From a virus, in IMG/VR virus record IMGVR_UViG_3300020021_000035, positions 1 through 31,823 of that record: a stretch of 31,823 nt of DNA, one strand, 5' to 3'. Position 1 is the stretch's first letter. Each line of letters opens with the position of its first letter. Shown here piece by piece: positions 1-31,823 of this stretch. The notes beneath the pieces are model-generated. The model was not told where the DNA came from and searched no databases. It saw only the letters and a list, made by a program, of their open reading frames with translations. The position numbers were made by a program, and so were the translations under genes.

Positions 1-2
1 AA

Positions 3-212
3 ATGATGGCATACAACGACTTGAGTGAATGCACGATGGACTTCGAAGGCTGCGACCACGGCATTGGATTCGATGAACACTGCGAGGATTGCGAAGATGA
101 TCCGATAGGTTGCGTGTTCCCCGGTCGTTGCCTGATGCCCGGTGTCCATCTCGAATCGGAGTGTCATACCGTGGAAATGATGGAGCAGATGGTAAAGGAT
201 GGGGAAGCGTGA
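3..212 (+). CDS. small Cys-rich phage protein (putative zinc binding)
   Basis: A 69-aa acidic protein with nine cysteines and several histidines. It carries a CEDC knuckle (residues 27-30), then a C-x-F-P-G-x-C-x-M-P-G-x-H segment followed by S-E-C-H, a pattern I associate with small uncharacterised phage proteins. Metal binding is inferred from Cys/His spacing. Two ATGs (3 and 6) lie at the window edge, so the ribosome binding site and any upstream extension cannot be seen. The stop overlaps the GTG start of the next gene, which suggests translational coupling. Function unknown. Confidence 0.7.
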   Translation: MMAYNDLSECTMDFEGCDHGIGFDEHCEDCEDDPIGCVFPGRCLMPGVHLESECHTVEMMEQMVKDGEA

Positions 213-973
213 TTCATTACCACGGAACGCCATTAACGCCTGAGTCAGCAGCAGCCTCGGTTTTCGCTGGCAGGCATGCAATGGTGTCCTTCGCGCATCC
301 CGAGCAGCTCCCGTTAGTGGCTGAAGTCTGCCAGTCCTTCGCCTTGGACAACGGAGCTTTCTCGGCATGGCGATCCGGTAAACCGATTACGAATTGGCTA
401 CCGTTTCGAAGGTGGATTGACGAATGGTCGAGGCATCCGGCCTGCGATTGGTTCCTAGTCCCAGATGTGATCGATGGAGACGAGCACGACAACGACAACT
501 TGATCTTTGAGTTCAGGGAAGTCAAGTCAGGCGTTCCGATCTGGCATTTACATGAGTCGGTGACGAGGATACACCGACTGATAGATATGGGATACGAACG
601 CATCGCCCTCGGCAGTTCTGGGCAGTTCGCAACGCTGAAAACCAGTCGCTGGTGGAGTCGGATGGCTGAGGCGATGCAGGCAGTCTGTGATTGCCACGGC
701 AAGCCCATTGTTAAGCTACACGGCCTCCGCATGCTCGATCCTGACGTCTTCGGTGTCTTCCCCTTCGCCAGTGCCGACAGCACGAACGTAGCCCGTAACG
801 TGGGTCTAGATACGCGCTGGAAAGGCACCTATGCGCCGACCAACAAAGCAACTCGCGGTCTAGTGCTCGCAAACCGTATTGAGGCGTATCAATCTGCCGC
901 AGTGTGGACGCCCCGCGCGATTCAAGAAGGCATATTTTCGGAGGCAATCCAATGGAGCCATAAAGAAACTTGA
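209..973 (+). CDS. TIM-barrel-like phage protein, possible TGT/DpdA-superfamily relative
   Basis: A 254-aa protein with motifs of a family common in phages: YHGTPLTP (4-11), LDNGAFSAW (46-54), VPDVIDGDE (84-92), WHLHE (112-116), GSSGQFAT (135-142), KLHGLRM (169-175) and SADSTNVARN (188-197). Conserved Asp, His and Glu at regular spacing suggest an enzyme with an alpha/beta barrel. DNGAF resembles the DSGGF-type motif of tRNA-guanine transglycosylases, whose phage relatives (DpdA) insert 7-deazaguanines into DNA. That link is inference, and no preQ0 biosynthesis gene is in the window. The GTG at 209 is chosen because it overlaps the previous stop (GTGA) and follows a purine-rich AGGATGGGG. An in-frame ATG at 110 would overlap the upstream gene by about 100 nt. 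Confidence 0.75.
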   Translation: MIHYHGTPLTPESAAASVFAGRHAMVSFAHPEQLPLVAEVCQSFALDNGAFSAWRSGKPITNWLPFRRWIDEWSRHPACDWFLVPDVIDGDEHDNDNLIFEFREVKSGVPIWHLHESVTRIHRLIDMGYERIALGSSGQFATLKTSRWWSRMAEAMQAVCDCHGKPIVKLHGLRMLDPDVFGVFPFASADSTNVARNVGLDTRWKGTYAPTNKATRGLVLANRIEAYQSAAVWTPRAIQEGIFSEAIQWSHKET

Positions 974-1001
974 ACCCACCCTCTAACTAATTACTGATTC
1001 A

Positions 1002-1018
1002 GGGGACGCCAGGAGAGA
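1002..1018 (+). repeat. duplicated 17-nt leader with ribosome binding site, copy 1
   Basis: GGGGACGCCAGGAGAGA lies just 5' of the ATG at 1024 and recurs exactly at 1247-1263 before the ATG at 1271. Both copies follow a similar CTCTAAC(T/C)AATT stretch. The AGGAG core is the Shine-Dalgarno sequence, so the duplication covers a translation-initiation region. Confidence 0.8.
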
Positions 1019-1023
1019 AAAAG

Positions 1024-1239
1024 ATGGGCATGACGCGAACGATTACTTTCTTCCATAGGCAGAGCGGCCGGCAGTCGTGGGCTGTGAAGCGTAGCTACGG
1101 AATTAATGGGCCGTGGGTGATTCAAAGATCCTACGCGCATGGCAACGGTCATTGGTCATTCGACGCTCCACTTGATGAGCATAATAATTTTTCCACACGC
1201 AAGGCTGCTGAAGAAGTAAAGAAGACTTTGGACCTCTAA
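1024..1239 (+). CDS. hypothetical protein (71 aa)
   Basis: A basic, aromatic-rich 71-aa protein (pattern W-A-V-K-R-S-Y-G, then W-V-I-Q-R-S-Y) ending in a short helical segment with K-A-A-E-E-V-K-K. No family recognised. The ATG follows the duplicated AGGAGAGA leader at good spacing. It sits among small accessory phage genes, 50 nt after the TIM-barrel-like gene. Confidence 0.65.
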   Translation: MGMTRTITFFHRQSGRQSWAVKRSYGINGPWVIQRSYAHGNGHWSFDAPLDEHNNFSTRKAAEEVKKTLDL

Positions 1240-1246
1240 CCAATTT

Positions 1247-1263
1247 GGGGACGCCAGGAGAGA
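1247..1263 (+). repeat. duplicated 17-nt leader with ribosome binding site, copy 2
   Basis: Exact second copy of GGGGACGCCAGGAGAGA (first copy 1002-1018), supplying the Shine-Dalgarno sequence for the gene at 1271. It points to a local duplication that copied a leader along with, or between, small genes. Confidence 0.8.
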
Positions 1264-1270
1264 CAGCAAA

Positions 1271-1501
1271 ATGAGTTGCGGAACGAGACTTTACTCACAC
1301 GATGATTATGAACTCGCCAGAAATCTTGAACGCGAAGGCGAGTACGGCTTGGCCTCTCAGGTGAGGCGCGGCGAATGTCTTGATAGTTACGACCTTCGAC
1401 GCGCAGAGCACGCCCTTGAGCGCACCGGAATGCAGCGGGATTGGGATTACAAGGAAGAGCGCTGCCATTGTTCGACCGATGAGGATGACCGTGAATACTA
1501 A
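1271..1501 (+). CDS. hypothetical charged protein (76 aa)
   Basis: A highly charged, probably helical 76-aa protein (DDYELARNLEREGEYGLASQ near residues 11-30) with a Cys-His-Cys C-terminus (CHCSTDEDD). No family recognised. The start is supported by the AGGAGAGA leader 8 nt upstream. The end overlaps the next gene by 11 nt. Confidence 0.65.
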   Translation: MSCGTRLYSHDDYELARNLEREGEYGLASQVRRGECLDSYDLRRAEHALERTGMQRDWDYKEERCHCSTDEDDREY

Positions 1502-1730
1502 AACTAACGAATCTAAGCTGGCCCCTGAAGAAGAGGGTCGGGTAAATGTCTTTGAGGTCTACGGGAAAACAGCAGATGCCCGCGGTTGGGATTTTATGGT
1601 CTGCAAATCAGCAAAGGATGCCCTGGAATTTATTGAGTCAGATATGGACGAACTGGCTGAGGGCGAAGAGGTTCGCATCGTGTTCCGTCGCTATACCGAA
1701 GCGCAGATGGACGACGTGGTTTATGAGTAA
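1491..1730 (+). CDS. hypothetical phage protein (79 aa)
   Basis: A compact, acidic 79-aa protein with the pattern VFEVYGKT, WDFMVCKSAKDALEFIE and EEVRIVFRRYT, which reads as a small alpha/beta fold. Function unknown. The GTG at 1491 is preferred because GAGGATGACC precedes it at proper spacing and it overlaps the previous stop. ATGs at 1479 and 1485 are in frame but poorly spaced, and a much earlier ATG at 1380 would lie deep inside the previous gene. Confidence 0.6.
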   Translation: MNTKTNESKLAPEEEGRVNVFEVYGKTADARGWDFMVCKSAKDALEFIESDMDELAEGEEVRIVFRRYTEAQMDDVVYE

Positions 1731-1914
1731 ATCAAGATTCCCGCTTCATCTTCGGTCGCATCTTTCTGCCGCAATAAGTGCGTGCGGAATACCCAACGGC
1801 GGCAATCTGCAACGGCGAAGCATGAAGCGTGTCGAGTGCAAGAACTGTCTCAAGCTGATCGAGCGCGGAATTGAAACAAAGTACTTCAGACCGCAGAAAG
1901 CAGGCCGTCCATGA
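1723..1914 (+). CDS. small basic CxxC protein
   Basis: A 63-aa basic protein. The only recognisable element is CKNC near the C-terminus, followed by LKLIERGIE. The ATG at 1723 overlaps the previous gene by 8 nt. A shorter version from the ATG at 1822 (MKRVECKNC, 30 aa) is equally possible, since neither start has a strong Shine-Dalgarno sequence. The N-terminal half is low in recognisable structure, which mildly favours the short form. Function unknown. Confidence 0.4.
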   Translation: MSKSRFPLHLRSHLSAAISACGIPNGGNLQRRSMKRVECKNCLKLIERGIETKYFRPQKAGRP

Positions 1915-1955
1915 AGCAATCTGAGCCCAAGCTCGAACCCTTAGAGGGAGTCAAA

Positions 1956-2144
1956 ATGTGTCAGCGACTTTGCATTGATGATCTGTGCCGGAACAATCCA
2001 GAGTCTACGCTCTGCGGAGGAAGCTTTTGTCCCAGTGCCGCGACCGACTACTTCCAGGGAACGATCTTTGTGAGGATTGCGATGAAACCAGCTACGAAAA
2101 CTATGACGATTCTTACGAGGGATTGCTATGAAACCAGAACTTGA
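1956..2144 (+). CDS. small zinc-ribbon protein, apparent -1 frameshift at 2031-2033
   Basis: The open frame gives 62 aa beginning MCQRLCIDDLC and reaching SFCP at residue 26, then loses all zinc-ribbon character. If the frame shifts by -1 at the CCC of 2031-2033, the product becomes CPQC, then LCEDCDETSYE, ending at TGA 2129-2131: a two-knuckle CxxC...CxxC zinc ribbon of about 58 aa. The -1 frame has the acidic Cys-rich look of the neighbouring genes, and its stop forms ATGA with the ATG at 2128. A 1-nt deletion, natural or from assembly, is the simplest reading. The start is set by GAGGGAG before ATG 1956; an earlier ATG at 1911 is in frame. Confidence 0.5.
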   Translation: MCQRLCIDDLCRNNPESTLCGGSFCPSAATDYFQGTIFVRIAMKPATKTMTILTRDCYETRT

Positions 2145-2154
2145 GGGAGTCAGT

Positions 2155-2955
2155 ATGCCAACAAGTGAAGCGCCGGAAAAAGTTGAGCTGGTAAGGGAAA
2201 AGGAACTGAGAGAGTGCCTGTCGATGGCGGTTGACAGAATGAAGGATATCGAAGAATCGCGCTCCACTGGCAGTACGTTCATGCCCCAATGCGAGGCCGC
2301 GATTACATGGGCCGAGAAGCTGCTTTCAATTCCTGCACCCAAAGTGGACTCCAAAGAAGATCAGGACGACAGAGCAATCTTGCAGGTGATCGACGAGCGC
2401 GATGCCGCAGAGGAGGCTCTGAGTCAGGCGTACTACTTGATAACGGGAAGCTCGCCTCACTGGTCAAATCGTTTCGGTTACAAAGAGGCTCTCGAAGACA
2501 TCGACGACGCGCAACAATTGTTACGTAAATCGTTGGCTAAACCCTCTCCCTTAGAGGGGACAGGATGGGACACAATTGAGATTCAGAAGCGCATTCGCCG
2601 ATGGGTTGAGTCTCGCTTGGGTATGGATGCAATGGACGCCCACGAACGAGCTACGCGCAGCCTCGAGGAGAACAACGAACTAGGGCAGTCGCTTGGAGTG
2701 ACCCGCGAAGAGGCCCACAAGATCGTAGACCACGTGTTCGACAAGGAACCAGGGAATCCAGAGCAGGAGTTGGGCGGTGCGGCCCTGACCCTCCTAGGCT
2801 GCGCTGATGGTGCGGGTCATGTCCTCAGTCAGTGCGCGGGGAAAGAGTTGCTTCGGATCGAAAGCCTTCCTTGGGACAAATTCCGCAAACGACAAACTGA
2901 AAATGCTGCGAACGGTATCGGTGCCCCTCCAGTAGCACCCATAGAGGAGAAATAG
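2155..2955 (+). CDS. MazG-like phage protein
   Basis: A 266-aa helical protein. Residues about 80-125 contain the phage-type segment YYLITGSSPHWSN followed by ALEDIDDAQ. Residues 160-250 resemble MazG-like nucleotide pyrophosphohydrolase domains, with EExxEL (E171, E172, E175) and P-G-N-P-E-Q-E-L-G-G (about 199-208). MazG enzymes hydrolyse (d)NTPs or ppGpp to monophosphates. The second acidic motif here reads ELGG rather than the canonical ExxD, so activity is uncertain. ATG 2155 is chosen for GAGGGAG at ideal spacing; ATG 2128 would add nine residues and couple to the upstream zinc-ribbon frame. Confidence 0.7.
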   Translation: MPTSEAPEKVELVREKELRECLSMAVDRMKDIEESRSTGSTFMPQCEAAITWAEKLLSIPAPKVDSKEDQDDRAILQVIDERDAAEEALSQAYYLITGSSPHWSNRFGYKEALEDIDDAQQLLRKSLAKPSPLEGTGWDTIEIQKRIRRWVESRLGMDAMDAHERATRSLEENNELGQSLGVTREEAHKIVDHVFDKEPGNPEQELGGAALTLLGCADGAGHVLSQCAGKELLRIESLPWDKFRKRQTENAANGIGAPPVAPIEEK

Positions 2956-3117
2956 ATGCCTGACGGGGGAACTCATAAATTCACGCCGGATAAGAATCAC
3001 TTCTGCACGTATGTCTCACGCGACGGAACGGTCTGCGGGATGTCATTGAATCAATCATGCCACTATCACCTCGAAGCGAAAGTCAAGGTCGAGGAAGGAA
3101 CCAACCCCAATGGATAA
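2956..3117 (+). CDS. small Cys/His protein (53 aa)
   Basis: A 53-aa ORF starting one base after the stop of the MazG-like gene, with GGAG (AGAGGAGAAATAG) just upstream. Cys and His are arranged as H-F-C-T-Y, V-C-G-M and C-H-Y-H, compatible with one zinc site. The stop lies 8 nt inside the next gene. Unknown function; the tight coupling and strong ribosome binding site support it as real. Confidence 0.55.
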   Translation: MPDGGTHKFTPDKNHFCTYVSRDGTVCGMSLNQSCHYHLEAKVKVEEGTNPNG

Positions 3118-3349
3118 GCCGGAATGGGTAGCCAAGTTGGAAGCTGAACCGTGCATGTGCGTGTCGTGCCCAGACTGCAACAGCGGTCAGGTCTATTACG
3201 ACATCAGAGGTCGCTACGTCGGGAAGAACCGCATGGACGATATGTGCGAGATGGAAACATGTGAAACCTGTGGGGGAAGTGCGATCATCCAAGAATGCGA
3301 CCGATGCATACAACTACAGGACTATGACTATCAAAACGAGGCCCTCTGA
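3110..3349 (+). CDS. small zinc-finger protein (DnaJ-like Cys pattern)
   Basis: A 79-aa protein with four CxxC-type pairs: C-M-C-V-S-C-P-D-C (15-23), CETCGG and CDRC. CETCGG is close to the CxxCxGxG repeats of the DnaJ zinc domain. Such small proteins are common accessory genes in phages and may bind nucleic acid or protein; no partner is evident. It overlaps the preceding gene by 8 nt. The first five codons (ACCCCAATGGATAAGC) are duplicated right after its stop. Confidence 0.65.
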   Translation: MDKPEWVAKLEAEPCMCVSCPDCNSGQVYYDIRGRYVGKNRMDDMCEMETCETCGGSAIIQECDRCIQLQDYDYQNEAL

Positions 3350-3420
3350 CCCCAATGGATAAGCTAAGCGAGGCAAGGATGAGCGAGGACGTAAGACGAT
3401 TGCAGTGCTCTGAATGGTGA
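3349..3420 (+). repeat. duplicated start region with a 21-codon ORF
   Basis: The 16-nt sequence ACCCCAATGGATAAGC at 3349-3364 exactly repeats 3104-3119, the start region of the preceding gene. The copied ATG at 3355 opens a 21-codon frame beginning MDKLSEARMSEDV and ending at TGA 3418-3420. This is either a truncated duplicate of the gene start or a tiny leader peptide running into the structured RNA at 3399. Confidence 0.5.
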
Positions 3421-3535
3421 AGGCGTGGTTGGTGCTGGCCAGTACCGATACGGATATCACACTCGTCAATGTCGGAGGTGCACCCCGAACGGGCGAGAGT
3501 CGAAAGGTTCGATTCCTTTTTCAGAGCATTGCAAT
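3399..3535 (+). ncRNA. tRNA-like structured RNA, possibly tRNA-derived
   Basis: The two ends pair in a 16-bp stem (3399-3414 with 3520-3535) with a single G.U. Directly abutting the 3' strand is a hairpin with exact T-arm geometry: AAAGG (3503-3507), loop TTCGATT (3508-3514), CCTTT (3515-3519). Between them I can draw GGTGCT/AGTACC with loop GGCC (3431-3446), and CTCGTC/GGCGAG (3462-3467 with 3492-3497) capped by TCGG-A-GG/CC-CCGA around TGCA. The span is too long for an ordinary tRNA, has no encoded CCA, and no canonical D or anticodon arm was found. It fills most of a gene-free stretch (3350-3561). Alternatives are a degenerate or intron-bearing tRNA, or an attachment site carrying a tRNA 3' end. 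Confidence 0.5.
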
Positions 3536-3561
3536 GGTCTTACGAACTTTGGAGGGGAGCA

Positions 3562-3738
3562 ATGAGTAGGCGGGTAGATAACGGCAGAGATTTAGTCGAG
3601 ATTGCATCTTGGCTGAGACGCAGCACTGAGACGCAGCGGGCTAGGCTTATGTCCATGATTACCGGGACCTTTGTGCCCGATTTGGATGAGGTGAAAGCCA
3701 AAGTCGAAGTTCTCAAAGGGGATATCAATGAGCAGTGA
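3562..3738 (+). CDS. hypothetical helical protein (58 aa)
   Basis: A 58-aa protein with a basic N-terminus (MSRRVDNGRDLVEIASWLRR) and a helical C-terminus rich in Val, Lys and Glu. The start is fixed by GGAGGGGAGCA immediately before ATG 3562. An in-frame ATG at 3469 would translate through the structured RNA and is rejected. It overlaps the next gene by 11 nt. Function unknown. Confidence 0.6.
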   Translation: MSRRVDNGRDLVEIASWLRRSTETQRARLMSMITGTFVPDLDEVKAKVEVLKGDINEQ

Positions 3739-4168
3739 AAAGCAGGTAGGACTACCGGAATGGTATTTACTCAAGCATGCGGCTGACGAAGCTACGGTCA
3801 TGTCGGAAGACTACGAATGGCCAGTGGGGGAGCTACTCACATTGCCTCCGTTCTACGTCTCGCGCAAGTTTATTGCCGCGGCATCACCTGAAAACATCCT
3901 GAAACTCATAGCCGACCTCGCCTATTGGAAAGCTGAAGCCCAAAGACTCTCAGATCGTGTCGATGAATTATTGGTCAAAGAAACTGAATCCATCGAAGCA
4001 CTGGCAAGAGTACGGGAGGAGTGCGAGAAGGCTAAATCCTTGCTCCGTGGCTCATTTGAGGAAGCGTTTGACGATGACGTGAACGCTTGGCAAGAGAGTG
4101 TAATCGACTTCCTGCGGGAACCAACTGAAACCAAATTCTGGAGTACGGGAGGAGAAGTAGATGAGTGA
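3728..4168 (+). CDS. hypothetical coiled-coil protein (146 aa)
   Basis: A 146-aa acidic protein. Residues about 55-110 (LADLAYWKAEAQRLSDRVDE onward) form a likely coiled coil, followed by a C-terminal helix. There are no catalytic motifs or membrane segments. AAAGGGGATATCA supplies the ribosome binding site for ATG 3728. It overlaps both neighbours by 8-11 nt. Function unknown. Confidence 0.65.
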   Translation: MSSEKQVGLPEWYLLKHAADEATVMSEDYEWPVGELLTLPPFYVSRKFIAAASPENILKLIADLAYWKAEAQRLSDRVDELLVKETESIEALARVREECEKAKSLLRGSFEEAFDDDVNAWQESVIDFLREPTETKFWSTGGEVDE

Positions 4169-4322
4169 ATGGATTGAATGCGAGTACTGCGACGGCGAAG
4201 GCGTTGATTCTCATGATTGCGGCGAAGATAGTTGTTGCTGTGATGATCCAGTGAACAATGTGCAATGTGATATTTGCTGCGGAAAAGGTGGCTGGATAAA
4301 AGAGGAGAGCAAGGGTGCGTAG
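4161..4322 (+). CDS. DnaJ-type zinc-finger small protein (53 aa)
   Basis: A 53-aa protein with CEYCDGEG (7-14) near the N-terminus and CDICCGKG (36-43) near the C-terminus, both close matches to the CxxCxGxG repeats of DnaJ zinc fingers, flanking a Cys-rich acidic centre (SCCCDD). Zn binding is very likely; biological role unknown. GGAGGAG lies just upstream, and the start overlaps the previous stop (ATGAGTGA). It overlaps the next gene by 8 nt. Confidence 0.65.
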   Translation: MSEWIECEYCDGEGVDSHDCGEDSCCCDDPVNNVQCDICCGKGGWIKEESKGA

Positions 4323-4524
4323 TTCAAAGAAGAGAAAGATTGGCGATCGGCCCATGAAACGATTCACTGCGGACCTGGAACTAGATGTCTATGCGAAGCT
4401 GAGCAAGTTAGCGGGCCCTGAATCCCTCTCGGCTACCATGACGCTGCTGATTGAACGGCGATACGAGAAAGCACTCCTGAGGCAATCCGCACAAGTTAGC
4501 GAAATCCCTTTAAAAACTCAATAG
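4315..4524 (+). CDS. ribbon-helix-helix-like DNA-binding protein
   Basis: A 69-aa protein with a basic N-terminus followed by a strand-helix-helix pattern (MKRFTADLELDVYAKLSKLA, then SLSATMTLLIERRYEKAL), typical of Arc/CopG ribbon-helix-helix repressors, where the strand inserts in the major groove of operator DNA as a dimer. It may regulate early genes; no operator was identified. GTG 4315 is preferred because GAGGAG lies 7 nt upstream. ATG 4354 is an internal alternative that keeps the whole domain. It is the last gene before a 102-nt gap. Confidence 0.6.
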   Translation: MRSSKKRKIGDRPMKRFTADLELDVYAKLSKLAGPESLSATMTLLIERRYEKALLRQSAQVSEIPLKTQ

Positions 4525-4626
4525 AATGTGGCACCATTCTTTAGCCTCCCCAGGACTGCTGATGGCTGACACAGCTATATGTCGGCCCTACCTGTAACAA
4601 TCCATAGCCCCCGGACCCTCTAAAAT
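4525..4626 (+). other. intergenic gap with two weak hairpins
   Basis: This gene-free segment separates the accessory block from the membrane-protein block. A 6-bp stem AGAATG/CATTCT (4523-4540) is followed only by TT. GGCTGACA/TGTCGGCC (4564-4571 with 4580-4587, one G.U pair) encloses an 8-nt loop and has no U-tract. Neither is a convincing intrinsic terminator. No clear -35/-10 pair was found, though this is a natural place for a promoter or operator. Confidence 0.3.
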
Positions 4627-4968
4627 ATGGCACATAAGCGAGTTTTGCACACTCAGCGCGGCTTCCACATGTCATACACCTATGCCCAACAAGTGATGCG
4701 CGACCATTGCTCCATAGCGTGGGTAATTCCTGGTGAAACGATCCGTGATACGACCGACGAAGAGCGGATGGAGTTGAGGGCAGAGCAGGCGCAGCAGGTG
4801 AAACGGCAGGAACAGATTGCCCGTAAAGAGATTAATGGGCTGAAGTTTGAGCTGCCCAAAACCACAAAGTACCGGGCCCCTTATGAAGCCTATGACGATA
4901 TTGAAGACCCCTCGGTTACCAGGGTGTGTCGCTGGCCTCGCCGTGAGTTCGTAACGAAGGCAGCGTGA
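4627..4968 (+). CDS. hypothetical protein (113 aa)
   Basis: A 113-aa basic protein. The middle is a charged helix (about 40-75, rich in Glu, Gln and Arg) and the end is rich in Arg and Trp (CRWPRREF). No recognisable domain. Start uncertain: ATG 4627 lacks a Shine-Dalgarno sequence, and ATG 4669 (MSYTYAQQ) is an alternative giving 99 aa. It opens the second block of genes. Confidence 0.5.
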   Translation: MAHKRVLHTQRGFHMSYTYAQQVMRDHCSIAWVIPGETIRDTTDEERMELRAEQAQQVKRQEQIARKEINGLKFELPKTTKYRAPYEAYDDIEDPSVTRVCRWPRREFVTKAA

Positions 4969-4969
4969 T

Positions 4970-5062
4970 GTGTTCGATGGCAGCGTAGCTTGGTTTATCG
5001 CTGTCGTCAGTTCGATAATCATCGCGCTTGTGGTTGATTTCAAGAGAAGCGGCAAGAAATAG
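4970..5062 (+). CDS. tiny single-span membrane protein (30 aa)
   Basis: A GTG-initiated 30-aa ORF with one uninterrupted hydrophobic segment (WFIAVVSSIIIALVV) followed by a positive tail (DFKRSGKK), implying N-out/C-in orientation. AAGG lies 9 nt upstream and the gene begins one base after the previous stop. Small single-span proteins in this position may belong to a lysis or membrane-remodelling module; this is inference from context only. Confidence 0.4.
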   Translation: MFDGSVAWFIAVVSSIIIALVVDFKRSGKK

Positions 5063-5160
5063 GTTAGAGGGAGGTGATCAAATATCTCTCGAATTTGGCA
5101 CGTGCGAGCCTAGCCTTCGCCCATCACGGCAGACTGAATCGCACACCCCTTGGAGGAAAC

Positions 5161-5259
5161 ATGGCCGATAAATCGAAACCTCCCAAAAAGCCATCCGTGT
5201 GGTCAAAGATCGTTGCTGCGATAGGAACCGCCATCGGTCAGGCGAAGTTCGGAGGCTGA
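5161..5259 (+). CDS. short cationic amphipathic peptide (32 aa)
   Basis: A 32-aa peptide: a Lys/Pro-rich head (KSKPPKKPS) then a small-residue helix (SKIVAAIGTAIGQAKFGG). GGAGGAAAC precedes ATG 5161. It could associate with the membrane, as in small holin-like peptides, but nothing proves this. An in-frame GTG at 5074 would give 61 aa without a comparable ribosome binding site. The stop directly abuts the next start. Confidence 0.5.
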   Translation: MADKSKPPKKPSVWSKIVAAIGTAIGQAKFGG

Positions 5260-5514
5260 ATGGACGTCGTCAAAGCGGAGTTCTCGCGTAACGTCTCGGC
5301 TTACTTCCTCATCATTGTCGGCATGTTGGCTATGGCTTACGCGCACCACATCAGCTACGAAGACATGGGTAAAACAGGCGGGATTTTAGTTTCCGCAGCC
5401 TTACTTGCGTTTCAGGCAAAGCGTTCGCCCGATGGCAACACCACTACGACTTCCGTAACAGTCCCACCGCCTGCTGTCGCTGCACCGGACGCAGTAATTG
5501 TCCCAAAAGTATAG
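5260..5514 (+). CDS. holin-like small membrane protein
   Basis: An 84-aa protein with two hydrophobic segments, about 14-29 (AYFLIIVGMLAMAYAH) and 38-52 (TGGILVSAALLAFQA), joined by a short acidic loop and followed by a Thr/Pro-rich tail. Size and topology suit a two-span holin, which would permeabilise the inner membrane at lysis. No endolysin gene is seen nearby. CGGAGGCTGA before the ATG is a good Shine-Dalgarno sequence. Confidence 0.55.
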   Translation: MDVVKAEFSRNVSAYFLIIVGMLAMAYAHHISYEDMGKTGGILVSAALLAFQAKRSPDGNTTTTSVTVPPPAVAAPDAVIVPKV

Positions 5515-5522
5515 GAGATCCA

Positions 5523-5906
5523 ATGGCAAATAAGTTTGAAACCTTCCTCGCGAAAGCTGGAAAAGTAGCACTTGAGGTAATCACATTCGGTGCCGTTGTG
5601 GCCAAGGATGCCGCTCCCTTCTTGGCTCCGTTCGCACCCGCACTGGCGACTCTCTTGGGTGGTTCCGCAACCATCATAATCGCCGCGGAATCGGCTGGGC
5701 AGGCCGCAGTAATGGGAGCGCCCGCGACTGACACGTCAGCCCAGAAGGCGGCGCTGGCGGTTACGGGAATTACCCCATTGGCTGAGCAGTTCGCCACGCA
5801 ACTCGGGCTACCGACGCCGACGCCGGATCAGATCCAGGGATTCAGCAATGACTTGGTATCAGCTCTCAATCGCTTCCAGACTCCCACGGCGACCCTGCCG
5901 GCATGA
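5523..5906 (+). CDS. hydrophobic Ala-rich phage protein (127 aa)
   Basis: A 127-aa protein: a lysine-containing N-terminal helix, a long Ala/Leu/Ile-rich region (about 18-62), then a more polar half with LPTPTPDQIQGF and a terminal helix. Likely membrane associated through the first half. No family name is assigned. TAGGAGATCCA supplies the ribosome binding site. It overlaps the next gene by 4 nt (ATGA), within the run of small membrane proteins. Confidence 0.6.
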   Translation: MANKFETFLAKAGKVALEVITFGAVVAKDAAPFLAPFAPALATLLGGSATIIIAAESAGQAAVMGAPATDTSAQKAALAVTGITPLAEQFATQLGLPTPTPDQIQGFSNDLVSALNRFQTPTATLPA

Positions 5907-6172
5907 TTACGATTCCCCTTTCTCCAGATCAGTACAAATCCGCCCTAGCGAAGCTTCTAGTCGCGCACTCGCCTGACGTGGACTCACTCAAACTCCCAAC
6001 TACCACAACTCCCGGCAGACTTGATAACTCTCAAGTCAGCTTTGAGTTTCAGTACAACGGATCGAATGCCCTTGATGTAACCATCCTGCAAAAGCACGGA
6101 CTCGCCCGATTCGCTTCAGACTCAACAATCCAGGCTCATCTGGTAGACCTCTTGAATAAATTGGGGTCGTAA
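5903..6172 (+). CDS. hypothetical protein (89 aa)
   Basis: A soluble-looking 89-aa protein with a mixed alpha/beta pattern: QVSFEFQYNG and ALDVTILQKHG as strands, then a terminal amphipathic helix. Coupled by ATGA to the previous gene and by TAATG to the next, so it is probably co-translated with the membrane-protein cluster. Function unknown. Confidence 0.6.
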   Translation: MITIPLSPDQYKSALAKLLVAHSPDVDSLKLPTTTTPGRLDNSQVSFEFQYNGSNALDVTILQKHGLARFASDSTIQAHLVDLLNKLGS

Positions 6173-6504
6173 TGACCTACCCGGGCCATGAATTCTTTGA
6201 ACAATTTAAATCTGACTTGGAGAACCGCTTTACCCTTCACAAAAGTGAGGTAGCGATTATTCAAGAGAAAAACCATTCAGAAAACAGGCTGAGGCTTCAG
6301 CTTCTGGACGCTCAAGCCGCGGACACCGGCAAGACCGTAACGGCCATATCCGTGAAGCTGAACACGCTCTATGGGGAGCAAGGCCAGCCAGGGGCAGTCG
6401 ATAAGCTATCGGTGAAGGTCGAAGCTCTCGGAAACAAGATCGTTTGGGCTTCTGGATTTGTGGCCGCGGTCGTTTTGTTAGTCGGCTGGTACTTACACAA
6501 ATAG
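6172..6504 (+). CDS. coiled-coil protein with C-terminal membrane anchor
   Basis: A 110-aa protein with a long charged coiled coil (about 8-85) and one C-terminal transmembrane segment (about 89-107, ASGFVAAVVLLVGWYLHK). The architecture recalls XhlA-type hemolysin/holin-associated proteins, which act at the membrane with a holin. Sequence relationship was not verified. Its position beside two other small membrane proteins supports a lysis or membrane role. Confidence 0.55.
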   Translation: MTYPGHEFFEQFKSDLENRFTLHKSEVAIIQEKNHSENRLRLQLLDAQAADTGKTVTAISVKLNTLYGEQGQPGAVDKLSVKVEALGNKIVWASGFVAAVVLLVGWYLHK

Positions 6505-6512
6505 GAGATCTT

Positions 6513-6668
6513 ATGCTTACGCAGATTTTGATCGTCTTCGCATTCGTTCTGTTCGTAATTGCCGCAGTTTGGAATCCGGCTCCTCCCTCGCCATGGTTTG
6601 GCCGCTTAGTAGCCGCCGGGTTGGCTTGCTGGGCTCTATCCAAGATCCTTCTGGGCCACGCGTTCTAG
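6513..6668 (+). CDS. small two-span membrane protein (51 aa)
   Basis: A 51-aa protein with two hydrophobic segments, MLTQILIVFAFVLFVIAAVW (1-20) and FGRLVAAGLACWALSKILL, a pattern I recognise from many uncharacterised phage membrane proteins. AGGAGATCTT precedes ATG 6513, nearly the same leader as the gene at 5523. An in-frame upstream ATG at 6444 would lie inside the previous gene. Confidence 0.6.
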   Translation: MLTQILIVFAFVLFVIAAVWNPAPPSPWFGRLVAAGLACWALSKILLGHAF

Positions 6669-6678
6669 GAGGCCTTAC

Positions 6679-7155
6679 TTGAGTCGAAAAAGATACCGCC
6701 CCACGGATCAAGAAATCAACCAGATTCTGGAGACCGAAGAAGAGATCCTTCGGGTAGAACGCAAGATCCTCCACAACCAAAATCCACGGCTTTCCGTAAT
6801 CAAAATCCAGTTCTCGAAAGGAACTCCCATGGCAACCGCAGGCCCAATTACTCTCACTTCTGTCGGCCAGACTGTCACCGCAAGCGTTCTCGGCTTCGAC
6901 CAGTTCGGCAATCTCTTTACCGGCACCATGCCCACGGCAACCTTGACCTCTGACGACACCGCAGGAGCTATTGCGACCTTCGACCCGGCAACGGGCCTGA
7001 CTACCGCAGTAGCCAACGGTGTGGCCAACATCACGGCTATCTTGACCACAGCAGAAGGTCTCAGCTTGATCGATACTGAGGCAGTTACTGTTGCCATCCC
7101 GGTCGTACCTCCTCCGACGCCTGTTCTGACAACGATCAAAGTAGCCTTCGCCTAA
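6679..7155 (+). CDS. Ig-like (BIG2-type) domain protein with a possible internal start
   Basis: From TTG 6679, which follows a strong AGGAGG, the product is 158 aa: a charged N-terminal helix (1-50), then a BIG2-like beta domain (about 52-142; pattern TSDD..GAIATFD...GLTTAVANGVANITA) and a Pro-rich linker. BIG2 folds on phages commonly decorate virions and bind surface sugars. AAAGGAACTCCC precedes an in-frame ATG at 6829, giving a 108-aa form with only the Ig-like part. Two products from one gene are therefore possible. Confidence 0.6.
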   Translation: MSRKRYRPTDQEINQILETEEEILRVERKILHNQNPRLSVIKIQFSKGTPMATAGPITLTSVGQTVTASVLGFDQFGNLFTGTMPTATLTSDDTAGAIATFDPATGLTTAVANGVANITAILTTAEGLSLIDTEAVTVAIPVVPPPTPVLTTIKVAFA

Positions 7156-7245
7156 ATGGACTTTATCCTCTGGCTCATCAAAGTCATAGCAGCCGGCCAA
7201 CGTGATGGGGGTGAAGGTAATCCCCCGTCGCCTCCAGGATCTTAG
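7156..7245 (+). CDS. very small protein (29 aa)
   Basis: ATG immediately follows the previous stop (TAAATG). The peptide has a hydrophobic N-terminal helix (MDFILWLIKVIAAG) and a Gly/Pro-rich tail. It may be a genuine membrane-active peptide translated by reinitiation, or noise. There is no independent ribosome binding site. Confidence 0.35.
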   Translation: MDFILWLIKVIAAGQRDGGEGNPPSPPGS

Positions 7246-7253
7246 GTGAATTC

Positions 7254-7442
7254 ATGAAGCTGACAACCAAAAGCCGCGATGCGCTCTCGACCAAGACCTT
7301 CGCTCTACCGGGAAGGCGTTACCCGATTCCGAACGCTTCTCATGCTCGCAATGCGCTCTCACGAGTTGCGCAGAACGGAACCGCTGCAGAGAAGGCGACC
7401 GTACGCAAGAAGGTTGCCTCGAAGTTTCCCGGTATCAAGTAA
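7254..7442 (+). CDS. small basic phage protein (62 aa)
   Basis: A 62-aa basic protein with the pattern FALPGRRYPIPNASHARNAL, then A-Q-N-G-T-A-A-E-K, then V-R-K-K-V-A-S-K-F-P. This belongs to a common but uncharacterised group of short phage proteins (K-R-x-Y-P-I...HARNAL). The position next to terminase genes is typical. TAGGTGAATTC precedes ATG 7254; the stop abuts the TerS start. Confidence 0.65.
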   Translation: MKLTTKSRDALSTKTFALPGRRYPIPNASHARNALSRVAQNGTAAEKATVRKKVASKFPGIK

Positions 7443-7874
7443 ATGGGTCGCACAACAGATTACACACCGGAACTCGCGAACCTCATATGCGAACGCATAG
7501 CTTCAGGCGAGAGTCTTAGAGAGATTTGCAAGCCCGAGGATTTCCCTGATAAGTCTACAGTTTTCAGATGGATAGCCTCGAACAATGAATTCCGCGACCA
7601 GTACGCGCGCGCGAAAGAGGCTCAGGCTGAAGCCTTTGCTGATGAATTGCTAGATATTGCGGACGACGGCACGAACGACTGGATGGCACGCAACGGCGAG
7701 GATAATGCAGGCTGGGTAGCAAACGGCGAGCATATTCAACGCTCCAAGTTACGAGTCGATACACGCAAATGGGTTATGTCTAAGCTTCTAGCAAGGAAGT
7801 ACGGCGATAAGCTCGACCTCAACCATGGCGGAGGATTGGAGATTTCGGTAAAGCGAGTAGTAACCGACCTTTGA
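7443..7874 (+). CDS. terminase small subunit
   Basis: A 143-aa protein. The N-terminal half is a helix-turn-helix of the phage terminase small subunit type (SGESLREICKPEDF, then KSTVFRWIASNNEFRDQY, about 20-55), followed by a helical segment A-K-E-A-Q-A-E-A-F-A-D-E-L and a C-terminal region ending near the arginine/lysine stretch RKYGDKL. TerS oligomers recognise packaging DNA and regulate the large subunit. Directly upstream of TerL across a 73-nt gap framed by an inverted repeat. Confidence 0.82.
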   Translation: MGRTTDYTPELANLICERIASGESLREICKPEDFPDKSTVFRWIASNNEFRDQYARAKEAQAEAFADELLDIADDGTNDWMARNGEDNAGWVANGEHIQRSKLRVDTRKWVMSKLLARKYGDKLDLNHGGGLEISVKRVVTDL

Positions 7875-7947
7875 GGTAGAACCAATTGACGAGTTTTCGC
7901 GGGCTGGAACTGAATAAAACAGCAAAGACTCAGAAATTGGTTAGACC
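7875..7947 (+). promoter_or_regulatory. inverted repeat framing the TerS-TerL gap
   Basis: GGTAGAACCAATT (7875-7887) pairs with AATTGGTTAGACC (7935-7947) at 11 of 13 positions. The arms begin on the first base after the TerS stop and end on the last base before the putative TTG start of TerL. The 47-nt interior shows no ribosome binding site. It could be a packaging-site element, or an RNA stem that brings the TerS stop next to the TerL start. Confidence 0.4.
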
Positions 7948-9438
7948 TTGACCTTTGAAGATGTCCGCTTCTCATCGCTCATGGACCCAACCGAGCGCCA
8001 GAGGCAAGCATTCAAGGCTTCGGACTCGCACAGGTTCACGCTATACGGTGGGGCTGGTGGTGGCGGCAAAAGCTACTTCCTGCGCTGGTGGTGCCTCAGG
8101 CAATTACTGAAACTGTACGGCGAAACAGGCATAGAGGGTATCCGTGTCGGTCTGTTCTCGATGGACTACCCGACTTTGACAGACCGGCAGATCAGCAGGA
8201 TCAACCGAGAGTTTCCCGAGTGGCTTGGGGCACTCAGAAAGACGCAGGCCGATGGATACAATTTTCAGGTTAATGCAGAATTCGGTGGGGGCACAATTGC
8301 CCTACGCAACTTGGATGATCCTAGTAAGTACAGGTCTGCTGAGTTTGCTGCTATCGCGGTGGAAGAGCTTACAGAAAACACTAAGGAGACGTTTGACGAC
8401 CTTCGGTTTCGCTTGCGTTGGCCTGGGGTGGCCAGGCCTTGTTTTGTCGGCGCCACCAATCCGGGCGGTGTGGGACATCACTGGGTCAAAGACTTCTGGA
8501 TTGATGGTAAGTTCCCGAAAGAGCTAATTCCATTCAAGAACGAGTTTGCCTATGTGCCTGCGAAGGTTTTGGATAATCCTCACATCACGACTGACTACTA
8601 CCAAGACCTCTTATCCCTCCCTGACGCTAAGCGACGAGCTCTGGCGGAAGGAGATTGGTCTATTCCAGAGGGCCAATACTTCACGAACTTTGAGCGTGAT
8701 CAGCGCAAGATTCATCCGTCGATTCTCGGGCAAGTAATCAAGCCCTGGTGGCCGCGCTGGATTTCGATGGACTGGGGATTCAAGCATCACAGTTCAATCC
8801 ACTGGCACACGACCGGCGATGTCCTACCTGAAGAGGCCAAGTTATTCGGCAAGGTCATCGATGTGCCGCAGAAGTTTGTGTTTACCTATCGCGAGAAGGT
8901 TATCAGCCTCGCACAAGAGGGATCGGATGAAGAAGACCTCGCCCGGGATATATGCAACAGCACTGGTACCGAAAAGGTATCAAGATTCTTCCTTAGCCCA
9001 GATGCTTTCGGGAAGAAAACCAGCGCGCATCCAACGTCCGAGGTCATTGGAAATGTCCTTCGATCACGAGCCCTTCCGTTTCCTGAACCGGCAGACAACC
9101 AGAGGGTAGTCGGCTGGCGCTTTATGTACCAACTCATCCAAAACGACACATGGATGATTTCGGAAGCTTGTCCTGAAGCCCTGAACGCCGTCCCGGCCGC
9201 GCAGTACGACAAAGACGGCACGAACATAGAGGACATCTGCAAGACAGACCATCTCTACGATGACGTAATCGATGAACTCAGATACGGCTTGCAGTCGATG
9301 CTGAACAACAAGAACAAGCCCTTCGAAACGAAGCTGGCTGAAGCAGTAGCAGCCCAGCCGAACAACACAGCAAAGATGATGATGCACATGAAGATGCTTT
9401 CAGAGAGAAAGGGCAAGACCCGCTATTCGGGAAGGTGA
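7948..9438 (+). CDS. terminase large subunit
   Basis: A 496-aa packaging motor with both expected domains. ATPase: Walker A GGAGGGGKS (34-42), Walker B FAAIAVEEL (133-141, catalytic Glu 139/140), coupling motif GATNPGG (168-174). RNase H-like nuclease: D275 in WISMDWGF, D352 in FLSPDAF, and acidic residues in DHLYDDVIDEL (434-444). It translocates DNA into the procapsid and cuts the concatemer. The start is unclear: TTG 7948 is the first possible codon after an in-frame TAG (7942) but has no Shine-Dalgarno sequence; ATG 7981 also lacks one. Confidence 0.93.
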   Translation: MTFEDVRFSSLMDPTERQRQAFKASDSHRFTLYGGAGGGGKSYFLRWWCLRQLLKLYGETGIEGIRVGLFSMDYPTLTDRQISRINREFPEWLGALRKTQADGYNFQVNAEFGGGTIALRNLDDPSKYRSAEFAAIAVEELTENTKETFDDLRFRLRWPGVARPCFVGATNPGGVGHHWVKDFWIDGKFPKELIPFKNEFAYVPAKVLDNPHITTDYYQDLLSLPDAKRRALAEGDWSIPEGQYFTNFERDQRKIHPSILGQVIKPWWPRWISMDWGFKHHSSIHWHTTGDVLPEEAKLFGKVIDVPQKFVFTYREKVISLAQEGSDEEDLARDICNSTGTEKVSRFFLSPDAFGKKTSAHPTSEVIGNVLRSRALPFPEPADNQRVVGWRFMYQLIQNDTWMISEACPEALNAVPAAQYDKDGTNIEDICKTDHLYDDVIDELRYGLQSMLNNKNKPFETKLAEAVAAQPNNTAKMMMHMKMLSERKGKTRYSGR

Positions 9439-9441
9439 GCG

Positions 9442-9612
9442 ATGCAATTTGATTACGAGTTCGGCGAGATGGCTGCATGGTCGGCACTTCTCAGAGATGC
9501 GTTGATGCCGAAGTTTGTCCTCGAGTGCTCACGTGGTCACATGTTGGAATCTCCGATTGCACTGTCTCAAGTGGAAACCGACAAGCGATGCATGAAATGC
9601 TGGGGCAACTGA
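9442..9612 (+). CDS. small zinc-ribbon-like protein (56 aa)
   Basis: A 56-aa protein with C29-S-R-G-H and a C-terminal C50-M-K-C53, a probable zinc ribbon (C-x20-C-x2-C plus His). GAAGGTGAGCG precedes ATG 9442, overlapping the end of the terminase gene region. Lies between TerL and portal with another zinc-ribbon gene. Function unknown. Confidence 0.55.
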   Translation: MQFDYEFGEMAAWSALLRDALMPKFVLECSRGHMLESPIALSQVETDKRCMKCWGN

Positions 9613-9637
9613 TGGCGATGATCGGGGAAGGTAATCT

Positions 9638-9937
9638 ATGCAATTGATAATCAGGGAATGCCCATTTTGCAAGAGCGAGAGTGCCGAGGTTTCATTCGAT
9701 GCCGACTCGCCCCGGTGCTTTATGGACTGTCCAGACTGTGGAGCGCGTGCTGAGGCTATGGCTGGAGATGTGATTGCGGCCTTGTTCGGAAAGTCTAAGG
9801 ATGACGTTACGCAACCTGCGACGCCTGTTGTGGCGGATAAACCTAAGGGGACTAAAGAGAAGCCGAAGGCTGTACCCCAGAGACAGCGATTGACGAGGTG
9901 GAGCGAGGACGCGCCAGCCATTGAGAAGGTGGAGTAG
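9638..9937 (+). CDS. zinc-ribbon protein, Lar-like N-terminus
   Basis: A 99-aa protein. Residues 8-36 form a zinc ribbon CPFCKSES...CPDCGARAEA with the spacing seen in phage Lar-type (restriction-alleviation) proteins; the rest is a charged Lys/Pro linker ending in RWSEDAP. The Lar resemblance is limited to the Cys pattern, and the usual tryptophan/Asn-Arg end is missing, so anti-restriction function is only a possibility. GGGGAAGG provides the ribosome binding site. Directly followed by portal. Confidence 0.55.
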   Translation: MQLIIRECPFCKSESAEVSFDADSPRCFMDCPDCGARAEAMAGDVIAALFGKSKDDVTQPATPVVADKPKGTKEKPKAVPQRQRLTRWSEDAPAIEKVE

Positions 9938-12226
9938 TTGAGTATTTCGCCAGCCCTACCTGATATCCAGCAACCACCTCCCGAGGCCGAAGAGACGCAG
10001 CAGCTCTCCGACGCAGGCCGTGCAGCCCTTGAATCTCTAGTCAAAGGCGTACTCAAAGAGGAGCAATCCCCGCGCCGCGCTGAAGTTAGAAAGTCAGGGC
10101 AACAGAGAAACTTCCGTAACGGCAATCAATACCTCTGGTGGGATACCGGATCGAACACGTACATGTCTCCAGAGGCGAGCGGCCAAGAGCTTCCTCGCTT
10201 CATGGATGTCTACAACATCTACACCCCACACTGGAGATCGTTCGTCTCGATCCTCAGCCAGAACCCTCCGGGCATTAACTTCGTCCCCGATGACTTACAA
10301 AGGTCGGTAGACGTCACCGCAGCGGCTTATGCGGAGAAGATGCGGCACCGAGTAGACCGTTTAGTCCACATGAAGGACCGGCAGGCCGAAGTCTCGGGGT
10401 ATTTCTGCACCGACGGCAGGACAATTACCCGGACGTTCATTGACGAGAACGGCGAACTTCAGACTACAGTTCACGGCGTTTTAGAGTCGAAAGTCCCAAT
10501 CTTTGTCCGCAGCAAGGGCAAGAACAACATGCAGCGCTGGGGCTACGCAGTACTTTCGGAAGAGTGCGACATCTACGAACTAAAAGACGAATTCCCCGAC
10601 TTTGCTGATGATATTTCGAGCGAGTCCGACACAAGCGAGTCGTCCTATGAGCGCTTCGCCAGACTTGGGATTTTGGCCAACCGCAAAGGCGCTGCCGGCC
10701 AATCGGACGCGATGAAGAATCTGGCAACTCGACACGAAGCATGGTTGAGGCCAAGTCGGTATCGTAAAGCTCCGGACGAAGCAAGGGCTGAACTGAAAAG
10801 CCTTTACCCTGACGGCGTGCATGTCACGATGATCAGCGGCAAAGCTGTTAAATGTATTCCTCAGAAGATGGAAGAGGAACTGCGGTGTGGTTTCCCCGCG
10901 CCAGGAAACGGACAGTCCAGACCTTCGCTTTTGCATGATCTAGTCCCGATCCAGCAGGCTTTCAACGACTACATGAACATGCTGCGGGAGCACATCGACT
11001 TCAGCATCCCGGCGACTTGGGTGACGGATACGGTCGATTCCGAGTCGCTAGCTGAGCAAAGATCGGCACCAGGAGTCATTCACCAGATCACCGTACCCAA
11101 CGGGGCATCAATTACCGACTTGGTGATGCAGGAGCAGGTCGCTCAATTACCTCCTGAACTCGTGGCCAATCTCGACAGGCTCTTGCAGTTGGCACAGTTC
11201 ACGACCGGAGACCTACCAAGTCTTTACGGTGACGGCACTCCAGACCAGGAGACAGCATCAGGCCAGAAGATGCTCTCGGATCAAGCTAAAGGCCAGCTTT
11301 CCCCAGCGTGGGGTGGCATGCAATGGCTGTTTGCAGGGACGTACGAGCTTACCGTAACCGAAGCGGCGAAGATGGTTCAGGACAAGCCCCTGATCGCAGT
11401 ACAGGGCAATGCAGGCAGTCAGCAGTTCAATCCTGCGGCAATTCTTGATGGGACGTGGGGCTGCTACCCAAACACGGACTCAAGCTTCCCTGAGACGATG
11501 GCCGATCAACGGGCAAGTCTGCAGTCGGTTCTGACTCAATTGGGCGAAGGCGAGCAGGGGCAGGCAATCGTGTTTCACCCTGACAATCTGAAGCTGATCA
11601 AGCAGTATTCAGGACTCGAGAACTTAGTCATTCCCGGAGCCGAGGCGCGAGACAAGCAACTGCGTGAGATCGAGCAGATGCTGAAAGAACCTCCGGTACC
11701 CGATCAGACGCAAATTCCTCAGTGGCAGCAGGCAGCACAGCAGGCGATACAGACGCAACAGCCTGAACCGCCCATGCCTCTAACATCTTCCGTTCCCATC
11801 GCCAAGTACGACTACAACCAGGCCGAACTAGACAAGTGCATCGAATGGCTGTCGAGCAACCAGTGTTTTGAGGAGATCCAAAAGGGCAATCAGCAGGGCG
11901 TCGATAACGTGACGCTGCATGCTGACGCTCACGCGGCGGCAATTGCCAAGGCAGCGCCGCCGCCGCAGTTCAAGCCGCCCAACGTCACACTGACTGCACA
12001 AATCACCGATCCGATTGCTATCGCGGCTTTACTTGGTGAAGCAGGAGCGCAAACGACTCCAGAGAATATCGAAGCCTCGAACGTACCCGAGGAGCAGAAC
12101 CAAGCGGCTGACACGTCACTGAAGGCAGCAGGGGCTCAGCATAAGGCCGTGCTTGCTGCCAAAGAAGCCGTGACGCCGATTCAAAGACCTACCCCGCCCG
12201 ATCAAGCTGGAATCAAGGAGAAGTAA
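9938..12226 (+). CDS. portal protein
   Basis: A 762-aa protein positioned between terminase and scaffold. It has a polar N-terminus, then portal-like features: RNGNQYLWWD near residue 61-70, PRFMDVYNIYTPHWRSFVS around 85-103, QNPPGINFVPDD, a central HDLVPIQQAFNDYMNMLREH helix around 335-355, and a Q-rich C-terminal region. Length suits podovirus portals. It forms the dodecameric ring through which DNA is packaged and ejected. Starts at TTG 9938 with GGTGGAG just upstream; the first ATG is far downstream. Confidence 0.87.
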   Translation: MSISPALPDIQQPPPEAEETQQLSDAGRAALESLVKGVLKEEQSPRRAEVRKSGQQRNFRNGNQYLWWDTGSNTYMSPEASGQELPRFMDVYNIYTPHWRSFVSILSQNPPGINFVPDDLQRSVDVTAAAYAEKMRHRVDRLVHMKDRQAEVSGYFCTDGRTITRTFIDENGELQTTVHGVLESKVPIFVRSKGKNNMQRWGYAVLSEECDIYELKDEFPDFADDISSESDTSESSYERFARLGILANRKGAAGQSDAMKNLATRHEAWLRPSRYRKAPDEARAELKSLYPDGVHVTMISGKAVKCIPQKMEEELRCGFPAPGNGQSRPSLLHDLVPIQQAFNDYMNMLREHIDFSIPATWVTDTVDSESLAEQRSAPGVIHQITVPNGASITDLVMQEQVAQLPPELVANLDRLLQLAQFTTGDLPSLYGDGTPDQETASGQKMLSDQAKGQLSPAWGGMQWLFAGTYELTVTEAAKMVQDKPLIAVQGNAGSQQFNPAAILDGTWGCYPNTDSSFPETMADQRASLQSVLTQLGEGEQGQAIVFHPDNLKLIKQYSGLENLVIPGAEARDKQLREIEQMLKEPPVPDQTQIPQWQQAAQQAIQTQQPEPPMPLTSSVPIAKYDYNQAELDKCIEWLSSNQCFEEIQKGNQQGVDNVTLHADAHAAAIAKAAPPPQFKPPNVTLTAQITDPIAIAALLGEAGAQTTPENIEASNVPEEQNQAADTSLKAAGAQHKAVLAAKEAVTPIQRPTPPDQAGIKEK

Positions 12227-12239
12227 TAGGATCGAACTC

Positions 12240-12413
12240 ATGATCGACGTGAAAGCAATTGCTCGTGAACTCGTATTAAAGCTCGAAAGCGAAAGGGACG
12301 AACGTGGAATTTACATTAGTCCCGACGAGGATGAATTGAAATGCGGATTCGACGGCGAACTGGACATGGTGGAGTTGGTGCAGTTCGTTGTTGACAGGAT
12401 CAAGGAGAAATAG
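12240..12413 (+). CDS. small acidic protein (57 aa)
   Basis: A 57-aa acidic helical protein (MIDVKAIARELVLKLE, then ELDMVELVQFVVDRIKEK). It sits between portal and scaffold genes. GGAGAAG lies 12 nt upstream, somewhat far. Its last base is the first base of the next gene's GTG. No family identified. Confidence 0.5.
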   Translation: MIDVKAIARELVLKLESERDERGIYISPDEDELKCGFDGELDMVELVQFVVDRIKEK

Positions 12414-12559
12414 TGGCCAAAGTTCGCATCATCATCGACGTACCCGACACTTGGACCGAAGACGAGTGCGATGCCTTCGCCATTTCAGCCAAGAAGGATG
12501 CACAAGTTTTCGCAGCGAAAGTTGAAGAGAATCGAAAGAAATTCAGGAGTGTTAACTGA
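12413..12559 (+). CDS. small protein (48 aa)
   Basis: A GTG-initiated 48-aa protein: strand MAKVRIIIDVPDTWTEDE, then a basic helix to the end. AAGGAGAAATA precedes the GTG at ideal spacing, and the stop overlaps the next ATG (TGATG). Function unknown; probably co-translated with neighbours. Confidence 0.5.
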   Translation: MAKVRIIIDVPDTWTEDECDAFAISAKKDAQVFAAKVEENRKKFRSVN

Positions 12560-12891
12560 TGGCGCAACTGAGAATGAAGGATGTCGAGCGAATTGTCAGG
12601 ACATCGCCATACAAGTTCTACGAAGTGGGTGGCAAGAAAGTGTTTCCGTTCATAGCTACAACTGGCATCATCACCGCAGAAGTGGCGATCATTTTGTATC
12701 ATCCCGAGAACCCTTGCGACGATGGAATGCAGGAAGGTGGGCCATTCGCGGAGGGTCTTCAGGTGTGGCAGAAGGCGATAACCTTCACGATCAAAGTGTC
12801 GGTATTGGTCGAGGCTTCCGAGGAAAAACTAGAGGAAGCGCTTCGCCTTGGCAATGAAGAGATTGAAAACTGGCTGAAAGGAACCAAATAA
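12559..12891 (+). CDS. hypothetical protein (110 aa)
   Basis: A 110-aa protein with a beta-rich middle (KVFPFIATTGIITAEVAIIL and KAITFTIKVSVLVEA) and a C-terminal amphipathic helix. No motif tied to a known function. CAGGAG precedes the start. It overlaps the scaffold gene by one base (AATGG). Possibly a minor head protein, by position only. Confidence 0.6.
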   Translation: MAQLRMKDVERIVRTSPYKFYEVGGKKVFPFIATTGIITAEVAIILYHPENPCDDGMQEGGPFAEGLQVWQKAITFTIKVSVLVEASEEKLEEALRLGNEEIENWLKGTK

Positions 12892-14006
12892 TGGCCGAAG
12901 ACCTCGGAGCCGTACTAGAAGCACCCGTAGAGGGAGTAGTCGAAGAAGTAACTCCTGCAGTTGAATCCGAGGTTGCAGAGCCTGTCGCTGAAGAAGTCAA
13001 GGGCGACGAGCGTGTCATGCCCCAGTGGATCAGGAATCTCAAGGCCACGGACCCGGCAGCGTTCAAGGATGCCAAAGCCTCTTTCTTCGGTAAGCGCGCA
13101 CTCGATGAAAAACTGAAAGACTTCGACCTTGACGGCACAAAAGGCTGGCTGGAAGAGTTAGGCGGAAGAGAGGCTATCGCCGCTAAAGTCACTGAACTCG
13201 AAGGTAAAGCGACTGAACTGGATGACATCAGCTCCAAACTGGTCAACGGCGATCCTACCCTAATCTCAGACTTGCGCGAGGTTTCACCTGAAGGCTTCGC
13301 CAAGCTCGCACCAATCGTAGCCGAGCAATGGGCCCAAGCAGACCCCGAAGGTTGGGGCGCGGCGATGTCCGGCATTATGGCCGCGACGATTCAGCAGAAC
13401 GGCATCCCGATGTTCCTCGAAAAGATGGGGATGCTTCTGGAGTTCGGCAAGACTGACGACGTCGCGAAGATGGTTGCGCAGCTCAAAGAGTGGTCAGGAT
13501 CGTTTCAGGCTAAGGCCTCTGCGCCAAGAACTGTCCAGCAGGCAAAAGGCCCGGACAAACTGGCAGAGCGCGAGCAGGCCTTGAATGAACGCGACCAGCA
13601 GCTATTCAACACCGAGATGCAGCGCAGCGTTGACAGCTTCCGCGATCCTTTGATTACCAAGGAACTCGACTCCTTCATCAAGCGCCGCCCGAATGACAAT
13701 GACGCAAAAGACTTGGCCATCAGCACGGTTCGCTCTGAAGTCGTAGCGAGGCTCAAGGCCGATGAAAAGTATCAGAATTCACTGAATGCTTTGTGGGCCC
13801 GCAAGGACAAAGACGGCGCCATGCGGCTGATCAAGAGCCGAGAGACGGCGGCGATTACCGAAATTGCCCCTAAGGTTGGACGCACGATCTTTGGTAACCC
13901 GGCAGCGGCGAAGACTGAAGAGAAGAAGGTTGCCGCAAAGAGCCCGACTTTCCCGGCGGCGGCGAAGTCTTCTGACAAGTTCGACGCGATCTGGAACTCT
14001 CGCTAA
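12891..14006 (+). CDS. scaffolding protein
   Basis: A 371-aa acidic, helix-rich protein between portal and coat genes: a Glu/Val-rich low-complexity N-terminus (1-45), then helical segments, a Q/E-rich coiled coil about 220-245 (KLAEREQALNERDQQL), and a basic Ala/Lys-rich C-terminus. These match phage scaffolds, which nucleate coat assembly through a basic C-terminal tail and leave before or during packaging. No protease motif is visible. The identification rests on position and composition, not on motif conservation. Confidence 0.75.
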   Translation: MAEDLGAVLEAPVEGVVEEVTPAVESEVAEPVAEEVKGDERVMPQWIRNLKATDPAAFKDAKASFFGKRALDEKLKDFDLDGTKGWLEELGGREAIAAKVTELEGKATELDDISSKLVNGDPTLISDLREVSPEGFAKLAPIVAEQWAQADPEGWGAAMSGIMAATIQQNGIPMFLEKMGMLLEFGKTDDVAKMVAQLKEWSGSFQAKASAPRTVQQAKGPDKLAEREQALNERDQQLFNTEMQRSVDSFRDPLITKELDSFIKRRPNDNDAKDLAISTVRSEVVARLKADEKYQNSLNALWARKDKDGAMRLIKSRETAAITEIAPKVGRTIFGNPAAAKTEEKKVAAKSPTFPAAAKSSDKFDAIWNSR

Positions 14007-14011
14007 ACGTG

Positions 14012-14203
14012 ATGCCGATTCCAGAGTCGGTGCGAATTTATAACGAAGCTCAATGGTGGTATTTCCTCCATTTAGGAGTGCCGACCATCATCATCGTATT
14101 TGCCGCCTATGTCGTTATGGCATGGCGGGAGTATCGCCAAGATACCGACTTCTCCGAAAAATCAGAGAACGAGAATCCTCTGCGAATTACCCCAAAAGTT
14201 TAG
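14012..14203 (+). CDS. single-span membrane protein (63 aa)
   Basis: A 63-aa protein with one hydrophobic helix at about 20-37 (HLGVPTIIIVFAAYVVMAW) and a charged C-terminal tail. GTG 14009 directly precedes ATG 14012; neither has a Shine-Dalgarno sequence, so 64 aa is possible. A membrane protein between scaffold and major capsid genes is unusual. The hydrophobic run supports translation, but the evidence is modest. Confidence 0.45.
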   Translation: MPIPESVRIYNEAQWWYFLHLGVPTIIIVFAAYVVMAWREYRQDTDFSEKSENENPLRITPKV

Positions 14204-14358
14204 AACTACCTGACCGAACCCCACTTCCTCCACGCCAGAGGCTAAACGGCGGCCCTCGGGGTGAGGTTGATTTATCGCTAAAGTCCCAACTCCGCAAAAC
14301 CCAAGCGGGCCGCAAGGCGAACGGGTGACCCTCGCGCATTCCACACCGAGGTATCACC
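14204..14358 (+). other. 155-nt leader region before the coat gene
   Basis: No convincing gene. Only weak short stems are visible (for example CCTC...GAGG near 14253-14267). CCGAGGTATCACC supplies the coat gene's ribosome binding site. A late promoter or mRNA-processing site could sit here, since coat protein is needed in large excess, but no clear -10/-35 is recognisable. Confidence 0.3.
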
Positions 14359-15660
14359 ATGGCAGGACCTATTGGAAATGGCGCAGCAGAAGTAGCGGCA
14401 GAACTTGAAAAGGTTCGGGATAAACTCCCTGAACTGTTCGCCGTCGAAGACACGTTTTTCAACCTCGTCAACGAGCGCACTCAGAAAGACAAAGTTTCCT
14501 ACCGTCCGGAGCGCATCCCGTTCCAGATCTCTAACGGCGTCAAGGGTCGTGGTGGCAGTCTTCTCGACGGCCAGGACCTTGGCCGCGGCGGCGGACCTCA
14601 GTTGGCCTTCGGCAGCATGGCTCCGGTTGAATTTGACTGGATTATCGAATGGACCAAGCATGCGGAGATTGCAACCAATTCGCGTGAGAAGTCTATCGAG
14701 GATTACGCCAAGCTGATCCTGAAGGCCCACATGAAGGCCGCGCAGAACGACCTTGATTCGCTCATCATCTTCGGAGATGGCGTGAACACGGTCGGCATCG
14801 TAACCCCCAACGTCAATGTCGCCGGTTCGCCCTTCTATACGGCCGGCACTCCTGCCATCATCTACGTAGACAATGCGTCTCGGTTCCGCCAGGGAGCCGA
14901 TTACGACTTGTACAACGGCGGTCCTGGAACAGGGCTTACCGAAACCATCACCATCACCGGCATCGATTACGGCAATAGTGCGCTGTATATCGCTACCAGT
15001 CCAGCTACGGCTCCCGTCTCGGGTGCTTACCTGATCTTCAATAACTCTTCTGGAGTTGCAGGATCTGGCATCAACGGCATCCAGACGCTCAACCAGACAA
15101 CCGCTGGCGGAACGTTCATGGGAGTGTCGAAGACTGCCTTCCCTGGAAACTTCCAGTCCTCGGCAATCAACGCACAGGCAGCTACGCTAACCCCGCAGCT
15201 CGCCCGTCTTTTGCTGAATACCCTGATCATGAACGCAGGTGTTGAGGAGCCCGACAAAGCCTCGTACCGCTTCATGACCGGACTTGGGCAGAAGGCAGCT
15301 TGGGAGAATACGGCGATTGCGCAGACTCAGGTGATTCAACCTGGAGACGCGAAGGCGCACGATATGCTCCCCGGCACCCAGATCACCACCATCGGCGGAA
15401 TCAAGATGACAGCTTCGCGGAAGTACATTCCGGGACGCATCGATCTGCTTGATATCAGCACATGGTTCATCTCCGAAGTCCAGCCGCTGGATTACTACTC
15501 CGTCGGCGCACAGGAGATGTGGCCTGTTTATGGTGCTTCGGGTGGCCTCGCCTCAGCCATGCTGAAGTACATGATTTGGGTCGGCAACATCGGTTGCGAG
15601 AATCCCAAGAAAAATGCCATCCTCTACAACCTCGCACCGGTAAGCGGCTTCAGCTTCTAA
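14359..15660 (+). CDS. major capsid protein
   Basis: A 433-aa protein directly downstream of scaffold. It has an N-terminal helical arm (AAEVAAELEKVRDKLPELF), then RTQKDKVSYRPERIPFQIS, an A-type domain pattern, and a Gly/Thr-rich insertion about 175-275 that probably forms an extra beta domain. The end is ENPKKNAILYNLAP. Size and order fit an HK97-fold coat of a podovirus. The insertion resembles I-domain-like decorations; this is inferred from composition. It forms the icosahedral shell. Confidence 0.85.
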   Translation: MAGPIGNGAAEVAAELEKVRDKLPELFAVEDTFFNLVNERTQKDKVSYRPERIPFQISNGVKGRGGSLLDGQDLGRGGGPQLAFGSMAPVEFDWIIEWTKHAEIATNSREKSIEDYAKLILKAHMKAAQNDLDSLIIFGDGVNTVGIVTPNVNVAGSPFYTAGTPAIIYVDNASRFRQGADYDLYNGGPGTGLTETITITGIDYGNSALYIATSPATAPVSGAYLIFNNSSGVAGSGINGIQTLNQTTAGGTFMGVSKTAFPGNFQSSAINAQAATLTPQLARLLLNTLIMNAGVEEPDKASYRFMTGLGQKAAWENTAIAQTQVIQPGDAKAHDMLPGTQITTIGGIKMTASRKYIPGRIDLLDISTWFISEVQPLDYYSVGAQEMWPVYGASGGLASAMLKYMIWVGNIGCENPKKNAILYNLAPVSGFSF

Positions 15661-15668
15661 GGAGTTAA

Positions 15669-16205
15669 ATGCAGCCTAAGTATGAACTGGCCTTTCATCC
15701 GGTAGACCTGTCTCGCCATGGACTCAACCCCTATGGCGATCCTCTGTACCGGGTGATTTGGGCAGATACGCGTAAAACCAAAGTGATTCACCTGGGTAAG
15801 ATTCACATCTTACCCAGGTATTCACATGGCGAAGAGGTAAACGCTAAAGGCCACTGGGTTTTAGAGAAGTGGGCCCCCCCTGAAGTCATCGTCGGACTTA
15901 CAAGAGATCAGTACGAAGCGCTTCTGCTGACGTTTCCCAGCGCTGCCGCCGAAGACTATCCCGAAAAGGGAGATTACGAGCTGAGCAGGATCTTCAATGA
16001 GGAGTCAGGGCCATTTTGCAAGAGCATCGATGAGATAGCCCTGCACAAACAACTTTATTTCCATAAATGGCGATTCGAGCACACGACAAATGCAGAACGG
16101 CTACAGGAGACCGTGGTTGCTGAGGATGCCAAAGAAGCAGAAGCAGATAAGACTTTTGACGCGCTGTTCGAACAAGCGCGAGAGGAGAATCAATGCCTGA
16201 AGTAG
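15669..16205 (+). CDS. conserved-looking head/neck protein (178 aa)
   Basis: A 178-aa protein immediately after the coat gene: an N-terminal beta-rich part (YRVIWADTRKTKVIHLGKIH) and an acidic helical C-terminus (VAEDAKEAEADKTFDALFEQ). AAGGAGTTAA precedes ATG 15669. A strong hairpin lies within the gene at 15790-15819. Possibly a head-completion protein by position; no motif confirms that. Confidence 0.65.
   Translation: MQPKYELAFHPVDLSRHGLNPYGDPLYRVIWADTRKTKVIHLGKIHILPRYSHGEEVNAKGHWVLEKWAPPEVIVGLTRDQYEALLLTFPSAAAEDYPEKGDYELSRIFNEESGPFCKSIDEIALHKQLYFHKWRFEHTTNAERLQETVVAEDAKEAEADKTFDALFEQAREENQCLK
15790..15819 (+). repeat. perfect 13-bp inverted repeat inside a CDS
   Basis: ACCTGGGTAAGAT (15790-15802) and ATCTTACCCAGGT (15807-15819) are exact reverse complements around a 4-nt loop TCAC. 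It spans codons for HLGKIHILPRY. GATTCAC occurs at 15785-15791 and 15800-15806, with ATTCAC at 15820-15825. No U-tract follows, so a terminator is unlikely. It could be an RNA stability or processing element or a protein-binding site. Confidence 0.75.
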
Positions 16206-16933
16206 CAGTAGGACAACGCCGCGTAGCCAACCTCATGCCACTAACCGATAAGCAGTTGCGCGATGCGCAACAGGATCTGGTTTACATCTTCAACGTCTCG
16301 CCTTACCCTCAAACGGCTTTCGTGGAGAAGCAATATGTTATCCCGGCCCGCCAAAAGGGAAAGCGTATCTCGGAGCCCCTGGTCATTCCCGGAGTGGTTT
16401 ATTCCACGATCTACAAGGCAGGCGAGTATCAGTGGATCGGCCGCGACGGAATTGAAGTCGCGCAGGAGATCATCGGGACGTTTCGGATGCTCGATCCCAG
16501 CCAGAACATTACCAGACTCGGAGTTTTTATCTCCGACAGCGCCATCCCCTCCGAAGAGGAAACTGCGAAGGCGGAAGAGGTGTGGTTCGAGCGGTGCAGC
16601 CAGAAGGTTGCCGAGGGTGATCAGCTTGCAGCAATCAATGGAGGAATTGTCGATATCGGCGGCGGCCGGACGGCTTCCAACATCGGCAAAGACCATCGTA
16701 TCGCCCTTGAGGAGATTGGCCAGAAACGGGCGTGGAGCGGTGCCAATCAAAAGATGATCGTCTGTGAAGAGTGCGGCGAGTCGAATATGCCCGCGGCGGC
16801 ACGTTGCAAGAATGCGGACTGCCGTTGCGTGTTCGATGAGGCGAAATGCCGCCAGCGGTTCCCTGAGATGTTCGCGCATGAGACTGAAGCCAAGCGCGGC
16901 CCCGGTCGCCCTCCTAAGGAAGTTGCAGCGTAA
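16193..16933 (+). CDS. virion-associated protein with C-terminal zinc ribbon and AT-hook-like tail
   Basis: A 246-aa protein. The first 170 residues read as a compact structural domain (VYIFNVSPYPQTAF; TFRMLDPSQNITRLGVFISD). A zinc ribbon follows with C191, C194, C205 and C210/C212, then a basic tail KRGPGRPPK (235-242) whose GRP core matches AT-hook DNA-binding motifs. It could contact packaged DNA near the neck, or host DNA; both are inference. Overlaps neighbours by 13 nt and 1 nt. Confidence 0.65.
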   Translation: MPEVAVGQRRVANLMPLTDKQLRDAQQDLVYIFNVSPYPQTAFVEKQYVIPARQKGKRISEPLVIPGVVYSTIYKAGEYQWIGRDGIEVAQEIIGTFRMLDPSQNITRLGVFISDSAIPSEEETAKAEEVWFERCSQKVAEGDQLAAINGGIVDIGGGRTASNIGKDHRIALEEIGQKRAWSGANQKMIVCEECGESNMPAAARCKNADCRCVFDEAKCRQRFPEMFAHETEAKRGPGRPPKEVAA

Positions 16934-17739
16934 TGCCGCAGGTTGATCCGGGAACAGGGTTTCCTTACCCAACCATTAACGAAGTCATGGACATCGCCCG
17001 TGCTCGGGTCAATGACATGGCGAACGACACCACTGGAGACTTGCTTTCCAATGACTCCCCAGCCTCGCAGACCTACCTGACGGCCGCTTGGAAGTGGTAT
17101 CAAGGCCGCTGTGACACGGCGGGCGTGCAGACGTTCATCAAGCACGTCACCATCTACGGAATTCCGCAAAGGGAGAACGATGACGTTGCCAACGAAGCGT
17201 GGATGAATTGGGCCGGATGTAGTGACGGTGTCAATCAGTTCGAAAGTCCGGTTCTACCGCAAGACATGATTTCCCCGAAGTCGGTATGGCGTCGCAAGTC
17301 ACAGGTTCAAAATGCTGGCGTAGTCAACACCGCTCGATTCTTCCTGATGGAGCAAGCAACGGATGGTCTGCCGGTACTGCTTGATTGCAACGTCTATGAC
17401 TGGCGCGATGACGGTCTTTATTTCTACGGAGCCTCCTTCGCGCAGGATTGGAAGTTCAGGTATTCGGCTTATCGTCTACCTCTGGATATCACCAAGCCAG
17501 ATTCCCAAGTCCCGATGATGATGTGCGAGGACTGCTTAGGGGCCAGAGTCGCTTTCGAATTCGCCAATTCACGCGGAGCCGCACAAGCTCCAGCAATGGA
17601 AGCGTGGGCGGAAACAGCCTTCAGCACAATTTCACAACGCGCAACACGAATCAAAGGTCGGCAGAACATCCGTCGTCAAGGCTACTCGGGCCGCGACAAC
17701 CGCAATCAGTTTTACCCCAATCTCCCCACCAACCAATAG
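16933..17739 (+). CDS. head-tail connector/adaptor-type structural protein
   Basis: A 268-aa protein with a helical N-terminus (TINEVMDIARARVNDMAND), a central tryptophan-rich part (VYDWRDDGLYFYGAS; WKFRYSAYRLPLDI) and a helical, basic C-terminus. The helix-first layout and position after coat and before the long nozzle protein match phage adaptor proteins, which bind the portal. No specific motif proves it. The ATG overlaps the previous stop (TAATG). Confidence 0.55.
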   Translation: MPQVDPGTGFPYPTINEVMDIARARVNDMANDTTGDLLSNDSPASQTYLTAAWKWYQGRCDTAGVQTFIKHVTIYGIPQRENDDVANEAWMNWAGCSDGVNQFESPVLPQDMISPKSVWRRKSQVQNAGVVNTARFFLMEQATDGLPVLLDCNVYDWRDDGLYFYGASFAQDWKFRYSAYRLPLDITKPDSQVPMMMCEDCLGARVAFEFANSRGAAQAPAMEAWAETAFSTISQRATRIKGRQNIRRQGYSGRDNRNQFYPNLPTNQ

Positions 17740-17747
17740 GAGGCAAC

Positions 17748-18080
17748 ATGGCAGTCACACCGGTATTCAAGCGAACTCATGCAAGCTTCGATTCGTCCAC
17801 GTTCAATGAATATTGCTCGGTAGCGCTCACCGGAACTTATGTTCAGGGAGGGTTTACTTGGGCACCTTTCACTATCGTTGGCGGGGGAGGGTCTAGCCCG
17901 CTTCCGTCATCTACTTTTCTGGCGGCGCTGTTTGCTTCGACTCTCGGCTACGCCTATGTGACCACGATTGCCGGCACGGTGGCGACGACGAAGATCTTTG
18001 GAGTTCCAGGCACTGAGCTTGCCGCGGGAGCCCTTCCTGAAGCGGCGCTCTCCGTTGTGGTTACCAAGCGAAAGATTTAA
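17748..18080 (+). CDS. small structural protein (110 aa)
   Basis: A 110-aa protein with Ala/Thr/Val-rich, probably beta-strand sequence (VALTGTYVQGGFTWAPF; GYAYVTTIAGTVATTKIF). AGGAGGCAAC gives an excellent start at ATG 17748; longer in-frame openings upstream overlap the previous gene and are rejected. Probably a minor virion component by location. Function unknown. Confidence 0.6.
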   Translation: MAVTPVFKRTHASFDSSTFNEYCSVALTGTYVQGGFTWAPFTIVGGGGSSPLPSSTFLAALFASTLGYAYVTTIAGTVATTKIFGVPGTELAAGALPEAALSVVVTKRKI

Positions 18081-21000
18081 TTGCTCAACGTTGAAGGTTT
18101 GACGGAGATAGGCCTAACAATTTTTGGCGGCAACAATTTAGACATGCAGCCAACGGATTTGCCCCAAGGCCTGTCTCCGGACAACTCCGATTGCGCATTC
18201 TTGCCAGGCTCAGTCTTCACCAGGCCATCCCTGCTTCGATTGGCGACGATGGGCACGACAGCTCAAGTCGTCTATACCTCGACCTTCTTAAAACCTGACG
18301 GGACAGTTTCGCAACTGACCTTCACTTCGGACGGCAAGATGTACGCCGACGGAGTTCAGTTTGGATCTACTCAGGCAGGCAACAGGTTTTCTACATGCAA
18401 TGCCTTCGGAAAGGTGTATATCGCCATTTCGAACGGAACTTACGGGGCTGACGTGCCGTTGCAGTACACGCCGGAAGGGTTTCTCGACAGGGTTTCACAG
18501 GACGGCCCCGGAGCTGGCCCGACGCTAGGGAATCTTTCTCTCGCTTCCTCGAGCATCGCCTCAGGTTCGAGGACAAGCAACGAGGTAACCTTAGTCACCT
18601 CGACGCCGCACAATCTCTTGCAGGGCTATCTCGCCACCATAAGCGGGGTAGACGCCTTCATTGAAAACCTGACGTCTATCGTCATGGACAACTCGACTCT
18701 TCCAAACATCGCAGTCGCGACCGTCCCAACCCCTCACGGATTTGTACCTGGAACCACAATAGCCATCAACGACGTTCAGCCTACAGTCATAGGCGGGACG
18801 ATGACGGCTTGGCTGAGGACTGACGGAATTGTTCTGGTCACGATGTCAGCTGATCATGGCTTGCAGATCGGCTCTACGCCGTTGGTTCAATTGAACGCGG
18901 CAGGCTTCGGGCCGGTCATCGTTCTCTCAGTTCCGTCCTTGACGACCTTCACCTTCGCGAACTCGGGAGGTAATGGTTCAGGCACTTCAGGCGGTGTCAT
19001 GCTGCCGTGGCCTGTCGCCTCAGGGACGCTCTTTACTGTTTCAGAAGTGCCAAGCCCGACGACCTTTCAGTTTTCGATCATCGTCACGGATGCGACTTGG
19101 ACGACAGGAGATATTTCGTTCGACTGGGACGGGTCGTTTTACGTTGACTCGGTAATTTCTCCGACCTCGTTCACTTATCCGCAGATCGGACCCGATGCAA
19201 CAATAAGTTCGGGCGGGACAGTCATCCCTACCGGGCAGCTTTCTCCAGGAAATCATTCCTGTGTCGAGATATTCCTCACGCGGACCGGGTACCTGACAAT
19301 TCCCAGCCCTCCAGTCAAGCTCATCGCGAGCGGCGGCCAATATTTATCGCTGACAACTGCGGCGATCGGACCTCCCAATATCGTTGCGCGGTGGTTCGCC
19401 TTCACCGGAGCCAACGGCGGTAACTATTTCGTGCTGCCTGTTGCGCCGCGAGATCCAACAGGCAATTTTCTCATCGGGACTTCGACGGTCATCCCGGACA
19501 ATTCAACGACCACGATCGTATTCGATTTCACCGACGAAGCTTTGTTTGCTGGCATAGCAATTGATATCCCCGGAAACAACTTATTCCGGCAGGAGATTCT
19601 TGGACCGTGCATGAGTTTCTTCTCTTACGCCTCCAGACTTTTGCCGTGGGGCGAGAGAAACAAGATTCAGCAGTTTTTCAACATGGGATTTGAGGGCGGC
19701 GTTTTCTCCAGCGCTCCGAATGTTCCTTTGGGCTGGACACTCACCGGCTCGGACGGTTTATTGACGACAGGAGACTATGGATTAGCTTGGAAGGCAACAA
19801 CTGCAACGCTAAGCCAGACCTTCTATCAGGACGACGAAGGCATTGCAATTGCGCAGCCGAACACCTTGTACACCTTCAGGCTCTGGGTCAATGGGACGGC
19901 TAAGGCAACAATCAGTTCGGTCTCGACAGGGTTTTCTGCTACGGCAACAGTCACAGCCGCAGGGGCATATGGACAGGCTAACTTCAGCCTCAAAACACCT
20001 TCGGTCATTCCTCCAGACTTCCTCGTCACCTTCTCAACAGTCGGAACAGCGACTTTGGACGAGATGGAGATTATCTTTACCCTGAATCCTCGCAGGCTTA
20101 CTACAAGAGCTTCCTATGTCAACAATCCCGAGGCCTTTGATGGGGTAACAGGACTTCTCGGACCTCAAGGCGATCCTCACCCAGTCTGGGGGATGGAGGA
20201 GCGCAAAGACGTGCTCTGCTTACTGACCAATGGGCCGGAAGGGTCACTGTATGAAACCGAGGATACGTCTTCAGGTGAACCGGTTACGTGGGACATCAGG
20301 CACATCGCCTCGAAATGCGGTCTCGTCTCAGTTTGGGGCGTAGCGAAGTTTGAGGATTGGTTTTCGTGGACTTCGGACACTGGGCTAAGAATCTTCGACG
20401 GCGCCACAGTCGAGAAGATGAGCCAAGAAATTCAACCATGGTGGGACGCGCTCAATCCCACAGGAAAGCAGTTCATGGTCTTGGCCAATGATCCTTACAC
20501 CCGAAGAGTCTACGTCATTGGCTCTACCGCCTTCGCGACGAACAACGTGATGTACGTAATGGACTACCGAGATTTGAATACGGCAGGACTTCTGGCCAAT
20601 TCCGGTACTTTACGAGTCGGGTATTCGGGGAAAGTCATCACCACCGACCTCACAAGAAAATGGTCACCATGGTCGATGACGATGAATTACTGCGGATTAT
20701 TGACTCTTTCAACTGGCGAAGCTGTCATGGCCTTCTGTGGGGGAACCGGGGGTAATCTCAGCACTCCGCTGCATTCGGCAGTCTACGAGTTGCAAGAGGG
20801 TGAAATTAGCGGCGTCGATGCGGATTACGGGCCTTTCTGGCAGAACTCGACTTATCCAACCTACTTCTTTGTTGCCGCAGATGATGCCGAGCAAAGACAG
20901 CTTGGAACTCACAGGCTCAACCATCAGTTCATGACGCTCAACTGCAGCGGGATTGGATCAATCTTCGTCGTCCCGAATCTCGACCGGATCGGAAACACCG

Positions 21001-21218
21001 GAACGGCAACGCGGGCCCTTGCTGTAACCGAAACGATGGACCGAGACTTAGAGTTTGGTTTGAATCTCGCAGCAGAAAGAGTCAGCTATAGGATTTGCTG
21101 CCAGCCTTCCGGTCCTCAACCCGCCGCGCCTGATTCGCCGGCAGGATTCCGCATTTCGTCATTGGTCGTCGGAGTCAAGACTCACCCGTTCAGCCCGATC
21201 AGAGGGAAAAATAGCTGA
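18081..21218 (+). CDS. large tail-nozzle-like (tail tubular B-type) protein
   Basis: A 1045-aa protein. The N-terminus GGNNLDMQPTDLPQGLSPDN then PGSVFTRPSLLR matches the opening of podovirus tail tubular/nozzle proteins, and WSWTSDTGLRIFDGA-like sequence with SQEIQPWWDALNP (about 750-792) is also typical of them. They form the lower tail through which DNA passes. Residues about 170-375 hold three imperfect PHG/PHN...G...I beta modules that look like an insertion. TTG 18081 is used: it overlaps TAA and the next ATG (18144) would remove the conserved start. Confidence 0.75.
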   Translation: MLNVEGLTEIGLTIFGGNNLDMQPTDLPQGLSPDNSDCAFLPGSVFTRPSLLRLATMGTTAQVVYTSTFLKPDGTVSQLTFTSDGKMYADGVQFGSTQAGNRFSTCNAFGKVYIAISNGTYGADVPLQYTPEGFLDRVSQDGPGAGPTLGNLSLASSSIASGSRTSNEVTLVTSTPHNLLQGYLATISGVDAFIENLTSIVMDNSTLPNIAVATVPTPHGFVPGTTIAINDVQPTVIGGTMTAWLRTDGIVLVTMSADHGLQIGSTPLVQLNAAGFGPVIVLSVPSLTTFTFANSGGNGSGTSGGVMLPWPVASGTLFTVSEVPSPTTFQFSIIVTDATWTTGDISFDWDGSFYVDSVISPTSFTYPQIGPDATISSGGTVIPTGQLSPGNHSCVEIFLTRTGYLTIPSPPVKLIASGGQYLSLTTAAIGPPNIVARWFAFTGANGGNYFVLPVAPRDPTGNFLIGTSTVIPDNSTTTIVFDFTDEALFAGIAIDIPGNNLFRQEILGPCMSFFSYASRLLPWGERNKIQQFFNMGFEGGVFSSAPNVPLGWTLTGSDGLLTTGDYGLAWKATTATLSQTFYQDDEGIAIAQPNTLYTFRLWVNGTAKATISSVSTGFSATATVTAAGAYGQANFSLKTPSVIPPDFLVTFSTVGTATLDEMEIIFTLNPRRLTTRASYVNNPEAFDGVTGLLGPQGDPHPVWGMEERKDVLCLLTNGPEGSLYETEDTSSGEPVTWDIRHIASKCGLVSVWGVAKFEDWFSWTSDTGLRIFDGATVEKMSQEIQPWWDALNPTGKQFMVLANDPYTRRVYVIGSTAFATNNVMYVMDYRDLNTAGLLANSGTLRVGYSGKVITTDLTRKWSPWSMTMNYCGLLTLSTGEAVMAFCGGTGGNLSTPLHSAVYELQEGEISGVDADYGPFWQNSTYPTYFFVAADDAEQRQLGTHRLNHQFMTLNCSGIGSIFVVPNLDRIGNTGTATRALAVTETMDRDLEFGLNLAAERVSYRICCQPSGPQPAAPDSPAGFRISSLVVGVKTHPFSPIRGKNS

Positions 21219-21739
21219 TGGCAAAGGCATCGATACCCAATTTGGCCGAGATTACAGCGCAATATCCGATGATCGGGCGCGCACTCCAATACTCGGAGGA
21301 CGTTGACAATAATATAGCGCAACAGGTGAGCGCGGAGCCTGTCGGGGTGACGCCAGCGCCAGCGAAACTGACAAAGCTTTCCGTGGCGGGTGGAGCAGGC
21401 ATAGTTCACGCAACTATCACGGATCCGGCCCCAGGCTATCGGGGCAATTCGTATCACATGGAAACCATACCGACCACCGGCAACTGGGATGTGGACGCCC
21501 ATCCTATACACCTCGGTCCAGCGCGGGCCTATCGCGGAGCTTTGGGGCCCGGGATGTATCACTTTAGAGCGTGCTCTGGGTTCGGAACCTCAAACCCTTC
21601 GCCTTGGATTTATGCAATGAATATCGACGCGACAGGGCCAACGCCCCCTCCATTCCCTAAATCTACGGGCTCTGGTACTGGCGGCGGCGGATGGGGCAAT
21701 GTTCCGTACAACGGCCCGACGCCTCCAAAGAGAGCATGA
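21218..21739 (+). CDS. virion-associated protein with Gly/Pro-rich tail (173 aa)
   Basis: A 173-aa protein: an N-terminal helix, then a beta-rich domain (about 50-135) with a fibronectin/Ig-type feel (AKLTKLSVAGGAGIVHATI; YHFRACSGFGTSNPSPW), then a flexible Gly/Pro tail ending GPTPPKRA. The start overlaps the previous stop by one base (TGATGG). A tail or decoration component is likely by position. Confidence 0.6.
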   Translation: MAKASIPNLAEITAQYPMIGRALQYSEDVDNNIAQQVSAEPVGVTPAPAKLTKLSVAGGAGIVHATITDPAPGYRGNSYHMETIPTTGNWDVDAHPIHLGPARAYRGALGPGMYHFRACSGFGTSNPSPWIYAMNIDATGPTPPPFPKSTGSGTGGGGWGNVPYNGPTPPKRA

Positions 21740-22125
21740 TTCGCAACGTCGAAGAGAAAGACTTGCCTAGACTGCGAGAGCTTCACAAGGCCACAGGCTT
21801 TGAGTGGGAGTTTCCCGAGAATCTTCTATCGGCAAAGGTCTGGGTAGATGAAAATGACGAGCCGGTGATGATGGTGGGCGCGAAAGTTATTGCCGAGGCT
21901 GTCCTGATTTCCTCGAAACAGCAGACGCCGGGGATGCGCTTGGCAATTCTTCGGGAACTCTTTGACGCAGTGAAAAACGAGTGCATGGGTAACGGAATTA
22001 CCGAGGCGATTACATGGATTCCAGAGGTTATTTGGAGACCGTACTCGCGCAGACTCAAAGGGCTTGGCTGGGTGGAATCGAAGTATAAAACAATGTGTTT
22101 TTTAGCGAAGGGGAAAAATGCCTAA
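21736..22125 (+). CDS. GNAT-family-like acetyltransferase
   Basis: A 129-aa protein starting MIRNVEEKDLPRLRELH, the usual opening of GNAT N-acetyltransferases, followed by KVWVDENDEPVMMVGAKVIA strands, a helix MRLAILRELFDAVKNECMG, and a C-terminal WRPYSRRLKGLGWVES segment. The canonical Q/RxxGxG/A acetyl-CoA loop is not obvious. Phages often carry such genes within tail operons, with unknown targets. ATGA overlap with the previous stop sets the start. Confidence 0.65.
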   Translation: MIRNVEEKDLPRLRELHKATGFEWEFPENLLSAKVWVDENDEPVMMVGAKVIAEAVLISSKQQTPGMRLAILRELFDAVKNECMGNGITEAITWIPEVIWRPYSRRLKGLGWVESKYKTMCFLAKGKNA

Positions 22126-22624
22126 GGGTGTAGAGAAAAACGCGTTAGCAGCGCAAGGGAATGCTGTCAATCAATCCCAAGCTGCGTATAACACGGTAAA
22201 CCCGATCTATTCGTCCATGGCAGCGTCTCCGCAGGGCTTTACGCCTACCGAGAAGGCCAACGCACTCACGGCGTCCTCGCAGTCGCTTGGGGGCGGCGTT
22301 GCGGGGGCCGTGGGGCAAGGTGGGCTATTGGCTGCAAGGACAGGTAATGCTGGAGGCGCGACGGCCGCACTTGATGATGCCGCGAGAGGCGCGGCAGTCC
22401 AGCAGTCCACTAATGCTCTTGACGTTCAGAACCAAAGCGATCAACTCGCGACCCAAAATCAGAGAGTCGGACTTGCTGGGCTGAATGGAATTTACAACAA
22501 CGCGAACAGCACAGCTTTGGGCAATCTCAACACAGCAAACAGCGCATCGCAGGCCAACGCGGCTAATAAGCTGAGCTATCTCAAGCTGGGACTCAATACC
22601 TTAGGATCGGCGGCGGGCGCGTAA
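22118..22624 (+). CDS. ejection-type internal virion protein (168 aa, Ala/Asn-rich)
   Basis: A 168-aa protein almost entirely of Ala, Gly, Asn, Gln, Ser and Leu, with predicted helices and a Gly-rich centre (SLGGGVAGAVGQGG). Low complexity and a place between tail and fibre genes resemble podovirus ejection proteins that leave the capsid ahead of DNA. Identification is by composition and position. It overlaps neighbours by 8 nt and 1 nt. Confidence 0.55.
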   Translation: MPKGVEKNALAAQGNAVNQSQAAYNTVNPIYSSMAASPQGFTPTEKANALTASSQSLGGGVAGAVGQGGLLAARTGNAGGATAALDDAARGAAVQQSTNALDVQNQSDQLATQNQRVGLAGLNGIYNNANSTALGNLNTANSASQANAANKLSYLKLGLNTLGSAAGA

Positions 22625-24018
22625 TGGCGAATCCCCTGATTGCCAATTTCCTAGCCAATCAACAGGCAACGACTCCTCCCTTTCTCGGGACATCAATCTC
22701 CATGCCCAGTTCTGCGCCTTCAATGGGTGCGCCCGTTTTGCCGAACGTCACGGCTCCGCAGGGAACTCTTCAGGGCGACATGAATGAGCACGGCAGACTC
22801 GTAGATACAGGATCTGGAGTCGATCAGGTTCAGAACCCACTTCTCAGAGGAATCGCGAAGGGTGCCGATATCCTCGGGTCGGTCTTCGCACCCAGAATTG
22901 CGCAATTTATCCCCGGCACCACCTTGCATCACCAATTACTGACGAATCAGGCAGAACAAAGAGTTCAGCAGGACGAAGCGCAGAGCAAGGACGCTGCGGA
23001 TACAGCCAATACTGTTGCCACGACAGCGCACACCAACGCTGCGACTACTGGATTGCCGACAGAGCAAGCCGACGCCCATACTGCTAGCGGTGCTAGCGTG
23101 CGCCTGACAAATGATCGGGCGGATGCGCTAGAGAATGCACCGGACCCGGTTCAGACTCTGCAACAGGCTCACGCCGCCGCCGTGCTTAGAGAGGTGCAGG
23201 CTGGACGCGATCCCTCGCAGGCTCCCGACGTCCAGCATCTCTCCGATGCCATAACGTCGCTTCAAAAGCAACCCGCAGAGCAGGGTGTTGGCAAGACTAC
23301 AGACATTGTGGGGCCTGATGGAAAAGTCCATACGATGGGATATAACCAGAAGACGAGCAAGTTTGACATAGACGAAGGCCTGAGCGGATTCAGGCCTGCA
23401 GTAACGAATGTCAACGCGGGAACGGCTGCCATTGACCGGGAATCCAAGCAGTTTGGGACGCCCTACCAGAAGTCCCTGGATGCCTCTAATTCCCAGCTTG
23501 AAAAGATCGCGGACGCAAGAGCGATGATTAATGGCAACGCAGAGGCTCAGGGCCTTGGCGTCCCTAAGGTTCTCACCGCATTAGTTGGCGGCCAGGGAAC
23601 CGGAGTTCGCATTACGCAGGCAGAGCTTACCTCTATTGCCCACGCTCGCGGCCTCTCCGGAGACGTAGAAGGAACGCTTAGCAAATGGGCTGGCAAGGGT
23701 GCGCTGACTGGGGAGCAGCAGAAGCAGCTCACGCAGATCATGGACGATGTAAAGGCGCGCCTTCTCCAGAAACAGCAGATCGCCAGCGGTACGCTCGACA
23801 CAATCAATGGAGCCTCTAGCCGAGATGAAATTATCGCAGCAGACAAATCGGCGAGACAGCAGTTTGCAAGCCTTGAAAACGGAGGCACTCAGTCTTCCGG
23901 AGGAAGCGGCCTAGCCGTTAGCCTCAAAGAGGCGATGGCGCTCCCTCAGTTCAAAGGAAAATCGCAGGATGAAGTAACCGCAGCAATCAAAGCGGCCGGT
24001 CACGCGGTGGCTCCGTAA
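22624..24018 (+). CDS. ejection-type internal virion protein (464 aa)
   Basis: A 464-aa protein: a hydrophobic-Pro N-terminus, a Thr/Ala-rich helical middle (about 115-170), and a charged C-terminal half (LDASNSQLEKIADARAMIN; LTGEQQKQLTQIMDDVKARL). The last part, LKEAMALPQFKGKSQDEV, resembles a small helical binding motif. No enzyme motif, including muramidase, is visible. Probably co-expressed with its two flanking low-complexity genes. Confidence 0.55.
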   Translation: MANPLIANFLANQQATTPPFLGTSISMPSSAPSMGAPVLPNVTAPQGTLQGDMNEHGRLVDTGSGVDQVQNPLLRGIAKGADILGSVFAPRIAQFIPGTTLHHQLLTNQAEQRVQQDEAQSKDAADTANTVATTAHTNAATTGLPTEQADAHTASGASVRLTNDRADALENAPDPVQTLQQAHAAAVLREVQAGRDPSQAPDVQHLSDAITSLQKQPAEQGVGKTTDIVGPDGKVHTMGYNQKTSKFDIDEGLSGFRPAVTNVNAGTAAIDRESKQFGTPYQKSLDASNSQLEKIADARAMINGNAEAQGLGVPKVLTALVGGQGTGVRITQAELTSIAHARGLSGDVEGTLSKWAGKGALTGEQQKQLTQIMDDVKARLLQKQQIASGTLDTINGASSRDEIIAADKSARQQFASLENGGTQSSGGSGLAVSLKEAMALPQFKGKSQDEVTAAIKAAGHAVAP

Positions 24019-25757
24019 TGGGCCAGCAAGATCCGTTCGCCTCGATAGCTAAACCGGTTCAGAATGATCCGTTCGCCGCCATCGCTAAGCCTGTCGCGGC
24101 CGCGCCCGCTGATACACGCAATGGCATCCAGAAGGCCGTAGACGCTGCCAGCGCGCCCGATTCTCCTGAGACGCGTGCAGCGCGAATCTCTTCGGAAGGA
24201 CCGGTCCTTGGCCGTATTTCCAACGCAGCAAACGCCTTCGGAAGTGGGGCGTCACAGATGCTATTCCAGCCGCTTGCGCATCCCATTGACGCGGCCGCGG
24301 GGCTGGCCAATGGAATCGCGCACAGCTCACCCTGGTCGGGAGTGGCAGACCCGGATAATCCGCTCACCAAGATGATTCAATCGACAGTGGGAGATTTTCA
24401 CGACAACGGGGCCGCAGAGGCTCTCCCTCGCCTTGGAGGTCAGGTTGCCGGCGGCATCGCTGCCGGAGAGCTTGGAGGCCAACTGGTAAGGGCGGCAGCT
24501 CCGATCATAAAGGCCGCGGGTAGCACTGCGAGAACAATGGCAATCGGTGACCCTGATGCGGCGGCCTTGCATGGCCTGAAAATTCCCGCTGGCTCTGGCA
24601 AAGTTCAGCCCATGCAAAATAGTGTGCAGGCTGCGCGCCCATATCTTCAAGGTGTCAACTCTTTGGAGGATCTGCAGGCGAGGATTCCGCAGGCTAAAGA
24701 TGAAATCTGGTCACCTTATCAGGAAACGATAGATAAGGCCGGAAATCACCCCGTCAATGGCCCCGATGGACCCACGACCCTTTCAGCGTTAGAGCAGGAG
24801 CGCCTGCAGCTATCAGCCCTAAATAGAGGGCTCAAGGCGGGCGATCCCAACGCGCTGCAGCTTGCGCAGCAAAAGGGCATGAATCAAGCGGACCTTCTCG
24901 ATAGGGAAAAGGCTGTCACTTCGGCTCTCGACCCAGAGCTTTCCAAGTTCGGCATCGACCCTCAAGCTATCCGCGGAAACTTCGGAGCGGTGTCGAGAAT
25001 TGGTAACCAGATAAGCGGTAAAAGTACTCTTCTCGAAAAGCCTCAACCGTTCGGGATCGGGAAAATGTTGGATATCCGTCTCGATAACCCGAAGAGTTGG
25101 CTCGGCAAGCCGGTGGAAGGGGTTAGGGACCTGATCGCAGGCCGGCCACTGTTCAGTGGTAGCCCTACAGATGTAGGGATCAGCGAAGGCTTCAGATCTG
25201 CAGGGCCTAAGCCAGATTTGGGCAGCTTCACCCCGCCGCAGTCTCAGAAACTTCTCGGCTCCAGCATTCCCGGGATACCGCATGAGTCGCCGTTCGTAAA
25301 GCAGCCAATAGTTACCCCGCCGCCATCGCAAACTGCGTTCAGGTTGCCATCGTCGGCCTCTGACGGGGAGACTCAGCCCATGCTGGGGATAAAAGCAAAT
25401 ATCCCTCAATCGGTATCGGACGATTTCTCTAGAACTAGAGTGGTGCCTTCAGGCGGCGAATTGAGGCGCATGGGAGGAACTGTCCTGCCACCAGAGACGA
25501 AGGGATTAGCGCTACCGTCTGGAGCTGATCTGCTAAGGTTGCCATCCTCCGCGGGCGCTGGAGAAACGCAGCCGATGATCGGTATCAGCAACAATTACCC
25601 AGATCTTGCCACGGATTTCGCGAGGGAGCGCGTGCCGCCCAACGTGTTTTCGCAGGCACAGCCGATCAACAACAAGCTTTTCTATGCTGATAGCAATGGC
25701 CAGATAGTTCCGGAACGCCTTGGACTCCCAGCCCCAAAACCCAAGGCCAAGAAGTAG
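24018..25757 (+). CDS. repeat-containing ejection-type virion protein (579 aa)
   Basis: A 579-aa protein. The N-terminus contains a tandem motif: DPFASIAKPV (5-14) and DPFAAIAKPV (17-26). An amphipathic/hydrophobic region follows (about 65-175). Near the C-terminus a module of about 35 residues occurs twice, starting at 442 and 507 (RLPSSASDGETQPMLGI and RLPSSAGAGETQPMIGI). Basic C-terminus ending PKPKAKK. It could be internalised in the capsid and inserted in the membrane at infection. It ends the run of + genes before a 281-nt stretch with no + strand gene. Confidence 0.6.
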   Translation: MGQQDPFASIAKPVQNDPFAAIAKPVAAAPADTRNGIQKAVDAASAPDSPETRAARISSEGPVLGRISNAANAFGSGASQMLFQPLAHPIDAAAGLANGIAHSSPWSGVADPDNPLTKMIQSTVGDFHDNGAAEALPRLGGQVAGGIAAGELGGQLVRAAAPIIKAAGSTARTMAIGDPDAAALHGLKIPAGSGKVQPMQNSVQAARPYLQGVNSLEDLQARIPQAKDEIWSPYQETIDKAGNHPVNGPDGPTTLSALEQERLQLSALNRGLKAGDPNALQLAQQKGMNQADLLDREKAVTSALDPELSKFGIDPQAIRGNFGAVSRIGNQISGKSTLLEKPQPFGIGKMLDIRLDNPKSWLGKPVEGVRDLIAGRPLFSGSPTDVGISEGFRSAGPKPDLGSFTPPQSQKLLGSSIPGIPHESPFVKQPIVTPPPSQTAFRLPSSASDGETQPMLGIKANIPQSVSDDFSRTRVVPSGGELRRMGGTVLPPETKGLALPSGADLLRLPSSAGAGETQPMIGISNNYPDLATDFARERVPPNVFSQAQPINNKLFYADSNGQIVPERLGLPAPKPKAKK

Positions 25758-25758
25758 G

Positions 25759-25989
25759 CTAAAACCCGCTTCCCTCGCGGAAATCCTCGGAAAGTTCAAC
25801 ATGCCGGATTGGCAGCTTTTTGTGCTTCGAAAAGCTCAGGTATTCGAAAAATAGCTGCGTCGGCACAATGAACACCGCCAGCAACGACGAGCAAACAAGG
25901 ACAACAACCACGGCAAGCAGGATTCCACCAGCAATCGTCACCATATAGAACCTCGTACCCCATAGTGTAAGCCAAATCCAAAACATCAC
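25759..25989 (-). CDS. lone minus-strand membrane protein (76 aa)
   Basis: The only supported minus-strand gene. It encodes 76 aa from GTG 25989 (ATG 25986 follows), with a strongly hydrophobic stretch about 17-42 (MVTIAGGILLAVVVVLVCSS) and an earlier aromatic one (WIWLTLW), then a soluble tail (KHKKLPIRHVELSEDFREG). GAGGTG lies about 11 nt upstream. It converges with the preceding gene, one base apart, and fills an otherwise empty stretch. It could be a moron, for example an exclusion or host-interaction protein. A chance hydrophobic frame cannot be excluded. Confidence 0.5.
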   Translation of the reverse strand: MMFWIWLTLWGTRFYMVTIAGGILLAVVVVLVCSSLLAVFIVPTQLFFEYLSFSKHKKLPIRHVELSEDFREGSGF

Positions 25990-26002
25990 GCAGAAAAATA
26001 CA

Positions 26003-26028
26003 CCTCAACTTCGGTTGGGGATTTTATT
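26003..26028 (+). terminator. UUCG-tetraloop intrinsic terminator-like hairpin
   Basis: CCTCAAC (26003-26009), loop TTCG (26010-26013), GTTGGGG (26014-26020): a 7-bp stem with one U.G pair and the very stable C(UUCG)G tetraloop, followed by ATTTTATT (26021-26028). It precedes the fibre-type operon and sits behind the ejection-type operon. On the minus strand the hairpin is followed by TGTATTTTT, so it may act in both directions or as a leader attenuator. Confidence 0.5.
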
Positions 26029-26038
26029 GAGGGAATTC

Positions 26039-29000
26039 ATGAATAAGCTGTTGATTTCGTGCGCCTTACTGATGACCGGGACGGCCTTGGCCCAGACTGC
26101 CACTCGGTTTGACTCAAGCGTCACGACGACGGCAACAAATGTTCCAATCAATGCCCAAGCTCCAGTTTTGACGGTGCCCAACGCGATCGTGACCGTATGC
26201 GCTTTCCCGGCCACGGGCATCCCTTGCACCAACACCATTCCCATCTATCAGGATCAAGGCCTCACGACTCAAGCTGACAACCCCCTGACGACAGACCCTA
26301 AAGGCAGATTCGGCTTCTGGCTAGCTTCAGGGCAGTATTCCTACTCAGTTCAGAATCAGCAGGGGCAGAACGTCGGCAACTTTTCTCTAAGCCTCGGCGG
26401 ATCTGGAGGCAATGGAGCTCCAGTCGGTCTAGGGGCGCGGCAAGACTCGAATATTAGCGGCTCAGCTTTCATCAATGAGGGCATCTACAACACTCAGGTC
26501 TACGCTACCGGGACGAATACCGGCCAAGGGAACTTCTTCAACAGTGCCAACTGTATTGCCAATGGCGCTTGCGCGGGAGTCATTCCTCCGACCTCGCCCG
26601 ACACCTCAGCACCGGGGCTTGGATTCTCGACCTCGAAGCTTTCCTCAATCGTCACCGACTACCGCGCCAACAGCATCGCGATAGTGTCTTTCAATCCTCA
26701 ACTGACTTTTGCCTCTGCCTTTGACGGTGGAGCACAGTCAGTGCATTTCAGTCAGGTGGACTACACCGAAGCCAGCCCGTCACCAATTCAGGGAAATACG
26801 CAGGCGCTCTTATCCGAGGAAGTTCTATTCGGCGATCCCGGTTTCAGCAACGGTCTCAGCGGATGCCCGGATTATTGCCCAAACGCTCCGCATACCTCCG
26901 TAGCTCAGTGGTCGCTTCACAACGTCCATGACCTGTTTACGTCGTACAACGGGTCCGGCATCAACAACGTCAACACGAAACAAACGGTATTTGGTGGTAC
27001 CGGAGACTCGCAGGACGAGGCAGACTTTGACTTTTACATGGGTGGATGCGTAGCGCCCTCTGACGAGTGCCACCACTGGCAGTCGGTACATATCGCCACG
27101 GCAGGAGACTATGGGGGAGTCATCGCTACGGCTACCGGCTCTACCAACTTCTTCGTCACCACGACAGCTAATTCCTCATCGCAGGGGCAGGGAAGATTCC
27201 TCATCGGCCTCAACCCGGTTACGGGAACGGATAGCACCCCACTCCAGAATTTAATTGTGTCAGCTATTACCAAACCGGGCGATGGTGGTGTTCCTTACGG
27301 GGAGGTAGTTTTTCAAGCGTCGAATATTCCCAGCAGCACCTTTCAAGGAGTTATGGCGACGGATTGCATTGTTCCCGTACAAGAAGGCGGGGTGGCGACT
27401 TGCACCGGAAGCGTGACTGTTACTTCGGGGCAACTATGCGCAGTTGGAGCGTGGAACGGGTCTTCCTGCGTAGGCTCGGCTCCGGTTATTGTGTGCACGG
27501 CATTAAATACGGGAAACATCTTCAATTTCGCGCAGCCCATTTCTGTTACCTCTCCCTCGGGAGGAGCGCAGAATCTTACGATGTCCATCCATCGCACCGC
27601 AGAAGTTGGAAGCGTTGTCTTTCAGGGCGGGATGTGCGGCGGGTATATCGCTACAAACGAGTCTCAGGTTATTGCTAACGCGGTGGGGGTTCAAGGCTTT
27701 CCCCTGATTGGCTCTTTGGGAGGAAGCGGTGTTGCTTATGCCAATTACGACGCCAGTCAGGTATGGGCGCCTATTCCTAATCCCGGTTCGTCTTGGGGAT
27801 CAAGGGACACCGGTAACACCCAGGCGGCTCATGGATTTTCTGTCGTCAGCTTGGCAAGACACTCAAATGTTGTAACTGGCACGAATGTCACTGGATTTGA
27901 CTCTGACAAGTGGAAAGAGTTGGGTGGAGCGTTCGACTTCAATGTCAGTGGTTGCACTTCCGATCCGACACTGAACAGTATTTCAGTAGGCGCTCCGATT
28001 ATCTACGCCGGCCCAGACCCCAGCGTCGGCAACCCCCACGCTGGCCAGATTGCCTATTCGCAAACAGGACCGGATACGGTAACCCCTTGCACCGCAGTCA
28101 TCGCTACCCAGTTCACCACTGCGACCTTGTTCCCCGCCGCCGAAGTCTACGACGTGATGAACCATGCAGCGGCGGTGGTTGATGGTACGTTTGTCACCAG
28201 CTATCAACCTGCCTTCACTGTTGGCGTGCCGGTCGATTCCCCCACGCACTATGCGGCTGGGGTCAACGGCATTCAGATATCTGGTGAATCTGGACAGCCT
28301 CTTCTCGACAACACCAACTACACCTCGATCAGTCACGGGTATTCGTCGCTGGTGGGGTCGGGATTCTTTGCACAGAACTTCGCCACCAACGTCATGGGTT
28401 CGAACGGCATCCAGAACCCGCAAAACATCCTGCAAAGCGACGGGCTATTCGATACCGGAATTTTTATGGGCGCTGCTCCTCCCAACAATGGAAGTGCTAT
28501 TCGAATCGGTTCCCCCAGCTCTTTGTTCGCTAATCAGAACAGTTCCTTTCGGAGGTACGGTCTGTTACAGCTCGACTGGGTTCTTAACAATGCAAGAACT
28601 CAGCTCCTGTTCGACGATGATACCCAATCCTATTGGTGGAACTATAACTTCAGTCAATACCCCTCGGTCATTTTCGGACCGACGCTGACAAACTTTGCGG
28701 TGCAGGCGGGTACAAATAATAACGTTCCAACGCAAGTGGGGGAACTGCGATACGCCGAGTTCGGATCGAACGGCAACACTCCCTTTGGTCCACTGTTCCA
28801 CGTCAAGCAGTGCGCTCCCCTCACGCCTCCTTCGGTGACCAGCATCTGCTACTCCTCGTTCACGCCAACCAATGCGGTTGTTACTCAAGGCGGTACGGCA
28901 GGCACGACGGAGTACATCTACATCCTTCAATGGAACGATGTCGCTGGCCCAGCTTACGGCAGCCCGATATTTACCTTCACGGGTGCCGCTACTCTGAGCG

Positions 29001-29485
29001 GGAGCAATTTCAACAGCATCCCATGCAGCGACATGCCGACAGGGACAACGGGCATCATCTGGGAGTTCAATAACTCCATCGGCTTCCAGAAAGTTGGTAC
29101 GTGCAGCAGTCCAAGCACCGTCCTCAACGATACGGGAACCTATACACAGGACGTCGGGCCGAACGGAACGATTGCGGGCGCACTCCAGATCAGCGGAGGC
29201 TTTGAGGCAACCGGACTTCTTGGAGGCTATTACTTCAGCCAGCCGGAGATCTACGGAACGACGACTCCCGCCCTTACTCGCACCGCTGGAATTACCCAGA
29301 CGGCAGCAGGTCAACTCAGCGTCGATACAACGGCGCAAGGCAATGGCTTGGGAACGCTCAAAGCCGCCGAATTCAGCGGGCCTGCCGTCGCCCCTTCGGG
29401 CGCGTGCACGGTCATAGGCTGGGCATTCTCTCAAGACGGCCACGCGACTTTCTGTAACGGCACTAGCTGGGCCACCAAAATATAA
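26039..29485 (+). CDS. large fibre-like surface protein with Sec signal peptide (1148 aa)
   Basis: The N-terminus MNKLLISCALLMTGTALA|Q is a textbook type I signal peptide (K3, hydrophobic core, A-L-A). A 100-aa small beta domain follows (AIVTVCAFPATGIPC, then NPLTTDPKGRFGFWLASGQY), with C54 and C63 possibly disulfide-bonded. The rest is Gly/Ser/Thr/Asn-rich beta sequence to a terminal domain with ATFCNGTSWATK. Size, composition and gene position fit a tail fibre or adhesin. The start is set by GAGGGAATTC before ATG 26039. No depolymerase active site was found. The paired Cys and signal suggest export. Confidence 0.75.
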   Translation: MNKLLISCALLMTGTALAQTATRFDSSVTTTATNVPINAQAPVLTVPNAIVTVCAFPATGIPCTNTIPIYQDQGLTTQADNPLTTDPKGRFGFWLASGQYSYSVQNQQGQNVGNFSLSLGGSGGNGAPVGLGARQDSNISGSAFINEGIYNTQVYATGTNTGQGNFFNSANCIANGACAGVIPPTSPDTSAPGLGFSTSKLSSIVTDYRANSIAIVSFNPQLTFASAFDGGAQSVHFSQVDYTEASPSPIQGNTQALLSEEVLFGDPGFSNGLSGCPDYCPNAPHTSVAQWSLHNVHDLFTSYNGSGINNVNTKQTVFGGTGDSQDEADFDFYMGGCVAPSDECHHWQSVHIATAGDYGGVIATATGSTNFFVTTTANSSSQGQGRFLIGLNPVTGTDSTPLQNLIVSAITKPGDGGVPYGEVVFQASNIPSSTFQGVMATDCIVPVQEGGVATCTGSVTVTSGQLCAVGAWNGSSCVGSAPVIVCTALNTGNIFNFAQPISVTSPSGGAQNLTMSIHRTAEVGSVVFQGGMCGGYIATNESQVIANAVGVQGFPLIGSLGGSGVAYANYDASQVWAPIPNPGSSWGSRDTGNTQAAHGFSVVSLARHSNVVTGTNVTGFDSDKWKELGGAFDFNVSGCTSDPTLNSISVGAPIIYAGPDPSVGNPHAGQIAYSQTGPDTVTPCTAVIATQFTTATLFPAAEVYDVMNHAAAVVDGTFVTSYQPAFTVGVPVDSPTHYAAGVNGIQISGESGQPLLDNTNYTSISHGYSSLVGSGFFAQNFATNVMGSNGIQNPQNILQSDGLFDTGIFMGAAPPNNGSAIRIGSPSSLFANQNSSFRRYGLLQLDWVLNNARTQLLFDDDTQSYWWNYNFSQYPSVIFGPTLTNFAVQAGTNNNVPTQVGELRYAEFGSNGNTPFGPLFHVKQCAPLTPPSVTSICYSSFTPTNAVVTQGGTAGTTEYIYILQWNDVAGPAYGSPIFTFTGAATLSGSNFNSIPCSDMPTGTTGIIWEFNNSIGFQKVGTCSSPSTVLNDTGTYTQDVGPNGTIAGALQISGGFEATGLLGGYYFSQPEIYGTTTPALTRTAGITQTAAGQLSVDTTAQGNGLGTLKAAEFSGPAVAPSGACTVIGWAFSQDGHATFCNGTSWATKI

Positions 29486-29495
29486 AGGAGAAACA

Positions 29496-31274
29496 ATGAA
29501 GCTACTCGCAGCTATCGCGGCCGCGTGCTTTTGTGCGTCTGCATTCGGACAAGGCGTCCGTTTCGATAAGAGAGTAGCCACAATTGCGTCCAATTACCCT
29601 CCGGGTTCGCAAGTGCCCGTGATGGCAATTCCCAACTCGACGGTCACGATCTGTACAGACGGGAACTGCGTCTCTCCAGCGAATATTTTCAGCAACCAAG
29701 GGCTGACGGTTCATGCTTCAAATCCGATGAAGTCAGACTTTCAGGGAAACTTTGGCTTTTGGGCTTCGCCGGGGAATTACTTTTACAAAGTCGTTTTGCC
29801 GACTGGAACATTTGTCGGGATCTTCCCGATTACGCTTGGCGGCTCGACAAGTGGGGGAGCGGTCAGTTCGGTCAATGGGCAGACTGGAACCGTTGTCCTC
29901 ACGGCTTCAAACGTTGGTGCTGATCCCTCTGGCGCGGCGGCTACAGCACAGGCGGCGGCAATCGCATCAGCGGCCTCCACTGCCCTTCAATTAGCCGGCG
30001 GAACGATGACAGGACCTATCGTGCTTCCAGGAGACCCCACAACCAACCTGCAGGCCTCTACGAAGCAGTATGTCGATGCGCACGGCGTCACCACTTTCAA
30101 TACTCGGGCTGGTGCCGTCACCTTGGCAGCCTCTGATGTAAACGGGGTGGGGACTATTTCTAATCCCACCACTGGGAATTCATCCACAGCCACGAACATC
30201 AACACCAACGGCACGGCCAATCAAATATGGGGAATGAACTCCGGAGCAACCGCGCAGGGCTGGCAGACGCTAACCCCGGGAACCACGACACTCCAAACCA
30301 ACGGAGCGAATATCAGCACTCAGACGGCCTTGAATCTCATCAACAGCACTGTGAACGGTGTGGGACTCACGGCGACATTCTCCAACCCTACCGGCAGCAG
30401 CGTAAAGGTGGAGGTCGGGGGAAGTTCCTACGGCGGCAATTCGGCGACAGCAACGAGCGCGACTACGGCGGCCAATCTCTCAGGTACGCCGACACTCCCA
30501 AATGGAACGTCAGCCACAACGCAAAGTCCTGGAGACAACACGACCAAGATTGCCACTGATGCCTTCGTGCTCGCGAATGCGTCCGCTCTGCCTGATTGCA
30601 CGGATACGAGTGGCGTTAGCTTCATCTGCACTGTTCCCGTAAGTGCTCCGTCTTTTAGCGCAACAGGAACGACTCCGGGAGCGATGAAGTTGCAGGCGGG
30701 TACGGGGTCGATCCCCACTCTTCCCACCAACTCAGCAGGCTTTGCAGCTCCAGTAACAGGAGGGACTGCATGGTTAGGCAAGCTTCCAGCGACGATCACG
30801 GCAGGAATTCTGCACTTTGCCGCACCGGCTACTGCTGATGGAGTCAATGAGTCGGTAATCACCTCTTCTGCGGTTTCACTCACTGCCGATGTAACCGGAG
30901 TTCTACCAGCCGCCAATATCGCTGCCGCACTTAGCAGTACGACCAGCGTCAATGGAACTACGATCCCGTCATCAGTGACTCTTACGCAGACCATCGCCAG
31001 CGGCACGTCGGCCCTTGGGACTTCAGCAATTGCCTCGGGCGCTTGCGCGACGGTAGTAACCACTACTGCAACAGGAGTCGCCAGCACGGACGCGATTAGC
31101 TGGAACGCAAACGGCTCGCTCAAAGCGATTACTGGGTACATTCCTTCAACCAGTGGCGGCCTGACGATTGCGGATTATCCAACAAGCGGCAACGTCAATT
31201 TCGATGTCTGCAACTGGACGAGCGCTTCAATCACGCCGGGTGCGGTCACTCTGAATTGGCGTGTTGTCCGATGA
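29496..31274 (+). CDS. tail-fibre-like protein with Sec signal peptide (592 aa)
   Basis: Signal peptide MKLLAAIAAACFCASAFG|Q, then the same type of N-terminal domain as the upstream gene (STVTICTDGNC, SDFQGNFGFWASPGNY). Two phage-fibre motifs follow, SSVNGQTGTVVLTASNVGA (124-142) and FNTRAGAVTLAASDV (201-215), plus LAGGTMTGPIVLPGDPT...ASTKQYVD (166-194), a known fibre repeat pattern. The C-terminal 100 aa (SAIASGACATVVTT...ITPGAVTLNWRVVR) look like a module seen in soil-phage fibres. AAAGGAGAAACA precedes ATG 29496. Confidence 0.8.
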   Translation: MKLLAAIAAACFCASAFGQGVRFDKRVATIASNYPPGSQVPVMAIPNSTVTICTDGNCVSPANIFSNQGLTVHASNPMKSDFQGNFGFWASPGNYFYKVVLPTGTFVGIFPITLGGSTSGGAVSSVNGQTGTVVLTASNVGADPSGAAATAQAAAIASAASTALQLAGGTMTGPIVLPGDPTTNLQASTKQYVDAHGVTTFNTRAGAVTLAASDVNGVGTISNPTTGNSSTATNINTNGTANQIWGMNSGATAQGWQTLTPGTTTLQTNGANISTQTALNLINSTVNGVGLTATFSNPTGSSVKVEVGGSSYGGNSATATSATTAANLSGTPTLPNGTSATTQSPGDNTTKIATDAFVLANASALPDCTDTSGVSFICTVPVSAPSFSATGTTPGAMKLQAGTGSIPTLPTNSAGFAAPVTGGTAWLGKLPATITAGILHFAAPATADGVNESVITSSAVSLTADVTGVLPAANIAAALSSTTSVNGTTIPSSVTLTQTIASGTSALGTSAIASGACATVVTTTATGVASTDAISWNANGSLKAITGYIPSTSGGLTIADYPTSGNVNFDVCNWTSASITPGAVTLNWRVVR

Positions 31275-31823
31275 TAAGACTGCTACTTTTCTCTCTCTTG
31301 ACTTCCTCGGCCTTCGCCCAATACATGCCTGCCGGGCCTCATTTCCCGTCATCGACGGGTGGAACCCTATCGTTTGTCCAAAAGGGAAATTGCACTATTG
31401 CTAATGCGTCAAGCACATGCACGGCGACGATGGGCGCGGCGCTGACGGCGGGAAACGGCTATATCTTCTCCTGCTATATCAACAATAGTTCCGCAACGTC
31501 GCAGGATCGCATCACCGGAGTAACGGCGGGCGGGACTTTGAAATTAGCTCCGGGGGCATCGACTCATGGTGGAGTTGTAAGTGGTACGGAAGGAAACACG
31601 GCCTTTACCACGGTCGCCTATATCCTTCCATCAACATCGACCGGCGGTTCCACCACTGAAGTCATCACGCTTAGCGCAGCTTCGTCTTCCACGGGTGGCA
31701 ACTGTGCTATCCATGAGTATCATCCGAGCGCCAATCCGAATAATGTTGCTCTCAGCCTTGACGGGTCCCTCACAAAGACGGCAGCCTGCACCTCATGCGC
31801 GAGTCTCGCGACGACAATCGATG
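31271..31823 (+). CDS. secreted or surface-type protein, third in series (partial, runs off window)
   Basis: An open frame of 184 codons with no stop before the window end. Signal peptide MIRLLLFSLLTSSAFA|Q (R3, hydrophobic core, A-F-A), then a Cys-containing beta-rich domain (GNCTIANASSTC; ATMGAALTAGNGYIFSCY). Its ATG overlaps the previous stop (ATGA), so it is translationally coupled to the fibre-like gene. It lacks the shared small N-terminal domain of the two genes before it. Function unknown; a fibre chaperone, tip or secreted accessory protein are all possible. Confidence 0.65.
   Translation, partial: MIRLLLFSLLTSSAFAQYMPAGPHFPSSTGGTLSFVQKGNCTIANASSTCTATMGAALTAGNGYIFSCYINNSSATSQDRITGVTAGGTLKLAPGASTHGGVVSGTEGNTAFTTVAYILPSTSTGGSTTEVITLSAASSSTGGNCAIHEYHPSANPNNVALSLDGSLTKTAACTSCASLATTID

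Follow-up and report, generated by a model that had tools for sequence, protein, structure and literature searches.

The textbook view is that tailed phages build the whole virion inside the cytoplasm, and ordinary tail spikes are proteins of that compartment. Why, then, do three consecutive fibre-like genes in the late structural operon of a podovirus each open with what reads as a signal peptide for the Sec pathway? The DNA analysed here (the window) is a virus record of 31,823 bases in a single contig, a fragment of a T7-like podovirus, and the genes in question begin at positions 26039, 29496 and 31271.

The three genes and their leaders

The features of the window, with the strand where assigned, are these:

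110-973, +: Queuine tRNA-ribosyltransferase-like protein near the left end (phrog_887, E 1e-65), which may belong to the 7-deazaguanine pathway
from 7443: small terminase, Sf6-type
from 7948: large terminase
9638-9937, +: small cysteine-rich Lar-like (restriction alleviation) protein, directly 5' of the putative portal gene (PF14354, below cut-off)
18081-21218, +: structural protein of the virion, occupying a tail-tube-B-like slot and serving as a marker of gene order, which L090-L093 share (phrog_3287, E 2e-4)
22118-22624, +: opening gene of the three-gene ejection/internal-protein slot, no cysteine; function putative, from order and composition
22624-24018, +: second gene of that slot, cysteine-free; function likewise putative
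24018-25757, +: third gene of that slot, cysteine-free, immediately 5' of the spike genes; function likewise putative
26039-29485, +: putative exported tail spike 1, 1148 aa, 23 Cys
26039-26092, +: its predicted Sec/SPase I signal peptide, MNKLLISCALLMTGTALA (rule-based test; architecture conserved in homologues)
26093-26422, +: its head-binding domain, with Cys54/Cys63 (A3 tailspike profile, E 1.4e-4; alignments A2 and A8)
29496-31274, +: putative exported tail spike/fibre 2, 592 aa, 8 Cys
29496-29549, +: its predicted Sec/SPase I signal peptide, MKLLAAIAAACFCASAFG (rule-based test)
29550-29855, +: its head-binding domain, with Cys53/Cys58 (AlphaFold2 model; top PDB matches Pan3 and Pam1 tailspike head-binding domains)
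29844-30080, +: module of tail-fibre type (residues 117-195) that contains LAGGTMTGPIVLPGDPTTNLQASTKQYVDA and matches the tail protein phrog_26941 at E 6e-7
30975-31271, +: C-terminal domain, residues 494-592 (57-77% identity with L004-L008)
31271-31823, +: third signal-peptide gene, opening with MIRLLLFSLLTSSAFA before Q, running off the contig end

The three genes lie on one strand inside the late structural operon, with a 10-base gap or an overlap between neighbours. The order of genes in the ejection slot is repeated in L090, L091, L105 and L107, and spike genes directly follow that slot in the window and in L090-L093, L105, L128 and L137; compare the isolates H6/1 and PBR31, in which an annotated ejection or internal protein sits just before the tailspike.

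The original prediction was that all three products carry a Sec signal peptide, a cleavage site and then paired cysteines, and this is borne out both by the sequence and by a rule-based test, which scores a positive n-region, an uncharged hydrophobic core and an A-x-A/G-type junction. With the predicted cut marked by a slash, the 26039 product reads MNKLLISCALLMTGTALA/QTATRFD (cut at ALA/Q), the 29496 product MKLLAAIAAACFCASAFG/QGVRFD (AFG/Q) and the 31271 product MIRLLLFSLLTSSAFA/QYMPAG (AFA/Q). The cysteine pair that follows lies in VTVCAFPATGIPC for 26039, in TICTDGNC for 29496 and in NCTIANASSTC for 31271. The absence of Cys at +1 excludes a lipoprotein signal. The rule flags 3 of the 28 window genes of at least 90 aa, exactly these three, which by n-region, core and cleavage motif are thus predicted Sec/SPase I substrates.

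That three such leaders in one operon are not a matter of chance, as had also been claimed, agrees with composition shuffles of each N-terminus, 9-10% of which pass, so that all three would pass by chance with a probability of ~0.001. A loose form of the rule proved weak across Ala-rich ORFs in a first shuffle control (44 flagged vs 33 expected), and for that reason a stricter rule and homologue controls were adopted. The stricter rule flags none of 266 genes of at least 250 aa from 80 control phage loci, as against 36 of 145 in acidobacterial loci. Dual starts, whereby an internal ATG would supply a signal-less isoform, were considered as a general device and rejected: 26039 has an ATG at codon 12, and several homologues are without one.

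Pfam gave no match for the three products, and PHROGs only the tail module of the 29496 product, in keeping with its earlier description as fibre-like; modules of the phrog_26941 type are common in fibres without a signal peptide. Residues 319-592 of the same product are matched at 64% by L003, and its C-terminal domain is common to the otherwise unlike phages L004-L008, in the manner of a mobile tip domain. A scan with the entire 26039 protein as query returned no relatives. For 31271, truncated where the contig stops, searches of phages and viral contigs turned up no relatives, and the signal peptide alone is established.

Identity of the domain behind the signal

What the original prediction overlooked is the domain that follows the cleavage site in 26039 and 29496. 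On the basis of sequence, profile and fold comparisons, its identification as a tailspike head-binding domain of the Pam1, Pan3, Sf6 and P22 type is well supported. The mature N-domains of the two window proteins are paralogous (44% identity over ~105 residues), and relatives in the viral contigs L089-L094 all have a signal peptide, with gene order kept in L090-L093. Searched against the PDB, a profile of 10 such mature N-domains (A2) finds tailspike head-binding domains as its five best matches, at marginal E values of 0.03-0.13. Canonical head-binding domains, those of Pam1, PBR31, H6/1 and others, were reached by way of a signal-less gene that L027 has in this slot. Aligned by hhalign with seven signal-less tailspike domains, the A2-type domains reach a probability of 94 (E 1.4e-7), and a profile-profile comparison with a subset gives 83 (E 9e-6). 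The canonical tailspike profile, A3, in turn recovers window protein 26039 at E 1.4e-4 and Pam1 at 8e-38.

The fold points the same way. From an alignment of 39 sequences, AlphaFold2 models the 29496 domain with a pLDDT of 90.7, although that alignment includes known head-binding domains, which steer the model, so that the fold match is not fully independent; with only 10 sequences the model is poor (pLDDT 47) and a fold search from it meaningless. Compared with 350,542 PDB chains, the better model places the Pan3 and Pam1 tailspike domains first, with VIA Z of 10.5 and 9.6, respectively, and Sf6 and P22, at ~8, among those that follow. Unrelated β-sandwiches attain Z of 7-8 against the same model, and the fold resembles transthyretin/CnaB-like β-sandwiches common in pilins and carboxypeptidases; the identification therefore relies on the phage matches ranking above these folds together with the sequence profiles. 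The earlier view that the exported proteins derive from virion components gains from the presence of this domain behind the signal in both 26039 and 29496, and we are confident that these genes encode genuine tail spikes bearing a selected signal peptide.

Recurrence among phages of Acidobacteriota

A search for homologues in Acidobacteriota genomes and phages, the check proposed along with the original prediction, came out in its favour. Among distinct head-binding-domain genes from related viruses and acidobacterial prophages, 37 of 40 have a signal peptide (33 called by rule, 4 by eye) vs 0 of 87 copies in other phages, where the controls were chosen for closeness to signal-less seeds and neither set is a random sample. 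Cysteine content differs likewise, at 1.90% in the acidobacterial-set genes vs 0.26% in the controls. The window-type domain is found in about a dozen more genomes, in some of them in a clear prophage setting, in one genome scan plus two acidobacterial orders. Where canonical head-binding domains occur in acidobacterial genomes of two orders, a signal peptide stands directly in front in 12 of 12 (2 of these called by eye). The signal sequences themselves diverge among homologues, although the pattern is kept, with Gln at +1 in 36 of the 37 signal-peptide genes (L140 being the exception). What is conserved is mainly the signal and the docking domain, the remainder usually being unalignable, as expected of modular receptor-binding proteins.

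Several further arrangements were seen in passing. In L137, a genome in the order of G002, adjacent signal-peptide spikes (7677-8921 and 8955-11258) bear one canonical and one window-type head-binding domain. Runs of signal-peptide fibre-like genes in other gene orders occur in the viral contigs L005 (1505-6748), L006 (4278-11988), L007 (6969-10584) and L008 (2904-9412), and the device may extend past Acidobacteriota. L008 also has a gene (9426-16324, +) whose product opens with a signal-like stretch and contains 76 cysteines in at least 2299 aa. By eye, some signal-peptide fibres (L016, L086) seemed to open with a second fibre N-terminal motif, TPNxGLxxPxxGxxxWGxxLN, a resemblance that a profile did not bear out.

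The signal-less acidobacterial copies, three in number (L107, L129 and L136), all lack the cysteine pair in the domain. L107 begins M-SGIRYDG and L129 M-AGIRYDS, where exported copies read G/QGVRFDS; after Met removal, the first residue of each aligns with Gln+1 of the exported copies. Across 52 genes, 32 have both a signal and at least two domain cysteines, five a signal and fewer (no cysteine pair in the domain), none the cysteines without the signal, and 15 neither. A tree requires a minimum of four switches of the signal label, two of which are imposed by well-supported branches, and places the signal-less copies L107 and L129 inside a signal-peptide clade. Joint changes of signal and cysteines amount to just 2-4 phylogenetically independent pairs, a number too small to reach significance, and their coupling is suggestive only.

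Isolates provide a related observation. Four of the five isolated Tunturiibacter phages, all four plaque-forming, carry signal-peptide fibre genes, at least two apiece: the podoviruses Tunturi 1 and 2, the siphovirus Tunturi 4 and the jumbo myovirus Tunturi 5 (L083, L086, L087 and L088). These genes are annotated as fibre, spike, pectin lyase or structural protein, and the long ones contain 6-34 cysteines. The Tunturi spike N-termini gave no match to the head-binding profiles. The annotated fibres of Tunturi 3, from the same host, have no signal peptides, from which it follows that the device is not obligatory. Neither signal peptides nor virion mass spectrometry figure in the published description of these phages (PMC11924767).

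Proposed export and docking, and comparison with known systems

Taken together, the signal architecture, head-binding-domain identity, tail-spike position, cysteine enrichment and acidobacterial recurrence, all of them sequence-based, suggest how such genes might be used. Acidobacteriota phages from soil appear to produce the spikes that recognise the host in secreted form, the cleavable signal being fused directly to the docking part, a fusion that suggests spikes folding outside the cytoplasm and joining particles at cell burst. Of the options originally offered, a periplasmic assembly step ranks as the best fit. The explanation that we favour, and consider reasonably probable, is that genuine tail spikes are Sec-exported, become folded and oxidised once in the periplasm, and attach to virions at lysis. 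Spikes or fibres would be made as Sec-secreted precursors with the signal directly before the virion-docking domain, and because the two adjoin, SPase I cleavage would recreate the N-terminus of an ordinary cytoplasmic spike. Once across the inner membrane, the spikes would fold, trimerise, form disulfides and wait in the periplasm, with capsid and tail assembly proceeding meanwhile in the cytoplasm. Phage heads assemble in the cytoplasm, so docking would have to wait for lysis, when holin and endolysin would bring spikes and particles together and the spikes would dock spontaneously on the tail hub. P22 tailspikes do add to heads in vitro. That the docking domain begins at the cleavage point would make best sense if it is the processed protein that docks, and the cysteines would fit oxidative folding.

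Both the homology and the signal peptides have good support; from them we infer in vivo cleavage, disulfides and late docking, and export, disulfides and late docking are plausible. For the late-docking mechanism in full, the balance tips slightly in favour. Opinion is evenly poised on the broadest statement, namely a tailed-phage morphogenesis with an extracytoplasmic final step, in which secreted spikes undergo oxidative folding, are kept in the periplasm and reach virions, complete in all else, only at lysis, taken jointly with a signal-peptide trait that is common among Acidobacteriota phages and has repeatedly switched state.

The strongest competitor, which we nonetheless think unlikely, is that these are exported spike-like proteins outside the virion, free depolymerases or adhesins that strip or mask the receptors of infected cells, keeping progeny from sticking to debris and superinfecting phages out. 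An extracellular role would suit the signal peptides and the enrichment in cysteine, some of the proteins carry enzyme-like domains (GDSL lipase, pectate-lyase-like, β-helix), and some relatives are temperate (L090, with an integrase-like gene, and others that are prophages in bacterial genomes). On the other hand, the best conserved part, right after the signal, is a docking domain that would then have no use, the genes lie in the slot of the tail spike, and neither the structural region of Tunturi 1 and 2 nor the window yielded a recognisable alternative spike candidate. Secreted decoys, an option raised at the outset, are for these reasons not favoured: tail-spike position in the late operon, virion-docking domain, and plaque-forming isolates that carry such genes.

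Less probable still is that the N-terminal stretch does not serve export at all and is a hydrophobic segment kept on a cytoplasmic spike for docking, trimerisation or membrane contact. This would bring the genes into line with ordinary spikes, and virion presence, export and cleavage are here predictions from sequence; yet a cleavage-type junction (A or G before Q) in 36 of 37 genes, the cysteine enrichment, signal-less relatives that start at the cleavage point and a leaderless Pam1-type spike (7eeq), whose domain begins at residue 1-2, all argue against it. Acquisition of host secreted proteins as cargo or lysogenic conversion genes, which the acidobacterial hosts of the relatives and the β-helix and lipase-like domains might recommend, is very improbable given the late structural position, the tailspike head-binding domain, the fibre modules and the occurrence of such genes in plaque-forming isolates, and the proposed conversion of the host surface is likewise not favoured, the genes lying inside the structural operon rather than outside it under their own control, as morons do.

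Tail spikes with a recognisable docking domain thus carry Sec signals in many acidobacterial phages, and a signal peptide is no ground for annotation pipelines to exclude a virion protein. If the preferred reading of export and late docking is true, spikes can use disulfides and departing virions could pick up a co-infecting phage's spikes at lysis; the Tunturi isolates make spike export directly testable.

Among known systems, the nearest are the podoviral tailspikes of Pam1 (7eeq), Pan3 (9vyg), Sf6 and P22 (gp9), whose N-terminal head-binding β-sandwich is homologous to the window domains and which share with the window spikes the slot after the ejection proteins and modular C-terminal parts. 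In these known spikes the docking domain comes first, without a signal peptide, and Cys are few, whereas those of the window type have a Sec signal (an 18-aa leader before the docking domain in the window spikes) and many Cys; by sequence, the window spikes are best described as a variant of the podoviral tailspike set apart by its leader. Tunturi 1, 2, 4 and 5 resemble the window in having consecutive signal-peptide fibre or spike genes in isolated Acidobacteriota phages, and differ in spike N-termini that do not match the head-binding profiles (PMC11924767). Sec-exported endolysins, such as Lys44 of fOg44 and the SAR endolysins (reviewed in PMC6116005), are likewise late phage proteins that take the host Sec route and wait outside the inner membrane until lysis, as proposed for the spikes, but they are lysis enzymes rather than receptor-binding proteins of the virion. 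Finally, bacterial DGRs diversify signal-peptide surface proteins, which are exported binding proteins, as is proposed for the spikes here; the absence of signal peptides from phage DGR targets was taken as support for phage origin (PMC6199706), and in contrast to that pattern, the proteins described here are of phage origin and do carry signal peptides.
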